In this document: positions 1-64,000 of the stretch, one piece after another
How the letters are laid out: the number at the start of each line of letters is the position of its first letter
Position numbering within the stretch: the stretch's first letter is position 1
Assembly: GCF_030851345.1 (NCBI RefSeq)
Contig: NZ_JALPNU010000001.1
Location: 62,001 to 126,000, forward strand
DNA: 64,000 bases
Direction: 5' to 3'
Source of the DNA: Marinifilum sp. D714
GTDB lineage: Bacteria > Bacteroidota > Bacteroidia > Bacteroidales > Marinifilaceae
The notes under the pieces: model-generated
The model's database searches: none
What the model saw: the letters and a program-made list of their open reading frames with translations, nothing else
Told to the model about the DNA's origin: nothing
Made by a program: the position numbers and the translations under genes

Positions 1-3000
1 GGACTTGAACTGATATTATTCTCATAAATTCTAAGGTCTTCACCATTAACAACACCTGTATTAAAATTATCTTCGCAAAGAACCACGGAATAATTCTGAG
101 CCTGAGGAAGTGAGTTAATCGTAAAATCTATTTGTCCTACATTGCTTTCCACTCCAAAACTGACCCTTACAAAAAAATCATCACCATTACTTACACTTAC
201 ATTTGATGGATTCGGCACAGGAAGCGTTAAACCTGAATCTAAAAACCATTCCTTTACGGTTCCAGGGTCATTGTTTACAGCTGGTTCTAGTTGAGTCAAA
301 TCATAGCCAGCAATTGCCCCTGATCCTTGGTTATCTTCACAAAGTTGAATTTGTAGATCATTGGCTTCTGGTAACTGCCTTACATTAAATGTAACACTTC
401 CATTATTTGAACAATTAGCTCCTTGCACTAAAGCATAAAAAGCATCATTATCAACAGCACTAACATTATCCGGTGTCAAAACTGCATTTGTCAGACCTGC
501 ATCCGTAAACCAAGTGACGGAGGAAGTACTTCCTCCATTTACACTAGAGTTGTAATTCAAAAGATTTATTCCTGTTGTCAACCCCGTTCCAAAACTATCT
601 TCCCAAACATCAACAACAATATCTAATGCTGTAGGTAAAGCATAGACCGTATAGGTTACTACCGCAACATTCGTATTTAAACCATCATCAACAGCGGCAA
701 AAAATCTAATACCATTTGTTGCATTTACATTCGTTGGATCAGGAATAGGATTTGTTGGCAACCTATTAGGCTCTGTTGGCCAATCAAAAAACCATGTAAA
801 TGCATCACCATTCCCTTCATTAATCTGATTTTCAAGCATACTTAAATCTACAAATGCACTACCACTTGCGGCAACATCTTCACATACTTCAGGAAAAACA
901 TCCCTGGCAACAGGAGTATTTAATACTGAAAATTGCACTGTGGCGACATTTGAACAACTTGCATTGGAAACCAGAACGTAAAAAATATCACCATCCGTCA
1001 CGTCATGTGAATTTGGATTTGGCACCAAATTACTCAAACCTGAATCTAAAAACCATTCTATATTTACAGACTGCCCTCCAGTTATGGCATTATTATGCGT
1101 TGTTAAATCAACAGCAGACGCCGTCAGTGATCCCGGAACATCTTCAAATTCCGTAATATTTTGATCATTGGCAATCGGTAATGCCAACACCGAGTATGTA
1201 ACAACTGCAGTATTAGACTCACCTCCACTCTCTACTAAAACATGAAACTGCTGCCCATCACTAACAGCCGCATTTATGGGATCAGTTACTAATACAGTAA
1301 GGGCGGCATCATCATACCAAGTAACAGTACTTGTTGTTCCACCATTAATAGCCCCATTCAAGGCAGTTAAATCGATATTTGAAGCAACTCCGCTGCCTGC
1401 TATATCTTCACAAGCACTAACATTCTGATCATTGGCTATAGGCGATGAACGAACAACAAACTCAACACTACCACGATTTGTACAATTACCATTATCGATA
1501 AATGCATAAAAAACATCACCATCACTTACTGTTATATTTCCAGGACCAGAAACCACATTTGCAAACGCAGCATCCTCGTACCAAACAACTGGACTTCCAT
1601 TAGAGACAGCACTATCATAAGAAGTTAAATCAACACCTGATGCCGTTCCACTTCCAAAAGTATCTTCCCATAACTGAATCGTTATATCATTGCCCTCCGG
1701 CAAGCTTTCAACAGTATATGTTACTGTAGCAACACTTGATCCTGTTGAAGTAGACACCTCTGCATAAAAAACTTCTCCGTTGGAAACAGTTCTATTAGTA
1801 GGATTGGTAACCGGGTTAGTTAGCCCAACATTATGAAACCAATTAACGGGTAATGCATTTCCATTTGTAATTAAATTATCGAGTTGAGTTAAATCAATAT
1901 TTGAAGCAATTCCAGAATTATAATTATCCTCACAAACTGCAGGGTTTTGATCTACAGCCTGAGGCAAAGCATTCACCGTTACAGTTACTACAGCAACATC
2001 AGTACAATTTCCATCATCTACTTGTACCCAAAATTGCTGACCATTTGTGGCACTTACATTAGTAGGATCAGGAACTACAGTTGTTAAACCAACATCAGAA
2101 TACCAAGCATAAGTAATACCTGTTCCTCCGTTTATTGCTGTTTCAAGTGCAGCAAGGTCAATTCCTGAAGCTACACCACCACCAATCACATCTTCCCACA
2201 CCGAAATAGTTTGATCATTAGCCGTTGGCAATGCATTTATAACAATGGACTGTGTTACATTATCAGTGCCTCCCGAAATTAAATTTACCTCTAAATTAAC
2301 GTCGTAAATACCCGAGGCAGGAAAAACATGGGTTACGGTAAACGGATTTACATTACTTGTTTGTGAAGTTCCATCTCCAAAATCCCAGGATGCACTTGCA
2401 ATATTGGTTAAATCGGAAGTAATGGTAAATTCTGTATCATCTCCTTCACAGTCGAATTGATAAGCAAATTCCAGACTAAAAATACTGGTAACAAAATTGG
2501 GCAGCCCTAACCAACACCTTCTTCCTGATAAATTTTTCGAGTCTGCCGCAAAATTACTTCCAGCGCCCGCAACATCTGGATTATTAATCACATCCAAATT
2601 TAAACTCCCACTTGTTGCTGAATTATTTGTTTTGGCTAAATATATTCTATTATCCGGTGCTAATTGCAATGCACCATAATACCATGCACCACTTCCTATC
2701 AGTTGCGCTGAACTATTAATGCTAGCCTGATTATTAGATGAAATATTGAACTGATACAGTTCACCAAGAGTATACAAACTTACATACAAAAATTCACCTG
2801 ACGGCGAGAATTCCACACCATAAGGTGAAGTATAACTACTAATCTGTATTGGATTTGACACTTGGCCGGTAGAAGAATTAAAATCAAATAATTCCACCAT
2901 ATTTTCTGTATATATTGCCACAGCAAGCTTGTTCCCATTTGGTGAAGTTTTCATATAACCAATAGAAGATCTTCTGTCAGAATTATGAACTATACCTACA

Positions 3001-3602
3001 GAACTAGTAACGGCAGCTGACAAACCTGCTGCACTTAATTGATAAGCTAAAAACCTTCTATTCCCCCACTCATGAGTAAGCACCCAAAAATCAGTACCAT
3101 TTACATGCTTTACTGCTGTAACCTTTTCACAAACTTCATTCCTAAACACTACAACGTTTTTGGTGGTAACTTGTCCAAAACCACCATTCATTGACATATC
3201 CACTATTGAATATCTCAAACCATTTCTTAAAGCATTTTGGTGAGCATCAACAGTAAAAATATAATACAATACACTACTACCTGGTTGCTGCACAATAATT
3301 GAAGATTGAGTTGCAGAAACATTTCCATCCAATCCATCTCCATTTGCCATTACAGCATGATTTTTATTATACACCCTTATTCCATCAGTATAAAATAAAA
3401 GATCGCCCTGAGGATTGCAAACTGTTGCACATCCCTCTTCAGTATTTAATGCTCCATCGGTTAATGGTGCCGCAGGGTCAACATTAAAATTCAAACCTGC
3501 ATTTTCGCCAAAATACCATACCCCAGCACGTCCTTGGGCAAATATCTCCGAGAAAGAAGAAAGAATCAAAACCACCACTACTATGTATGCCTTTAGCCTC
3601 AT
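1..3602 (-). CDS. Giant secreted repeat/adhesin-like protein, N-terminal part (3' end beyond window)
   Basis: The frame is open from the ATG at 3602 to the window edge, giving about 1200 codons with no stop. Residues 1-23 are a signal peptide (MRLKAYIVVVVLILSSFSEI, then FAQ). The next ~350 residues resemble the N-terminal region of Bacteroidota type IX secretion (T9SS) surface proteins (motif GDLLFYTDGIRVYN). A PKD-like domain (DFGDGT) lies at about 380-455. After it come eight complete and one partial copies of a ~85-residue beta-sandwich-like unit, marked by LPxAxD, ED, GSGxAxxxDLT and NVSxGDxFY. Such proteins usually end in a gliding-type C-terminal sorting domain, which would lie outside this window, so T9SS export is inference. 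Role could be adhesion or matrix binding. No functional residues are recognisable. Confidence 0.85.
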   Translation of the reverse strand, partial: MRLKAYIVVVVLILSSFSEIFAQGRAGVWYFGENAGLNFNVDPAAPLTDGALNTEEGCATVCNPQGDLLFYTDGIRVYNKNHAVMANGDGLDGNVSATQSSIIVQQPGSSVLYYIFTVDAHQNALRNGLRYSIVDMSMNGGFGQVTTKNVVVFRNEVCEKVTAVKHVNGTDFWVLTHEWGNRRFLAYQLSAAGLSAAVTSSVGIVHNSDRRSSIGYMKTSPNGNKLAVAIYTENMVELFDFNSSTGQVSNPIQISSYTSPYGVEFSPSGEFLYVSLYTLGELYQFNISSNNQASINSSAQLIGSGAWYYGALQLAPDNRIYLAKTNNSATSGSLNLDVINNPDVAGAGSNFAADSKNLSGRRCWLGLPNFVTSIFSLEFAYQFDCEGDDTEFTITSDLTNIASASWDFGDGTSQTSNVNPFTVTHVFPASGIYDVNLEVNLISGGTDNVTQSIVINALPTANDQTISVWEDVIGGGVASGIDLAALETAINGGTGITYAWYSDVGLTTVVPDPTNVSATNGQQFWVQVDDGNCTDVAVVTVTVNALPQAVDQNPAVCEDNYNSGIASNIDLTQLDNLITNGNALPVNWFHNVGLTNPVTNPTNRTVSNGEVFYAEVSTSTGSSVATVTYTVESLPEGNDITIQLWEDTFGSGTASGVDLTSYDSAVSNGSPVVWYEDAAFANVVSGPGNITVSDGDVFYAFIDNGNCTNRGSVEFVVRSSPIANDQNVSACEDIAGSGVASNIDLTALNGAINGGTTSTVTWYDDAALTVLVTDPINAAVSDGQQFHVLVESGGESNTAVVTYSVLALPIANDQNITEFEDVPGSLTASAVDLTTHNNAITGGQSVNIEWFLDSGLSNLVPNPNSHDVTDGDIFYVLVSNASCSNVATVQFSVLNTPVARDVFPEVCEDVAASGSAFVDLSMLENQINEGNGDAFTWFFDWPTEPNRLPTNPIPDPTNVNATNGIRFFAAVDDGLNTNVAVVTYTVYALPTALDIVVDVWEDSFGTGLTTGINLLNYNSSVNGGSTSSVTWFTDAGLTNAVLTPDNVSAVDNDAFYALVQGANCSNNGSVTFNVRQLPEANDLQIQLCEDNQGSGAIAGYDLTQLEPAVNNDPGTVKEWFLDSGLTLPVPNPSNVSVSNGDDFFVRVSFGVESNVGQIDFTINSLPQAQNYSVVLCEDNFNTGVVNGEDLRIYENNISSS

Positions 3603-3708
3603 GAATCAATTTTAAGAACTTGTTTATCTTTGCTTAAACTTTGATTATCTTTCACTTACACTCAATTTACAAAATAATAATCTTCAGAACACAACAAAAA
3701 ACCAATTA

Positions 3709-3756
3709 AAAAAATCAGGTAATAATTTCAATATTTCGAAGCTATCCCTGATTTTT
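3709..3756 (-). terminator. Possible intrinsic terminator of the XRE-like gene
   Basis: A 10-bp inverted repeat (AAAAATCAGG and CCTGATTTTT) with a long loop of about 27 nt lies just downstream of the small regulator ending at 3789. On the minus strand it ends in a T-run. The long loop makes this only a modest terminator call. Confidence 0.4.
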
Positions 3757-3788
3757 AATATTAGTTAAACGACTACTGCTAAAAAAAT

Positions 3789-3977
3789 TTAGCTTAGTCC
3801 CAAATAATCAAATAGTTTTGATTTAACATTAGCAGTTAGAGGTCTCTTTCCATTAAGAATATATGACAAGTAAACATCTGTTATTCCAATAATTTTGGCT
3901 ACTTTCTTCTTCTTGTCATCAAGAATTCTAAGTCTCTCTTTAATTCTTACCAAATCGTCTTGAACTTCTTGTGTCAT
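3789..3977 (-). CDS. Small XRE-like helix-turn-helix protein
   Basis: A 62-residue protein starting MTQEVQDDLVRIKERLRI. The segment KKVAKIIGITDVYLSYILNG reads as a lambda-repressor/XRE-type helix-turn-helix: a helix, a turn at GIT, then a recognition helix ending in NGKRP. An upstream in-frame ATG at 4067 would add 30 residues rich in basic and hydrophobic amino acids that do not belong to the fold, so the start at 3977 is preferred. The protein is essentially one DNA-binding domain and resembles short phage- or defence-type regulators. It is transcribed with the signalling genes to its right. The target is unknown, though dyads at 4670-4874 are nearby candidates. Confidence 0.65.
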   Translation of the reverse strand: MTQEVQDDLVRIKERLRILDDKKKKVAKIIGITDVYLSYILNGKRPLTANVKSKLFDYLGLS

Positions 3978-4130
3978 AACTGTTATTTTAAAATGAATAG
4001 AATTGAGTACTAAGGTTTGTTTCTTTCTTTTAACCGGATGGGAAGTAAGCAAACTGCCTACTCCCACACCAAGTTAATTTTCTGCAAATTTTAACCAAAT
4101 CATGGTTAGGTTTTAAAGTGAATAGAGCAA

Positions 4131-4496
4131 TTAATTCGGACTATAATCCAATCCGGAACCAATAGCTTTTTTTAGGTCAAACAATCTTAATTGCTTTTGC
4201 AACAGATCGTAATTTGTATATAAAGTTTTACGGTTTCCTATTTTCGAACTTTGTTCTTCTCTATCAACGGTAATTACAACTTTTGTTTTCTTAAAATGAT
4301 CATTTATATACTTTAGCATATCCAAATTAGAAAGTGCTTTAAGTGGAACAATCACCAAGTCAATAGATGTTTGATTAAGAATAATTTCAGTTTCAACTGG
4401 ATTATCAGCAAAGTAAGCTTGTGCATCCAAACTGTGAATATAGTCTTTCAACTCACCTATTAGCGATCTGTTTTCTTTTATAAATAAAATATTCAT
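4131..4496 (-). CDS. Stand-alone degenerate receiver (pseudo-REC) protein
   Basis: From M at 4496 (MNILFIKENRSLIGELKDYI) the ~120 residues follow the alternating beta/alpha pattern of a response-regulator receiver. Strand 1 has KEN where the acidic pair should be. Strand 3 reads DLVIVPLKAL, with Pro where the phospho-acceptor Asp is expected. The switch Thr (VVITVD) remains. So the protein probably folds like a receiver but cannot be phosphorylated in the usual way. An earlier in-frame ATG at 4556 would add 20 residues; 4496 fits the fold and has a GGAAAG stretch upstream. It lies downstream of a sigma54-activator gene and has three candidate operator dyads in its promoter region. Confidence 0.6.
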   Translation of the reverse strand: MNILFIKENRSLIGELKDYIHSLDAQAYFADNPVETEIILNQTSIDLVIVPLKALSNLDMLKYINDHFKKTKVVITVDREEQSSKIGNRKTLYTNYDLLQKQLRLFDLKKAIGSGLDYSPN

Positions 4497-4669
4497 TGTC
4501 TTTCCTGATGAAGGAAGAATTTTAAAACTATCTCCTTCCAAAATTAAAACACCCATATCAATTAGATATTAGAACGGTAAATAGCATTCAATCAAAATGC
4601 CAAAAGATACATATCATTGATTTACTGACAAATAACACATTTCATGATTACTTTTTCAACATTACAAAA

Positions 4670-4874
4670 TATCCATAATCGGATATGAAAGTTTAAGAAT
4701 ATTAAAACAGAAGAGTAAAATCCTGCTATTCCAGCATATACGTTTTTCAAATGGCTTTATCCAATTTCGGACATCAAATTTTAATTAACATTTACAACCT
4801 TAAGAACTGATTGATTTTGTTGGTTTTACTATTTAAAACTGCAGATTAAATGTGGATATATCCGAAAATGGATG
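4670..4874. promoter_or_regulatory. Three TATCC-N6-GGATA-like dyads upstream of the pseudo-receiver gene
   Basis: Three inverted repeats of the same form occur at 4670-4685 (TATCC ATAATC GGATA, perfect dyad extending to ATATCC/GGATAT), 4758-4773 (TATCC AATTTC GGACA) and 4859-4874 (TATCC GAAAAT GGATG). They fill the 347-bp gap between the NtrC-type regulator gene and the downstream gene on the minus strand. Enhancer-like dyads of this size are typical binding sites of NtrC-family regulators with a Fis-type HTH. Assignment to the adjacent regulator is inference. Confidence 0.5.
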
Positions 4875-4902
4875 CAAAAAAAAATCTGGATTATTCCAGA
4901 TT
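4874..4902 (-). terminator. Intrinsic terminator after the NtrC-type regulator gene
   Basis: AATCTGGA and TCCAGATT form an 8-bp stem with a 4-nt loop, followed on the minus strand by a run of nine T. It begins two bases after the stop codon of the regulator gene (stop at 4904). It overlaps the last dyad of the operator group. Confidence 0.75.
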
Positions 4903-4903
4903 T

Positions 4904-6292
4904 TCACTTTTCTATTTTGTATTTTTTGATTCGCCGATCCAATGATTGCCAGGTGATATTTAATAAGTCTGCAGCCTTAGATTTATTATAATTCGAACGC
5001 TCTAAAGCCTTGAGAATACAGTTCTTCTCTACCAACTCCAAATCTAAAATTTCTTCAGAAGGATAATGGTAATGATCTGAATAATTTTCCTTAACCTCGT
5101 TTAGCTGAAAATGAGACAACCCAAGTTTATTCGTATCACAAATAATTACTGCTCGTTCAACCATATTTTTCAATTCTCTCACATTTCCAGGAAATTCATA
5201 GGCCAACAACTTTCTTACAACTGCTTCGTCTACCTCATTTATGTTTTTAGCCATTATCCTATTAAAATACTTCACAAAATAATCCAATAACAATGGAATA
5301 TCTTCCTTTCTATTACGTAATGGCTCTAAATGAATCACAAAAGAACTTATCCTGTGGTACAAATCTAAACGAAATCCCTTTTCATTACTTAGCTCTTCCA
5401 AATTTTGGTTGGTTGCTGCAATAATTCGTGTATCGAAGGGAATTTCAATATTAGAACCTACTTTTCTGATCTTTCGGTCCTCTAATACACGCAGAAACTT
5501 TGTTTGTAGATTTAACTGCATATCTCCAATCTCATCCAAAAAAAGAGTTCCTTTATTTGCCGCCTCAAACCATCCTGTTTTGGTATCGGAAGCACCTGTA
5601 AATGCTCCTTTGGTATGTCCAAAAAATTCACTTTCGAACAAGGTTTCCGGAATCGCACTACAATTCACCGCATAGAAACAATTTTCTTTCCTACTACTTA
5701 AATAATGAATTGCCCTGGCAACCAACTCCTTACCAGTGCCACTTTCTCCAGTTATTAAAACTGATGTATTTTCCGTTTTGGCTACCTTACCTATTAAATT
5801 TATAAGATTTTTCATATGGCGACTTTCCCCGACAATTTCGTAGCCCATCGCCTCATAAAATTCTTTCGATATAATTGAATAGTTTCTTTTTACTTCCTGT
5901 AAACTCTTGTTCAGGTTTACAAATTTCTTTGTTCGCTCAATAGAATGTTCAACATCTCTCAAACGGAATGGTTTTGTGAAAAAATCAGAAGCCCCAAGTC
6001 TCATAGAATGAATCACTGAATCCATTTCACTATAACCACTAATCATGATTACTTCTATATCTGAATGCTCCTTCTTTATCTTCTCCAGAACTTCCAACCC
6101 ACTCATTTCTGGCAAATTAACATCTACAATAGCAATATGAACTTCGTTACGATTTATAATCTCAAAAGCTTCTGAAGGCGTACTGGCTTTAAAAATTTGA
6201 AAATTTGGATCAATAAGAAACTCACTCAGCTCATCACGAACCAATTGTTCATCATCCAAAATCAAAATTCTAAGATTACTTACTGAAATCAT
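4904..6292 (-). CDS. NtrC-family sigma54-dependent response regulator (REC-AAA-Fis)
   Basis: The protein is 462 residues in the classic three-domain order. Residues 1-125 are a receiver with acidic pair DDE at 13-15, phospho-acceptor D57 (IVDVNLPEMSG) and Lys in TKPF. About 150-390 form the AAA+ domain, with Walker A GESGTGKE (182-189), the sigma54-contacting loop GAFTGA (229-234), and Walker B GTLFLDEIGD (about 248-257). The C-terminal ~50 residues are a Fis-type HTH ending SKAADLLNITWQSLDRRIKK. All catalytic motifs are intact, so it should activate RpoN-dependent promoters. It follows the sensor kinase gene by 36 bp on the same strand, so the two form a cognate pair in one operon. Targets are unknown. 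Confidence 0.93.
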   Translation of the reverse strand: MISVSNLRILILDDEQLVRDELSEFLIDPNFQIFKASTPSEAFEIINRNEVHIAIVDVNLPEMSGLEVLEKIKKEHSDIEVIMISGYSEMDSVIHSMRLGASDFFTKPFRLRDVEHSIERTKKFVNLNKSLQEVKRNYSIISKEFYEAMGYEIVGESRHMKNLINLIGKVAKTENTSVLITGESGTGKELVARAIHYLSSRKENCFYAVNCSAIPETLFESEFFGHTKGAFTGASDTKTGWFEAANKGTLFLDEIGDMQLNLQTKFLRVLEDRKIRKVGSNIEIPFDTRIIAATNQNLEELSNEKGFRLDLYHRISSFVIHLEPLRNRKEDIPLLLDYFVKYFNRIMAKNINEVDEAVVRKLLAYEFPGNVRELKNMVERAVIICDTNKLGLSHFQLNEVKENYSDHYHYPSEEILDLELVEKNCILKALERSNYNKSKAADLLNITWQSLDRRIKKYKIEK

Positions 6293-6328
6293 ATTGGTTG
6301 TATAGTGTTAACTTTTCTTAAAATATAC

Positions 6329-8770
6329 CTATTTTTTCTCTATCATTTGTTCAAATGGGAAAATTAATTTCATTTCTGTGTACTGATTTTTCTTACTACG
6401 AACTTTAATTTCTCCATTCATTTTCTGCACAATATTCTTACTAACATACAAACTCAAGCCTGAATTCGTGTTTTCTTGTTTTGTAGAATAGAAAGGCTCA
6501 AAAATGGAATTCAAATTCTTTGGATCTATTCCTTCTCCAAAATCTTTAATCGACACAACTACTTCATTTTCTATAAGTTTTGTCTTTACTTGAATTTTAT
6601 CTTCCAAACTCTCATTAGAATTGCTTCTTTTCAGTTTTTCACCAATTGATTCATATGAATTATTCAAAATATCGACAATAACTTTCTGTAGTTTGTACTT
6701 GTTTCCACATATATAAAGCGAATCAGGATCAACTTTTAATTGAATATCAACACTAGAGTTTTTGTACTGTTTTTTCATTAAGTTAACAGCATCCTGAACA
6801 ACATTATTTACATTCACCGAAGCATCGCAGCTTTCGTTTTGAGATGAATTAAAAATGCTAATTTGAGACAGATAAGTTTTAATTCTATCAATATCCTTAA
6901 ATATCTGCTTACACTTCTCTTCTATGTATTTCTTATCAATTATATCTTTAGATAACCTCAGCAAAACATTGTCTATAATCATGGATATTCCAGAAAGTGG
7001 TTGATTGATTTCATTGACCACACTACTTGCCATTTTACCTAAAGATTCAAGTTCTGATTTTTGAGCTAGCAGTTGATTTTGATACTCATTAACCAATAGT
7101 TCATGATTAATTTTCTTCTGCATTTCTGTAGCATTTCGTTTAAGTTCTTTTTCATGCACCTTTAAATCTGAAATGACAGATTGATATTTATTCTCACCCA
7201 TTCCTTCTCCATTAGGTTGAGGCAATTCATTCATCAATAATCGTATTCCTCTACCGTTATATGAAAAGGCAATTAAAATTACCTTCTTCAAATTCCCACT
7301 TTTGGATTGAAGATTAATAACATCAAAAACAAAATCTCTCTTCTTTTCTCTAAAATTCAATAACTCTTCCGCTTTATCTTCAAAAGGTTTAGGAATAAAA
7401 TTAAAGAAACTTATATTTGTTATTCTTTTCAGGTCATTGCATTCCAGCATCTTGCACCCAAAATCATTGATATAAACAATCTCATTTTTTTCATTCAATT
7501 CAATAAAAGCTTTATCTTGATACTCTTCTCTATCAAAAGCAAGACTATTTTTCAGAGTTGTTTCCATTTCAACATCTTCCGTCACATCCCAAGCAACTCC
7601 TGTATAAATAAGTACATCAATTTTCGAATTATACTCAACATTTATTTCAAGATGAATATGTCTTATTTTCTGCTCCTTTGTTATAATTCTATGCTTTAGT
7701 TCAAGTTTTTGATTTTCTTTTATTCTAAGGTTTAGAACTTTATCAAAGGACAACAAATCCTCAGGGTGAAACTTCTCTTTTATACACTCTAATACATTGT
7801 CAATCTCCTTATCAGAAATTTCATAAATGCGATAAAACTCTGTCGAACCACGAAGAATATTTGTATAAGAATCCCATTCAAAACTCCCTACTCGAGCCAG
7901 CTTCTGAATCTTACGGATCATCAATTCTTTCTTTATTAATGAATCCTTCAGGAGCTTTTTATCCGAAACATCTCTACCCACAATATGATAGTACATTTCA
8001 TTAAATTCCATTTGCTTAAAAACAGTCCATTCTATCCATTTTTGTTCCAACAGATGATTTTTTATCGGCTTTTCTAGGATAATCGACTTACTCTTACCAT
8101 TCATTTGTTTAATGGCTACCGATATTTGATCGGAAAGCTCACTACTTATATCTGCAACTGAATTCACCGCAACCCCATCTAAAGCGTAGTTAAAGAAATC
8201 TGTAAAAGCCTTATTTGCAAACTCTATTTTAAGTGAATCGTTAATTTTAAGAATCAACTCACTCTGTCCTTCAATAATGGTTCTATAATTGCTTGCAAGG
8301 TTTTTAAGCCTGTTTTCAAAAAGCTCTTTATCTTTTAATGCAAGATTCAACTTTACATTTTGATCCTCCTTCTGTTTTTTATTATTATACAGATCCAAGA
8401 AGATATTCACCTTGTTTTTTAGTATTGTTGAATTGAAAGGTTTCATTATAAAATCGACACAGCCACAATCGTAACCCCTTTGTTCACTTTCTTTATCAAG
8501 ATAAAATGCGGTAATATAAATAATCGGAGTTGCAGAATTCTTTATTCCAGATCGGATTTTCTCTGCAAGAGCAAAACCATCCATTTGTGGCATTTGAATA
8601 TCAAGAAGGATTAAGGCATATTCTTTCTCCTCTATTTTTCGGATGGCATCCAATGGGGATTGAATCAACTCTAGTTTTGCGTCTAATTTTCCCAATACAG
8701 CTCCAATTAGATCCAAATTCTCCAATCTATCATCCACTACCAATACTTCTGGAGTAAAATTAAATCCCAT
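6329..8770 (-). CDS. Sensor histidine kinase-like protein with N-terminal receiver, PAS repeats and no phospho-acceptor His
   Basis: An 813-residue protein without obvious membrane segments. Residues ~8-125 are a receiver (LVVDD, LLDIQMPQMDG, MKPF). Then come several PAS-like segments (about 165-290, 290-400 and 420-530), a coiled coil, and an HisKA/HATPase core. The H-box reads ASSVVNEINQPLSG: the His normally found before EINQPL is Asn586 (codon AAT at 7015-7013). The ATP-binding boxes are present: N box ILNNSYES, G1 DFGEGID, F box IFEPFYST. The G2 box is degenerate (NSGLSLYVS). It should therefore bind ATP but not autophosphorylate at the usual site. It may act as a phosphatase, a scaffold or an allosteric partner of the downstream regulator. 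A frame error is excluded because flanking residues are canonical. Confidence 0.88.
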   Translation of the reverse strand: MGFNFTPEVLVVDDRLENLDLIGAVLGKLDAKLELIQSPLDAIRKIEEKEYALILLDIQMPQMDGFALAEKIRSGIKNSATPIIYITAFYLDKESEQRGYDCGCVDFIMKPFNSTILKNKVNIFLDLYNNKKQKEDQNVKLNLALKDKELFENRLKNLASNYRTIIEGQSELILKINDSLKIEFANKAFTDFFNYALDGVAVNSVADISSELSDQISVAIKQMNGKSKSIILEKPIKNHLLEQKWIEWTVFKQMEFNEMYYHIVGRDVSDKKLLKDSLIKKELMIRKIQKLARVGSFEWDSYTNILRGSTEFYRIYEISDKEIDNVLECIKEKFHPEDLLSFDKVLNLRIKENQKLELKHRIITKEQKIRHIHLEINVEYNSKIDVLIYTGVAWDVTEDVEMETTLKNSLAFDREEYQDKAFIELNEKNEIVYINDFGCKMLECNDLKRITNISFFNFIPKPFEDKAEELLNFREKKRDFVFDVINLQSKSGNLKKVILIAFSYNGRGIRLLMNELPQPNGEGMGENKYQSVISDLKVHEKELKRNATEMQKKINHELLVNEYQNQLLAQKSELESLGKMASSVVNEINQPLSGISMIIDNVLLRLSKDIIDKKYIEEKCKQIFKDIDRIKTYLSQISIFNSSQNESCDASVNVNNVVQDAVNLMKKQYKNSSVDIQLKVDPDSLYICGNKYKLQKVIVDILNNSYESIGEKLKRSNSNESLEDKIQVKTKLIENEVVVSIKDFGEGIDPKNLNSIFEPFYSTKQENTNSGLSLYVSKNIVQKMNGEIKVRSKKNQYTEMKLIFPFEQMIEKK

Positions 8771-8952
8771 ACGCTACTGATTAATCTTAACTAAAACCAT
8801 TTATAGAATAAAAGGGCCCTAAGTTGGGCATCTCTTTAATTATTCTATAATTCTTTGTTTAATCAAAATTAAAACGAATGAGCCTAAAAATCAATGCTAT
8901 TGTGATTAACCACGCTTAAAACTCCTTGAGAAGCACAAAAATCTTGGTCAAC

Positions 8953-8968
8953 TATCCGAAAATGGCTA
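8953..8968. promoter_or_regulatory. TATCC-N6-GGCTA dyad upstream of the sensor kinase operon
   Basis: The site TATCC GAAAAT GGCTA shares its left half and its six-base spacer exactly with the site at 4859-4874. It lies ~185 bp upstream of the kinase start at 8770, a typical distance for a bacterial enhancer-binding site. It suggests that the operon is autoregulated by its own NtrC-type protein; this is inference. Confidence 0.4.
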
Positions 8969-8989
8969 CTGAGCTTTCACACTAAAACT

Positions 8990-9844
8990 CTAAACAAGAG
9001 CACAAAGAGCCTCCTCAAATGTTAAATAATTATACTGAAACCCCTCTTTTTTCAGACGATCTGGGAGAACTGTTTGCCCATTTAACAGAACAGTAGAAGC
9101 CTCACCAAGTAATATCCTCAAAATAAATGCTGGCACATGACAAAATGCAGGTCGTTTTACTATTTTTGCCATCATTTTTGTGAAATCACCATTATTGATA
9201 CTTACCGGTGCAACCAAATTGTAAATTCCTTCAGATCTTTCATTGATTACAAAACTATATGCCTTCATCAAATCATCAATGTGGATGAATGGAAACATTT
9301 GCTTGCCCGATCCCAAACGACCTCCAATACCTAATTTGAAAAATGGCAATGATTTTTGAATAATTCCTCCTTGTTCACTTAAAACCACTCCTAGTCTAAA
9401 TATCGCTGTTCTTACATTCAGCTTTTGCATTTGCATTGCTGCCTGTTCCCATTCAATACAAACTTTACCTAAAAAATCATGAGAATATGCTTCACTTTCC
9501 TCTGAATGCCTATCCCTACTATTGTATATTCCAACAGCCGAAGTACATATAAATTGTTTGGGTTTATCTTTAAGCAAGGCAACAGCTTTGCATAGGTTTT
9601 TAGTCGTTTCTACACGACTATCACGAAGTATTCTTTTTCTACTCTTAGTCCATCTTGAAAGAATTGAAGCTCCCGAAAGATGAATAATTACGCTTGCACC
9701 GTCAAGCAATGCAGCCAATGATTTCGCATCTCCATACAATCTTTCTCTGGGAATCTTTAAAATTTCGGCTCCCAAATCAGTTTGTAAGTAATCACACAAA
9801 TGTGAACCTACCAAACCACTACTTCCTGATATTGCAATTTTCAT
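8990..9844 (-). CDS. TIGR01777-family NAD(P)-dependent epimerase (YfcH-like)
   Basis: The protein from M at 9844 is 284 residues and starts MKIAISGSSGLVGSHLCDYL, an N-terminal Rossmann dinucleotide motif (GxxGxxG). TSAVGIYN and FRLGVVLSEQGG are typical of the extended-SDR TIGR01777 group. HIDDL and a C-terminal region ending FEEAL also fit. An upstream ATG at 9877 would add 11 residues (MMCKRMKYSKQ) that are not part of the fold. The substrate is not known for the family, which is linked to cell-envelope or division roles in some bacteria. It is transcribed alone or from the same strand as the diadenylate cyclase to its right. Confidence 0.85.
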   Translation of the reverse strand: MKIAISGSSGLVGSHLCDYLQTDLGAEILKIPRERLYGDAKSLAALLDGASVIIHLSGASILSRWTKSRKRILRDSRVETTKNLCKAVALLKDKPKQFICTSAVGIYNSRDRHSEESEAYSHDFLGKVCIEWEQAAMQMQKLNVRTAIFRLGVVLSEQGGIIQKSLPFFKLGIGGRLGSGKQMFPFIHIDDLMKAYSFVINERSEGIYNLVAPVSINNGDFTKMMAKIVKRPAFCHVPAFILRILLGEASTVLLNGQTVLPDRLKKEGFQYNYLTFEEALCALV

Positions 9845-9909
9845 TTGTTTTGAATATTTCATTCTCTTACACATCATTCAGGCAATCATCAAGATCCTGA
9901 TGAAGTGTT

Positions 9910-10701
9910 TCAAGTGATAAATCCTGAGTAATCTCCTGCTAAAAATTTCTTCAAATCAGCACCCGTAATTCGTACTTTAATATTTCCTCCCATAATATAA
10001 GAGATATTTCCTGTTTCTTCAGAAACTGTTATCACATGCGAATCGGTTGCCTGGCTCATCCCAATGGCAGCTCGATGTCGTAAGCCCAAACTTCCAGGAA
10101 TATTAGTACTATCTGTAACCGGTAAAATACAGCGGGCCGCGAGAATTCTATTATTGGCAATAATTACCGCACCATCATGCAAAGGCGAATTTTTGAAGAA
10201 TATCGACTCCAACAATGTTCCGGAAACTCTTGAATTTACAATCTTTCCTGTTTCAGCATAAGGTTGTAAATCTGAATTTTTTGCAATTACAATTAAAGCT
10301 CCGGTTTTCGATTTAGACATGTGTTCACATGCCGAAACAATTGATGCAATTTCTTGTTTTTGAAAACCAACCTCGTCTTTTGTAAACCAATTTTCTAAAC
10401 TAAACTTCTGATTTACATTATACCTTGAACCTAAAATCAACAGAAACTTCCTAATTTCCTGCTGAAATACTATAATCAATGCAATTACCCCAACTCCAAT
10501 AAATTGGCCAAGAATACTACTCAACAATTCCATATTTAAAGCCCGTACAAGCAGCCACATTAGGTAAAACAGGAATAATCCCACAAAAATATTGATAGCA
10601 ACGGTTCCTCGAATCAGGAGGTAAACTTGATACAAAAGAAAGGCTACCAAAAGAATATCCAGAATATCGAAAAGTCCAAGAGTGATAAAAGCAGTAATCA
10701 T
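9910..10701 (-). CDS. cdaA: Membrane diadenylate cyclase (CdaA/DacA family)
   Basis: The 263-residue protein has three N-terminal membrane helices (about 10-85), then a DAC domain. The catalytic DGA motif is at 176-178 (SPLHDGAVII) and the RHR motif at 208-210 (GLRHRAAIG). Both motifs needed for condensing two ATP into c-di-AMP are intact. The protein acts at the cytoplasmic membrane and makes a second messenger that controls osmotic balance and cell-wall homeostasis. It lies 53 bp downstream of folP on the same strand, a pairing common in Bacteroidota. No c-di-AMP phosphodiesterase is in the window. Confidence 0.93.
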   Translation of the reverse strand: MITAFITLGLFDILDILLVAFLLYQVYLLIRGTVAINIFVGLFLFYLMWLLVRALNMELLSSILGQFIGVGVIALIIVFQQEIRKFLLILGSRYNVNQKFSLENWFTKDEVGFQKQEIASIVSACEHMSKSKTGALIVIAKNSDLQPYAETGKIVNSRVSGTLLESIFFKNSPLHDGAVIIANNRILAARCILPVTDSTNIPGSLGLRHRAAIGMSQATDSHVITVSEETGNISYIMGGNIKVRITGADLKKFLAGDYSGFIT

Positions 10702-10754
10702 TATATATTTAAATTCGGTCTATTAACAAAATTACAATTTTATACGTAAATTTA

Positions 10755-11588
10755 TTATTTCAATTGTGATTTGATCATATTATGCAGTTTTACGCATTCA
10801 ACAGCTTCTTTCACATCATGCACACGTAAAATATTTGCCCCATTCTCTAAACACATCATGTTTAATGCTGTAGACCCATTTAGACTTGAATCTGGCGTAC
10901 CCCCAAGGTATTTGTAAATCATCGATTTTCTTGACAAACCAGCCAAAATTGGAAATTTTAAATCAGAAAACTCATTTAATCGAGCAATAATTTCGTAATT
11001 GTGTTCCAATGTTTTTCCAAAACCAAATCCAGGATCCAGAACCACGTCCTTTACGCCATATTGATTTAGCTTCACAATTCTCTCCTCAAAAAAAGTCTTG
11101 ATCTCACCAATTAAATCATTGTAATATGGATTCTTTTGCATGGTTTGAGGCGTTCCTTTAATGTGCATCATGATGTATGGAACTTGAAGTTCTCCGATGG
11201 TTTCAAACATATTCTCATCCATGGTTCCTCCCGAGATATCATTGATTACACAAGCTCCAAATTCATTTACAATTCTCTTTGCAATGTTTGATCTAAAAGT
11301 ATCAATCGATAGAATTGCCTGAGGAAACTCATTTCTAATTGCCTTTATGGCCGGAGCCATTCTATTGCACTCTTCTGCTTCGCTAACATCATCGGCACCA
11401 GGTCTTGTTGAAAATGCTCCTATATCAATTATATCAGCACCCTCCGATAGAATGTTCTCGGCTCTGTTTAAAATGGTTTTCTCTTCGGTATAATTTCCAC
11501 CATCATAAAATGAGTCTGGAGTAATGTTTAGAATCCCCATTACCAAAGGAGTTTCAAAATTTATTGAATGATTACCACACTTAATCAT
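10755..11588 (-). CDS. folP: Dihydropteroate synthase
   Basis: The 277-residue TIM-barrel protein joins p-aminobenzoate to dihydropterin pyrophosphate in folate synthesis and is the sulfonamide target. The pterin-binding signatures are present: GILNITPDSFYDGG near the N-terminus, DIGAFSTRPGA, SIDTF, VINDISGG, DPGFGFGKT, and the C-terminal LRVHDV. Length is normal for the family. It is divergent from the DUF1599 gene at 11728 and leads into cdaA on the minus strand. Confidence 0.95.
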   Translation of the reverse strand: MIKCGNHSINFETPLVMGILNITPDSFYDGGNYTEEKTILNRAENILSEGADIIDIGAFSTRPGADDVSEAEECNRMAPAIKAIRNEFPQAILSIDTFRSNIAKRIVNEFGACVINDISGGTMDENMFETIGELQVPYIMMHIKGTPQTMQKNPYYNDLIGEIKTFFEERIVKLNQYGVKDVVLDPGFGFGKTLEHNYEIIARLNEFSDLKFPILAGLSRKSMIYKYLGGTPDSSLNGSTALNMMCLENGANILRVHDVKEAVECVKLHNMIKSQLK

Positions 11589-11727
11589 AGGAATATCGCT
11601 GTTAAAACAATTAGTTTTTTAATTTTGCATAAGCAATTTGAGTGATCAAATACCCAAGCAAAAGTAAAATAAAATACCATGGCTTTGCCTTATTTAGTAC
11701 TTTTACGGGAAAATTTCTAAATAAACT

Positions 11728-12270
11728 ATGAATAACACAGACCAACAGTACAATCATATTATTGAAATCTGTACAGATATCTTCACTAAAAAAATGCAAG
11801 ATTATGGAACTGCCTGGAGAATTCTTCGCCCAAGTTCCATGACTGACCAAATTTACATCAAGGCTCAACGCATTAGAAGTATTGAAACTAAAGGAACTAG
11901 TAAAATAGAAGATGATATTCGTTCCGAATTTATTGGTATTGTGAATTATGCAATCATGGGAATTATTCAGTTGGAACTAGGAACTTCTGATGAAGAAATG
12001 GATCATGGTAAAGCATTGGAATTGTATCAGAAATACTTTAAGGAAGCAAAAGAGTTGATGGAAGCCAAAAATCACGATTACGATGAAGCTTGGAGAAGTA
12101 TGAGAGTAAGTTCTTTCACCGATTTGATTTTAATGAAGATCAATCGCACAAAACAAATTGAAGACAACCAGGGAAAAACCATCATTTCTGAAGGAATTGA
12201 TGCCAATTATTTTGATATGATTAACTATTCTGTTTTTGGTCTAATTAAAATTGAATTCGAAAACGCTTAA
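11728..12270 (+). CDS. DUF1599 domain protein (two tandem copies)
   Basis: The 180-residue protein carries two related halves: residues ~1-90 (KKMQDYGTAWRILRPSSMTDQI) and 90-180 (KNHDYDEAWRSMRVSSFTDL). The repeated (D)YxxAWRxxRxSSxTD motif is the mark of DUF1599, which has been tied to nucleotide modification systems but has no settled function. It is the first gene of a tight operon: 16 bp to the next gene, which in turn overlaps tpiA. The order DUF1599, DoxX-like protein, tpiA recurs in Bacteroidota. Confidence 0.85.
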   Translation: MNNTDQQYNHIIEICTDIFTKKMQDYGTAWRILRPSSMTDQIYIKAQRIRSIETKGTSKIEDDIRSEFIGIVNYAIMGIIQLELGTSDEEMDHGKALELYQKYFKEAKELMEAKNHDYDEAWRSMRVSSFTDLILMKINRTKQIEDNQGKTIISEGIDANYFDMINYSVFGLIKIEFENA

Positions 12271-12286
12271 ATAAATCCAAAATCAA

Positions 12287-13525
12287 ATGAGTTTAATTCG
12301 ATTTTTCAGCCGTCTGATTGTTGGTTTAATTTTCATTTTCAGCGGATTTGTAAAAGCAGTTGATCCTATGGGATCGACCTATAAATTCACCGATTATTTT
12401 ACTGCATTTGGATTAGATGCACTTACTTCACTAGCATTCCCTTTAGCAATTCTTTTATCAACCTTGGAATTTGCGGTTGGTGTAGCTCTTGTTTTCAATG
12501 CAAAAAAGCAACTTTCTGCTTGGGGTGCTATCATATTTATGGGCATTTTTACGCCACTAACTTTGGTTTTAGCCATTACCAATAAGGTAACTGATTGCGG
12601 ATGTTTTGGAGACGTATTGACATTGACGAACTGGGAAACTTTTTGGAAGAACATTATCATTTTAATTCCTACTCTGATTATTTTCTTTGGTAGAAAACAA
12701 AAAGAGAAATCATATCCTTTATGGGAACAAAACTTACTTGTTACTTTCTCGGTTGTTTTCTCAATCGGAATCTCAGTTTACTCCTACAAACATTTGCCAA
12801 TTATTGATTTCAGACCCTATCACATTGGTGCAAATATCAATGATGGTATGATTATACCTGATGGAGCTCCTGCCGACGAATACAGAAGCATCCTAAAGTA
12901 TGAGAAAGATGGGGTGGTGAAAGAGTTTGATGAAACAAACTATCCTTGGCAAGACAGCACTTGGACATTTGTTGATTCTGAACAAATTAAAATCAAAGAA
13001 GGCTACACGCCACCTATTCACGATTTCTCAATTTCAAATGATACTGAAGGAGATATTACCGATCAGGTATTGCATGATGAAAATTATACATTCGTTTTGA
13101 TATCAAAAGAAATTGATAAACTGAATGAAAAAAGTCTTCCTAAAGTTAAGAACCTGTCGATGTATGCACTAGAAAAAGGCTATTCTTTTATCGCATTAAC
13201 CGCATCAGGAATTCAGGAATGTGAAGACTTTAAAGCAAATCATGAATTGCCAATTGAATTTTACAATACAGATGAAATTCAGTTGAAAACAATTGTCAGA
13301 TCAAATCCGGGATTAATTTTGATTAAAAACGGAACCATTCTGGACAAATGGCATTATAATGATTTCCCTGCTGTTAAAGAGCTAAAAGGTGATTTGGCAG
13401 CCTATTCAATTACGAAACATCAAAAATTAAATATCAAACTAGTATTTATTAGTATTACTTCAACTTTGCTGTTGTTAATCTGCTTATTCTTGTTGATTAG
13501 CAGAAGATCAAGAGCAAGAAAATGA
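12287..13525 (+). CDS. BT_3928-like membrane protein with DoxX/MauE-type domain
   Basis: The 412-residue protein begins with four membrane helices in a DoxX/MauE-like arrangement ([20 protein letters not shown]; then helices to about 135). VTDCGCFGD holds a Cys pair (CGC) as in MauE-type redox-related membrane proteins. A soluble, probably extracytoplasmic region of thioredoxin-like character follows, then a last helix near 380-405. It likely takes part in envelope redox or electron transfer; no substrate is known. Its stop overlaps an upstream candidate start of tpiA (ATGA at 13522), which supports co-transcription. Confidence 0.8.
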
Positions 13526-13533
13526 TTACAATT

Positions 13534-14289
13534 ATGAGAAGAAAAATTGTTGCAGGAAACTGGAAAATGAACAATACTCTTGAGGAAGGTATTGAGTTGG
13601 CTGGACAAATCAATGATCTAGTAGAAAACACGGAGATCAATGATGTAGATGTTGTTATCGGTACTCCTTTTATTCACCTAACTGAAGTGAATAAAGTTGT
13701 AGGTGAAAAAATCGCTGTTGCTGCACAAAACTGTGCTGACGAAAAAAGCGGTGCTTACACTGGCGAAATCTCAGCTTCTATGATCAAATCAACAGGTAGT
13801 AAATATGTAATCCTTGGTCACTCAGAAAGAAGAACATATTACGGTGAAACCAACGAGATTTTGGTCAAAAAAGTAAACCTAACTCTTGAAAATGGTCTTG
13901 CTCCAATTTTCTGTATTGGTGAGGTTTTGGAAGAACGCCAAGCTGAAAAGCACTTCGAGGTTGTAAAAAGCCAAATCGCAGAAGGTTTGTTCCACTTGTC
14001 AGCTGAAGAGTTCGGAAAAGTTGTATTGGCATACGAACCAGTTTGGGCAATAGGTACAGGAGTAACTGCTTCTTCTGATCAAGCACAGGAAATGCACGCT
14101 TTCATCCGTAAAACTTTGGTAGAGCAATACGGTGAAGAAGTTGCAAACAACACTTCTATTCTTTACGGTGGTAGCTGTAAGCCTTCTAACGCAAAAGAAT
14201 TGTTCGAAAACGCAGATGTAGATGGTGGTTTAATTGGTGGTGCTTCTTTGAAAGCAGAAGACTTCATGGGAATTATTACTGCATTCTAA
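13534..14289 (+). CDS. tpiA: Triosephosphate isomerase
   Basis: The enzyme interconverts dihydroxyacetone phosphate and glyceraldehyde 3-phosphate in glycolysis. From M at 13534 it is 251 residues. Catalytic residues are visible: K11 (GNWKMN), H96 (GHSERR) and E168 ([11 protein letters not shown]), as is the C-terminal phosphate loop YGGS and GGAS. An alternative ATG at 13522 overlaps the stop of the preceding gene and would add four residues (MITI). The shorter form is preferred because family members start close to the (R)KxxxGNWKMN strand. Last gene of the operon. Confidence 0.95.
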
Positions 14290-14312
14290 GAACAGAATAA
14301 TATAAAATAAAG

Positions 14313-14344
14313 GCCGATACAAGCAGTGTCGGCTTTTGTTTTTT
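14313..14344 (+). terminator. Intrinsic terminator of the tpiA operon
   Basis: GCCGATAC and GTGTCGGC form an 8-bp stem (one G-T pair) with a 5-nt loop, followed by TTTTGTTTTTT. It lies 23 bp after the tpiA stop and before the start chosen for prmA. Confidence 0.9.
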
Positions 14345-14389
14345 CTACACTTTGCATACCTTGCAACAACAAATAAACTAATAAAACAG

Positions 14390-15226
14390 ATGGACTATAT
14401 AGAACTAAAATGCCAGATAACTCCCTTTGATGAAGACATTGCAGACATTCTAATTGCAGAATTGGGAGAGATTGATTTCGAAAGCTTTACACAAACCGAC
14501 GATACTGTTGAAGCTTTTATACAAGCTCCTCTTTTCGATATGCAAAGAGTGGAAGAACTTACGGTAAACCTTCTTCCAAATCATGACATCTCTTATTCAC
14601 ATCAAACCATTGAATCGCAAGATTGGAATGCAGTTTGGGAATCAAATTTTCAACCGGTAATTATCTCCGATCAGGTAGTTATTCGTGCATCATTCCATAC
14701 CGATACACCAAAGGTTCCTTACGATATCGTAATCGATCCTAAAATGTCATTTGGTACTGGTCACCACTCTACTACTTCATTGATGGTACAAACCATACTG
14801 GAAACAGAAATTGAAGGCAAAAGAGTGTTGGATATGGGATGTGGAACCAGCTTACTGGCCATTTTAGCATCGAAAAGAAATGCCGTGAGAGTTGATGCCA
14901 TAGACATTGATGAGTGGCCATACAAAAACTCGTTGGAAAACATCAAGAACAATAAAGCCAAAAACATTTCAGTATTCTTGGGTGATGCAGCCTTATTGGA
15001 AGGCAAAACCTACGATGTAGTATTAGCAAACATTAACCGAAACATCTTGGTGAACGACATGAAGCATTACGTAGCTTGTTTACCTGAAAATGGTGAGTTG
15101 ATTATGAGTGGGTTTTATACCGAAGATTTGCCACATATTCAAGCCGAAGCCGAAAACAATGGTTTGAAATATATCAGCCACAAAGTAGATAAGAATTGGG
15201 TGGCAGTAAAGTATATAAAGGAATAA
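14390..15226 (+). CDS. prmA: Ribosomal protein L11 methyltransferase
   Basis: The 278-residue SAM-dependent enzyme trimethylates L11. Residues ~120-140 hold FGTGHHSTTSLMVQ. The SAM-binding motif VLDMGCGTSLLAILAS is at about 155-170, and VLANINRNIL (the NxxxN substrate loop) at about 210-220. The start at 14390 (MDYIELKCQI) is chosen because an upstream in-frame ATG at 14336 lies inside the tpiA terminator. A strong hairpin follows the gene. Confidence 0.93.
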   Translation: MDYIELKCQITPFDEDIADILIAELGEIDFESFTQTDDTVEAFIQAPLFDMQRVEELTVNLLPNHDISYSHQTIESQDWNAVWESNFQPVIISDQVVIRASFHTDTPKVPYDIVIDPKMSFGTGHHSTTSLMVQTILETEIEGKRVLDMGCGTSLLAILASKRNAVRVDAIDIDEWPYKNSLENIKNNKAKNISVFLGDAALLEGKTYDVVLANINRNILVNDMKHYVACLPENGELIMSGFYTEDLPHIQAEAENNGLKYISHKVDKNWVAVKYIKE

Positions 15227-15240
15227 GTTTTAAAGTATAA

Positions 15241-15281
15241 AGGAAAAAGTATAGACGACTAATACTTTTTCCTTTCTTTAA
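15241..15281 (+). terminator. Intrinsic terminator of prmA
   Basis: AAAGGAAAAAGTAT (15241-15254) and its exact complement (15264-15277) make a 14-bp stem with a 9-nt loop. The stem itself is AT-rich and followed by a short T-rich tail. It probably works in both directions. Confidence 0.65.
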
Positions 15282-15387
15282 ATATATGTTCCAATCTCTT
15301 TATTTTGTACTTTTTCACTTATTACTTTCTCCTTATTTCTTGTTAAATTGCCTTATCACAATTCCTGATTGAGCAAAAACAAAACCT

Positions 15388-18300
15388 ATGACTATAAATT
15401 TTCGTTCTCTACTACTTGTAACTGCTTTTTTCTGTTCGTTCAATTCATTTGGACAATCTATAAAATCATTTCCGCACGATTCCATTCAATTCCAGGAAGA
15501 ATTCCTGAAATTTATGGATCACCCAAGTAAAAAGAAGGAAAGCAAGGCATTTGCCGAGCAATTCCCATCGTTTTGGTTATCTCCAAATCTAACACCAGTC
15601 GAAAGACAAAAAATATATCAAATCAGCGATATCCTCTTACAAAAAAGAGCAAGATCTTTTCCCGATTTTTACAACTACTTTCAGACCTTAATGCTGTTTC
15701 AACAGCAAAACAGAAGTGCAGGTGACTTTACAAACTGGCATTCTGGATTTTTACAGCACGTAAGCAACAAAAAAGTAAAACTGAGCAAAAGCAAAGATTT
15801 TCTGATTCAAACTCAGCACCTATTAAATGATAGCATTGTAAACAAATCGTATGCAGTGGAGTGGAAAGCTGAAAATGCTCAGTTCAAATACATCTTTGAT
15901 GATAAATTAAGTATTGAATTTGATAAAGCCGATTTGCTTTGTATTGCTCAAAGAGATACTTCAACCATTTACAATACCCAAGGGACTTACTTCCCATTCG
16001 AAAAAATCTGGAAAGGAAGTAAAGGAAAAATAAGCTGGGAACGAGCTGGTAAAGACATCAATACAGAATACGCAATCTTCGATTCCTACCAAGTCAATAC
16101 GTCTAAATCAAAATTTGCTATTGATACAGTTCAATATTTCAATCCTGATTTATCGGACCATGCGCTTAACGGAAGTCTGATTGAGAAAGCGATCAGAACC
16201 AAAAATCCCAAAAGAGCACTTTACCCCCGATTTGAATCCTTCGAACATGAAATTAAAATTGATGAGATATACGAACATGTAAATTACAAAGGAGGAGTGG
16301 CAATTCATGGTGCAAAATTTATCGGAAAAGGAAGCCCTGAGCACCCTTCCGAAATTCAGATATCCCGAAATGATACTCTATTCTTGGTGGCTCAATCGGA
16401 ACACTTTGCATTCCAAAACAATCAAATTGCGGGGAAGGATACCAAAATAGACATCCTAATTGATACATGTAGAATCTATCATCCGGGCTTATTGTTTAAA
16501 TATTTTCCCGAAAAGAAAGAATTGAACCTGTTTCGCGATCGCGAAGGCATTTCAAAAAGTCCATATTTTAACAACTATCACAACCTGATTATGGACGTAG
16601 GCTTGTTGATTTGGCGCTTGGATGAAAACATGATGCATTTTACCAGCATTAAAGGAGCTACCAAACGTCAGGCACACTTCGAGTCTACAAACTATTTCAG
16701 AATGAACCGATTCATGAGAATACAGGGAATGGATGAACAAAACCCTCTGGTGCTACTTAGAAAATTTGCCGACTATATTTATGTAGAAACTTTCACTGCC
16801 GAAGAATATGCCAATTACATTAAAAAACCAGTAAACCAAGTTCGTCAGCAACTATTTTCTCTATCGTTTCAAGGCTTTGTAAGCTACAACATGAGCACCG
16901 ATGAAGTGACTTTGCAAAAACGATTGGACGACTACATAAGGAGTGGAATGGGACGCCAGGATTACGATGTGATACAGTTTACCACACAAACCGGGGACAA
17001 AGAATCCGATGCCATTTATTTTATTGGCAGTTCGAACCTACAGATTAATGGAGTTCGACAAATTGCGGTGAGTGATTCACAAAATGTGGTAATTTTCCCT
17101 AAGCATCGCAGAATTGTCTTGAAAAAGAACCGCGACTTTGAGTTTGATGGCCGACTAATGGCTGGCTTGATTGATCTTCATGGTGAAGGTTTCGATTTTT
17201 CCTACGATAACTTTAAGATTGACCTAAAATCTATCGATTCCCTGCAAATGAATGTGGTAGTTGATTCCTTAAGCAATTTTGGGAATCGATACACCAATTT
17301 GCTGGGTAGTGTAGTAGAGAACATATCGGGAGATTTACTGATTGACGATCCGAACAACAAGTCTGGAAATAAAAATTTTGCCGACTACCCTATCTTCAAT
17401 AGTGTTGATTCCAGTTACGTTTATTACGACAAACCACATATCCAGGATGGTGTTTACAAACGCGATGAGTTCTACTTTAAGGTGGATCCTTACACCATCA
17501 TGAACATTAACAATTTCGATCGTTCTGATATTGAACTGGCAGGTACTTTTGTTTCTGATAGCATTTTTCCAACCTTTAGAGAGCCTTTAACCATTCGAGA
17601 AGACAACTCGCTGGGTTTTGAACACATTACTCCAGAAAATGGTTTTTCGGCCTACGGCAAAGGTATTTTTACCGATACAGTCTTCCTTTCGAACCAAGGT
17701 TTAAGAGGTAGTGGTACGGTAAATTATTTGGTATCCGAAACCAAATCGAATGATTTTATTTTCAGACCTGAAGAAATGCATACCAATGCAGAAAGTTTCG
17801 AACTGAAGAAGCACGATACCAAAATGAACAACCCGGAGATAAACGGTAAACAAATATACGTTCAGTGGTTTCCATACAAAGATGAAATGTATGTGAAGAG
17901 TAGTGCCTTGCCGCTCGACATGTATCAAAAACTGGCAACGCTATCGGGGACGCTTAAGATTACACCGAACGGGATTACCGGTATGGGAAATATGGAGCTG
18001 GTAAATGCCGAAATTGAATCGGATTATTTTACCTACAACCGAAAAAACATTTTGGCTGATTCGGCAAGTTTTAAAATCTTAAATGCCGATTCAACCGGGT
18101 ACTCTTTCGAAACCGAATCAGTAAATGCCAACATCGACTTTGTGAGTCGAACGGGAGCTTTCGAAAATACCAATGCCGACAAAAAAAGTATCTTCCCTGA
18201 TAATCGATACTTAAGCTATATCAACAATTTTAAATGGTATATGGATGAGCAGATAATCGATTTTGGGAAAGAAGATGAAGCAACACTTGCAGCACTTTGG

Positions 18301-19860
18301 CAAACAGGAAAAATTGATGATTTGGATGAAACATCACTCAATACATTTGTTTCCATCGATCCGAAACAAGATTCACTGAGTTTTGTAACTCCACTTGCTC
18401 GATACGATGCCATGGACAATACCATTTCAGCCAAATTTGTAGAAAGTATAAACATTGCCGATGCAAAACTTTATCCGGACAGTGGTATTGTGAATATTGC
18501 GCAAGGTGGTAGAATGGAAACTTTCAGAAATGCCGAAGTAATTGCCGATACCATCAACCAATTCCACAGAATTTACGATGCTACCATTAATGTGAATGGC
18601 AAGAATTCTTATTCAGGCTCGGGAAGTTATACCTACAAAACTGCGGATAACAAGGAGCAACTGCTCACTTTCGATGTGATTGATGTTGACTCTACGGGCC
18701 AAACCATTGCCATGGGAAATATCTCGGAAGAAAAAGCATTTACCCTAAGTCCTCATTTTGATTACAAGGGGAAAGTGAAGCTGGAAGCAAGAGATTCTGC
18801 CCTGTTTTTTGATGGTCAGGCACACATACACAGCAAGTGTGGACAGATTAAAGACAATTGGTTGGATTTTAAAGCGAAAATCGATCCGAATGAGATATTG
18901 ATTCCTGTCGATCTTCATGCCATAGACGATGACAGGCTAAAACTGTACAACTCATTCTTCCTGACCAACGATTCCATTCACATCTATTCGTCATTCCTAT
19001 CGCGAAGAATTTTCTATACTGATAATGTTTTGCTTGATGCCAAGGGATACCTTACCTACAACGAAAAATTACAGGCCTACCAAATTGCAGAAAAAGACAA
19101 GCTAAGAGATCCGAATACTCAAGGCAGCATGATTTCCTTCTATCAGAACAACTGCAATATCAAAGGAGAAGGCAAAGTAGATCTAGGTGCAGAATTGGGG
19201 CAAATTACGCAAGTGGCTTCGGGTAATATCGAGCACGATTTAAGCAGCGATATCGTTACGCTAGACCTTATCTATGGAGTTGATTTCTTTATGAATGATC
19301 AGGCCATGAAAATCATGGAAAATGATTTTGCAAAAGCGAGTTTACCAATCAATAAACTCCACAAAAAGAATTACACCAAAAAGATTGCCGAAATCATGGG
19401 CAAAGCCAAAGCCGAAAAAGCAATGTTTACACGCGATGCCAATGGCTTATACAAGGAACTGCCTAAGGAATTGAAGCACACCATTTACTTCAACAACCTC
19501 GATTTTATTTGGGACAAGGAAGCCAAAGCCTACCAATCGATTGGTGATATTGGAATTGGAAACATCAACGGCAAGCAAATTAACAAGAGTGTTAAAGGCA
19601 AGGTAGAGCTCGACAAAAAGCGAAGTGGTAACAAACTTAGCATCTATCTTGAAATCGATAAATCAACCTGGTATTTCTTCCAATACCATCATGGGGTGAT
19701 GTTTGTGCGATCGTCGAATGATGAGTTCAACACCATTGTTACCGAAACCAAAGAAGACAAACGTGAGTTTAAAGATCCATTGAAAAAGAATCCTTACTCC
19801 TACATTATTACACAACGCTCTAAAAAGACGAAGTTCTTGAAGCGCATGAATTTTAAGTGA
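15388..19860 (+). CDS. Very large secreted protein of unknown function (1490 residues)
   Basis: The protein begins with a clear signal peptide (MTINFRSLLLVTAFFCSFNS, cleaved after FGQ). No membrane helix follows. The mature part is rich in beta-strand-like, Asp/Asn/Ser-rich segments. Passages such as ADSASFKILNADSTGYSF and FDAKGYLTYNEKL-like repeats give the look of a long beta-helix or OstA-like scaffold, but no catalytic motif is recognised. It ends with basic residues (KTKFLKRMNFK) and no sorting domain or C-terminal barrel signature. A location in the periplasm or on the outer membrane is inferred from the signal peptide alone. It stands alone, between two terminators. I do not recognise the family. 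Confidence 0.8.
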   Translation: MTINFRSLLLVTAFFCSFNSFGQSIKSFPHDSIQFQEEFLKFMDHPSKKKESKAFAEQFPSFWLSPNLTPVERQKIYQISDILLQKRARSFPDFYNYFQTLMLFQQQNRSAGDFTNWHSGFLQHVSNKKVKLSKSKDFLIQTQHLLNDSIVNKSYAVEWKAENAQFKYIFDDKLSIEFDKADLLCIAQRDTSTIYNTQGTYFPFEKIWKGSKGKISWERAGKDINTEYAIFDSYQVNTSKSKFAIDTVQYFNPDLSDHALNGSLIEKAIRTKNPKRALYPRFESFEHEIKIDEIYEHVNYKGGVAIHGAKFIGKGSPEHPSEIQISRNDTLFLVAQSEHFAFQNNQIAGKDTKIDILIDTCRIYHPGLLFKYFPEKKELNLFRDREGISKSPYFNNYHNLIMDVGLLIWRLDENMMHFTSIKGATKRQAHFESTNYFRMNRFMRIQGMDEQNPLVLLRKFADYIYVETFTAEEYANYIKKPVNQVRQQLFSLSFQGFVSYNMSTDEVTLQKRLDDYIRSGMGRQDYDVIQFTTQTGDKESDAIYFIGSSNLQINGVRQIAVSDSQNVVIFPKHRRIVLKKNRDFEFDGRLMAGLIDLHGEGFDFSYDNFKIDLKSIDSLQMNVVVDSLSNFGNRYTNLLGSVVENISGDLLIDDPNNKSGNKNFADYPIFNSVDSSYVYYDKPHIQDGVYKRDEFYFKVDPYTIMNINNFDRSDIELAGTFVSDSIFPTFREPLTIREDNSLGFEHITPENGFSAYGKGIFTDTVFLSNQGLRGSGTVNYLVSETKSNDFIFRPEEMHTNAESFELKKHDTKMNNPEINGKQIYVQWFPYKDEMYVKSSALPLDMYQKLATLSGTLKITPNGITGMGNMELVNAEIESDYFTYNRKNILADSASFKILNADSTGYSFETESVNANIDFVSRTGAFENTNADKKSIFPDNRYLSYINNFKWYMDEQIIDFGKEDEATLAALWQTGKIDDLDETSLNTFVSIDPKQDSLSFVTPLARYDAMDNTISAKFVESINIADAKLYPDSGIVNIAQGGRMETFRNAEVIADTINQFHRIYDATINVNGKNSYSGSGSYTYKTADNKEQLLTFDVIDVDSTGQTIAMGNISEEKAFTLSPHFDYKGKVKLEARDSALFFDGQAHIHSKCGQIKDNWLDFKAKIDPNEILIPVDLHAIDDDRLKLYNSFFLTNDSIHIYSSFLSRRIFYTDNVLLDAKGYLTYNEKLQAYQIAEKDKLRDPNTQGSMISFYQNNCNIKGEGKVDLGAELGQITQVASGNIEHDLSSDIVTLDLIYGVDFFMNDQAMKIMENDFAKASLPINKLHKKNYTKKIAEIMGKAKAEKAMFTRDANGLYKELPKELKHTIYFNNLDFIWDKEAKAYQSIGDIGIGNINGKQINKSVKGKVELDKKRSGNKLSIYLEIDKSTWYFFQYHHGVMFVRSSNDEFNTIVTETKEDKREFKDPLKKNPYSYIITQRSKKTKFLKRMNFK

Positions 19861-19902
19861 TTTAAACACGAAGGATAACAAAGGGTTTCACAAAGCAACA
19901 CA

Positions 19903-19942
19903 AATAACGCCACACTCTATTAGAATGTGGCGTTATTATTTA
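19903..19942 (+). terminator. Intrinsic terminator of the 1490-residue protein gene
   Basis: AATAACGCCACA (19903-19914) pairs perfectly with TGTGGCGTTATT (19926-19937) around an 11-nt loop, with an AT-rich tail. It lies 43 bp after the stop. Confidence 0.8.
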
Positions 19943-19961
19943 TGATATCTCCATAGCAAAA

Positions 19962-20100
19962 AGGATGTCCAAAAAGTTCAATATAATTGTCATTCTGATC
20001 CCGAAGGTTCGGGAGAAGAATCTGTCTCTTTGATAAACAGATGTTTCACTTCATTCAACACGACACTATGTTCGATTGAACTTACTTTTTGGACACCCTC
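19962..20100. mobile_element. MITE-like element, left copy (inverted relative to 29835-29974)
   Basis: The ends are imperfect terminal inverted repeats (AGGATGTCCAAAAAGT on the left, and its complement with GGGTGTCC on the right). The ~139-bp body has no coding capacity and contains the internal palindrome CCCGAAGGTTCGGG. Its reverse complement matches the copy at 29835-29974 at roughly nine positions in ten by eye. Small size, terminal inverted repeats and two dispersed copies support a non-autonomous mobile element. No target duplication is evident. Confidence 0.75.
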
Positions 20101-20136
20101 TCTATCCATTACCCCTTTTATACAGAAAACACAAAA

Positions 20137-20154
20137 GCCAGCATAAATGCTGGC
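20137..20154. repeat. REP-like palindrome (GCCAGCAT-type)
   Basis: GCCAGCATAAATGCTGGC is followed by TCTAC. It belongs to the dispersed palindrome family of this window (18-bp stem cores, usually flanked by GTA-AGAC and TCTAC). Confidence 0.65.
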
Positions 20155-20184
20155 TCTACAAAATAATATTATCTAATTCGTACA

Positions 20185-20202
20185 GACGTTGCATGCAACG
20201 TC
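20185..20202. repeat. REP-like palindrome (GACGTTGCAT-type)
   Basis: GACGTTGCATGCAACGTC, flanked by GTACA on the left and TCTACC on the right. It lies just beyond the stop of the YwbE-like gene on the minus strand and may also serve as its terminator. Confidence 0.65.
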
Positions 20203-20223
20203 TCTACCTTGATTTTTCTATGC

Positions 20224-20421
20224 CTATTTCATAATCTCCTGCACACGTCCCACTTGCCCACTTTCCAATCGCACCTTTATGCCATGTGGATGAATAGCCG
20301 AATTGGTTAGCAAATCTTTCACAATGCCTTCGGTTAGTTTTCCGCTGCGCTGATCTTCTTTTAAAACAATTTTTACCTTCAATCCAGGTTTAATGTTTTC
20401 TCTTTTATCTCCTTCGTTCAT
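20224..20421 (-). CDS. YwbE family protein (DUF2196)
   Basis: A 65-residue protein from M at 20421 (MNEGDKRENIKPGLKVKIVL). The family signatures are clear: IKPGLKVKIVLKEDQRSGKLTEGIVKDLLTN-type core followed by HPHGIKVRL and a C-terminal GQVGRVQEI. The fold is a small SH3-like barrel. Function is unknown. An ATG at 20451 would add ten residues outside the conserved region. It lies between the left MITE-like element and the CRISPR region. Confidence 0.85.
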   Translation of the reverse strand: MNEGDKRENIKPGLKVKIVLKEDQRSGKLTEGIVKDLLTNSAIHPHGIKVRLESGQVGRVQEIMK

Positions 20422-20556
20422 AATTTTGGTTTTTGATAGTCCCTTATACAAATGTAATGCGATTTTGGGAGATTATCATATTATGTTGGTAGTAATTGAT
20501 ATCTGTACAGCTGGTTTCTTTTTAAATACCACTAACACCATTAATTGATGCACAAA

Positions 20557-20589
20557 GTAAAGACGGCATTAATGCCGTCTCTACCCTAG
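20557..20589. repeat. REP-like palindrome bordering the CRISPR-Cas locus (left direct copy)
   Basis: The core GACGGCATTAATGCCGTC (20562-20579) lies in a 33-bp segment identical, in the same orientation, to 26693-26725, including the non-palindromic tail TCTACCCTAG. The pair brackets the membrane protein, cas13b and the array. Confidence 0.8.
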
Positions 20590-20800
20590 TCCTATTATTT
20601 TTGAAATGTAAATTCCAGGCTACATGTCAAGCATCTTGGAGATGCTAGACATATAATCGGAATAAAACAGATATGTCATGGATCTAGCAACAATATTTAT
20701 TTTTCAACTAAAATATGCCATCCCCTGCCTATTAAAAAATATTTTTTAGTTAACTTTCCATTTGTATTTACCAAACAGAATAATTCTTAAAACAACAAAT

Positions 20801-21454
20801 ATGGGAAGATTTACTTTGTATGATTTCTTATCATTCATTCTACCTGGCGGTACATTCATTGGAGTACTTTACTTCAGCTTAAGCATACCTCATCAAACTA
20901 TTAATCAGAAGGAAATGTTCATCATTCCCTTTTTAGTGATATCATATTTATTAGGACATCTTTTCAGCTTAATAGGACAAAAAGTAGAAAGGGAAACCTT
21001 TCACAAACATGCTTTTTGGATGGATTATTTAATATCTAATCCTGAAATGGCAAGGGAAATTAATGAGTTATCAATTCGTAAACTCAAGAACAAAAGTTTC
21101 ATTAACAAAGAAGGAGTTATTCTCCAGAAAGAATCAGGAAAAGCCTACGATAACATTTATACTTATTTAGAACTGGAAGAGAAAGATTCCAAAATAAAAA
21201 CCCTAATGGCACAATATGGATTCTTTAGGAATACATCTGGTACCTGGCTTGCTCTATTAATTATTCAAATCGTATTGTTCGCTTTAAGTTTACTAGGAAT
21301 TACAGAACTTAATAAAGCTCTGCTTTGGAACTGGACATTAATCTTATCATTTCTCACTGCACTAATTATTTCATCCAAATTGATGAAACAACGCAAAAAA
21401 ATGGCCATGCAAACTGTATATCATACTTTCTGGGTTTATATCAGTAAAGAATAG
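20801..21454 (+). CDS. Four-helix membrane protein of the type VI-B locus (Csx27-like)
   Basis: From M at 20801 (MGRFTLYDFLSFILPGGTFI) it is 217 residues. Four hydrophobic helices are visible at about 10-28, 42-60, 152-172 and 180-200, with a ~90-residue charged cytoplasmic loop between the second and third. The gene ends 51 bp before cas13b on the same strand. Type VI-B loci encode Csx27 (several membrane helices, dampens interference) or Csx28 (pore-like, enhances). The four-helix layout and upstream position favour a Csx27-like role, but no sequence motif proves it. I see no R-x4-H HEPN motif. An upstream ATG at 20762 would add 13 residues. Confidence 0.65.
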   Translation: MGRFTLYDFLSFILPGGTFIGVLYFSLSIPHQTINQKEMFIIPFLVISYLLGHLFSLIGQKVERETFHKHAFWMDYLISNPEMAREINELSIRKLKNKSFINKEGVILQKESGKAYDNIYTYLELEEKDSKIKTLMAQYGFFRNTSGTWLALLIIQIVLFALSLLGITELNKALLWNWTLILSFLTALIISSKLMKQRKKMAMQTVYHTFWVYISKE

Positions 21455-21505
21455 CAAGCAATAAAATAAATAACTCAAAACGAAATCCTATAATACTTTA
21501 ATAAC

Positions 21506-24500
21506 ATGAAAAGAACATTCAACCATAAAAGAAGACCTTTTAAGAGGGATATTAATATTGATGATTTGTTCACAGGAGCAAAAACACCTGAATATGCCGT
21601 ATTCTATAATATTGCTTACTGGTGGATTAGTGATTTTTTAAAGTCATTATATGCTCCTTATATGAAAAATGCTCAATCCGAAAACCAGAGCGATGATTAT
21701 TCAAAATACATAAACAAGTTCATAACGGAAGAAGCTACCTCCACCCTTTCGGATGCAGACTATTTAAAGCTCCGAGATTACCTTTGGAAAGGATACCTTT
21801 TTGCCAAAAACTCTACAAATATTAATGTAAGCGAGAAAGACAAAAGAATGACACACCAGATGATTCAAAAGTTATCTGACATTCGTAATTTCCATTCTCA
21901 CTACTGGCACGAAAACTCTAATTTAGAATGTGAGAAAGAGTTCTGCAATTGGATAGACTATTTACACGATTATGCTTTGGACCAATTACAAAAAGAATAC
22001 CCTAAGGAAGTGGACAAGTATAAAGAGAAACGTAAATCTAATTCTTTATTTGATCACCACGATGGAAAACATTTTATCTCGCAAGATGGTAGAAACTTCT
22101 TTTTAAGTTTCTTTTTAAAACGAGGCGAAATTTCACGTTTCATGCAACAGCGTACTGGCTGCAAAAGAAATGACAAACCTGAATTTAAGCTAAAGCATTT
22201 GCTTTACAGGTACTACACACATCGCGATGGTGCAAGCAAAAATCGTTACAGCATCGAGAATACTGCCTTCTCTCAATTGAATTCGGAATCGCAAACAGAA
22301 ATTGTTCACGCTCGCCAGCTTTATAAAATGATTTCATATTTGCGCGATATACCCGTTGAAATGATTGACACCAAACTATTCCCTCTCTTTTGGAATGGCG
22401 AAGAAGTAAAAAATTCGGAACAAATTATAGAATTCATATATCATCATGAATTGCTAAGCTTTTGTGAATTTGGAACATTGAGCAATAAAGATGGTAATAT
22501 CATTCAAAACACTGTTGCGTTTAATTATACAGGCAGCAATTACCAATTCGAAATTAGAGTAAGTGCCCTGCACAAACTCCTATTAGATGTAATTCGCAAT
22601 CCAAAACGCGAAACAGAATTTTATAATACCCTAAAAACATTCTCACAATTCAGAGATGAATTTCCTGAAAAGCTCGACCAGTTTATAAACGGATTGGTAC
22701 AAGAAGACGAAATGCAGGAGTATTATACCTTTAAACTAAAGGCCCCTGACAAAACAAGAGGTAAACTATGGCAAATCATTGATAAAGTAAGCAATAACAA
22801 GAGTGTTGGATATAAGGACAAGAGCGAATTGTTGCAGTTGATTAAGGATGATGCCATCGAACTTATCTATCACAACTTCTATTTCGAAAAAGACCAAAAA
22901 CCAAGAAGGGAAAGCCAATTCATGCAGTTTGCTGTAAATTACTTGATAGACCATAAAGTGGTACCTGAATGGGAATGGTTGATGGAAAAGTTCGAAACCG
23001 AAGAAGTAAGATCCGGTGAAAATGATAAAACACAAATAAAAAGAGTAAAATCGTACAGCAATTGCATTCCTGAAGGCTATCGTTTAAGTCTAAGCGATAA
23101 TCAAGTGTTGGTGAGATTAAAAAATGAACCCAATCGCTTATTTGGAATTGGAGAAACTACCATGCGCAATTTAATTTTTGCTCATATACACGATAAGCCT
23201 ATTGAGAATATTCTGGGACGAATAATTACAGACATCAACCAAATTCAAGCCGCAGGACAAAAACAAATTGAGCTTCCTTATGAGAGTTTAAAATTGTTGT
23301 GCAACAAAACCATGCCAAGGTATTTAAGACTAATGATGCGCGATAAGGAGGTTTTAGATATGGAAAATATGACTTATGCTACACAAAAAGCATGTGAAAG
23401 AATTGAAAGCTTGGTAACTTATTTTGAAAGTATTGCAAATGGTGATGTCAGGTTAAACAAAAAGGAAATCAATACCCAGCTGATTCGTTGCTACAAATAT
23501 TTCGACTGGAAATATCCACACAACAACGAATATAAGTTTCTGCGACAAAACGAATATCAGCTCATGAGTATCTACCACTACACATTGGCTAAACCAAATT
23601 TAAGAGTTTCCTATTTAAATGGTTTAAGGCGAAAATTGTTTACCGATATTCGTACACATTTGCCAAACGACTTGAATACAATGCTTGAAGACAACACTTC
23701 TTTAGATGGCCTACTTCATGATGTTTTAAAAGCCACAATAGGCAAACTTAAAAAGTGGCGCGATGATTTTTCAAGCATGAACCCAGATGTGAAGAAAGTT
23801 TGCCTGAATAAACTTGGAATTAAAACCCCAATGACTCCAGTTCCTGAAGCCAATATTGCATACAACCTGGAACAAATGCAACACTTGCCGTTATTGGTGC
23901 ATCCTGCTTTGGTTATGAAAGCATTTAACTTTCCTCAGGTATCGCACCTGTTCTCCGATTTTAGAGAAGATGCCAATAACAGCAAAGGACTGATAGAAGA
24001 GAATTACCAATTCGAAAACTACCTCAGCTCTTTGTATACCGATGCAGAAAAACAAGAAATTAAACAATGGAAAGCCTGCCAGCATAAAATTGTAGGCAAG
24101 GTAAACCAATTGAAAACTTTAGATACATTGGTTTGGAAAATGGCTCAGGTCTATTTGAAGAATTCTGGTTCGGGTATTATGAAAGAAATTGCCGAACTCT
24201 TGATCAACAAGACTGATGACACCTTCCAACTGAACCAGCTACACAATACTACAATTCCCGTGTACGAAGGAAAAACCAATGAAGGCAAAGCTTACCGCGT
24301 GAATGTAAAATTCAAACAATTGGGCGATTTTATGCTGATAACAGGCAAACCTTTGGAGAAATTGGCTGGCCAAATCTTCCGACGTTACCAAAGCAAGGAA
24401 CAATTAACAGCAATAGGCATTGAAGAAAAAGAAGGACACTATCAAATCGATTACTCCTTACTAAAACAGGAAATGGACAGGGTTTACTATGAATCTTTAA

Positions 24501-24844
24501 TGTGTACCGATTTTATTTTACAATGGGAGAAAAAAGTGGTGGATGCCATGCCATATGGGCTTAAAGGAGGTTTGAGAATAGAATGCAAGAACAAAGACAA
24601 AAAGGCATATTTGAAATTCAGGAAGGTTTGCAAAGCTGCAGAATTACCAGAAGCCGATGAAAATGAATTGTGCATGCTACGCAATCATGCCATGCACGCC
24701 AAAATACCAGAAAACTTTAGCTACCACGAAAAATTAAATGATGATAGAATTAAAAATATGCTACAAATAACAGATGAAATGCTCGAAAAATATCAGAAAA
24801 AAGATGCCTATTACGAGGCTTTGGCCTCTGAGGCAATTTCTTAG
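21506..24844 (+). CDS. cas13b: CRISPR-associated RNA-guided RNase Cas13b (type VI-B effector)
   Basis: The 1112-residue protein carries two HEPN R-x4-H catalytic motifs at opposite ends: R127-H132 (IRNFHSHYWH) and R1059-H1064 (LRNHAMHAKI). Terminal placement of both, the length, and a CRISPR array directly behind the gene identify Cas13b rather than Cas13a, c or d. It should process its own crRNAs and cleave RNA matched by a spacer, with collateral RNase activity. Both catalytic pairs are intact. The gene is co-directional with the array, and its stop is only 9 bp from the first repeat. No cas1 or cas2 is in the window. Confidence 0.96.
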   Translation: MKRTFNHKRRPFKRDINIDDLFTGAKTPEYAVFYNIAYWWISDFLKSLYAPYMKNAQSENQSDDYSKYINKFITEEATSTLSDADYLKLRDYLWKGYLFAKNSTNINVSEKDKRMTHQMIQKLSDIRNFHSHYWHENSNLECEKEFCNWIDYLHDYALDQLQKEYPKEVDKYKEKRKSNSLFDHHDGKHFISQDGRNFFLSFFLKRGEISRFMQQRTGCKRNDKPEFKLKHLLYRYYTHRDGASKNRYSIENTAFSQLNSESQTEIVHARQLYKMISYLRDIPVEMIDTKLFPLFWNGEEVKNSEQIIEFIYHHELLSFCEFGTLSNKDGNIIQNTVAFNYTGSNYQFEIRVSALHKLLLDVIRNPKRETEFYNTLKTFSQFRDEFPEKLDQFINGLVQEDEMQEYYTFKLKAPDKTRGKLWQIIDKVSNNKSVGYKDKSELLQLIKDDAIELIYHNFYFEKDQKPRRESQFMQFAVNYLIDHKVVPEWEWLMEKFETEEVRSGENDKTQIKRVKSYSNCIPEGYRLSLSDNQVLVRLKNEPNRLFGIGETTMRNLIFAHIHDKPIENILGRIITDINQIQAAGQKQIELPYESLKLLCNKTMPRYLRLMMRDKEVLDMENMTYATQKACERIESLVTYFESIANGDVRLNKKEINTQLIRCYKYFDWKYPHNNEYKFLRQNEYQLMSIYHYTLAKPNLRVSYLNGLRRKLFTDIRTHLPNDLNTMLEDNTSLDGLLHDVLKATIGKLKKWRDDFSSMNPDVKKVCLNKLGIKTPMTPVPEANIAYNLEQMQHLPLLVHPALVMKAFNFPQVSHLFSDFREDANNSKGLIEENYQFENYLSSLYTDAEKQEIKQWKACQHKIVGKVNQLKTLDTLVWKMAQVYLKNSGSGIMKEIAELLINKTDDTFQLNQLHNTTIPVYEGKTNEGKAYRVNVKFKQLGDFMLITGKPLEKLAGQIFRRYQSKEQLTAIGIEEKEGHYQIDYSLLKQEMDRVYYESLMCTDFILQWEKKVVDAMPYGLKGGLRIECKNKDKKAYLKFRKVCKAAELPEADENELCMLRNHAMHAKIPENFSYHEKLNDDRIKNMLQITDEMLEKYQKKDAYYEALASEAIS

Positions 24845-24853
24845 AAAAGCTAT

Positions 24854-26675
24854 GGTGTGATAGGTTTCTTTTTGAAAACTATTAACACCCATTTGAGCTT
24901 CTATATTTCGAGATCCATCGGTGTGATAGGTTTCTTTTTGAAAACTATTAACACCTATACTACCATGATCAATAGAATAAGTACTGGTGTGATAGGTTTC
25001 TTTTTGAAAACTATTAACACCAGCCTTCCATTCGTCGGATATCGTTTGGCGGGTGTGATAGGTTTCTTTTTGAAAACTATTAACACCAAAGAACTTTAAG
25101 TTTTTGCCAGTAATTAGGGTGTGATAGGTTTCTTTTTGAGAGCAATTAACACCAAGAGCTTCAAAAGTTAATTCAGCATCAAAGGTGTGATAGGTTTCTT
25201 TTTGAGAGCAATTAACACCAGGGTAGTAGTCATTAGTATCTTAAATGGTATGATAGGCTTCTTTTTGAAAGCTATTAACACCAGGATAAAACTCATAAAT
25301 GCCTTTGCCGTGGGTGTGATAGGTTTCTTTTGAAGACTAGAAACACCTCAATAATGTTGCATATATTACCAAGCGTTGTTGTAAAAGGTCTCTTTTTGAA
25401 GACTAGAAACACCTGGATCGAATGCGCCTTAAATACAGCCCGTGGTGTAGTAAGTTTCTTTTTGGAGCTAAAAACGCCTTAGTTTGTTTCAAGTAATAAG
25501 GTAATCGTCGGTGTAATAGGTCACTTTTTGAGAACTAAAAACACCGTCATGACATTTGTTGTGTTTGTTTATTTTGGTGTGGTAGGCTTCTTTTTGAAAG
25601 CTAGAAACACCTTTGTTTTCTTTCAAATAATTTATTAATACGGTGTGATATCTTTCTTTTTGAAAACTATTAACACCAGTTGACATGTTGTGGTCTTCAA
25701 ATTCAGTGGTGTGATATGTTTCTTTTTGAGAACTAAAAACACCGTCATGACATTTGTTGTGTTTGTTTATTTTGGTGTGGTAGGCTTCTTTTTGAGAACT
25801 ATTAACACCAATAGCAAGAGAGTGACGGGTACCTACGTAGGTGTGATAGGTTTCTTTTTGAGAGCTATTAACACCATTGTCTTGCTTAGATGATGGGGAG
25901 AAGGGTGTGATATGCTTCTTTTTGAAAGCTAATAACACCTTATAAATACCATGATTGTAAATTCTGAAGTCCTTGGTGTGGTAGGCTTCTTTTTGAAAGC
26001 TATTAACACCTGATGTTGAACACTTCCTTCATTCTGTCACGGTGTGATAGGTTTCTTTTTGAGAACTATTAACACCTTCAATGGTTTTTGGGAACTCATC
26101 GAAAATGGTGTGATATGTTTCTTATTGAGAGCAATTAACACCTTACTTGTGTTAGTTTTAGGAGTACTTTGAGGTGTGGTAGGCTTCTTTTTGAAGACTA
26201 GAAACACCGCGTGTCATTTGGAAACAATAACGTATTAGGTGTAGTATGCTTCTTTTTTAAAAGCTAATAACACCTTATTAATACCATGATTGTAAATTCT
26301 GAAGTCCTTGGTGTGGTAGGCTTCTTTTTGAGAGCTAAAAACGCCTTAGTTTGTTTCAAGTAATAAGGTAATCGTCGGTGTAATAGGTCACTTTTTGAGA
26401 ACTATTAACACCTGATTTGTGTCATTATTTAAGATCTTTTAAGGTGTGATATGTTTCTTTTTGAAGACTAGAAACACCTGTTGTTCTGTCAATCGCTAAA
26501 ACTAAATCGGTGTAGCAGGTTTCTTTTTGAGAGCTATTAACACCGCGCTTGTGGTGCATTCATATCCAAAACTTGGTGTAGTACGCTTCTTTTTGAAAGC
26601 TATTAACACCATTGTCCCGCCTATGAATACTGGCTGAAAGGTGTAGTAAGTTTCTTTTTGAGAACTAGACACATC
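24854..26675 (+). CRISPR. Type VI-B CRISPR array, 28 repeats and 27 spacers
   Basis: Repeats are 36 nt (three variants of 35, 35 and 37), starting GGTGTGATAG and ending AACACC in the intact form. Spacers are mostly 30 nt (range 27-35). Repeats 1-4 (24854, 24920, 24986, 25052) are identical. Later ones diverge, and the last (26640-26675) has a broken 3' end. The orientation follows the known Cas13b repeats (GTTGT...ACAAC type), so crRNAs read from the + strand, with the repeat 3' of the spacer. Three spacers occur twice (25546/25744, 25479/26346, and 25940/26275 with one mismatch). Short reading frames through the array are products of the 66-bp period. Confidence 0.97.
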
Positions 26676-26692
26676 ATTTATAGGTGGAAAAC

Positions 26693-26725
26693 GTAAAGAC
26701 GGCATTAATGCCGTCTCTACCCTAG
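26693..26725. repeat. REP-like palindrome bordering the CRISPR-Cas locus (right direct copy)
   Basis: Identical over 33 bp to 20557-20589, with core GACGGCATTAATGCCGTC at 26698-26715 and the same tail. It begins 18 bp after the last CRISPR repeat. Confidence 0.8.
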
Positions 26726-26783
26726 CACTTCTATTATTAAACCCTAAATCTAAGGCAATGCGATGCATCTATCCAAAACCAAA

Positions 26784-27119
26784 CAAGCAACACCACTATA
26801 AAACAGGCAAACATGCCATTTCAAATTGAAATGATGCCTGTTGAAAAAGGAAACTTGCCTACCGAAGCAGCAATATTCCCTCTTTTTATAAGGAATATGG
26901 AGTAAAAAGAGGGAAGCTTGCCTATGAAATAGGGATTAATGCGTATGAAAAAGGCAAGTTTCCTTCTTGCGAAAGGACCTTTGCCTGCCAGGGAAGCATG
27001 TTTCCAAAAATAACTAGCACCATTGCTTCTTTTAATAGCATCGTTCCTTCTTCCTAAAGGAATCTTCCCTCTCAAACAAGGAAATTTCCCTCTCTGAATA
27101 GGAAAATTATCTGTTCAAT
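26784..27119. repeat. Degenerate 21-bp tandem array, about 16 units
   Basis: The segment divides into 21-bp units without a single length change from 26784 (or 26805, where agreement becomes clear) to 27119. The loose consensus is AAGGAAATTTCCCT followed by seven variable bases rich in A. No two units are identical. The core GGAA..TTCC is locally self-complementary. Reading frames through it have no conserved protein character. It ends 110 bp from the stop of the small helical-protein gene, separated by that gene's terminator. Confidence 0.8.
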
Positions 27120-27166
27120 TGACATAGGCTCCAGAGCAAGAATAAGACCTCATTATTAACGAATAA

Positions 27167-27190
27167 ACCCGAACCATAAGGTCCGGGTTA
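27167..27190 (-). terminator. Intrinsic terminator of the 157-residue protein gene
   Basis: AACCCGAACC and GGTCCGGGTT form a 10-bp stem (one mismatch) with a 4-nt loop ATAA, about 40 bp past the stop codon at 27229. Confidence 0.65.
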
Positions 27191-27228
27191 GTAAAGTTGC
27201 GGTAATCGAAAAGGGTAATTAAATCTAT

Positions 27229-27702
27229 TTATTCTGCTGTTTCGACATTCGTTTTCTTTTTACCAGGAAAACGACTTCCCAAATCAGCAGCAGCTTCGCT
27301 TGCTCCGGATTGTCCCATTACCGAAGCATTTTTAAGCACTTTATAAATAGAAAGAGAGGAACTAAACGCCTCACTACCTGCCAATGTTATAGTAGAATCA
27401 ACTCCATTGGTAATTCTTTCCAGGGGCAGGAACAATTGGCGCAATTGTCTTACACTTTGCAAATCAATTTTAGCCTCGTTAACATCAATAAAATTTGGAA
27501 TGTAATTGGGATACTGTTCTGCATACTCCAATGATTTTTCAACAAAGGCTACTGTTTTATCTCCCATTTTCGGCAACTCCTTTTTATCAGCAGCCGATAA
27601 ATGGGTTAGTTTAGGTTCTAAAACTGAAGTCAACACATTTAATGCATCCATTATTTGTGTGCTTTCTTCTTCGCTTAATACGAATGAAACTTTGTTTTCC
27701 AT
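27229..27702 (-). CDS. Small helical protein of unknown function
   Basis: The 157-residue protein has no signal peptide or membrane helix. It appears mostly alpha-helical, like a four-helix bundle: an N-terminal Glu-rich helix (LSEEESTQIMDALNVLTSVL), a segment with YPNYIPNFIDVNEAK, two further helices, and a C-terminal helix (SLSIYKVLKNASVMG) ending in a basic tail (FPGKKK). Comparable short proteins recur in Bacteroidota, but I do not recognise a named family. It lies beside a 21-bp tandem array; a second helical protein at 59752 also sits beside such an array. Confidence 0.7.
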   Translation of the reverse strand: MENKVSFVLSEEESTQIMDALNVLTSVLEPKLTHLSAADKKELPKMGDKTVAFVEKSLEYAEQYPNYIPNFIDVNEAKIDLQSVRQLRQLFLPLERITNGVDSTITLAGSEAFSSSLSIYKVLKNASVMGQSGASEAAADLGSRFPGKKKTNVETAE

Positions 27703-28006
27703 TTTTGTGTGTTTTTGGATTAGTTAAGTTACAATAATCGATTACCACTATTAAATTTACAAAACATAAACTCAAAAATCCCAATTGTTATTATGTATTT
27801 CACCGCTTTTAACATTAATTAACAGTTGGTTTTATATCGATTAGTTTAAGAAACACAACAAACACATACACAAACCCATATTTTAAAAAGCTGGAAATTA
27901 CAAATCAATTCCACCCTCTAAAATCGCCTGTGTTTTACGTTCAATTCATTTGCATTTATCTCCAATAAAACTATCTTTATAAGACCACATAAAAAACGTA
28001 ACATAT
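27703..28006. other. Intergenic stretch without recognisable elements
   Basis: This ~300-bp AT-rich gap separates a minus-strand gene from a plus-strand operon, so it should contain two divergent promoters. I see no repeat, RNA gene or strong hairpin in it. Confidence 0.5.
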
Positions 28007-28249
28007 ATGAGCAATACAGAAAATACATTGATGGAAGTATACACAGGACTTTCATGGGAAGTTGAAATGCTAAAGACAATTTTGGAAGATCATAAAATCA
28101 ATAGCTTTATTAAAGATGGTTATACAGGAATAATTGCTCCTCACCACTCCGGAGGTACTGCTGGTGCAGTAAAACTTTGCATATCGAGCGGCGATTTAGA
28201 AAACGCTAAACCCATTATCGAGGAGTTTCTGGAAAACAAAACAGAATAA
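28007..28249 (+). CDS. DUF2007 domain protein (putative signal-transducing protein)
   Basis: The 80-residue protein reads EVYTGLSWEVEMLKTILEDH near the start and later AVKLCISSGDLENAKPIIEE. This is the DUF2007 pattern: a ferredoxin-like fold that occurs in small cytoplasmic proteins, sometimes near transporters or proteases. First gene of a three-gene group; the next start is 4 bp after its stop. Confidence 0.8.
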   Translation: MSNTENTLMEVYTGLSWEVEMLKTILEDHKINSFIKDGYTGIIAPHHSGGTAGAVKLCISSGDLENAKPIIEEFLENKTE

Positions 28250-28252
28250 ACA

Positions 28253-28705
28253 ATGAATTCTGTAATGACAAAAATTTACGGACAGCGAATCCTGGATGGT
28301 GATTTGCTGTTCGATCATGAAAAAATCACTTTTCATACCAATCCAAAGGCAGCATTACTAAGTGCGATTGCAATGAGCTTGGTTACAGTAAGTAGTGCTT
28401 TCAACATTTATGATACTACTGGTGAATCGAGCATTAGTATCGCTTCGATTATAATTGGACTTATAGCAATTGTACTCGGAATATTTTCAGTGATTAAATA
28501 TCTAGCAGCACGAAAAATTAACCTCATCGAGTTTGCACCACAAGATATTGAAGAAGTTGCCATCAAAGAAATGGCAAACTCTTTACGTATCAGCATACAT
28601 TTGAACAACAATACCACCCACAAAATTGGCTGTGCGAAAGATCGCTATTCAGGCAAGTTGGTTCAGACTTTAAAGGATGCTGATGTAAATTTAACCTACT
28701 TATAA
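28253..28705 (+). CDS. Small membrane protein, paralogue 1
   Basis: The 150-residue protein has a short N-terminal strand region (YGQRILDGDLLFDHEKITF), two membrane helices (about 33-50 and 62-85), and a C-terminal ~65-residue cytoplasmic part with beta strands (RISIHLNNNTTHKIG). The layout resembles a membrane-anchored PH-like domain, which is inference. It shares plan and short matches (GxLLFDxxKIxF) with the next gene, so the two arose by tandem duplication. Start 28253 gives MNSVM; M at 28265 is an alternative. Confidence 0.7.
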   Translation: MNSVMTKIYGQRILDGDLLFDHEKITFHTNPKAALLSAIAMSLVTVSSAFNIYDTTGESSISIASIIIGLIAIVLGIFSVIKYLAARKINLIEFAPQDIEEVAIKEMANSLRISIHLNNNTTHKIGCAKDRYSGKLVQTLKDADVNLTYL

Positions 28706-28720
28706 TAGGATTATCAACTC

Positions 28721-29182
28721 ATGAAAAACACACTAATCACTACATTAAAAGGTAGACCAATCCTAAAAGGAGAATTACTGTTTGACGATCACAAAATCAG
28801 TTTTAGAAATGATCCCGGTTTAATTGGTATGATTATAATGGGATTTAGTTTTCTATCCTTTTCTAGTGCCTATAGCCTATATTCTCATTACCATAGCACC
28901 GATCTATTCGATCAGTTTATTTATCCATTCAACTTTTCTTTATGCGTGTGCATTGTATCCTATTTGATCATCAAATACCGCAAAGCCAAAAGAATGCACG
29001 ACAAAGAATTCAAGCCTGAGGACATCAAAACGGTTTACATTGCCAAGACAAAACGCAATACCAAAATCAGATTTGTTCTGAATGATGATTTTGAACAATA
29101 CTTCAAATTTAAAAGCGATGGTAAATGTGATAAGTTGATCTCCTTTTTGAAAGAATCAGAAGTAGAAATAATCAATGCTTAA
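28721..29182 (+). CDS. Small membrane protein, paralogue 2
   Basis: The 153-residue protein has the same layout as its upstream neighbour: N-terminal LKGRPILKGELLFDDHKISF, two membrane helices (about 33-55 and 70-90), then a basic, beta-rich C-terminal region (TKIRFVLNDDFEQYFKF). The gap to the upstream gene is 15 bp. I do not recognise a characterised family. Together with the DUF2007 gene it forms an operon. Confidence 0.7.
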   Translation: MKNTLITTLKGRPILKGELLFDDHKISFRNDPGLIGMIIMGFSFLSFSSAYSLYSHYHSTDLFDQFIYPFNFSLCVCIVSYLIIKYRKAKRMHDKEFKPEDIKTVYIAKTKRNTKIRFVLNDDFEQYFKFKSDGKCDKLISFLKESEVEIINA

Positions 29183-29188
29183 AAAGAA

Positions 29189-29802
29189 ATGTCTGCCAAA
29201 TTCCAAAACAAATTCAGAATCGATTCTACCCGATTGCAAAATTGGGATTATGGCAGCAATGGCAAATATTTTATTACGATTTGCACCTGCGAAAATGAGC
29301 ATTTCTTCGGAAAGTTGCTAATGAAAATATGTTCCTGAATGAATTAGGAGAATTGGCTGATAGCTATTGGCGAGAAATCCCTAATCATTTTCCATATGTG
29401 CATTTGGATGAATTCATTGTGATGCCCAATCATATTCATGGCATTTTGGTGATTGATGATCCTTATAATGTCGGCAAAAGAAAGGATAATCGAGACAGCA
29501 TAAATGCTGTCTGTACGGATAATGATCAATTAAACACTGAAAAGAATTCTAAATGTATTGGTAGAGACGGCATTCATGCCGTCTGTAAAAGTGAAAATCC
29601 AATGAAATCAGATAATATATCAAAAATGGTTCGTTGGTATAAAGGTCGCATTACATTTGAAGCCCACAAAATCAATCCAAAATTTGAATGGCATTCCCGA
29701 TTTTACGATCATATCATTAGAGATCAAAAAGTATTGCAGCGCATTCGCAGTTACATCAAATACAATCCAAAGAACTGGAAAGAAGATAAATATTTCGAAT
29801 AA
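29189..29802 (+). pseudogene. REP-associated (RAYT-like) tyrosine transposase, frameshifted
   Basis: The reading frame starts at 29189 (MSAKFQNKFRIDSTRLQNWD, then YFITICTCENEHFFGK) and stops at about 29338. The remainder continues in another frame from the FFGK region (NENMFLNELGELADSYWREI...). The HUH-type motif MPNHIHGILVI and a C-terminal SRFYDHIIRD with RIRSYIKYNPKNW confirm a Y1-type transposase of the IS200/RAYT class. One lost base near 29310 explains the shift. Two REP-like palindromes lie inside the coding region in frame, at 29494-29511 and 29566-29583, giving RDSINAVC and RDGIHAVC. The gene is probably inactive. Confidence 0.85.
29494..29583. repeat. Two REP-like palindromes within the transposase coding region
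   Basis: GACAGCATAAATGCTGTC (29494-29511) and GACGGCATTCATGCCGTC (29566-29583) are separated by 54 bp and have the same tail type (TGTAC / TGTAA) as the intergenic copies. They code for similar peptides in the transposase frame. Confidence 0.75.
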
Positions 29803-29834
29803 TATTAAAAATGTCGATAGATGTGTTATTGTAT

Positions 29835-29974
29835 GAGGATGTCCAAAAAGTAAGTTCAATCGAATATAATGTCATGTTGAATGAAGTGAAACATCTGTTT
29901 ATCAAAGGGACAGATTCTTCTCCCGAACCTTCGGGATCAGAATGACAATAATATTAAACTTTTTGGACATCCTC
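29835..29974. mobile_element. MITE-like element, right copy
   Basis: The ends are inverted repeats (GAGGATGTCCAAAAAGT and its complement ACTTTTTGGACATCCTC). The body is the reverse complement of 19962-20100 with scattered substitutions, and contains CCCGAACCTTCGGG. It carries no gene. Confidence 0.8.
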
Positions 29975-30091
29975 CCAAGAAATTCCGATAATACCAAAAA
30001 TCCCCATATCCTTCACCCATTCGTAACACAAAGAACCAAAAAATTGACTATTTTTAATGACATAGATTTTCACAATTAGCAATATCAATAC

Positions 30092-32197
30092 ATGTCAAAA
30101 TATCAATTCCTTAACCGGGACTTAAGTTGGTTATCTTTCAACAATAGGGTGTTGGAAGTTGCCACAAATCCAAACTTACCCTTATACGAGAGGATAAAAT
30201 TCCTCGCTATTTACTCTTCAAATCTCGATGAGTTTTACCGTGTACGCGTAGGAACTTATAAGAGGTTTACCGAACTTCCACCAGAAGACAAAAAAAACTT
30301 AAGAGAAAATCCAGATACAATTCTCAAAAAAATTAATGCCGAGGTAGATCGTCAGCAAATTGAATTTGGAAAGATATTTAGAGACAATATTATTCCTGAG
30401 CTTCGTGAGAATAACATTATTCTGTTACAAGACGAAATGTTGTGCAACGAACATCACCAGTTTGTAAAGGATTTCTTTTTGGAGAATATTCTGCCGCATG
30501 CACAGCCAATGTTATTGCTTAAACAGCAGATTAAACCTTTCCTTCAAAACAACTCCATTTACCTGGCAGTTAAGCTTTATAAGAGAAGACACAAAAAGGA
30601 AGAAGAAAATGGAAGCAGCAAAAAACGCAGAGCTCGTTATGCCATTATTAAAGTTCCATGTCATCATTTCCCAAGATTTATAGAGCTACCTGAAATAGAC
30701 GGAAAGCATTACATCATGTTTCTCGACGATATCGTTAAGCTAAGAATGAAGGTGCTGTTCCCGGGATATAAAATCGATTCAAGCTTTAGTTTTAAACTGA
30801 GTCGCGATGCCGATTTGTTGATTGAAGATGAATATTCGGGCGATTTGATTGATATGATTGAGCGAAGCCTGAAAAAAAGAGAAACAGGTTCTCCTTCCCG
30901 ATTCCTTTACGATGAATCGATTCCAAAAGAATTTCTTCGATTCCTGAAAGGCTCTTTCGACTTGCTACCTAACGACATGGTAAAAGGTGGAAGATATCAC
31001 AACTTTCAGGATTTCTTTGGCTTTCCAAATCCTAAGTATCCTGATTTGGAATTGGAACCCTATCATCCGCTAAATGTTGAGGAATTAAAAGGAGAAACCA
31101 AATCTATCTTTAGAACCATTCGCAAGAAAGATCGAATTCTACACTTTCCATATCAGTCGTACAAGTACGTTATCCGTTTCTTGAACGAGGCTGCCTTAGA
31201 TCCTAAGGTGGAAGAAATTAAGGCAACTCAATATCGTGTTGCCGATAATTCTGCCGTGGTTAATGCACTGATCAACGCGGCACACAATGGCAAAAAAGTA
31301 ACTGTTTTTGTTGAGGTTAAGGCTCGTTTCGACGAGGAAGCCAACCTACGTTCGGCACGCGAAATGCGCAAAGCAGGTATCAAGATTATTTACAGCATAC
31401 CTGGGCTTAAAGTTCATGCAAAAATTGCCTTGGTTATCAGAAAGGATGACAAGAGAGATTATGCCTTCTTAAGTACAGGTAATTTCAACGAGAAAACTGC
31501 CAAAATATATGCCGATCATGGATTCATGACTTCCGATAAGATTATGATTCAGGAGTTGAAACAGCTATTCGATTATCTTGAAAATAAAACACCCGGCTAC
31601 ACATTCAACAAATTATTAGTGGGTCAGTTCAATTTAAAAAGAGAGCTGATTCGACTAATCGATCAGGAAATTGAAAATGTAAAGAATGGAAAAAAAGGCT
31701 ACATTCTTTTAAAAATGAATGGTCTGCAAGAACGTGAAATGATTCGAAAATTGTATGAAGCTAGCTCAAAGGGTGTAAAAATCGATCTGATACTTCGTGG
31801 TATTTGCTGTCTAAAACCTGAACAGCCATATTCTAAAAACATCAGAATTATTCGAATTGTTGATCAATTTTTAGAACATGCAAGGGTATTCTATTTCCAC
31901 AACAAGGGAGAAGAATTGTTATATCTTTCTTCTGCCGATTGGATGAATCGCAATCTGCAACGCAGAATTGAATGTGCATTCCCCATTCATGATGCGGATA
32001 TTAAAAAAGAAATCATTCACATCTTAAAGCTGCAGCTGTCCGACAATGTAAGTGCCAGGTACCTAAACTGTAATTTGGATAATATTCCTGTTGAAAGATT
32101 GGATGGAGAACTCAAAGTGAGATCCCAAATTGCCATTGCAGAATTCCTGAAAGAAAAGGAAAAGGCTCATAAAGAAAAAGAATCGGTAAAAAGATAG
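30092..32197 (+). CDS. ppk1: Polyphosphate kinase 1
   Basis: The 701-residue enzyme reversibly makes inorganic polyphosphate from ATP. The N domain starts FLNRDLSWLSFNNRVLEVA. The two catalytic-region histidines are H442 (GLKVHAKIAL), which is autophosphorylated, and H596 (FLEHARVFYF). FLSTGNFNEKTAKIYAD is the family signature. Length is normal. It is followed 32 bp later by a SixA-type phosphatase gene, a pairing that suggests linked polyphosphate/phosphohistidine metabolism. Confidence 0.95.
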   Translation: MSKYQFLNRDLSWLSFNNRVLEVATNPNLPLYERIKFLAIYSSNLDEFYRVRVGTYKRFTELPPEDKKNLRENPDTILKKINAEVDRQQIEFGKIFRDNIIPELRENNIILLQDEMLCNEHHQFVKDFFLENILPHAQPMLLLKQQIKPFLQNNSIYLAVKLYKRRHKKEEENGSSKKRRARYAIIKVPCHHFPRFIELPEIDGKHYIMFLDDIVKLRMKVLFPGYKIDSSFSFKLSRDADLLIEDEYSGDLIDMIERSLKKRETGSPSRFLYDESIPKEFLRFLKGSFDLLPNDMVKGGRYHNFQDFFGFPNPKYPDLELEPYHPLNVEELKGETKSIFRTIRKKDRILHFPYQSYKYVIRFLNEAALDPKVEEIKATQYRVADNSAVVNALINAAHNGKKVTVFVEVKARFDEEANLRSAREMRKAGIKIIYSIPGLKVHAKIALVIRKDDKRDYAFLSTGNFNEKTAKIYADHGFMTSDKIMIQELKQLFDYLENKTPGYTFNKLLVGQFNLKRELIRLIDQEIENVKNGKKGYILLKMNGLQEREMIRKLYEASSKGVKIDLILRGICCLKPEQPYSKNIRIIRIVDQFLEHARVFYFHNKGEELLYLSSADWMNRNLQRRIECAFPIHDADIKKEIIHILKLQLSDNVSARYLNCNLDNIPVERLDGELKVRSQIAIAEFLKEKEKAHKEKESVKR

Positions 32198-32229
32198 ATC
32201 AAAAACACAGTAACTTAAATCGCAACACT

Positions 32230-32727
32230 ATGAAACGTTTATTTCTGGTACGACATGCCAAAACAGAAGTAATTAGGTACGACATTACTGATTTTCAAAG
32301 AAATTTGAAAGAAAGAGGAATCAGCGATTCAAACCTAATCGCTAACAAGTTGCTGCTAAAAAATGTGAAACCTGATTTAATGATATCCAGTACGGCAAAC
32401 AGAGCCATTCAAACCGCTCGTTTGTTTGCCGATATCTTGGATTATCAACAAGAATCCATTGTGCAATTAGATGAATTGTATGATGGATTTACCACCCACG
32501 AATTTTTAGGGATGCTCGACCAATACGGCAATGAGAATGATTCGATAATGATTTTTGGTCACAATCCGAGCATTGAGTACCTGGCCTTTAATTTAAGTGT
32601 TGAGTTCTACCAATACGTACCAACCTGCACGGTTATCGGTATAGAATTCGATGTGAACGACTGGAAAGATATTGAAGCACGTTCGGGTAAGGTATGCTTG
32701 TATGAATTCCCAAAAAAATACAAGTAG
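32230..32727 (+). CDS. sixA: SixA-type phosphohistidine phosphatase
   Basis: The 165-residue histidine phosphatase has the catalytic LVRHAKT near residue 6-12, a second Arg region (STANRAIQTA), and the late catalytic His (MIFGHNPSIEY). It lacks a signal peptide and is cytoplasmic. SixA proteins remove phosphate from phosphohistidine, for example on phosphotransfer proteins. It is transcribed with ppk1 and converges on topB. Confidence 0.88.
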   Translation: MKRLFLVRHAKTEVIRYDITDFQRNLKERGISDSNLIANKLLLKNVKPDLMISSTANRAIQTARLFADILDYQQESIVQLDELYDGFTTHEFLGMLDQYGNENDSIMIFGHNPSIEYLAFNLSVEFYQYVPTCTVIGIEFDVNDWKDIEARSGKVCLYEFPKKYK

Positions 32728-32728
32728 A

Positions 32729-32783
32729 GACACGCCATGGCGTGTCTTATATACCACATTGATGGACATGCCATGGCATGTCC
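32729..32783. repeat. Two REP-like palindromes between convergent sixA and topB
   Basis: GACACGCCATGGCGTGTC (32729-32746) and GGACATGCCATGGCATGTCC (32764-32783) fill the space between the two stop codons. The second abuts the topB stop (32784-32786). They are likely to act as a bidirectional terminator. The first shares its core with the copy at 56251-56270. Confidence 0.75.
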
Positions 32784-35147
32784 TTACTGTTTTCCAAAAA
32801 TTATTTTTCCCTGATTATCCAAAATCAATTTCCCATTCACCTTCTCCTGCGTTTGAGGATCTGTAAACCCTTTGATTAATCCGGTTTTTTGTTGTTTTAC
32901 CAAAGATTTAATTTGAGCTTCGCTCAGCGTCTTCTCCATAAACACAAATGGCACAATAAACTTGCAGCCATTCTTGTAATTGGAGCATCCAAAGGCAGCA
33001 TTTCCTTTCAGTAAAGTACCTGATTTACATACAGGACAAGTCAATATTTCTTTTTCCTCTTCAAGAATACTCAAACTAAAATCAGGATCCAGAACCAGGT
33101 TTCCTGTGATCTTGTTGCCATCAACAACAAATCCCTTAATTTTAGGCGTTTTGCCCTTTAACACCAATGTCTCAACCTGTTTATCCGTTAGTTTCTTACC
33201 GCTAAACTCGAAAGGAATTCTAATTTCGCATCCATTCTTCCAGTTGGTACAACCCCAAACCGATTTGCCTTTTACAATCCTACCTTCCTTACATTTAGGG
33301 CATGTTAAATCAGCAGGTGCTTCCTTTTTCTTTTTTGCCTTTGCCTTCTTTTTCTCTTTTTCTTTCTCCTCATCAATTACCTCAATGGCATTGATATTCT
33401 TTCTGGATTTTACATCCCAAACAATACCTACAACCATATTCTTCAACTCTGCCATGAATTGGTTCACCTCAAAATTCCCCAATTCAATCTCACGAAGCTT
33501 TTTCTCCCACTGCCCTGTAAGCTCTGCCGATTTAAGCAGCTCATTCTGAATGGTATCAATCAGCTGAATGCCTGTTATGGTAGCCACCAATCGCTTCTTT
33601 TCCTTTTTAATGTATCGACGCTTGAACAGGGTTTCAATAATGTTGGCTCGGGTTGAAGGTCGACCAATTCCATTTTCTTTCATCAACTCCCTTAACTCAT
33701 CATCATCCACCTGCTTTCCTGCGGTTTCCATAGCACGCAATAAGGTTGCCTCGGAATAATATTTAGGAGGTTGCGTTTGCTTCTCAGCCAAATCGGGCTG
33801 GTGTTCACCAGTTTCTCCTTTTACAAAAGCTGGAAGAATTACTCCCTCGCCCACATTGCTATCTTTGGCATATAAAACCCTCCAACCTGGATCAACAATC
33901 TGCTTTCCTGTTGCCTTAAAGTCAATATCAGTAACCTTCCCCATTACCGTGGTGTTACTCACCTTACAGTCTGGATAAAAAACAGAAATGAATCGTTTGG
34001 TAACCAAATCATACACTTGCTTTTCCTCATAACGCAGTCCTGAAGGAATTACTCCTGTTGGGATAATGGCATGGTGATCGGTTACTTTTTTATCATCAAA
34101 TACCTTTTTTGATTTTCTGATTTTCTCCTTCAAAAGCGGATCAACAAACTCTTTATAAGGCGTTAATTTCTTTAAAATTCCAGGAATCTTTTTGTAGATA
34201 TCATCTGAGAGGTAGGTTGTATCTACCCTTGGATAGGTAGTCAACTTTTTCTCATACAAAGTTTGAATGATTCTTAATGTATCCTCGGCCGACAAATTGA
34301 ATTTGCGGTTACAATCTACCTGCAAAGAGGTTAAATCGAACAAACGTGGAGGCTGTTCCTTTCCACTCTTTTTTTCAACCGATACAATTTCAAAAGGCTC
34401 AGATTTAATTTGATCAAGAAATGCAATTCCCTCTTCCTTTTTATCGAATCGACCTCTGGTAGCAGCAAAACTTACCTCACGATAAACTGTTTTAAGCTCC
34501 CAGTATGTTTGTGGCACGAAGTTTTCAATTTCCTTTTGGCGATTTACAATCAAAGCCAAGGTAGGAGTTTGCACCCTACCAATTGACAGAACTGATTTAC
34601 CACCAGCATACTTCAACGTATACAATCGGGTGGCATTAATACCCAAAAGCCAATCGCCAATTGCTCTTGATGAACCCGCTGCATACAAACGATCAAAATC
34701 ACTCCCCTCTCTCAAATTCTCAAATCCTTCACGAATGGCTTCCTCGGTTAGAGAAGAAATCCATAAACGCTTTACCGGAACATTGCATTTTGCCTTGTGC
34801 AAAACCCAACGCTGAATTACCTCTCCTTCCTGGCCGGCATCACCACAGTTGATAACCTCTTCGGCATTTGTAATTAATTTCTCCAAAATGTCGAATTGTT
34901 TTTGAACTCCAGTATCGGGAATTACTCTAATTCCAAAACGAGGAGGAATTAAAGGCAAATCGTTCATATGCCAGTATTTCCAATTCAAGTCGTATTCATG
35001 CGGTTCTTTCAAGGTGCACAGGTGCCCAAAAGTCCAGGATATTTGATATCCATTCCCTTCGTAATAACCATCCCTTTTTGATTTTGCTCCTAAAATTAAG
35101 GCGATTTCGCGTGCTACACTAGGTTTCTCCGCAATACAAACTTTCAT
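32784..35147 (-). CDS. topB: DNA topoisomerase III
   Basis: The 787-residue type IA topoisomerase starts with a Toprim domain (MKVCIAEKPSVAREIA; acidic motif GDAGQEGE at 102-109). The catalytic Tyr is Y305 in TTYPRVDTTYL. RPSTRANIIETLFKR is also diagnostic. After a Lys-rich linker (about 590-605) come two C-terminal zinc-ribbon-like repeats, each with CPxC and a later CxNxxNGC (about 608-640 and 705-740). It relaxes negatively supercoiled DNA and decatenates in replication and repair. Conjugative elements also carry TopB-like proteins, but no mobility genes lie nearby, so this is probably chromosomal. Confidence 0.94.
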   Translation of the reverse strand: MKVCIAEKPSVAREIALILGAKSKRDGYYEGNGYQISWTFGHLCTLKEPHEYDLNWKYWHMNDLPLIPPRFGIRVIPDTGVQKQFDILEKLITNAEEVINCGDAGQEGEVIQRWVLHKAKCNVPVKRLWISSLTEEAIREGFENLREGSDFDRLYAAGSSRAIGDWLLGINATRLYTLKYAGGKSVLSIGRVQTPTLALIVNRQKEIENFVPQTYWELKTVYREVSFAATRGRFDKKEEGIAFLDQIKSEPFEIVSVEKKSGKEQPPRLFDLTSLQVDCNRKFNLSAEDTLRIIQTLYEKKLTTYPRVDTTYLSDDIYKKIPGILKKLTPYKEFVDPLLKEKIRKSKKVFDDKKVTDHHAIIPTGVIPSGLRYEEKQVYDLVTKRFISVFYPDCKVSNTTVMGKVTDIDFKATGKQIVDPGWRVLYAKDSNVGEGVILPAFVKGETGEHQPDLAEKQTQPPKYYSEATLLRAMETAGKQVDDDELRELMKENGIGRPSTRANIIETLFKRRYIKKEKKRLVATITGIQLIDTIQNELLKSAELTGQWEKKLREIELGNFEVNQFMAELKNMVVGIVWDVKSRKNINAIEVIDEEKEKEKKKAKAKKKKEAPADLTCPKCKEGRIVKGKSVWGCTNWKNGCEIRIPFEFSGKKLTDKQVETLVLKGKTPKIKGFVVDGNKITGNLVLDPDFSLSILEEEKEILTCPVCKSGTLLKGNAAFGCSNYKNGCKFIVPFVFMEKTLSEAQIKSLVKQQKTGLIKGFTDPQTQEKVNGKLILDNQGKIIFGKQ

Positions 35148-35285
35148 ATTCTTACTTAGTAGTTAATTATTAAATTTTGAGTTATAAGTACTTAAAATTA
35201 CAAGTGCCTATAGTTTAATAAAATCAACAGCCACCATAGTTTTACTCAAACTGTACTTCAAACTTCCTTAAAATTAAAAGTTTCA

Positions 35286-35339
35286 AATGACAAACTTGTA
35301 AGTACTTTAGGCACTTTAAGTACTCCAAGTACTTTCTAT
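35286..35339. repeat. AGTACTT-rich repeat
   Basis: Several near-copies of the motif AAGTACTTT or AGTACT occur in 54 bp just beyond the stop of the metallophosphoesterase/barrel gene. A reverse-oriented similar stretch lies at 63377-63418, with CACTTTAAGTACT and AAGTACTTTAGGCAC in common. Confidence 0.45.
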
Positions 35340-35341
35340 TT

Positions 35342-38300
35342 CTAAAACATATACTTAAACTCTAATGAGAAAATATTTTCTTCTTCCGACATGCCAAAAT
35401 TAGCAGTTAATACCATCAATTTAAAGGGCGACATCCAAAAACCTCCACCATATCCGTGATGCCATTTGTTAGAGCTTTCACCATCAATCCATACACGGCC
35501 AAAATCATTAAATGCTAACAAACCAACTTCCCCTCCAAGATAATAGGATTTAAATCTGGCCAATCTAAATCTAAAATCAGTATTCTGATAAACCATATCA
35601 TCTCCTGCAAATCGATCTTGTCGATATCCTCTTAAGTTTGATTTTAATCCCAGTTTATTTGCTTGATAAAAAGAATAACCACTGGTATTGTGAGCTGCTC
35701 CTACTCGTAGTGCTAAAATACTACGTTGTGGTCTTCCTAAACTTGTATAGAATCTCATATCGGTTTCCATTTTCTGGAAGTTATGGTCGTTTTTTTCTAA
35801 ACCGCGATAAAAACTCCATGAATTCGTCCAATACATTCCTCGAGAAGGAATCACCTTACTATCTCGAGTATCCCACTCATGTTTGATATTTATCCCCAAA
35901 TATCTTCTGGTATCAAAATCACTTAGCAGGTCCAGGTCATTATCCGGATTGCTAAAATCAGTTACAAATCTATCAGGAGTTGCCTTTAATTCCAACTGTT
36001 CGTAGAATGTACCAAAAGAAATACTCTGATTTGTTCCAATTTTTTTTCTCAAGTGCAAAGCCAATTCTGTTCTTCCCATACGAATACGATTGTACTCCTT
36101 GTCATCCAATTCAGGGCTTTCTGTTTCATTACCAAGTCCATAATAATAACCTTGAAAATTTGGAGTATTGTAATCAATTTTAGCCAATAGGTCCAAAGAT
36201 TTGAATACGCCAATCATTTCTCCCGAATAATTAATTTGAGCTGATGGATACATAAATGCATAGTTCACCAAAAATTTATGGAAAGAACCATAGGGCTCTT
36301 TTCTAAAGCTTTGTTTTTTGATATTAAATCCGGCTCCAAGAATCAATCCATCATCGCTTACATAGTTTAAGTTGGCTGCCGGACTAACAATATCATATTT
36401 AAATGATTTTCGGTCGTAAACATTCACACTCTTATTTTTCGATAGACGATTTTGGAAGCTACCATTTCCTTTTACTTTGGTTTTGGACTTATCGTAAACT
36501 ACCACATTGGATTTTAGAGTGTTATCAATTTTGAACTTATCCTTTCCGGTTCCTCCAACGATTCTTAGCTTAACACCTTTCGAATATTTTCCGTCAATAT
36601 CAAATTCATCTTTACCACCTAAACCATAAATGTGAACCTCTTTGGTTTCATCCTTCATGAATTTGCGATCGTAAAGTTTTTCTTTCTTATTTCCCTTTTT
36701 ACTCAATCGACGAACTTTAACATGTAGGTTTCCATCCTCATCCCACTCTGCATCAAAGTCCTCTGTTCCATTTGTTCCAACAACATCAACCTCTTTTGCC
36801 AGATAGTTGTAGAATTCAACAGCCAAGTCTGGTAAAAGATCTCTTCTCGATTTCAATTTTGCCACAATAACATCAGCAGAAATATCATAGACCTCTTTGG
36901 GAAGATCTTTTATTGCTTTTTCTATGATTTCATCAGTCAATTTCTGCTTTAGCTCATTGGCCATTTCAACCCAATCCTGTTTGTTCTTGGATTGAAGAAA
37001 ATTACGATCGAAATAACGAGCATTAAAGCCCAATCCCACAACATTCTCTGGAACTGACTCGAAAACCTGGAATTTAGGCATCGCCCATTTTCTTCGAATC
37101 AACCAAGGAATTTTTCCATCGCTGTAAAAGAACACCTGGTCTCGATCACGTGGAATTGGTCTTGCAATGGTTTTTCCATCTTTCTCGAAAGTAGCCCAGC
37201 GCCATTGGTCATCATGTCTGTCCCAATCATTCAGGAAAATATCGAATAATCTAGCACGTAAAACGGCTGATTCATCAATTACCAAATCAGAATTCTTGAA
37301 TCTTTTTTCAATCAACTTATCGGTTCCGATAACATCCTTGGTATTGCCAAAGTTATCAGCATCGGACATGTCATCATTCGGACGTTCCTCGAATAGGTAC
37401 AATTCATTCTTAAAATCATCCCGGTAGATTCCAAATCGTGGATCATCTGGCACATATACAATTTTTGGATTGGTATGATAAACACCTGCTGCATCTGCCA
37501 GTTTAGGCACTGCAATGGCCGCATACGGATAGGATTCTGAAATACCATCCTGAACTATTTTTGCCGCAACTGTTCCTTTTAAAGCAGGAGGAATTGCTTT
37601 TTCTGTATACTTCTCAACCGATCGTAGCACATACTGCTTACCGTCTTTTGCCTCTAATCTCAAGGAACGAGTTTGCTGACCACCACCTCTCTTTAAGATT
37701 TTCAACCCACCTTTTTCCGTTCCAATATCAAAAACCGGAACCTCAATAGGAGTTTCCCACTCCTTACGATAATTGTTTCCTAACCAATTCCTTTTCGACT
37801 TTTTATCTGTGGAATATAAATCACTTGCAGCAATAGTAATAGTGCTATCTGCAAAGTTTAAATCTTCGTATTTTTTCGCCAGATCTTCTTCGCTAGGCGT
37901 TGTTTTTGTAAATAGCTTCGTCTGATATGCTAGACGGGCATCTTCAGTACCATTCTTTCCGACAGACCACATTTCCAACCACACTTCATCATTGGCATAG
38001 AAGTTTAATCTGGTAAAACCGATTTCTCGCAAAGCAACATCCATTTTCTTTTCAGATACATATTCTGATTTACTTCCAGAACCTGAAACCACAAAAAATG
38101 AGTTGTCCTTTTCAGTAAATTGTAAACTATTATCATGGGCAGAAACTGTTACCAAGCTCTCATATCCTCGCCCTAATTTTCGCCCCATATATCGCATTTG
38201 CTTGTAAAATGGATATGCAAAATCCTGCGGTGTTCCGAAAAGTTTACGATACAATTCTACTGGCCCTATAAAAGGAAAATTCCCACCATGTTTACCTGCA

Positions 38301-38947
38301 CTATAAATTGGATGATGAGAAGCAAATACAATCTTTTTGTCTTTATTTCTCTTTAATGCATCACTCAACAGAATCAAAAAATCGGAAGAATTCTCAAGTC
38401 CACATTCTGCTTCTGGTTTATCAGCGGCATGAAGCCACCATTGAGAATCAACTACAAGAAGAATGATATCCTCTCCGATCTCTATTTCAACTGGTCCAGG
38501 ACATCCTCCTGTTGGCAAGAACACGTCTCCCTTGCCAATATAATCCTCAATATAGGTTTCCAAATTCATAATGGCTTCCCAACCATGCTTGTTTCCTTGA
38601 TTCCACTCTTTTTCTCCGGGAATAAAGATGCTTTCACCTTTAAATTCCTTAGCCAAATCCAATAGCTTGATTAAATTTTGATCCCCTGAATGGATAACCT
38701 CAATTTCCTCCCTATCGTATTCTTTAGAAATGCTATTGCCCAAAAATACAAGTGTTGCTTTATCATTTTGCTTTTCTAATTGTGATTTAAGCATTTGCAT
38801 ATTGGCATCCACAATGTCAGCTTCTCCAACATCTCCAATAAAAAATATAGAATGCTTCAATAAATCTGAATTGGGAGCTTCATTGTTTTGTCCATTAACC
38901 GCCATTGCAAAAAATAATAGGCTTAAAAATGCATAGATCTTTCTCAT
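35342..38947 (-). CDS. Metallophosphoesterase fused to an outer-membrane beta-barrel
   Basis: The 1201-residue protein has a signal peptide (MRKIYAFLSLLFFAMAVNGQ). Residues ~30-320 resemble a calcineurin-like phosphoesterase with GDVGEAD, LGNS, ASHHPIYS and VSAHDN in order; GDxGE replaces the usual GDxG context and the metal ligands are partly conserved. A central region (~390-770) has no named domain. The C-terminal third (~870-1201) has the alternating pattern and closing aromatic residue (LEFKYMF) of a BamA/Omp85-type barrel. Proteins of this layout recur in Bacteroidota. It probably sits in the outer membrane with the esterase facing the periplasm or exterior. Substrate unknown. Confidence 0.82.
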   Translation of the reverse strand: MRKIYAFLSLLFFAMAVNGQNNEAPNSDLLKHSIFFIGDVGEADIVDANMQMLKSQLEKQNDKATLVFLGNSISKEYDREEIEVIHSGDQNLIKLLDLAKEFKGESIFIPGEKEWNQGNKHGWEAIMNLETYIEDYIGKGDVFLPTGGCPGPVEIEIGEDIILLVVDSQWWLHAADKPEAECGLENSSDFLILLSDALKRNKDKKIVFASHHPIYSAGKHGGNFPFIGPVELYRKLFGTPQDFAYPFYKQMRYMGRKLGRGYESLVTVSAHDNSLQFTEKDNSFFVVSGSGSKSEYVSEKKMDVALREIGFTRLNFYANDEVWLEMWSVGKNGTEDARLAYQTKLFTKTTPSEEDLAKKYEDLNFADSTITIAASDLYSTDKKSKRNWLGNNYRKEWETPIEVPVFDIGTEKGGLKILKRGGGQQTRSLRLEAKDGKQYVLRSVEKYTEKAIPPALKGTVAAKIVQDGISESYPYAAIAVPKLADAAGVYHTNPKIVYVPDDPRFGIYRDDFKNELYLFEERPNDDMSDADNFGNTKDVIGTDKLIEKRFKNSDLVIDESAVLRARLFDIFLNDWDRHDDQWRWATFEKDGKTIARPIPRDRDQVFFYSDGKIPWLIRRKWAMPKFQVFESVPENVVGLGFNARYFDRNFLQSKNKQDWVEMANELKQKLTDEIIEKAIKDLPKEVYDISADVIVAKLKSRRDLLPDLAVEFYNYLAKEVDVVGTNGTEDFDAEWDEDGNLHVKVRRLSKKGNKKEKLYDRKFMKDETKEVHIYGLGGKDEFDIDGKYSKGVKLRIVGGTGKDKFKIDNTLKSNVVVYDKSKTKVKGNGSFQNRLSKNKSVNVYDRKSFKYDIVSPAANLNYVSDDGLILGAGFNIKKQSFRKEPYGSFHKFLVNYAFMYPSAQINYSGEMIGVFKSLDLLAKIDYNTPNFQGYYYGLGNETESPELDDKEYNRIRMGRTELALHLRKKIGTNQSISFGTFYEQLELKATPDRFVTDFSNPDNDLDLLSDFDTRRYLGINIKHEWDTRDSKVIPSRGMYWTNSWSFYRGLEKNDHNFQKMETDMRFYTSLGRPQRSILALRVGAAHNTSGYSFYQANKLGLKSNLRGYRQDRFAGDDMVYQNTDFRFRLARFKSYYLGGEVGLLAFNDFGRVWIDGESSNKWHHGYGGGFWMSPFKLMVLTANFGMSEEENIFSLEFKYMF

Positions 38948-38990
38948 AAGTTTTGATGTTATAAAATCAATTACGAAAAATGGATTTCAA

Positions 38991-39920
38991 TTATTGTTTG
39001 AAACTGTATTTTAAAATATTTGCCTTACTTCCTTTCCCTTCATTTGAAATGAACATGGTTCCATCGGGTGCAAAACAAATTCCTTCAGGCTGACGGAATA
39101 TTTTACGCTTCAACTTCACAATTGCCTTAATCTCACCTTTAGGATTAAGCACCACTAAAAGCTTACCTACAGAACCTACCACATACAAGTTCCTGGTAAT
39201 AGGATGAACTGCGACAGCTGATGGCTGAAAAGTGAGATCTCCCTGAGCAGGATTTATATTCTCCATTAATCTTACCGAAAATCTCGAATAGGCATCAAAT
39301 TCCAATATTCTTCGAATTTGATCTTGATCAATCAGATACTTTGGCTCTTTCGACAATTCATTTTTATCTATAGAGAATTCATAAATAGCTCTCTTTCCCC
39401 TGTATTTATTGGAGTGTGCCGGACTTCCTTTACAGGCTACCAACAATGAATTTGTTGAAGGATCATATCCCAAGCCTTCGGTATCATTACCAGCATTCAA
39501 ATGAGTGGTTCGCTTTACCGAGTGAATGTTTTTATCCCTTAAATGATCAACCTTGAAAATTCTCCCATCCGATCTTAAAACGTAAACCAATGAATCCACC
39601 ATTTCAACTCCTTCATAATCTCCAGGTTTATCGAATTCATATTTTTTGGTTACCTCTTTTTTCTTATGATTGAATTTATAGATAATTCCTTTTTCATCGT
39701 TCACGCACAACAGAGAATATTCCGTAAAATAACTTAAGGCTGATATTTCTCTCAAATGATCTTTTAGTTCATATTTCTTATCTGGTTCATAAATGTCATA
39801 TGGAAACTTTTCATAGTTTTCCGATAAATAAATCATTTTCTGATCTTTCTTTTGGGCACATGCCTCAAGAAAAAACACAAGAGCAAATAAGCAAATTAGT
39901 GTGTGAAAAATTTTTGTCAT
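38991..39920 (-). CDS. SdiA-regulated (YjiK-like) beta-propeller lipoprotein
   Basis: The 309-residue protein has a lipoprotein signal (FALVFFLEAC, lipobox LEAC). The body shows the SdiA-regulated/SMP-30-like pattern with EISALSYF, GDYEGVEMVD, AGNDTEGLGYD and QPEGICFAPDGTMFISNEG, fitting a six-bladed propeller. Lipid attachment would place it in the periplasm or on the outer membrane. Substrate unknown. It ends 43 bp upstream of the start of the barrel gene on the same strand and may be co-transcribed with it. Confidence 0.8.
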   Translation of the reverse strand: MTKIFHTLICLFALVFFLEACAQKKDQKMIYLSENYEKFPYDIYEPDKKYELKDHLREISALSYFTEYSLLCVNDEKGIIYKFNHKKKEVTKKYEFDKPGDYEGVEMVDSLVYVLRSDGRIFKVDHLRDKNIHSVKRTTHLNAGNDTEGLGYDPSTNSLLVACKGSPAHSNKYRGKRAIYEFSIDKNELSKEPKYLIDQDQIRRILEFDAYSRFSVRLMENINPAQGDLTFQPSAVAVHPITRNLYVVGSVGKLLVVLNPKGEIKAIVKLKRKIFRQPEGICFAPDGTMFISNEGKGSKANILKYSFKQ

Positions 39921-40093
39921 ACGAAAGATCTATCTTTTAATTATTGGAATCATAAAATTAACAAATAAGCCTCAAATACCAATAAAAAAAGGGCAATTGA
40001 GGCATTTATATTCATTTAACAGAAGGATTTCATGTTTAATGATTATATTTATTCAATCAAAAAATATATCTCAAGAACTGAAAAATTCAAATT

Positions 40094-41287
40094 ATGAATA
40101 TTATCCAGGAGGCTGAAAAATACGTCACTAAGCTAATTGAAGATGCGATTAAACCCATATATACTTATCACAATTTAGAGCATACTCAAAATGTAGTTAA
40201 GCATTCCATCAAAATTAGTGAAGGATTAGAGTTTAGCGAGGAGCAAAAAGAGATTCTTATTTTAGCAGCTTGGTTTCATGATTCGGGATATTATGAAGAC
40301 TATTCAAATCATGAGGAGCTAAGTGCACGTAATGCCAGCGTTTTTTTAGAAGCTCGTAATTACCCTGAGGAAAAAATTGATCAGGTGACTCAGGCCATCC
40401 TTCACACAAAAGTTCCTCATCCTCCATGTGAAAACCCCGTTTGCAATGCACTATGCGATGCTGATTTGTATCACTTGGCTTCGAAGAGCTACATGAAAAG
40501 CTCAGAACAATTGCGTGAAGAAAAGCAAGCCTTATACAAACGCGAGATTCCCCCAAAAGAATACTGGGAAGGTACTTTAGTATTCTTGCAAAACCACAAA
40601 TACAAAACCAAGTATGGTAAAAAACTTTTTGCCAAAAAGAAAGAACAGAATTACCAAAAAGTAGTTGCTAAAATCAAGGGATATCACGAAAAACAACTGA
40701 GAAAACTAAATGAGAAGGTTGAGAAGTTAGAAAGTCAGAACATGAAACTAAAAATGCCTCAACGAGGTATTGAAACCATGTTCAAGGTCACTGCCCGAAA
40801 TCAAATTAACCTGAGTTCCATTGCCGATAGTAAGGCCAACTTAATGATCTCTGTCAACTCAATCATCATATCGGCAATCTTCTTTATTTTTAAGAATATA
40901 ATGGATGTTCCTCATTTTATTATTCCATGTATTATATTGCTGATCGTCTGTTTGGTTACCATTACCTATTCGGTTATGGCAACACGTCCTATTGTTACCG
41001 ATGGTAAATTCTCTGAAGAGGATGTAAAACAGAAAAGAGTAAACCTTCTTTTCTTCGGAAATTTCCACAATATGGATTTGGGGATTTATTCGCGAGCCTT
41101 GAAAGGGATGATGACCGACTATGATGAACTGTATGATAGCTTGATTAAAGATCAATACTATTTAGGAAAAGTACTGGGTAAGAAGTATCGCTTTTTAAGA
41201 ATTTCCTATACAATTTTCATGTATGGGTTAATTTTATCGGTTATCGCATTTATTCTTGCTGCCATTTATCAACCATTAATGTGGTAA
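40094..41287 (+). CDS. HD-domain phosphohydrolase fused to a Pycsar-type transmembrane effector domain
   Basis: Residues ~1-175 are an HD domain with H26/H30 (YHNLEHTQNV), H62-D63 (AAWFHDSGYY) and a later Asp (ALCDADLYHL). A coiled coil follows (~200-235). Residues ~240-397 match the PycTM/DUF5706 type: RNQINLSSIADSKANLMISV, two membrane helices (~258-300), and a last helix at ~372-395. In Pycsar defence the PycTM domain answers cyclic pyrimidine nucleotides by damaging the membrane. Here no cyclase gene is adjacent. The HD domain may hydrolyse the signal. It lies alone, divergent from the lipoprotein gene. Confidence 0.8.
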   Translation: MNIIQEAEKYVTKLIEDAIKPIYTYHNLEHTQNVVKHSIKISEGLEFSEEQKEILILAAWFHDSGYYEDYSNHEELSARNASVFLEARNYPEEKIDQVTQAILHTKVPHPPCENPVCNALCDADLYHLASKSYMKSSEQLREEKQALYKREIPPKEYWEGTLVFLQNHKYKTKYGKKLFAKKKEQNYQKVVAKIKGYHEKQLRKLNEKVEKLESQNMKLKMPQRGIETMFKVTARNQINLSSIADSKANLMISVNSIIISAIFFIFKNIMDVPHFIIPCIILLIVCLVTITYSVMATRPIVTDGKFSEEDVKQKRVNLLFFGNFHNMDLGIYSRALKGMMTDYDELYDSLIKDQYYLGKVLGKKYRFLRISYTIFMYGLILSVIAFILAAIYQPLMW

Positions 41288-41338
41288 ATAACTGAACAAA
41301 AACTAAATTTGCAGCCCAATTAATAAGCGCAGATTACT

Positions 41339-42040
41339 ATGAATTTATTTTACACTCCAGATATAAAAGATCAGTATTATCAACTTGATGAAATTGAGTC
41401 GAAGCATTGTGTTCGTGTTTTAAGATTAAAGGAAGATGATGAAATCCATTTAATTGATGGAAAAGGAACATTATTCACAGCTAAAATAATCGACGCACAT
41501 CCTAAAAGATGTACTGTTGAATGCATTGAGAAGAAAGAAGAGTTTGGCAAGTTGGATTATGAGCTACACCTGGCCTTGGCTCCTACAAAAAACATCGACA
41601 GAACCGAATGGTTTCTTGAAAAATGCACAGAAATAGGCACAAGTGAGTTTACGCCACTTTTGAGCTCTCACTCGGAACGTAAGGTGGTAAAACACGATAG
41701 GCTTTTTAAAGTAATTACCTCGGCAGTGAAGCAATCTTTAAAAGCATATCATCCAAAGCTAAACAACCTGACCAAATTTGCTGATTTAGTAACTTCTGAT
41801 TTCGATGGGGATAAATTCATAGCTCATTGTAATCCTGGAGAAAAAACGCACCTTCAACAATTATGCAAACCCAAGGCAAAATGTTTGGTATTAATTGGTC
41901 CTGAAGGCGATTTTAGTCCCGAAGAAGTTGAATTGGCCAAGGCAAATGGATTTCAGGAGATATCCCTTGGCGAAAGTCGCCTGAGAACCGAAACAGCAGG
42001 AGTTGTTGCCTGTAATATCGTAAGTCTTGCTAATTATTAA
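41339..42040 (+). CDS. rsmE: 16S rRNA m3U1498 methyltransferase
   Basis: The 233-residue SPOUT-class enzyme methylates U1498 of 16S rRNA. Motifs include KHCVRVLRLKEDDEIHL near the N-terminus, ALAPTKNIDRTEWFLEKCTE, ERKVVKHDR, and the SAM-knot segment LIGPEGDFSPEEVELA with SLGESRLRTETAG. Length is normal. The next gene begins 1 bp after the stop. Confidence 0.95.
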   Translation: MNLFYTPDIKDQYYQLDEIESKHCVRVLRLKEDDEIHLIDGKGTLFTAKIIDAHPKRCTVECIEKKEEFGKLDYELHLALAPTKNIDRTEWFLEKCTEIGTSEFTPLLSSHSERKVVKHDRLFKVITSAVKQSLKAYHPKLNNLTKFADLVTSDFDGDKFIAHCNPGEKTHLQQLCKPKAKCLVLIGPEGDFSPEEVELAKANGFQEISLGESRLRTETAGVVACNIVSLANY

Positions 42041-42041
42041 A

Positions 42042-42704
42042 ATGAGATTTCCACACTACATACTCCTCACGTTCATACTGCTATTTAGCTTTAGTGGGCA
42101 ATCACAAAACACAACGGTGCGTATTGGTTTGCTAAAGTATAATGGTGGTGGTGATTGGTATGCAAACCCGGGCTCATTGCCAAATCTTATTCAGTTTTGC
42201 AATAAAAATCAAATTGCAAACATTCAGGCAGAACCTATAACTGTTGAAGTGGGTAGCCCGGAAATATTTTCTTTGCCTTTTATCCACTTAACCGGACATG
42301 GTAATATTGTACTAAGTAATCAGGAAGTTATTAATCTTAGAAAATATTTAATGGCAGGTGGATTCTTGCACGTTGACGACAATTACGGATTGAATGCTTA
42401 TTTCAGAAGAGAAATAAAAAAAGTGTTCCCAAACGAAGATCTGGTTGAACTGCCATTTTCTCATCCCATATATCATCAGGTCTATGAATTTCCAACCGGA
42501 CTGCCCAAGATCCACGAACATGATGGAAAATCACCACAGGGTTTTGGCCTTTTTTATAAAGGAAGGTTAGTTTGCTTCTATACCTACGAAACGGATTTAG
42601 GAGATGGCTGGGAAGATACTTCGGTACACAATGATACGGAAGAAAAACATTTGCAAGCCTTAAAAATGGGCGCTAACATCATCTCCTTCGCTTTCAGTAA
42701 TTAG
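42042..42704 (+). CDS. DUF4159 secreted protein
   Basis: From M at 42042 (MRFPHYILLTFILLFSFSGQ) the protein is 220 residues with a signal peptide. The body matches the DUF4159 pattern: RIGLLKYNGGGDWYANPGSL, FIHLTGHGNIVLS, GGFLHVDDNYG and FPTGLPKIHEHDGK. The fold is Rossmann-like, often found within larger membrane proteins of unknown role. It is translationally linked to rsmE. A start at 42027 overlaps rsmE and is less likely. Confidence 0.85.
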   Translation: MRFPHYILLTFILLFSFSGQSQNTTVRIGLLKYNGGGDWYANPGSLPNLIQFCNKNQIANIQAEPITVEVGSPEIFSLPFIHLTGHGNIVLSNQEVINLRKYLMAGGFLHVDDNYGLNAYFRREIKKVFPNEDLVELPFSHPIYHQVYEFPTGLPKIHEHDGKSPQGFGLFYKGRLVCFYTYETDLGDGWEDTSVHNDTEEKHLQALKMGANIISFAFSN

Positions 42705-43064
42705 ATTTATTCTTAATTAACTGATTCCCTATTAATTCTACCTTAATATTTCATGCTCATTTTGAATTTTCATTAACAAAATGATAACTTATACACTTAA
42801 TTGTGTATTTGTCGTATAATGCCTATCGATATTTGATACTCATTATTCGCCTAAAGTCAATAATGAATTTATCAAATACCAATCGGTATTATAGTGATTT
42901 TATACCAAAGTCATTTTGAAATTGATAAGGTATTACATTTGATATCAATCACTAAAGTTTATTGCTATGAAACGTTCATGAACAAATTATTATTAAGCCT
43001 AGAACCACAATAATAATTTGCGAATGAAAAGTTCCATCTGATAAATGAATAAAAAACAAAGCAG
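42705..43064. other. Intergenic stretch with a small hairpin
   Basis: This 360-bp AT-rich region upstream of the phosphofructokinase gene has a short perfect hairpin (AATACC aatc GGTATT, 42875-42890). I see no gene, RNA or repeat otherwise. The promoter of the downstream gene is expected here. Confidence 0.4.
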
Positions 43065-44267
43065 ATGAAAAATAATAATTCTTGTAGAGGGATAATAGGC
43101 ATCTTAACAGGTGGCGGTGATGTTCCCGGATTGAATCCTGCAATTCGCGCCGTTACCATTAGAGCATTAAGAGAAGGCTATAAAGTAATCGGTATTAGAA
43201 AAGGCTGGAGAGGTCTGATTGATATCGTAAGAGATGAAAAGGCAGACAATAGTGAAAACTTTGAAGTTTTAACCGAAGAGTTGGTAAATAAAGTGGGACG
43301 AACAGGAGGTACATTTCTGCATACTTCAAGAGTAAATCCTTCTAAAACATCCAGGGAAAGAGTTCCTACACATTTAAAAGACAAATACGATCAGGATGTA
43401 AATGACTTGACAGAAGAAGTGCTTGCCAATCTTGATTTCTTAAATATAGATTATTTGATTCCAATTGGTGGTGATGATACTCTAAGCTATGGAGTTCGCT
43501 TATACCAGGAAGGCTTTAAGGTAATTGCCATTCCTAAAACCATGGACAATGATGTTCCCGGAACCGATTATTGCATTGGATTTAGTACATGCATTACCCG
43601 AACCATTTCACTTACTCACAGCTTAAGAACTTCGGCAGGTTCGCACGAACGCTTGTTGGTACTTGAAGTATTTGGCCGATATGCCGGTTTTACTGCTATT
43701 CTGCCTACTTTGGCAGGTGCAGCGAATCGCTGTGTTATTCCAGAACACAATTTCGATATTGAACGTCTTACTGAATTAATGATTCAGGATCGATTTTCAA
43801 ACCCAAGTAGATACTCGGTTGTACTGATTTCGGAAGGAGCAGCCTTTTCCGGTGAAGAGATGATTTTCCAGGATAATGCAATGGATGACTATGGACATAA
43901 AAAACTAGGCGGTATTGGAGATCGAGTATCGGAACAGATGAAAATTTTATCTCCTAAATTCAATAACTCCAAACCAATTAATGTCATCAATCAAAAGCTG
44001 GGTTATATGGTACGATGTGGTGATCCGGATGCAATTGACTCAATTGTTCCAATGGCCTTTGGTAATTTGGCTCTAGATTTAATTATTAAAGGAATTCATG
44101 GGCGTTTAATCACATTGCGCAACGGAAGATACGACAACGCACCTATTGACATTGTTACCAGCTCGAAAAAATTGGTAGATGTTGATCGTTATTACAATAT
44201 CGAAAGACTCCGACCAAAGTATAATAGTTTTGAACTTCAGCCATTGTTTTTAATGACAGGTTTGTAA
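43065..44267 (+). CDS. pfkA: 6-phosphofructokinase, PPi-type
   Basis: The 400-residue protein starts with GILTGGGDVPGLNPAIRAV, the phosphofructokinase nucleotide-loop region. Two residues that set phosphate-donor choice both match PPi-dependent enzymes: Asp138 in GGDD (135-138) and Lys158 in PKTMDND (157-163); ATP enzymes have Gly at both places. It should phosphorylate fructose 6-phosphate reversibly, using pyrophosphate. This is inferred from sequence and not proven. A hairpin terminator follows. Confidence 0.9.
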   Translation: MKNNNSCRGIIGILTGGGDVPGLNPAIRAVTIRALREGYKVIGIRKGWRGLIDIVRDEKADNSENFEVLTEELVNKVGRTGGTFLHTSRVNPSKTSRERVPTHLKDKYDQDVNDLTEEVLANLDFLNIDYLIPIGGDDTLSYGVRLYQEGFKVIAIPKTMDNDVPGTDYCIGFSTCITRTISLTHSLRTSAGSHERLLVLEVFGRYAGFTAILPTLAGAANRCVIPEHNFDIERLTELMIQDRFSNPSRYSVVLISEGAAFSGEEMIFQDNAMDDYGHKKLGGIGDRVSEQMKILSPKFNNSKPINVINQKLGYMVRCGDPDAIDSIVPMAFGNLALDLIIKGIHGRLITLRNGRYDNAPIDIVTSSKKLVDVDRYYNIERLRPKYNSFELQPLFLMTGL

Positions 44268-44291
44268 TTCCTCATAATTTTGTACATTTGA

Positions 44292-44323
44292 GAAGCCTTT
44301 CAACATTGTGTTGGAAGGTTTCT
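44292..44323 (+). terminator. Terminator-like hairpin after the phosphofructokinase gene
   Basis: GAAGCCTTTCAACA and TGTTGGAAGGTTTC pair over 14 positions (two G-T type mismatches) with a 3-nt loop, 24 bp after the stop. Confidence 0.7.
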
Positions 44324-44375
44324 ACTTTCACAACCATTCCCATTTTAATTTATTATTTATTTAAACTTAACTCTT

Positions 44376-45011
44376 ATGTTAGAATTTAACATTTTAGGTA
44401 TTTCTGTATTGGAATGGATTGGATACGCTGCATCTGTTCTTGTATTGGTATCATTAACAATGACATCGATTATAAAACTTCGATGGTACAATTTGGCAGG
44501 AGCTATTCTCTTCTCGACTTATGGATTTTTAATTGGCTCATTGCCTGTTGGAATCATGAACTTTTTAATTGTTTGTGCCAACATTTACAATTTGAAAAAA
44601 ATGTATGGACAAAAAGAAGATTTTAAAGTAATTGAGATAAAAGAAAACGATGAATTGCTAATACACCTTTTAGACTACTACAAAAAAGACATTAGTAATT
44701 TCTATCCTAATTTTGAAAAGAAAGAAAAACAGCTGGGTATTTTCGTATTGAGAAATATGGCCGTGGCAGGAATTTTCATTGGTACACAAGAAGAAAACGA
44801 ACTAAGAATAGACTTAGATTATGCTCTACCTCAATACAGAGATTTTAAAGTTGGTGACTATTTGTACAAAAGCTTAAAACAAACTTTAAGCGATCACAAT
44901 ATTAAATCGGTATACTGTTATTCTACACAAATGCTAAAATACATGGAGAAAATGGGATTTGAAGCAGACAAAAAGAATAACAAATCCATCATGAAAAAGA
45001 ATTTAAACTAA
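44376..45011 (+). CDS. YgjV-like membrane protein with C-terminal acetyltransferase-like domain
   Basis: The 211-residue protein has three N-terminal membrane helices (~12-30, 36-54 and 58-75: WIGYAASVLVLVSLTM, WYNLAGAILFSTYGF, GIMNFLIVCANIYNL), similar to the YgjV/PnuC-like small-helix group. The C-terminal ~110 residues read like a GNAT fold (FVLRNMAVAGIFIGTQEENELRI; later YLYKSLKQTLSDHNIKS and MLKYMEKMGFEADKK). Substrate is unknown. The gene ends 10 bp before the tandem terminator array. Confidence 0.7.
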   Translation: MLEFNILGISVLEWIGYAASVLVLVSLTMTSIIKLRWYNLAGAILFSTYGFLIGSLPVGIMNFLIVCANIYNLKKMYGQKEDFKVIEIKENDELLIHLLDYYKKDISNFYPNFEKKEKQLGIFVLRNMAVAGIFIGTQEENELRIDLDYALPQYRDFKVGDYLYKSLKQTLSDHNIKSVYCYSTQMLKYMEKMGFEADKKNNKSIMKKNLN

Positions 45012-45020
45012 TTACAAAAG

Positions 45021-45247
45021 CTCCTCAGTCAATTGAGGAGTTTCTTTTTGGGAAAACGAGCTCCTCAACCAATTCAGGAAGTACTTTTTTGAGAAAACGA
45101 GCTCCTCAACCAATTGAGGAAGTACTTTCTTTGAGAAAACGAGATCCTCAGCCAATTGAGGAGGTACTTTTTTGGGAAAACGAGCTCCTCAGCCAATTCA
45201 GGAGGTACTTTTTGGGGAAAATGAGTTCTCGAACCAATTCAGAAGAT
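45021..45247 (+). repeat. Tandem array of terminator-like hairpins, six units of 40-42 bp
   Basis: Units start at about 45021, 45061, 45102, 45144, 45185 and 45225. Each has CTCCTCA, a CCAATT-type loop, a partial complement (TGAGGAG in unit 1, TCAGGAAG in later units) and a T-rich run, then GGGAAAACGAG. Unit 1 is a perfect 7-bp stem followed by TTTCTTTTT, so it works as the gene's terminator; the rest look like decayed duplicates. An open frame across the array (45089-45415) is explained by the repeat. Confidence 0.8.
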
Positions 45248-45353
45248 GATTATTGCACGCTGACGATAGGATTTAACTGTAAATGTGATCATACTTCATC
45301 GCATGAATATGCTTTTCCTAATTTAACGGTTGAATTTGCGAGTAAATTTAATG

Positions 45354-45384
45354 TAAAAAAAAGAGCAAACTTTCGTCTGCTCTT
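45354..45384 (-). terminator. Intrinsic terminator of the DUF5074-like gene
   Basis: AAGAGCA (45361-45367) and TGCTCTT (45378-45384) form the stem, with a run of T on the minus strand beyond it (complement of 45354-45362). It lies 24 bp past the stop at 45408. Confidence 0.85.
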
Positions 45385-45407
45385 AGATTCAATTCATGCT
45401 TTTATTA

Positions 45408-46484
45408 TTACTTAATCTCTAAAAGCATCTTTGGTGAAATGCCTGTTTCATATTCCTTAATCAGATTACCATCTGTATCATAAGCTGTTAACTTCCCATT
45501 TGCGGTCGTACTTGGTGAAGTAAATACACATACTTTGTTATCGTAAAATCCTACTCCATTTATTCCAGAAACACCTTCAACTAAATTTTTAGCTGCAAAA
45601 CTTTTGGCCTCTGTATCAAATACTGCAATAGCTCCAGACTTATTGTAATTAGCATCATAAGCTGAAGTCATTACATATAACTTTGAAAAATTATCATTTG
45701 CTGACATGATGTTTACATAGCTAGTACTGATACCATCAAGTTTATATAATTCATACTCATTCGTTGTTGTATTAATATAAGCTAAACCTGTTTCTGTTGA
45801 AGGAGTTGAATAACTGCTAACCTGAGAAGCATATAGGTTATTCTTATTGTCTTTTACAAAATAACTTGATACTGCTTGAGTTTCAATATAACTGATTTCT
45901 TCTGTATCTATATCTATAACGGCAATGCTCTTTTTATAATTTAATGCTGCATATAGTTTACCATTAACAACTGCTAAACCTTCTGGTCCACCTTCCAAAG
46001 CTATTTTCTTAACAACTTTTTTAGTATCTAAATCTATCTTTGCAATGTAAGAAAGTGTGATATCATTCCAAATATCTCCACCCCAACATGATACATAAAG
46101 GTAATTTCCATCTGCTACACAATAACGTGGTTTGATAATGTCATCTTCCAGTCCATTTGCTGTTTGTTTCCATGATTTACTATCCACCCAAAAAATCTGA
46201 TCTGCATTGTTACCCATCATGTATACATTACCATCGTAGTTGTAGGCATATTGCACATTAGAAATTATTGAAACAGTATTTACGGTTTCGTAATGATCAT
46301 TGGTTAAAATATCACTTTCCTTATCGTAAACCGAAATACTCGATTTAGCTCCGTCATAACCACCATAATTAACCACATAACAAGTACCTACACCAGGATC
46401 ATTATCACTATCACTTGAGCTACATGAAGCAAATAAAGTAGCAGCAATAGCTAACATTGCCAAAAATTTGAACTTGATTTTCAT
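45408..46484 (-). CDS. DUF5074-type beta-propeller lipoprotein
   Basis: The 358-residue protein has a lipoprotein signal (LAMLAIAATLFASCSSSDSD). Repeated short motifs such as YVVNYGGYDGAKSSISVYD, VYMMGNNADQIFWVD and GGPEGLAVVNGKLYAALNYK fit a seven-bladed YncE-like propeller as in DUF5074 proteins, which are commonly encoded next to corrinoid TonB receptors. It lies 11 bp downstream of the receptor gene and shares its riboswitch-controlled transcript. It probably helps to bind or pass on the ligand at the surface; that is inference from context. Confidence 0.8.
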   Translation of the reverse strand: MKIKFKFLAMLAIAATLFASCSSSDSDNDPGVGTCYVVNYGGYDGAKSSISVYDKESDILTNDHYETVNTVSIISNVQYAYNYDGNVYMMGNNADQIFWVDSKSWKQTANGLEDDIIKPRYCVADGNYLYVSCWGGDIWNDITLSYIAKIDLDTKKVVKKIALEGGPEGLAVVNGKLYAALNYKKSIAVIDIDTEEISYIETQAVSSYFVKDNKNNLYASQVSSYSTPSTETGLAYINTTTNEYELYKLDGISTSYVNIMSANDNFSKLYVMTSAYDANYNKSGAIAVFDTEAKSFAAKNLVEGVSGINGVGFYDNKVCVFTSPSTTANGKLTAYDTDGNLIKEYETGISPKMLLEIK

Positions 46485-46495
46485 TTCTATTTATT

Positions 46496-48487
46496 TTAGT
46501 TGATATTATAAGTTAAGCTTAGTCTATAATTAACGCCTGGCATCGCATATCCATATGTAGACTGATAATCAGCATCAAGGATATTATTAACCAGACCTTT
46601 AATTTTGATTCTATTTTTGTCATTCAATTTAAACTGGTGTCCTACGGAAAAATTCAGAAGGAAATAAGATGACAGAATGTTCTTATCCTCTTCGTTGGTA
46701 AATTGTTCGTCGGTATACTTACAATCTATCGAAAGATTGGTGTTCTTATAAGTAAGTGTTGAGTAGACATTACCGCTATGTAATGGAACATATTCCATTT
46801 GTCGCCCAACTGCACCAGAATTAGTCTGTGATTTCTTACGTTCTGTTGAGGTATAAGTATAATTTAATCCTGAACTTGCCTTTAATCCCAAAAGCGAGTA
46901 ATTCAAGTGTGTCATTAATTCCAATCCTTTACTTTCTACTTCCTGAACATTCTTAGGATACCAACCATTATCATTCACCCACAGTATCCAATTATCAACA
47001 TTTAAATAAAAAGCATTTAGTTGTAAGTGTCCTGTTGTCTTATTATCTGAATAATTCCACTTAAAACCCAACTCATAATTCATTCCTTTCTCTGGATTCA
47101 GATCAGGATTCCCCTGATCACCCCAAAAACGGTCATTAAAGGTAGGTACACGATAACTTTTAGCGATATTTCCATTTATACTTAGTGCATGAATTTCTTT
47201 TGAAAACAGAAGATACTTAAAACCTAGGCTTGGTGTAAAAGGAACACTGTAATCTGTTACCAAACCTTGGCGCAAATTAATGGTTGCCTTTAGTTTACGG
47301 TTAATTTTGTGATAATAGGAAGCATAAAAATCAACTCTATCTTCGTAATCCAAATCACTGGAATAAGTGTAAACCGTTGGATATATCCTACTAGCTTTTG
47401 CACCGATCTTATAACTTATATTTTTATTCAGCTCGTGCTCAATTGATGCCTCTCCAATTATACGTTCAGTCTGAATGGTATCATCTGTATTACTATTGTG
47501 AATACCATTGTCGTATACATATCCTCCACTAATCTCATACTTAATGGCTCTTTTATGATTTTTATAAGATGTCCACAATCTGATATGCTTGTCTTCATAT
47601 GGTTCTTTAAAATCAGGTTTCGTAAGATTAGTTTGCATGTTTTGCTGAATCAAATGCCAATCTTTTTCTAACCAAAGATTAAATATGAGTGTTTCCTGAT
47701 CGGAAAATTTATAATTGAATTCTTGAATTAAACCTTTGTTTTCAATATTTGCATTTCGCTGTTTATCCTCTTGCTGAAAAATGCCATTTTCAAAATCACG
47801 TACTTCCGTATTCGTGAATTTAAAATCGTTGTCTTTTTTATAATAATAGGCACGGGTCACCGATTCAAACTTGCCATTACCTAAATATATTTTTGCACCA
47901 TACAACTCTTCACCAAAAGAGCCATGAGATATTCTAGCCTCCGCTTTAACACCATTTGTCCAATTGTTTTTAAGTCCCAAATGAATCGCTCCTCCAATAC
48001 TTCCTGAACCATTAACGGTACTTGCACTTCCAAATTGAACACCTACCTCATCAAACAAGTACATGGGAACATTACTCATGTTCGACTGTCCAAGTGTTAA
48101 TGAATTAAGGTTAATACCTCCAAAATTGACACTGGTATGGTCAGGTGAAGTACCTCTCAAACGTATTGTAGATAATGTACCTGCGGTTGATTTTAAGGTA
48201 ATAGGGAGAGTTCTTGATAATAATTGCTCTAAACTTCCATCGCGATGAGCATCAAATTGCAAAACTGGAATGGTTTCGATTTTTGCCCCTGATTGGTATT
48301 TCTTTAACTTGCCATAACTCACCACTTCATTCAGCAGAATGGTGTCAAATACTGTTACAATTTTCTTCTTATTTGCATAAACAGAAGTACTGTCATTTGA
48401 ACTATAATAGCCATCAGTATAATTTGAATAAGCCGGACTTATAACAAAGAATAACAGGACATATACAAATACTCTTCTCATTATCAT
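46496..48487 (-). CDS. btuB: TonB-dependent receptor, corrinoid uptake (BtuB-like)
   Basis: The 663-residue protein has a signal peptide and a TonB-box-like segment (TVFDTILLNEVVS). The plug domain runs ~50-170 (TIRLRGTSPDHTSVNFGGINLNS; FGSASTVNGSGSIGGAI). A 22-strand-type barrel follows and ends YRLSLTYNIN (aromatic closing). A cobalamin riboswitch ~100 bp upstream supports vitamin B12 or another corrinoid as substrate. Followed directly by the propeller lipoprotein gene. Confidence 0.85.
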   Translation of the reverse strand: MIMRRVFVYVLLFFVISPAYSNYTDGYYSSNDSTSVYANKKKIVTVFDTILLNEVVSYGKLKKYQSGAKIETIPVLQFDAHRDGSLEQLLSRTLPITLKSTAGTLSTIRLRGTSPDHTSVNFGGINLNSLTLGQSNMSNVPMYLFDEVGVQFGSASTVNGSGSIGGAIHLGLKNNWTNGVKAEARISHGSFGEELYGAKIYLGNGKFESVTRAYYYKKDNDFKFTNTEVRDFENGIFQQEDKQRNANIENKGLIQEFNYKFSDQETLIFNLWLEKDWHLIQQNMQTNLTKPDFKEPYEDKHIRLWTSYKNHKRAIKYEISGGYVYDNGIHNSNTDDTIQTERIIGEASIEHELNKNISYKIGAKASRIYPTVYTYSSDLDYEDRVDFYASYYHKINRKLKATINLRQGLVTDYSVPFTPSLGFKYLLFSKEIHALSINGNIAKSYRVPTFNDRFWGDQGNPDLNPEKGMNYELGFKWNYSDNKTTGHLQLNAFYLNVDNWILWVNDNGWYPKNVQEVESKGLELMTHLNYSLLGLKASSGLNYTYTSTERKKSQTNSGAVGRQMEYVPLHSGNVYSTLTYKNTNLSIDCKYTDEQFTNEEDKNILSSYFLLNFSVGHQFKLNDKNRIKIKGLVNNILDADYQSTYGYAMPGVNYRLSLTYNIN

Positions 48488-48590
48488 CTATATAATGAAG
48501 AAAACATTGGGATAACAACAGTCTGAGCTACTAAAACCTATCGTTTTCCAAACACCTTCTCCGAATGTTTTGAAAAATTGTATGCAGATT

Positions 48591-48726
48591 GGCAGGTCTT
48601 CTGGCTTGCTCAACTTTTATCAACCTTCCCATCCCTATTGTTGGACAGTGGTATCGCAGAATAAAAGCTTTTTTTGAGCTTACAGCTACGGGAACAGCTC
48701 CGGACTTGAACCGGATTCCCTTTTCA
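48591..48726 (-). promoter_or_regulatory. Cobalamin riboswitch upstream of the first TonB receptor gene
   Basis: Read on the minus strand, the conserved order is AAGGGAATCCGGTT, AGCTGTTCCCG, GCTGTAAGCTC, CACTGTCC, GGGAAGG and, at the end, CCAGAAGACCTGCC. These are the conserved blocks of the B12-binding core including the B12 box region (AGCxGxxCCCG). It lies in the leader of the gene starting at 48487. Confidence 0.93.
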
Positions 48727-48917
48727 TCTCAATTTGTTAAGAAACAAATGTACGAGAACCAAATGCGTTGCAAATGTATGAAAAAAGACCAATAAATCCA
48801 CTATTAAAAAACCATTTTAAAACATGCTGTTTATCAGTCATTAACAAAACAATCGCTTATACTAAGAAGGAAATCTACCCCAATAGATTCCCTTTGTTTT
48901 GTCATAAATATTACATC

Positions 48918-51041
48918 TTAAAACTGATATGAGAATTTCGCCATAAATGCTCGACCTGGCATATTATAACCATCTTTTTCAGTATAATTTTCATCCAATA
49001 AATTTGAAATTGATAATCCAATAGTATAGTTCTCGTTAAAAGAGTAGCTAGCTGAATAATCAAAAATCATAGAAACTGGGTGGCGCAAAATTTCGTCCTT
49101 TACATCTGGACGATTATCGTAAAATCTAAACCAGTTGTCTTCATAACGATGTCCAATGTAACGAGCATTCAATCTGGTTGAGAATCCATTTAGGTTGTCG
49201 AACTCAAGACCAAAGTTGGCATTGTTATCGCGAACATATCTCATCTGGTTATCTATATTTTTATAGCTTCCATCCTCCTGCTTCTTGCTTTCAATAACGG
49301 TAGCATCAATAATATGAGTGTAGTTGGCATACAATTTCAAAGAATAATTGTAATCAGCCACTGCACCAAAGTCATATGATGCTTCAATCTCAACACCATT
49401 CATATCTGCTCCCTTAATATTCTTGTAAGTTGTGTATTCATCACCATTATATGGAGTACCATCAGGATCTTCGGTATAACGGACAATCATATCTTTGTGA
49501 TGAGTCTTGAAATAAGTAAAATCAAAAATAATTCCTTTCTCAAAGTTCTTGTATTCCAACCCTACATCGAAAGTATTACTTGATTCTTCTTTCAAATCGG
49601 CATTCCCTCTGGTAGTTCCATAAGCAGAAGTGTATAAACCAGCCTTTTGGAATGCATCAGGAGCATAAAATGCATTACCCCAACTTGAATGCGCTGATAA
49701 ACCTTGTAAGATTTCATATTTCACACCAATATTTTGGGTAAATACTCTGTACTCATCAGAACTTGCTTCATTTCCCAATAGTTTATTTGCGTCAAGCTTA
49801 AGATCGATCAAATCATATCTTGCTCCCATTGCAATATTCAATTTTCCATCCAATGCCTTAGTATTGATCTGTCCGAATACTCCTGTACAAATATTTCTAT
49901 AAGCTGGTGCAGAAGGCTTGGTTACATCTCCTTCAGTGGTCCATTTATTACTTTCAAACTCATCTGTTTTACTATCGATACCAAATGCAAAAGAATGATC
50001 TCCTAGCTTAAAAGCATCTTGCAAAATGAAACCATAATTCTTATGAATGTTTTCGGTATCTCCATACCTGGAATTAAACAAAGTGGATTCCTCTTTGCTG
50101 TGAAATGGTGATAGACTTAGGTTATGAATATCAATCTTTCCAAGCACATCAGCACTCGTTGTATACTTGTTCATATCCTTTGAGTTCTTGCCATACACCT
50201 GCCAGAAAGATCCAGGTGTTTCAATCCCATTTGCAACAAATACCGATTGGTGTACATTTATCTTCCAGTTTTCGTTTAAAATAAATCCCAAACGCGCACT
50301 TGCATTGTGTCTTTCGAACTGAGAATGCTCCATTCTCTCACCATAAGAGGCAGGATCAAGAATTTCTTTGGCATCGCTCTTTCCAAAGAAGTTCTTCTTA
50401 CCAATTTTGTAATCTTTCCCCTGCTTTTGATGGTTATAACTCACATCAAAATCCATAGACTCAGATAAAGCTCCTCCTACACTCACATTTCCAGTAAGAT
50501 TCTCAAAGCTTCCGTAAGAAACACTAGCATTTCCAGCGATATCCTTTGTGCTCTCCTTGGTTACGATATTAATTACACCGGCCATTGCAGATGATCCATA
50601 TTGTGCTGAGAAAGGTCCTTTTAAAATCTCAACGCGCTCCACATTCGACATATCGATTGTAGCAATGTTAGTTGTCCCGGCAGGTCTACCATCAATCAAA
50701 ATCACATTATATTTGTTTGATGTTGAAGGAGCAAAACCTCTCATACTAACTGCCGAAGAAATACCTGGATACTGAATAATGTCCACCCCTGCAGTTTTCT
50801 TCAATAATTCTCCCATATCTTTCGCAGGAGTAGCCTCTATCGTTCTCTTGGTAATTACTTCTACCTTTTGAGGAAGATCCTTCATTTTCGTATTCACTCT
50901 GGAAGCATTAATTTCAACTTCCTCTAAATTCAAATGCTTTACAACCGTTTTGTCATCAGTTGAATTTGGCACTTCATCAGCTTTTACTACAGCGTTAAAT
51001 AATGACAGCAATGCAAAAGCAGTTAAAAATGTTCTTTTCAT
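48918..51041 (-). CDS. btuB: TonB-dependent receptor, corrinoid uptake (second)
   Basis: The 707-residue protein has a signal peptide (ending ~ VVKA) and a plug with VEVITKRTIEATPAKDMGELL, VSMRGFAPSTSNKYNVILIDGRP and VERVEILKGPFSAQYGSSAMAGVINIVTK. The barrel ends GRAFMAKFSYQF. A second cobalamin riboswitch lies in its leader, so it is a distinct transcriptional unit. Two receptors may take different corrinoids, or one may be a siderophore-type receptor; the riboswitch favours a corrinoid. It is not adjacent to its own lipoprotein. Confidence 0.85.
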   Translation of the reverse strand: MKRTFLTAFALLSLFNAVVKADEVPNSTDDKTVVKHLNLEEVEINASRVNTKMKDLPQKVEVITKRTIEATPAKDMGELLKKTAGVDIIQYPGISSAVSMRGFAPSTSNKYNVILIDGRPAGTTNIATIDMSNVERVEILKGPFSAQYGSSAMAGVINIVTKESTKDIAGNASVSYGSFENLTGNVSVGGALSESMDFDVSYNHQKQGKDYKIGKKNFFGKSDAKEILDPASYGERMEHSQFERHNASARLGFILNENWKINVHQSVFVANGIETPGSFWQVYGKNSKDMNKYTTSADVLGKIDIHNLSLSPFHSKEESTLFNSRYGDTENIHKNYGFILQDAFKLGDHSFAFGIDSKTDEFESNKWTTEGDVTKPSAPAYRNICTGVFGQINTKALDGKLNIAMGARYDLIDLKLDANKLLGNEASSDEYRVFTQNIGVKYEILQGLSAHSSWGNAFYAPDAFQKAGLYTSAYGTTRGNADLKEESSNTFDVGLEYKNFEKGIIFDFTYFKTHHKDMIVRYTEDPDGTPYNGDEYTTYKNIKGADMNGVEIEASYDFGAVADYNYSLKLYANYTHIIDATVIESKKQEDGSYKNIDNQMRYVRDNNANFGLEFDNLNGFSTRLNARYIGHRYEDNWFRFYDNRPDVKDEILRHPVSMIFDYSASYSFNENYTIGLSISNLLDENYTEKDGYNMPGRAFMAKFSYQF

Positions 51042-51219
51042 GTTTTTAAAGAATAAAATGAAAATAAGATTAACTAATGCAATGCAGACAGGGAGCTTAA
51101 AAGAAATTTCACAATATACCGTAAAGGACCAGTTATGGCAGAAAAATCCTTATTTGGTTATTGATTAGTTTTTCGTTCGCTTGCTCTTTTTCCCGAAAGC
51201 AATGACTTAATGTTTGCAG

Positions 51220-51363
51220 TGGCAGGTCTTCTGACTTGTTCTACTTTTTGAGGCCTTCCCATTCCTAACAATTTGGAACAGTGGCAAGGAGTATTTCAAA
51301 AAGCTATATTAGAACTTACAGCTACGGGTATAGTTCCGGATTTTCACCGGATTCCCTTTTCAT
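51220..51363 (-). promoter_or_regulatory. Cobalamin riboswitch upstream of the second TonB receptor gene
   Basis: On the minus strand: AAGGGAATCCGGTGAAAATC, CTATACCCGTAGCTGTAAGT, CACTGTTCC, GGGAAGG, and GTCAGAAGACCTGCC. It has the complete long form, like the first copy. The downstream gene begins at 51041. Confidence 0.93.
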
Positions 51364-51475
51364 TTCTACTTCTGATAATAGAGAAGTAAAAAACCAAATG
51401 CAGCGCAAATGTATACAAATTTTCGCTACAACTTTCTTAAAAAGATCGTTTATTCAAAATCTTTTTCAAGCTCAA

Positions 51476-52525
51476 TTAATTCGTGTGTAAAGTTTCTTTT
51501 AGGCAGGCAATTAACTCCTGAATACTGTTACAACATGTAACGCTTCCATTCTGATGGATTTCCCATTTCATGGTATCTTCCATTAATTTCACGCAACAGT
51601 CGCCCACTTGCTCACAGGTAACCTGGTATCCTTCACGAGACAAGGCACGCTGTGTCCAAAATCCCATTACATCATTACCCAAAAGTTGAATGGTTTGTTT
51701 TTTCTGGTAATTCATGATAAAATTACCGGTCTTTCTATCGAAATTGAAAGATTTATTCTGGAAAGTATCTTCAATGCTACCATTCAATACCAAATCTTCA
51801 GGAGCACCTACCTTTACGGGTTGATTTCTTGCCATCAACCAAATTAAATCGGCTGCTTGTAAAGCCAAATCCAACTCATGAGTAGACATCAAAATGGCTT
51901 TGTTGGTTTCTCTTGCCAAACGATGCAATAAACGCATAATTTCAACACGGTTCGGCAGATCGAGATGCGCTGTAGGTTCATCCAACATGATCAAAGGAGT
52001 ATCTTGTGCCAAAGCCTTTGCTATCATTACTCGCTGACGTTCACCATCACTCAATTGATTAATATAGTGATTTGCGTAATGCAGTAATCCAACTTGTTCG
52101 AGAGCCCATTTTATTTTTTCATTATCAGCATCAGATAATTTCCCCATCCAGGAAGTATACGGATGACGCCCCAAAGAAACGATATGATACACCGTAAGAT
52201 TACCAACATTAATCCTTTCCGTAAGAACAATACTAAGAAGCTGTGCAATTTCTTTAAAGTTTCTATCTCGAATGGGAATGTCCTCTACCAAAGTGCGACC
52301 ATCCAATGGAGATTGTATACCGGCAATGGTTCTCATTAAAGTTGATTTACCAGCTCCATTAGGGCCAAGTAAACAAACCATCTCTCCTTTACGAATCGTT
52401 AGGTTAATATCAGACAGCAGACACAAAGTATCTTTTTTCGATTGTTTGTAACCAATTGCAAGATCTTTGGTAACCAATATATTTTGATGCTCTCTCTCCT
52501 CTTTCATACTTCCATTATCCACCAA
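51476..52525 (-). CDS. btuD: ABC transporter ATPase, cobalamin/iron-siderophore type
   Basis: The 349-residue protein has Walker A GPNGAGKST, Q-loop region, signature LSDGERQRVMIAKAL, Walker B LIMLDEPTAHLD and the switch His in MSTHELD. The ATPase core ends at about 255. The last ~95 residues are an extra domain with Cys pairs (VTCEQVGDCC, VTCCNSIQEL) not usual for BtuD. Its start overlaps the permease stop by 11 bp, showing coupled translation. Confidence 0.88.
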   Translation of the reverse strand: MVDNGSMKEEREHQNILVTKDLAIGYKQSKKDTLCLLSDINLTIRKGEMVCLLGPNGAGKSTLMRTIAGIQSPLDGRTLVEDIPIRDRNFKEIAQLLSIVLTERINVGNLTVYHIVSLGRHPYTSWMGKLSDADNEKIKWALEQVGLLHYANHYINQLSDGERQRVMIAKALAQDTPLIMLDEPTAHLDLPNRVEIMRLLHRLARETNKAILMSTHELDLALQAADLIWLMARNQPVKVGAPEDLVLNGSIEDTFQNKSFNFDRKTGNFIMNYQKKQTIQLLGNDVMGFWTQRALSREGYQVTCEQVGDCCVKLMEDTMKWEIHQNGSVTCCNSIQELIACLKETLHTN

Positions 52526-53567
52526 AGGATGCTTTTACATTTCTACTCCTCATGATTACCCATATTACAACCGGCCCTCCAAATAAAGCAGTTACAGAAT
52601 TAATAGGCAATGTATTTTGATTACCCGGTAATTGAGAAAATATATCACAGATTAACATGATTGCTGCTCCAATGAGAACTACAGCAGGCATTAACACTTT
52701 ATGACTTGCTGTTCTAAAAATGGAACGAGCAATATGCGGAACCGCAACACCCACAAAAGCAATCGGACCAGTAAATGCCGTTAATGTTCCAGCAATTAAA
52801 GCCGTGCTAATGATTACAGCAATTCTGGTTTTATTTACCGATATTCCAACTCCTCTGGCATAATTCTCACCTAACAACAGTGCATCCATAGGTTTTATCA
52901 GGAAGAATGCCAAAATTAAACCTGTAAATACAATGGGCCCCATTACCTGCATTTCAGTCCATGTTACACCGGCCAAAGAACCAAATGTCCATACAATGAA
53001 ACTCTGTATCTGTTCGGGTTCACTAAAGTATTGCAATATATTAACGATTGCTCCAGTAATACTCCCGAACATGATTCCAATAATCAATAAAGAGACACTA
53101 TCGGATATTCGAATTGAGGCCAGCGCTACCAGCAAAAACACAAGTGAAGCACCTGCAACAGCAGCAACCACCAAAGCCCAATTCCCGAGAAAAGCAGAAA
53201 CAACTCCAAAAAAGGCTGGAACAATTGCCGAGGCCATTACCATTAATGCAACACCTAAGCTAGCACCTGAACTAATTCCCAAAACAAAAGGGCCCGCTAA
53301 TGGATTTCTAAACAATGTTTGCATCATCAATCCTGTTACTGATAATCCTGCACCTACAAAAATAGCTGTTAATGCTTTGGGCAATCTAAAATTAAGAACA
53401 ATATAATTCCAAGAAGTTTTCACCTCATTTCCTGCCAATATCGCAAACACTTTCTCAAAAGGAATATTTACTGATCCAAAAATTAGATCTAGCAATAATA
53501 AAGTAATGATGATAAGGCCTAAACCTCCAAATAAAATAGATACAATTTTACCTTTCTGAGAAATCAT
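52515..53567 (-). CDS. btuC: FecCD-family permease for corrinoid ABC uptake
   Basis: The 350-residue polytopic protein has about ten membrane helices and the family signatures FRLPKALTAIFVGAGLSVTG and NPLAGPFVLGISSGASLG, with GPIAFVGVAVPHIARSI for coupling to the ATPase. It forms the inner-membrane channel with the ATPase below and the binding protein above. Its start is 7 bp past the stop of the binding-protein gene, so the three are one operon. Confidence 0.92.
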   Translation of the reverse strand: MISQKGKIVSILFGGLGLIIITLLLLDLIFGSVNIPFEKVFAILAGNEVKTSWNYIVLNFRLPKALTAIFVGAGLSVTGLMMQTLFRNPLAGPFVLGISSGASLGVALMVMASAIVPAFFGVVSAFLGNWALVVAAVAGASLVFLLVALASIRISDSVSLLIIGIMFGSITGAIVNILQYFSEPEQIQSFIVWTFGSLAGVTWTEMQVMGPIVFTGLILAFFLIKPMDALLLGENYARGVGISVNKTRIAVIISTALIAGTLTAFTGPIAFVGVAVPHIARSIFRTASHKVLMPAVVLIGAAIMLICDIFSQLPGNQNTLPINSVTALFGGPVVIWVIMRSRNVKASFGG

Positions 53568-53574
53568 AGTTCTT

Positions 53575-54759
53575 TTAATTCAGTTTCTGATAAAAATGCA
53601 ATTCATAATCCGGTAACAACTCCGGATGCAGAATTTTAATAATATCCTTAAATACCACATCAGGCTGCATTACTCCAGATTCAAACCAATCATTGGCACC
53701 ACTCTCCTTCATTCTTTTGGTATAACAATATACCTGCTTTGTTTTGTACGACTCAAACAATGTGTACCTATCATCAAGGTTCTCCAGATCTTTTATTGTC
53801 TTACATTGTCCGGGACCAAACCAAATATCGGCATCATGTTGTTTGTCGAACACAGTTTCAAAACTTAAAGGCATACTCCCGCTTGTACTATCCGAAAACC
53901 AACAATAATCAGCCTTTCCATCCCTAAGAAATTGAGCCAAATAAGATTGCCCTCCTGGCATATACCAAGTGCCTTTAAAGTTATATCCTGAAAGAATTGT
54001 AGGTTTATTCTTAACAGTAGTTACAATTGATTTTAAATCATTATACCTTTTTTCAACCTCATCGAAGTGTTGCTCAGCCTCAGCTTCTTTATTAAAAAAG
54101 GCAGCGATAAACTTGGCCCATTCGGCACGAGCCAAAGGCGAAGCTTCCATCCATTCGATATTATATGCAACAGGCAATCCAGCTTGCATTAATTTGGTTT
54201 CACGATCGGTGATCTTCATAAAACCTGCTACCATCACCAAATCAGGATCAATTTCAACAATTTTTTCGAAATTTAAGGTTTCTGCATGACCTACCGCCTG
54301 AATTTTACCAGACTTAGCTTTCTTGTCGATTTCTTCATCGTAAATCCTATTCGGCAAAGAAACAGCTACTATTTTATCCTCTACACCTAAGAATTTCAAA
54401 ATTCCGATTTGCGTACTCGATAGCGCGGCAATACTTCTAACAGGAACTTCTACCAACAAACCATCATCAGGAATTTGCCCTTCAAACTTGTCTCCTCTGT
54501 TTTTAAGGTAATATTTCTGAAAGACCTTGCCTTTGTTCCAAGGATCCCAAACTATCAATTCCTTCAAATTATTATCAAGAATTTTGATTTCGAATCCTTT
54601 TGCATACTTCAGTTTTGTTTGATGATAAAAAGCCTTATCAGCAACATTTGATTCTGAATTTTGTAAAGTCTTCTTTTTTTGCCCTCCTGATTGACATGCA
54701 ACAAAACCTAAAACAGTCAGAAGCAACAAGTTTAGGCCGATCGTTTTTAATAAGTTCAT
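53575..54759 (-). CDS. btuF: Corrinoid-binding lipoprotein (BtuF-like, PBP2-type fold)
   Basis: From M at 54759 (MNLLKTIGLNLLLLTVLGFV, then AC) the protein is ~394 residues with a lipobox Cys (FVAC). The body matches metal/vitamin B12 binding proteins: SSTQIGILKFLGVEDKIVAV, DPDLVMVAGFM, PVAYNIEWMEASPLARAEW, and a C-terminal HPEL. It is anchored in the periplasm and hands corrinoid to the FecCD permease. Alternative start 54768 adds MEE. A compact cobalamin riboswitch lies ~100 bp upstream. Confidence 0.87.
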   Translation of the reverse strand: MNLLKTIGLNLLLLTVLGFVACQSGGQKKKTLQNSESNVADKAFYHQTKLKYAKGFEIKILDNNLKELIVWDPWNKGKVFQKYYLKNRGDKFEGQIPDDGLLVEVPVRSIAALSSTQIGILKFLGVEDKIVAVSLPNRIYDEEIDKKAKSGKIQAVGHAETLNFEKIVEIDPDLVMVAGFMKITDRETKLMQAGLPVAYNIEWMEASPLARAEWAKFIAAFFNKEAEAEQHFDEVEKRYNDLKSIVTTVKNKPTILSGYNFKGTWYMPGGQSYLAQFLRDGKADYCWFSDSTSGSMPLSFETVFDKQHDADIWFGPGQCKTIKDLENLDDRYTLFESYKTKQVYCYTKRMKESGANDWFESGVMQPDVVFKDIIKILHPELLPDYELHFYQKLN

Positions 54760-54864
54760 TTCTTCCACAAATTATTGTGGGGAAGGATGATAAGAAAATA
54801 CAATTCTTAAAATTATACTCCCGTTACTCAGTTCCCCGAAGTCACGAAATAGTTTCATTAATTA

Positions 54865-54946
54865 GGCAGGTATTCCGACTTAACTATCCTAAGAAAGTAT
54901 TACGGCTGCGGGGACAGCTTTGGATTTTCACCAAATTCCCTTTTCA
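54865..54946 (-). promoter_or_regulatory. Compact cobalamin riboswitch upstream of btuF
   Basis: On the minus strand: AAGGGAATTTGGTGAAAATC, AAAGCTGTCCCCGCAGCCGT, then only ~20 nt, then GTCGGAATACCTGCC. The B12-box region is strong, but the long internal arm with GGGAAGG of the other two copies is missing. The last part of the leader (to 54769) holds TTCGGGG and CGGGAG-type sequences that may form the regulatory stem. Confidence 0.85.
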
Positions 54947-55047
54947 TTCTTGAGACAAGAAACCCAATTGCTGCAAAGCTATGCAATATTTTGGAAATAA
55001 AAATAAGTTTTAGAACAATTGGAAATGCTTGAATTCATAAAAAAAAG

Positions 55048-55077
55048 AGATCAAACCAAGGCGGATCTAATCTCTTA
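55048..55077. terminator. Hairpin between the globin gene and the btuF leader
   Basis: AAGAGAT and ATCTCTT form a 7-bp stem with A- and T-runs on both sides, so it could end transcription in either direction. It lies ~140 bp past the globin stop. The 55085-55215 stretch nearer the gene has weak hairpins only. Confidence 0.5.
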
Positions 55078-55215
55078 AAAAAACATTCAATATGGTAATA
55101 TACCGATTATTAATTAGTAAAAGCCATTTGTTCGCATTACTCTCTACATGCCTAACTAATTATATATCGGCAATTTCACAGTTTCACTTACGCTCACTCT
55201 GAAATTTAAATTGTG

Positions 55216-55575
55216 TCATACTGCCACAATATCTTTCTTCATACCATACAAAACAAAAAGAACTTCTTCTTTTTCCTTTTGTCCAACATTATTCATTTCA
55301 AGTGCCTGCAATATATCATCCAGAACAGCATTAAACTCAACATCACTAATGTTCATTCCCTTGTGAGTAGATAACATATCTTTTCCTTCATAAACACTTG
55401 GACCACCTGTTCCCATAATAAAAAAAGTTGCAGCTGCTATTTTTAACGCAGCCACATCGCTCTTAAAAAAACGTGGTGAAATTGTCGGGTTTTTTAGATG
55501 TAAGTCAACAGTATCACAAGCTATTTTTGTAATCCCTTCGCTTCCGCCTAATCTTTCGTAAAGTGATAACTCCAT
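55216..55575 (-). CDS. Truncated hemoglobin (group I type)
   Basis: The 119-residue protein starts SLYERLGGSEGITKIACDTV, a truncated-globin N-terminus. The proximal haem His is in LSTHKGMNIS at about residue 70. A Gly-rich stretch (FIMGTGGPSVYEGKDM) fits the EF region of the family. It binds haem and could detoxify NO or handle oxygen. It is a monocistronic minus-strand gene. Confidence 0.85.
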   Translation of the reverse strand: MELSLYERLGGSEGITKIACDTVDLHLKNPTISPRFFKSDVAALKIAAATFFIMGTGGPSVYEGKDMLSTHKGMNISDVEFNAVLDDILQALEMNNVGQKEKEEVLFVLYGMKKDIVAV

Positions 55576-55712
55576 TATTAAATCCTCCTAATTTAAAATA
55601 AATAAGAATTTACGCAGAATTACCTGCAATGTCAATTAATTAAACAAACTATAACTCAACAAATTCAAATAAATGGTACCTTTCTCATTCTAAATTATAC
55701 AAATCAACAAAT

Positions 55713-56237
55713 ATGAAAAAACTACTATTCGCATTGCTATTCTTCCCACTTATTGGGATGGCACAAGATCAAAAATTACCAGAACATTTCTCTTGTCTAG
55801 AGTATTTTATGGGGAATTGGGAAAGTGAGACAACCGGCAAAGCTGGAAAAGGAATTGGGAAGCAATCTTTTGCAACAGAAATGAATGGTCGGTACATTAC
55901 ATTAAATGTAGAAACCAAGTTTGAACCAAGCGAAAAATATCCTGAAGGCGAATTACATATCGATAAAGGATACATTAGTTTCGATGGATTTCGTAAGAAA
56001 ATCATCTATCGACAGTTTAATATCGAAGGCTATGTAAATCAATTTGTATTGGATAATTCGAAAGAAGGTGTATTTGTTTTTGAAACAGAAGCGGTAGAAA
56101 ATGTTCCTAAAGGATTTAGGGCAAGAATCACTTTTGAGATCGTTGACGAAAACACATTTAAAGAAGGATTTGAATTGGCTGCTCCAGGAAAAGATTATTC
56201 GGGATGCATATACAATACATGGAATCGTATAAAATAG
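55713..56237 (+). CDS. Secreted lipocalin/FABP-like protein
   Basis: The 174-residue protein has a signal peptide (MKKLLFALLFFPLIGMAQ). The mature part reads like a small beta-barrel of the DUF1579/THAP4-like group: EYFMGNWESETTGKAGKGIG, then alternating strands, ending YSGCIYNTWNRIK. No catalytic motif. Ligand unknown. Ends next to a REP-like palindrome shared with the convergent gene. Confidence 0.65.
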   Translation: MKKLLFALLFFPLIGMAQDQKLPEHFSCLEYFMGNWESETTGKAGKGIGKQSFATEMNGRYITLNVETKFEPSEKYPEGELHIDKGYISFDGFRKKIIYRQFNIEGYVNQFVLDNSKEGVFVFETEAVENVPKGFRARITFEIVDENTFKEGFELAAPGKDYSGCIYNTWNRIK

Positions 56238-56250
56238 ATGATCTAAAAAT

Positions 56251-56270
56251 GGACACGCCATGGCGTGTCC
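56251..56270. repeat. REP-like palindrome between convergent genes
   Basis: GGACACGCCATGGCGTGTCC is a perfect 20-bp palindrome. Its last base is part of the stop codon of the minus-strand gene. Its core is the same as at 32729-32746. It probably acts as a bidirectional terminator. Confidence 0.75.
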
Positions 56271-57268
56271 TACAATAAATTATTTCGCTGTACTTCTAAT
56301 TTGCCTGTAAATTCATCAATATCTTTTGTGATAAATTCATGAACTACAATCTCTGGTTGCACTTCTGCAATAATCTCCTTCACACGCTCCGTTTGAAATG
56401 GCAAATGTTGGTCAATTTGCAAAACATGCTTACGAGCTGCCGAATATTTTTCGCGATGAGTAAGTTTTTCCCAATCCTGAGGAAAACCATTTTGTATCTG
56501 TTTTAACTGATACTCTCCCGACAAACTGCAATTCAGGTGCAAACTTTTAATTTTGGCCTGTACATCTTTTGACAATCTTGATATTCTATCCAAAACAAAA
56601 TCGATAGCTTCATCCTCGCAACGCAGAGCTGGATTTGTATTCATTAAATGTCCTGTGTCCAACAAAACATTCCAATTGCTAAACTCTAACCTTCCTGCAA
56701 AATCATCAACTTCTGCTGGAAATAGCAGATCCAAACCTGGCCACCACAAATTTTCAATAGCCAAAGTAACCGGAGGTTCTCCATCGGTGAATTCTTGTGC
56801 CGTACGGTTTAGCATCTCGGCCAAATTAGAACTCACTTCGATATTCTTATAAGTAAAATCGCGTGAAAAGGCGTGATCTAACTCAACATGGGCAGCATGT
56901 ATAACGGCATGAGCTGGATTAAACAAACTTGCTTGCTCCCATAACTTTTTTTGCGTTTGCACCATTTCGGAAGCATTCCTTCCTCCACAACAAAATTGCA
57001 AATAATCAGTATTTACATCCGGGAAATAATATTTTGCAGCCTCCTCTCCTTTTCGCCAAACATCCAACCATGTTACCCAAAAAGGCAAATGAATTGATTT
57101 TACTACCTCCTTTGGGATTTCGTCAGATGGATGATCGTAACCTATTAATAACTCTACTCCATCTAATTCTTGTGTGTTGATATATTCTTTTAATCCCTCC
57201 CATTTGTTATCGAATCGATCTACATCGGATGGATGAACTGAAAAGTCTATTAAGTTTTGGTAGCTCAT
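56270..57268 (-). CDS. TIM-barrel protein of the sugar-phosphate isomerase/epimerase (AP-endonuclease 2) fold
   Basis: The 332-residue protein has the pattern of PF01261 barrels: SIHLPFWVTWLD, HAVIHAAHVELDHAF, VTLAIENLWWPGLDLLF, and LLDTGHLMN near 205-215, with KIKSLHLN later. Glu/His/Asp metal ligands typical of the fold are visible (HAAH, AIEN, DTGH, LHLN). CbiR, a corrinoid-remodelling enzyme, belongs to this fold, and the corrinoid operon lies only 1.5 kb away, but there is no riboswitch upstream, so this link is tentative. Confidence 0.7.
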   Translation of the reverse strand: MSYQNLIDFSVHPSDVDRFDNKWEGLKEYINTQELDGVELLIGYDHPSDEIPKEVVKSIHLPFWVTWLDVWRKGEEAAKYYFPDVNTDYLQFCCGGRNASEMVQTQKKLWEQASLFNPAHAVIHAAHVELDHAFSRDFTYKNIEVSSNLAEMLNRTAQEFTDGEPPVTLAIENLWWPGLDLLFPAEVDDFAGRLEFSNWNVLLDTGHLMNTNPALRCEDEAIDFVLDRISRLSKDVQAKIKSLHLNCSLSGEYQLKQIQNGFPQDWEKLTHREKYSAARKHVLQIDQHLPFQTERVKEIIAEVQPEIVVHEFITKDIDEFTGKLEVQRNNLL

Positions 57269-58088
57269 AATACCATTTTAATTTTTAAACACTATTGGTA
57301 TGATATGCAAATTATAGTTTGAAAATTACCTATATGCCTTTTTCCTCAAGCCGGAAGGCTTTTACTTTCTCCATTGATGAGAAAGTAAACAATCCCGAAG
57401 CTTCGGGAAGGGCGCGTAAGAACAATCTTCTTCTACTTGAAAACTTTAAGTGCGGCGGGGTGATCTTCTCAATTCTTCGAAGCTTCCCCGCCTTTCTAAA
57501 AATTTTCTTCGGATAAGTAGCATGTCCTTCCAATGCCCATCAAGCACAAATTCTTTTTATCAGATAATCTTTAAGTCTATGCTTTAAACTTTATTCGCAT
57601 ATTTTTAAAATTTTGCACCAAAAATAGTTCAATACCTATCAGCAATCAAAACGATTGATGAAATATATTAATCTGTGATTAGAAATCGACACAGAATAAA
57701 TTTCTTCAAAAAGAAACGGGAATGAAGTTTTAATGGTCCAAATGAGCATTTTCGAAACAAAGATTTCCAACATTTTTGATCACTTTTTTATCAGGACAAG
57801 CTAAAAAATGACGTTTTGACCTTTTTGCAATTTTCCGTAAACGTTATCATAAACATGAAAAATGGACAAATCATGTTAATAATGACAAAATTCTTTATTA
57901 AATCAATGTAACGCAAACAATTTCGGGAGTTTCCGCAACCGTTATAAGTTCATTTTTTTGTTATTTTTCCACTTTCAGGGAATTTTATTTAGATCATTTC
58001 TACGAATAATACATAGATTTACAATGTCAGCATGAGAGAATAATCAAGAGCTGATTTTATTAACATTTAATTATTAAATATTATTCGT
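57269..58088. other. Long intergenic region with several hairpins
   Basis: The 820-bp gap contains stacked inverted repeats between 57345 and 57500: ACTTTCTC/GAGAAAGT, CCCGAAGCTTCGGG and GGCGGGG/CCCCGCC. The rest to 58088 is AT-rich, with no gene. Short open frames (57319-57516 and its complement) lack codon and domain support. The hairpin block is probably a dispersed non-coding repeat or RNA-like element, not a gene. Confidence 0.5.
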
Positions 58089-58688
58089 ATGAAAACAAAA
58101 AAAGTAAATCTAAAAGGAATTGTATTGGGAGCATTACTATTCTTAGGCGCAAGTTCAGCTTTTGCCACTGGTAACATTAAAATCAATCCATATTTGGATA
58201 CAGATTTATCTATCGTTTCTATCATCAACCCTACTGAATCGGTTTTAAAAATGAAAATCTACGATAGAGAAGGAAACCTTTACTACTCTAAAAAAGTAAA
58301 TAGCGCAACTACCGATCAGAAACTATTTGACTTTTCTTATTTGGAAGATGGTATTTACAAAATTGTACTAAGTGGTGCAGAAGAAAATGTTGAAAAAGAG
58401 TTCGTCATTGAAGGAAAAAAACTTAAAGTTACAGACTCTAAAGAACTTGCTGAAAAAACTTTTTTCAGATCTGCAGACAACAACTTGTATGTTAGTTACC
58501 TTGCTTTTGAAAATAAAACATTCAACCTTTCTATTACTGATGCATTGGGAAATGAAGTATTCGAAGAATCATATACATCAGCTCCAACTTTTTCAAAGAA
58601 GTTTAATGTTGCAGCCTTACCTGAAGGAGAGTACAAAGTACGTTTAGTTTCGAACAACAAAGAATACAATTATGCCTTCAGAAAGTAA
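58089..58688 (+). CDS. Secreted two-domain beta-sandwich protein (DUF3244-like)
   Basis: The 199-residue protein has a signal peptide (to SSAFA at ~27). The rest has two related ~80-residue segments: VSIINPTESVLKMKIYDREG with DGIYKIVLSG, and LAFENKTFNLSITDALGN with EGEYKVRLVSN. These look like tandem copies of the fold used in T9SS type A tail domains/DUF3244. No C-terminal sorting motif is certain. Function unknown. It stands alone with a strong terminator. Confidence 0.7.
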   Translation: MKTKKVNLKGIVLGALLFLGASSAFATGNIKINPYLDTDLSIVSIINPTESVLKMKIYDREGNLYYSKKVNSATTDQKLFDFSYLEDGIYKIVLSGAEENVEKEFVIEGKKLKVTDSKELAEKTFFRSADNNLYVSYLAFENKTFNLSITDALGNEVFEESYTSAPTFSKKFNVAALPEGEYKVRLVSNNKEYNYAFRK

Positions 58689-58740
58689 TGATCAATGTGG
58701 GTCGTGTGACCAGATGATTCCAATGAATCACAAATTTTTA

Positions 58741-58782
58741 ATAAGTGTATCCCTTTCATGTTAGAGATACACTTATTTTTTA
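58741..58782 (+). terminator. Intrinsic terminator of the secreted beta-sandwich protein gene
   Basis: ATAAGTGTATC and GATACACTTAT (11 bp) with a 14-nt loop, followed by a T-run at 58776-58782. Confidence 0.85.
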
Positions 58783-58816
58783 TTCCTTAAAATCTGCAAA
58801 CCCAATATCTATTGAC

Positions 58817-59647
58817 TTACTGCAACTGTTTTCTTTCCGATGCAATAAAATCATAATACGGAAGTTGCAAGTCTTTTATTTTTGCATATTGCTCTTTAGC
58901 ATTATCAACTTGTTCTAAAGACAAATAAATTCTCGCGAGTAATGCTGCTTTCAAATTTCCATTCTCTTCGTTGCACGGTTTACAAGAACTTAAAACTTTT
59001 AAAGCTTTCTTACCACTTTTATTTAAGCAAGATAGTATCTGTACTTTTTGTGATAAATCCTTATTCTTCGATTTTTTTAATAGTTTCTCGGCCTGCTTAA
59101 AGCAAAATCTGCTTTTATATTTAAGAGATTTTTTAGCATCATGTTCAACTAACGTACTCTGCTTCTGATAACACATTGCAAGCTGCAATGCCTTATCAAC
59201 ATTTTCATCGTCTTTCTCAAATTCAACTGTAGATTTATAAATATTTTCTAAAGAAAAACTGTAAGCAGTAAGTAAATTTTCCATTCGCTTAAGCGATTGA
59301 TACCCAGTAATGGACTCAAACTGATTATTCCATGCGTCAGTAATAAAAATTTTTGGTATTGCTTTTACCAGAAAATCTGGATTTGAAAAACCGCTACTTA
59401 AATCCAATTTCACAAAAACATATTTTGCAGCGTAAATTTCCATATCATCTTTTTCCCAAACATCCTCATCCATTTTTTTGCAAGGTCCGCACCAGTTGGC
59501 CCAACAATCTACTACTATTAGTTTGTTTTGTTCTTTAGCAATTTTCTTTGCTTCGGCATATGAACTCATCCACTGAATTTGCCCATTTGCAATAAAACCT
59601 ATTAGTAGGCAAATCGAAATCAAGCTTAGTTTTTTTAATTCTCTCAT
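58817..59647 (-). CDS. Thioredoxin-fold periplasmic protein
   Basis: The 276-residue protein has a signal peptide (to IANGQ at ~22). The redox-active CxxC is in DCWANWCGPCKKMDEDVW at ~53-56. KAIPKIFIT gives the cis-Pro. The ~140 C-terminal residues are alpha-helical, like TPR repeats (LQLAMCYQKQS, AALLARIYLSLEQVDNAKE), with further Cys residues. It probably reduces or isomerises envelope disulfides. Stands alone before a terminator-containing gap. Confidence 0.85.
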   Translation of the reverse strand: MRELKKLSLISICLLIGFIANGQIQWMSSYAEAKKIAKEQNKLIVVDCWANWCGPCKKMDEDVWEKDDMEIYAAKYVFVKLDLSSGFSNPDFLVKAIPKIFITDAWNNQFESITGYQSLKRMENLLTAYSFSLENIYKSTVEFEKDDENVDKALQLAMCYQKQSTLVEHDAKKSLKYKSRFCFKQAEKLLKKSKNKDLSQKVQILSCLNKSGKKALKVLSSCKPCNEENGNLKAALLARIYLSLEQVDNAKEQYAKIKDLQLPYYDFIASERKQLQ

Positions 59648-59700
59648 TTGTTTTGTGATTTAGTTAAATTATTGACATTATTTTCTCAAACAAAAAAAAT

Positions 59701-59732
59701 AAAGAGACCTTTAATAGAGTTTAAGTCTCTTT
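59701..59732. terminator. Bidirectional terminator-like hairpin before the thioredoxin gene
   Basis: AAAGAGAC and GTCTCTTT form an 8-bp stem with A-runs on the left and T-runs on the right. It lies 20 bp past the stop of the helical-protein gene at 59752 and serves to end its transcript. Confidence 0.8.
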
Positions 59733-59751
59733 ACTATTTTTTTTATTTTAT

Positions 59752-60519
59752 TTACGACTCAACATTTTCCATTTGAGGTTCTTCTTTTTCTTTTGCTGGC
59801 TCTGTTACAACTGGAGGAGCTATTACAACAGGAGTCTTCTTAACAGAAACATTTCTTACTTTTTTAATGATATGGGTAAACATGTACTCTTCTGCTTTTT
59901 GCTTGTCATGAGCCATTACTACTTTTCCTTTTCTCGATATATCCGAAAGCATTGTCCAAAGAATATCAAATTCGCCAAGATTATTGTTTACATGTTCTTT
60001 GCGTTCTCTTAACTTCTGCTCCTGAAGAAGATTTTTCTCATAAATAGCCTTTGTGTCAGACTGAATTTCAAGGCCAAATTCCTCTTTGTAACCTTCTGCT
60101 TTAAGCTGATCGATATTTTTGGCAATATTCTGCTCAATTACTTTTTGCCTTGCGCAATATGCTTCAACATTTCTTTTTCTAATATCTTTTCTAGCTTCAC
60201 GAATGCCAAAGTCGGCATATTTCACCACAAGCAATTTGTTTGCAGATTGCACATAGCTGGCCAATCTGTTTAGTTTAGGAATCAAATCATCCAAACTTTG
60301 ATACAATTCACTGGTTATGGTTTTGATTTCCCCGGTTAGGGATTGGGTAGTTGTTAAATCTTGTACCTTGTGGATTTGAGTACTTACAGAAGCAATGAAT
60401 TCATCGTTGTATTTTGGTGAGTATTCTTCGAACTTTACTCTATCGCGTTGCAATAAGCTTAATAGTAAATGACCTACAACTGGTAATTCTTCACGTCTAA
60501 ATTTAAAATAACTTGCCAT
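59752..60519 (-). CDS. Helical protein of unknown function beside a 21-bp array
   Basis: The 255-residue protein is highly charged and alpha-helical, with a long coiled coil (~90-200: SANKLLVVKYADFGIREARK; KERKEHVNNN). There is no signal peptide or membrane helix, and a Pro/Val-rich tail (TPVVIAPPVVTEPA) ends it. It resembles uncharacterised Bacteroidota proteins (DUF6261-like) but I cannot assign it firmly. Its start lies ~90 bp from a 21-bp tandem array, like the array beside the 157-residue gene. Confidence 0.65.
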   Translation of the reverse strand: MASYFKFRREELPVVGHLLLSLLQRDRVKFEEYSPKYNDEFIASVSTQIHKVQDLTTTQSLTGEIKTITSELYQSLDDLIPKLNRLASYVQSANKLLVVKYADFGIREARKDIRKRNVEAYCARQKVIEQNIAKNIDQLKAEGYKEEFGLEIQSDTKAIYEKNLLQEQKLRERKEHVNNNLGEFDILWTMLSDISRKGKVVMAHDKQKAEEYMFTHIIKKVRNVSVKKTPVVIAPPVVTEPAKEKEEPQMENVES

Positions 60520-60611
60520 GATTTTCTAGTTTGATTATTATTATTTAGTTGGTTAAACAATTCTTCTCATTTAAAATCTGTCTTCCCCTTCTCCTTAATA
60601 AATCTCAACTT

Positions 60612-60842
60612 CACGATTCAACATTCTATTTATCCATTCATTCTTGCTATTAATCCATTCATTCTTGCTATTAATCCATTCATTCTTGCTATTAATCCAT
60701 TCATTCTTCTTACTTACTCATTCATTCTTCCTACAAATCGATTCATTTCTTCTACTTACCTATTCATTCCTGTTACTTATTCGTTCATTTTTGCTACTTA
60801 CTCGTTCATTCTTTCTACAAACGGATTCCCTTTTGCTACTTT
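60612..60842. repeat. 21-bp tandem array, ten or eleven units
   Basis: Units of exactly 21 bp run from 60633 to 60842, with a weaker one at 60612. Units 1-3 (60633, 60654, 60675) are identical, TCCATTCATTCTTGCTATTA plus A. Later units keep ATTCATTC and CTACTTA and diverge. The period of seven codons produces heptapeptide-repeat frames on both strands, with no sign of coding. The identical units lie at the end nearer the helical-protein gene. Confidence 0.85.
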
Positions 60843-61153
60843 CTCTTGTTTTAAAAAAGAATCCACGTGCTTTCTTAGGATTAATAGGATTCCACAATAC
60901 ACTTAACGTATGCCTTTTTATTATGCAACACACCAATTTAGCATTTTTATATTTATATGTCAAGCTTTTAACTTGATTTAATTTATATTTTTATTGATTT
61001 TTTTCTTAGAAAGCATACATTACAAAGAGATGTTTGTTAAAACATTTTTAACAAATCTATTCTTTATAGAGCTTGCAAAACCCGCAAATAACAGATATAT
61101 TCACGCTTCGTTAAACAACGGGGTAATTATTATTTATTAAATAGATCAGAAAA

Positions 61154-61453
61154 ATGAAAAAACTATTATTTGCAATCGCAATCTGCGGATTCGTACTAAG
61201 CTCTTGTGGAAACAAAACTAAAAAAGAAGCTACATCAGAAAAATCTTGTTGTTCAAAAGAAAAAACTGAAGTAGTTGCTGAGAAAAAAGAAGAATGTAAA
61301 GGAGAATGTGCTGGTTGTGCTCACGGTACAAAAACTGAAGCCACTGCAGAAACTACAGAAAAAAAATGCTCTGGAGAATGTGATCATCACAAAGCAGAAG
61401 CAACAACAGAATGCAAAAGTGATTGCAAAAAAGAATGTAGCAAAGAGTCTTAA
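61154..61453 (+). CDS. Small Cys-rich lipoprotein, probably metal-binding
   Basis: The 99-residue protein has the lipoprotein signal MKKLLFAIAICGFVLSSCGN. The mature part (~80 residues) has ten further Cys residues in pairs and triplets such as SCCSKE, ECKGECAGCAHG, CSGECDHH and CKSDCKKECS, with Glu/Lys between. It looks like a metal-sequestering, metallothionein-like surface or periplasmic lipoprotein. Its signal is almost the same as that of the His-rich lipoprotein at 63075. Followed by a strong terminator. Confidence 0.75.
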   Translation: MKKLLFAIAICGFVLSSCGNKTKKEATSEKSCCSKEKTEVVAEKKEECKGECAGCAHGTKTEATAETTEKKCSGECDHHKAEATTECKSDCKKECSKES

Positions 61454-61474
61454 GGCTAGATTAAAAATATTGAA

Positions 61475-61506
61475 AAGCTCGCAGAATATTCTGCGAGCTT
61501 TTTTTT
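61475..61506 (+). terminator. Intrinsic terminator of the Cys-rich lipoprotein gene
   Basis: AAGCTCGCAGAAT and ATTCTGCGAGCTT make a 13-bp perfect stem with essentially no loop gap beyond the centre, followed by eight T. Confidence 0.92.
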
Positions 61507-61668
61507 GTGCGTTTTTCGAAGCACCTATTCCTAATCATGTAAAATCAAATTTGTTTTGCATTGTGATATTCAGTAATTTAAATAGAATAACAAAATAATC
61601 TACAATATTCACAAGTACTGTAGGTTATCACAAAATTTCTTAATCATTCACCTTAAACAAATTTCAAC

Positions 61669-62328
61669 ATGGCTAAAGTTATTATTTTCGGAATATTGGA
61701 TACAGCCGAATTGGCTCATTGGTACCTTGAGCATGATAGTGAGAACGAAGTAGTTGCTTTCACTGTAAACCAGGAATATCTAAAAGAAAAATCATTTAAA
61801 GGACTGCCAGTGGTTGCATTCGAAAGTTTGGAAGATAAATATCCACCAAGCCAATACAAATTGTTTGCCCCCATGACTGGAAGAAAAATGAATCAGTTAA
61901 GAGAGAAAGTATACCTGGCCGGAAAAGAAAAAGGCTATGAATACATTTCATACATCAGCTCAAAAGCAACGGTATGTGGCAATGAAATAGGAGAAAACTG
62001 TTTTATTCTTGAGGATAACACATTACAACCTTTCACCAAAATAGGCAATAACGTAGTTCTATGGAGCGGTAACCACATTGGTCATCATGGTGAAATAAAA
62101 GATCATGTGCTTTTTACATCACATGTTGTAATGTCGGGACACTGCACCATTGAATCGCATTGTTTTTTGGGTGTTAATGCTACCATCAGAGATTATTCGC
62201 ATTTGGCAAAAGGAACTTTACTTGCTATGGGTGCAAGTTTAACAAAACAAAAAACGGAAGAATGGGGTGTTTATGTAGGAAATCCTGCTAAAAAACTCGA
62301 AGGTAAAATTAGCCACGAACTATATTAG
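61669..62328 (+). CDS. NeuD-like sugar O-acyltransferase / left-handed beta-helix acetyltransferase
   Basis: The 219-residue protein has an N-terminal Rossmann-like part (VIIFGILDTAELAHWYL) and a C-terminal hexapeptide-repeat helix (from ~100: SKATVCGNEIGENCFI, IGNNVVLWSGNHIGH, HCFLGVNATIRDYS). The order matches NeuD-family acyltransferases, which act on sugars in glycan synthesis. No glycan genes are close by, so the substrate is unknown. Followed by a hairpin terminator at 62355-62385. Confidence 0.82.
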   Translation: MAKVIIFGILDTAELAHWYLEHDSENEVVAFTVNQEYLKEKSFKGLPVVAFESLEDKYPPSQYKLFAPMTGRKMNQLREKVYLAGKEKGYEYISYISSKATVCGNEIGENCFILEDNTLQPFTKIGNNVVLWSGNHIGHHGEIKDHVLFTSHVVMSGHCTIESHCFLGVNATIRDYSHLAKGTLLAMGASLTKQKTEEWGVYVGNPAKKLEGKISHELY

Positions 62329-62354
62329 CAGCTAAACAATTCTATATATTTGTA

Positions 62355-62385
62355 AATCCATGAAATGTATTTCATGGATTTTTTG
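62355..62385 (+). terminator. Intrinsic terminator of the acyltransferase gene
   Basis: AATCCATGAAA and TTTCATGGATT form an 11-bp stem with a 4-nt loop, followed by six T. Confidence 0.9.
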
Positions 62386-62465
62386 TTAAAGAAATCATAA
62401 TCATATGATTTAGGTATTGGAATTCTATCTTTGAAAATTTATATTTGTCGCAAACATTTTCGTAA

Positions 62466-62888
62466 ATGAGGAATTTGAAAAATTATATGATGTGCTTAGC
62501 AATGATAATACCAATGTTGGTATTGTTGGCTCATGATATCATTCCTCATAATCATCACCTACACCAGATTGATGATCACAATCATGTTTCGGTAATTCAG
62601 GTTCATCAGCATCTATATGAACATTCACATGCCAATACACACCAACACAATGGTATTCATTGGAACCATTCTCATGAAGCAAATGCGGAAACATGTTGTA
62701 TTCTAACTCACAATAGAGTTCAGAAGGATAATGCCTACAAAGTTTTTTTACAATCGGATAACATTCAGTTAGATTGTGAAGAAACTCAAAAGCTTCAAAG
62801 CTTTAATTTACGCAATCAAAAATTAACTCCCGAGCCGATCAGGTTCATTCCTCACAGGAGAGGTCCGCCCAATTCATTCTTAGCCTAA
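62466..62888 (+). CDS. His-rich small membrane/periplasmic protein
   Basis: The 140-residue protein starts with a hydrophobic segment (MMCLAMIIPMLVLLAHDIIP) that could be a signal or anchor. A long His-rich stretch follows (HNHHLHQIDDHNHVSVIQVH, YEHSHANTHQHNGIHWNHSH). It is typical of small genes at the head of metal-efflux operons in Bacteroidota. It probably binds Zn, Co or similar; the metal is inferred from context. A Cys-Cys pair lies at NAETCCILTH. Confidence 0.7.
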   Translation: MRNLKNYMMCLAMIIPMLVLLAHDIIPHNHHLHQIDDHNHVSVIQVHQHLYEHSHANTHQHNGIHWNHSHEANAETCCILTHNRVQKDNAYKVFLQSDNIQLDCEETQKLQSFNLRNQKLTPEPIRFIPHRRGPPNSFLA

Positions 62889-63074
62889 GGCTGAAATTCA
62901 ACAACTTATTAAAGTTGTCATGATATTATTGTATCATATATTATAGTACAATAAAATCATGTACAAATACGCAAAACATTCAAATTATTTATAACAAAAG
63001 TTGTAGAGCTTTCACCAGGTATTCTTAAGTGAATTATCAACTGGTATCTGCAACCTAACTCAAATTTCAATCCT

Positions 63075-63338
63075 ATGAAAAAATTATTATTTGTCCTATC
63101 CATTTGTGGACTAGTACTTACCTCCTGTGGTAATGCAGGTAAAAAATCAGAGAAAAAAGAAGAAATCCATTCTCATGAAGGACATGATCACGATCATGAC
63201 CACGGTGATGGAGCTCATTCACATTCTCATGATAATGATGCTCACCATCAAGAAGAATTTGATGTAGACAGTACCAAGCACGAAGAAGGTCACGATCATG
63301 GACATGACCACGATCACGACCACGGACACAAACATTAA
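63075..63338 (+). CDS. Small His-rich lipoprotein, probably metal-binding
   Basis: The 87-residue protein has the lipoprotein signal MKKLLFVLSICGLVLTSCGN, followed by HSHEGHDHDHDHGDGAHSHS and GHDHGHDHDHDHGHKH. His, Asp and Gly dominate. It looks like a metal scavenger on the membrane or an accessory to the CzcB-like adaptor downstream. The signal peptide is close to that of the Cys-rich lipoprotein at 61154, so they share an origin. Confidence 0.75.
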   Translation: MKKLLFVLSICGLVLTSCGNAGKKSEKKEEIHSHEGHDHDHDHGDGAHSHSHDNDAHHQEEFDVDSTKHEEGHDHGHDHDHDHGHKH

Positions 63339-63376
63339 ACATGGTGCTGAATGATTTATAATGGGTAATTCTAAAG

Positions 63377-63418
63377 AAGTGCCTAAAGTACTTAGAATAC
63401 TTGTAGTACTTAAAGTGT
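63377..63418. repeat. AGTACTT-rich repeat, reverse orientation
   Basis: Three or four near-copies of AGTACTT occur in 42 bp between the His-rich lipoprotein and the efflux adaptor. The stretch shares TGCCTAAAGTACTT with the reverse complement of 35286-35339. Confidence 0.4.
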
Positions 63419-63627
63419 GTACGAAAATGTTTTTTAAATCAGTTTATTCAATACAAGCTTAAATGAGTGATTGTAATGTTTACACTATACATTTTAATTT
63501 TAAGTACTATTTAGTAACTCACCCACTAAAAATCATGTAGACCTTAAACATTAAAGCTGAGTTGGAGAAAGTTAACTCCGACTCAGCTAATGAAATTTTG
63601 AGTTATAAATACAAGAAAGAGAAAAAA

Positions 63628-64000
63628 ATGAAACGATATATCTGGATAAGCTTAGCCTTATCATTTTTAATAGCATGTAAACCAAATAACAATTCGCATG
63701 GACACGATCATGGCGGACACGCACATGGCCCTGATACTCACGCAGCACATGATGAAGAGGATCATTCAACAATGAGTTTGACCTTGTACAACGAGAATAC
63801 GGAGTTATTCGTGGAGTTTCCTAAACTCATGCTGGATCATGTTTCGAAGTTTACTACACATTTAACCAATCTTAAAACCTATAAACCTTACACCGAAGGA
63901 AGCGTTAAAGTCATTTTAATGGTAGCAGGAAAAGGGTACTCGAACACGGTAAATTCGCCTGCAAGAGATGGTATTTTCACACCTGCACTAATGCCTAAAA
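63628..64000 (+). CDS. Metal-efflux RND periplasmic adaptor, N-terminal part (3' end beyond window)
   Basis: The frame is open from ATG at 63628 to the edge (124 codons). It starts with a lipoprotein signal (LALSFLIAC). A His-rich segment follows (NSHGHDHGGHAHGPDTHAAH), then ~75 residues (SLTLYNENTELFVEFPKLML; YTEGSVKVILMVAGKGYSNT) with the metal-sensing N-terminal domain pattern of CzcB/CusB-type adaptors. The adaptor links an RND pump to an outer-membrane factor. The pump should be encoded just to the right of the window. Confidence 0.75.
   Translation, partial: MKRYIWISLALSFLIACKPNNNSHGHDHGGHAHGPDTHAAHDEEDHSTMSLTLYNENTELFVEFPKLMLDHVSKFTTHLTNLKTYKPYTEGSVKVILMVAGKGYSNTVNSPARDGIFTPALMPK

Follow-up and report, generated by a model that had tools for sequence, protein, structure and literature searches.

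The window analysed here, 64,000 nucleotides from the genome of the marine bacterium Marinifilum sp. D714 (G000), carries at 20801-26675 a csx27 gene, a cas13b gene and a co-directional CRISPR array, and the question that this locus raises is which of its parts sets it apart from known type VI-B systems, and whether it works as they do. The type VI-B architecture of the original prediction was borne out, the three elements following one another in that order with stem-forming repeats of about 36 nt (predicted stem, -12.5 kcal/mol) and spacers mostly of 30 nt; the coordinates, lengths and motifs that it gave for partner, effector and array were likewise correct. The features are as follows.

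20504..20539, + strand: solitary degenerate CRISPR repeat upstream of csx27, with 11/36 mismatches to the leader-end repeat
20561..20580, unstranded: REP-like palindrome, first copy, inside a 33-nt direct repeat
20801..21454, + strand: csx27, ATG at 20801, 217 aa, four transmembrane segments
21506..24844, + strand: divergent cas13b, 1112 aa, both R-x4-H motifs
21884..21901, + strand: N-terminal HEPN motif RNFHSH, cas13b residues 127-132
24680..24697, + strand: C-terminal HEPN motif RNHAMH, cas13b residues 1059-1064, conserved in the sister species
24797..24853, + strand: putative leader, overlapping the cas13b 3' end and proposed from the identical repeats at that end
24854..26675, + strand: CRISPR array of 28 repeats and 27 spacers (24 distinct)
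26697..26716, unstranded: REP-like palindrome, second copy, directly past the last repeat

A search of positions 19000-30000 against Rfam at the gathering threshold gave no match.

The Csx27 partner

The partner had been described as Csx27-like, lacking a HEPN motif and perhaps a divergent regulator. In hmmscan the PADLOC Csx27 model matched residues 1-213 (7.5e-20), and NCBIfam NF040557 matched the same residues with 63.4 bits, just under its curated cut-off of 65; the homolog in the sister species (G004, a MAG 80% complete) scored 51.3 bits, also under the cut-off. Comparison with Csx27 by hhalign gave an E of 9e-12 over residues 81-206. Four hydrophobic segments (9-27, 40-58, 150-168 and 173-191) were present, and an R-x4-H motif was absent from the 217 residues scanned. 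The profile check proposed in the original prediction thus came out for Csx27, and an unrelated membrane family did not emerge: beyond Csx27, PADLOC matched tm_4, whose own label is VI-B associated, and twice, weakly, PDC-M48A (from residue 116 on, at 27.5 and 15.3 bits), no Pfam family matched above the Pfam cut-off, and a sequence search of the PDB returned three matches (best E 0.12) with no Cas protein among them. A structure predicted from a two-row alignment was too poor for use (pLDDT 51). Across the bacterial family, the Csx27 profile matched 5 of 56 genomes, and in all five cas13b adjoins. Judged by these matches the partner is a divergent Csx27, and since the Csx27 models match residues 1-213 it is not the unusual component; the prediction was right about a Csx27-like protein lacking a HEPN motif but misplaced the emphasis, which belongs on Cas13b.

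The same gene order is found in all four canonical Csx27-bearing VI-B1 loci compared (G286, G025, G015 and G1148), which also share with the window 36-nt repeats mostly 66 nt apart, an array soon behind cas13b, and two R-x4-H motifs near the ends of the effector. They differ in having a longer Csx27 (235-241 aa) and repeat ends of GTTG...CAAC, where the window has GGTG...CACC. With VI-B2 systems, which pair Csx28 with Cas13b, the locus has in common the homology around the N-terminal HEPN of Cas13b, but its partner matches Csx27, and no Csx28 match was found in PADLOC or NCBIfam, which we take to hold a Csx28 model.

Comparison with the sister species gave a dN/dS of 0.075 for csx27 and 0.096 for cas13b, values that are rough because dS exceeds 1 in both; on this measure purifying selection on both genes is strong. 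What the conserved membrane protein does is viewed differently by different sources. Most likely it would tune Cas13b by restraining it, the role of a brake that has been reported for VI-B1, and PMC8209922 has Csx27 repressing Cas13b. In PMC12669027, Csx27 and Csx28 instead augment Cas13b and Csx28 forms a pore, so that Csx27 might be a membrane effector that boosts immunity, a role with which the low dN/dS of csx27 also agrees; the sequence itself favours neither, and we regard the booster as a serious candidate that falls somewhat short of probable.

The array and the source of its spacers

The first repeat begins 9 nt past the cas13b stop codon, and the first four repeats are identical, while the remaining 24 of 28 depart from that sequence. 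Against the canonical VI-B1 repeat of genus g12 the array repeat is identical at 23/36 positions, a level reached by none of 20000 shuffles. Within cas13b, identical codons run longest, for 9 codons, in a stretch that ends at the putative leader (P ~0.017 if codons are independent). A leader-repeat hairpin has been described for VI-B (PMC13187072), and a counterpart here was unsupported, 34/200 and 156/200 shuffled leaders doing as well. The four identical repeats suggest fairly recent insertions, and because identity is found there, new spacers would join at the cas13b end. Three spacers are duplicated (in one pair the copies differ at a single base), and in all three the duplicated unit is half-repeat-spacer-half-repeat, the mark of recombination inside repeats; this pattern supports a reshuffling of old spacers by recombination between repeats. 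The sister-species MAG has two arrays with the same repeat and none of the spacers compared (5 and 7) in common, which speaks for spacer turnover.

The claim that adaptation genes are lacking stood for the window, where a Cas1 profile search of the genome placed no cas1, but not for the genome, in which two cas1 genes lie on other contigs, one of type II and one fused to reverse transcriptase (RT-Cas1). Between G000, G004 and G002 the type II Cas1 shows 93-95% identity, and in G004 no other cas1 was found, bearing in mind that MAG's 80% completeness. In Flavobacterium columnare, which likewise has a VI-B locus without cas1 and a type II (II-C) adaptation module in the genome, the type II Cas1-Cas2 provides VI-B spacers in trans (PMC8092290). 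By analogy the window array would most likely be supplied in the same way, a route known in F. columnare and proposed here for a genome that additionally carries RT-Cas1. Such trans-acquisition would not be universal, since G025, G015 and G1148, canonical VI-B1 genomes from this bacterial family, yielded no cas1.

The canonical hosts in which cas1 was not found, together with the duplicated units at all three repeated spacers, would also fit an array that no Cas1-Cas2 feeds any longer and that changes by recombination and loss only. Against this are the G004 arrays, which share a repeat and none of the compared spacers, and the likeness between leader-repeat junctions of type II and VI-B, which was judged by eye and is only suggestive. 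We hold an array of this kind to be possible without favouring it.

Searches for targets gave no protospacer in phages or in plasmids (best E 0.5 in each), and in 57 related genomes, where scoring was limited to 5 candidates per genome, no convincing match outside CRISPR arrays; as no protospacer was found, no shared PAM could be read. Seven spacer cores (from 6 of the 24 window spacers and one from G004) were searched in IMG/VR as exact 20-mers; six were unmatched, and the seventh matched at four places and extended to 22/30 only, which we judged to be chance. Among 38 spacers, a strand bias towards mRNA targeting was significant neither in a stop-codon test (P 0.69) nor in a codon-model test (22/38, P 0.07; binomial P 0.21).

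A Cas13b far below the model cut-off

The effector has its two R-x4-H motifs near its ends (R127NFHSH132 and R1059NHAMH1064); an extra one at 351 (RVSALH) is missing from the sister species. Against the NCBIfam Cas13b model NF038190, with a curated cut-off of 150 bits, it scored 48.6 bits, the best stretch being residues 30-240 with a second passing an E of 1 also counted, and the G004 effector scored 48.1; canonical Cas13b proteins reach 789 (G286) and, in the same bacterial family, 850 (G1148) to 852 (G015) bits. In profile comparison residues 27-222 matched three Cas13b-like proteins (E 1.8e-6), and clear homology was confined to about residues 27-240, around the N-terminal HEPN. Residues 240-850 showed no detectable homology to Cas13b, and the signal at the C-terminal HEPN was weak (best E 2.8e-4, to the G294 protein); an outlying canonical Cas13b in a comparable test aligned over 923 columns. 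Under forced global alignment the effector is 16.5-19.4% identical to canonical proteins, against 21.2-31.5% between different canonical lineages.

PADLOC and NCBIfam, which presumably hold models of Cas13a, Cas13c and Cas13d, gave no match to any of the three with E up to 1, and a PDB sequence search of the effector returned no match at all; the structure predicted from a two-row alignment was unusable (pLDDT 34). A single-protein search of relatives left G015 and G025 unmatched despite their canonical Cas13b, and a weak class-wide match in G863 (67 residues, two stops) was discarded as chance. To these methods the effector has diverged so far that its resemblance to known Cas13b is recognisable over little more than the first fifth of its length.

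Whether such a protein is new to science as well as to its genus is a separate matter. PMC9554183, as far as its accessible text goes, describes Cas13f to Cas13i from metagenomes as about 1100 aa, with 36/30 arrays and a 3' repeat, and without conserved adaptation genes, Cas13g excepted. In size, array geometry and lack of adaptation genes the window system agrees with that description, although Csx27 goes unmentioned in the same text; membership of these clades is conceivable, but we would not put it ahead. We think it unlikely that the effector instead represents a Cas13 lineage of its own, with an N-terminal HEPN region like that of Cas13b joined to a crRNA-handling body whose sequence shows no recognisable kinship to known Cas13b, working with a VI-B1 Csx27 and VI-B1-like repeats; were that true, the csx27-array frame would have been conserved while the effector within it was exchanged or rebuilt, in one genus only.

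Function, loss and significance

We consider it probable that the locus is a functional RNA-targeting system that derives from VI-B1, has a highly divergent effector and is maintained at a single chromosomal site in Marinifilum-like bacteria; we class it as a deep VI-B1 variant, encountered to date in one genus only. That it is instead a decaying relic, its spacer uptake ended and its effector function lost, is improbable, the departing repeats, duplicated spacers and absence from 3/5 genomes of the genus being outweighed by strong purifying selection on both genes, intact HEPN motifs and the signs of recent insertion at the cas13b end.

In VI-B systems Cas13b cuts the array transcript into spacer-repeat crRNAs, and pairing of a crRNA with target RNA activates the two-HEPN site, so that RNA is cleaved broadly and the infected cell stops. 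A functional variant here would act in the same way: a single promoter upstream of csx27, suggested by the spacing, would serve csx27, cas13b and the array, Cas13b would process the transcript, and pairing with phage mRNA would switch on broad RNA cutting and halt the cell.

The absences within the genus have a possible explanation in the flanks. Both REP-like palindromes sit in a 33-nt identical direct repeat, its copies 6136 nt apart and flanking the whole system, where shuffles expect 0. A scar in one locus-free congener is consistent with REP-REP deletion, and G001, which is without the system, retains a near-identical copy of the solitary upstream repeat. Given its REP neighbour and the empty site, that repeat is more likely a remnant or a duplication than a regulatory crRNA-like element.

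From these congeners, one with its lone CRISPR repeat, the way in which an entire CRISPR system may disappear can be read, and the array is evidence for spacer movement as half-repeat-spacer-half-repeat units. A Csx27-Cas13 pair so remote from those studied is well suited to testing which features the partnership cannot do without. That a functional-looking Cas13 falls under a curated cut-off suggests that some type VI systems in genomes go unnoticed, and that Csx27 with an array can serve as a better hook for finding them.

Architecture of the locus and its Csx27 partner

Re-reading of the window bore out the coordinates and architecture of the original prediction, namely a 217-residue partner, a 1112-residue Cas13b and a co-directional array, as well as both R-x4-H motifs of Cas13b (RNFHSH, 127-132; RNHAMH, 1059-1064) and the topology of the partner, which has four hydrophobic segments and lacks R-x4-H. 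The genome that holds the locus, that of Marinifilum sp. D714 (G000), comprises 4.77 Mb in 105 contigs, and the same VI-B system is present in one congener, the sister species MAG McD1.5 (G004).

Features of the VI-B locus
Start ATG 20801, plus strand: csx27, 217 aa
21506-24844, plus strand: cas13b, 1112 aa
24854-26675, plus strand (as csx27 and cas13b): CRISPR array, 28 repeats and 27 spacers

The Csx27-like character of the partner was borne out by profile search: Csx27 models match it over residues 1-213, at 7.5e-20 in PADLOC and, with 63.4 bits, just short of the cut-off of 65 bits in NCBIfam. Compared as a profile with Csx27 from four canonical loci, it gave E 9e-12 over residues 81-206, and the best Pfam match reached only E 0.17. 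A profile of the window Csx27 matched 5 of 56 genomes of the bacterial family (G000, G004 and the canonical VI-B1 carriers G025, G015 and G1148), and in all five cas13b adjoins csx27; in the phylum sample the Csx27 model matched 3 of 395 genomes, one partially at 22 bits. On sequence grounds the partner is a divergent Csx27, because models and profiles match it and cas13b stands beside csx27 in each family genome with a match.

Both genes appear to be retained by selection: between G000 and G004 the Csx27 proteins are 76.5% identical (dN/dS 0.075) and the Cas13b proteins 78.8% identical (dN/dS 0.096), ratios that are rough because dS exceeds 1.

Leader, array and spacer supply

The first four repeats are identical to each other and are those nearest cas13b, the array beginning 9 nt past the stop codon, and the leader therefore probably overlaps the 3' end of cas13b. 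The last 9 conserved cas13b codons are identical in G000 and G004, and nowhere else in the gene is there a longer stretch of identical codons; if codons are taken as independent, a run at this position has P about 0.017. A short gap between cas13b and array is not special to the window, since it measures 28 nt in the canonical G286 and 76 nt in the canonical G015 and G1148. The leader-end repeat is predicted to fold as a stem, and of the 36 positions of the window repeat, 23 agree with the canonical VI-B1 repeat found in genus g12, a likeness equalled by none of 20000 shuffles.

The 27 spacers include 24 distinct ones. At the three duplicated spacers the half-repeats touching the spacer are retained (1, 0 and 0 differences) and the outer halves diverge (5, 8 and 5 differences); for three pairs drawn at random from spacers 7-27, a match this good has P about 1e-5. 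Such a pattern is the mark expected of recombination within repeats. Recombination of CRISPR arrays is a known phenomenon, here visible through the degeneracy of the repeats. Partial searches of phages, plasmids, 57 relatives and IMG/VR found no protospacers, and the spacers have no significant strand bias.

G000 carries two cas1 genes, both outside the window. One shares 95% identity with the G004 cas1, itself a match to the type II Cas1 model; next to it lie a frame of 1407 codons that is related to Cas9 of G004 (about 25-35% identical in matched pieces) and a cas2-like frame, the latter named by reading with no profile result. The other encodes a fusion of reverse transcriptase and Cas1, 761 aa long, with matches to the Cas1_IIIb and RT models.

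G000:C61:235090-255087 (stretch L008): RT-Cas1 region with the fusion, a cas2-like frame, a short array and Cmr-like genes

We read the genes beside the fusion as a Cmr-type III system, the Cmr and cas2 names again coming from reading with no profile result. The RT-Cas1 locus is a possible source of RNA-derived spacers.

In G004 (80% complete) the type II cas1 is the only one detected. On its contig C116 (L024) the type II cas9 is apparently split by a transposase frame, and the adjacent cas1 matches its model over nearly full length. The two G004 arrays have the same repeat and no spacer in common (5 and 7 compared), so spacer acquisition or exchange has occurred; on contigs C110 and C140 (L005, L007), the same two short dispersed elements surround the VI-B pieces, with two versions of the array. 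In F. columnare, according to PMC8092290, VI-B acquires spacers via II-C Cas1. No cas1 was found in G025, G015 or G1148 (L051, L052, L053), genomes listed as 100% complete, one being a single contig, and this absence counts against trans-acquisition as a general rule.

The site in congeners

The search of 57 relatives found no effector in the congeners G001, G002 and G003, nor was the VI-B locus found at the corresponding place in them. In G001 the upstream flank, with one isolated degenerate repeat in it, runs as far as the REP palindrome and the downstream flank comes next, as REP-REP recombination (between copies sharing 33 identical nt in the window) would leave it. Judged by a neighbouring protein (85% versus 93-95%), G004 stands furthest away among the five genomes. 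Its array on C140 has the window's downstream genes, the upstream side lying off that contig. For these reasons loss in three congeners is the simplest reading; less simply, the locus may have been gained independently in the genomes that carry it.

The site is filled in G003, and may be a variable defence site.

G003:C16, 8710-12430, minus strand (L030): 3.9 kb insert: an nSTAND3 NTPase plus two frames not matched by Pfam

At 29329-29802 the window holds a frame resembling Y1/REP-associated transposases (17.5 bits to Pfam Y1_Tnp, under its cut-off); inside it lie REP palindromes, the same as flank the CRISPR system.

Homology and distribution of the effector

Against the NCBIfam Cas13b model (cut-off 150) the window effector scores 48.6 bits, with its best stretch at residues 30-240 and one further stretch under E 1, whereas canonical proteins score 789 (G286), 819 (the outlying G262) and 850 and 852 in genus g12, which falls within the same bacterial family. 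Pairwise blastp with two canonical proteins was convincing only N-terminally (E 0.003 and 5e-7). Profile comparison aligned residues 27-222 with three Cas13b-like proteins (E 1.8e-6) and residues 117-238 with five canonical Cas13b (E 5e-6); against the latter the C-terminal part gave E 0.019, and no homology was found for the middle (240-850). The strongest C-terminal signal was to a G294 protein (E 2.8e-4). Five shuffled controls gave E 0.17 or worse, and in a like test G262, as a single sequence, aligned with the four other canonical proteins over 923 columns (E 1e-20). In forced global alignments the effector is 16.5-19.4% identical to canonical proteins, not far under the 21.2% between G262 and G286, which counts against a separate lineage. 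Sequence searches of PDB, plasmid records and IMG/VR with the effector returned no match.

The G294 protein (L021, G294:C3:588000-602000, 6161-9538, minus strand) is itself a very divergent Cas13-like protein, with motifs RCYCTH and RNAAFH, whose gene immediately precedes a CRISPR array with repeats of about 36 nt; it has no NCBIfam or PADLOC match at E up to 0.01, and when genomes were searched with the Cas13b model it scored 27 bits.

Among 84,980 species genomes scanned, the effector has one close relative, in the Marinifilum MAG. In samples that overlap one another, its profile matched only its own genome among 393 order genomes, and itself plus one 67-residue chance match among 395 class genomes, and the 57 relatives yielded it in G000 and G004. 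The NCBIfam Cas13b model matches 5 of 395 phylum genomes, two above its cut-off. A literature search for Marinifilum together with Cas13 found no paper. The system is ordinary in architecture and unusual in its effector, which may fall into the Cas13e-i clades (PMC9554183). As judged from its sequences, it is a deep variant of VI-B1, found in one genus among the genomes searched.
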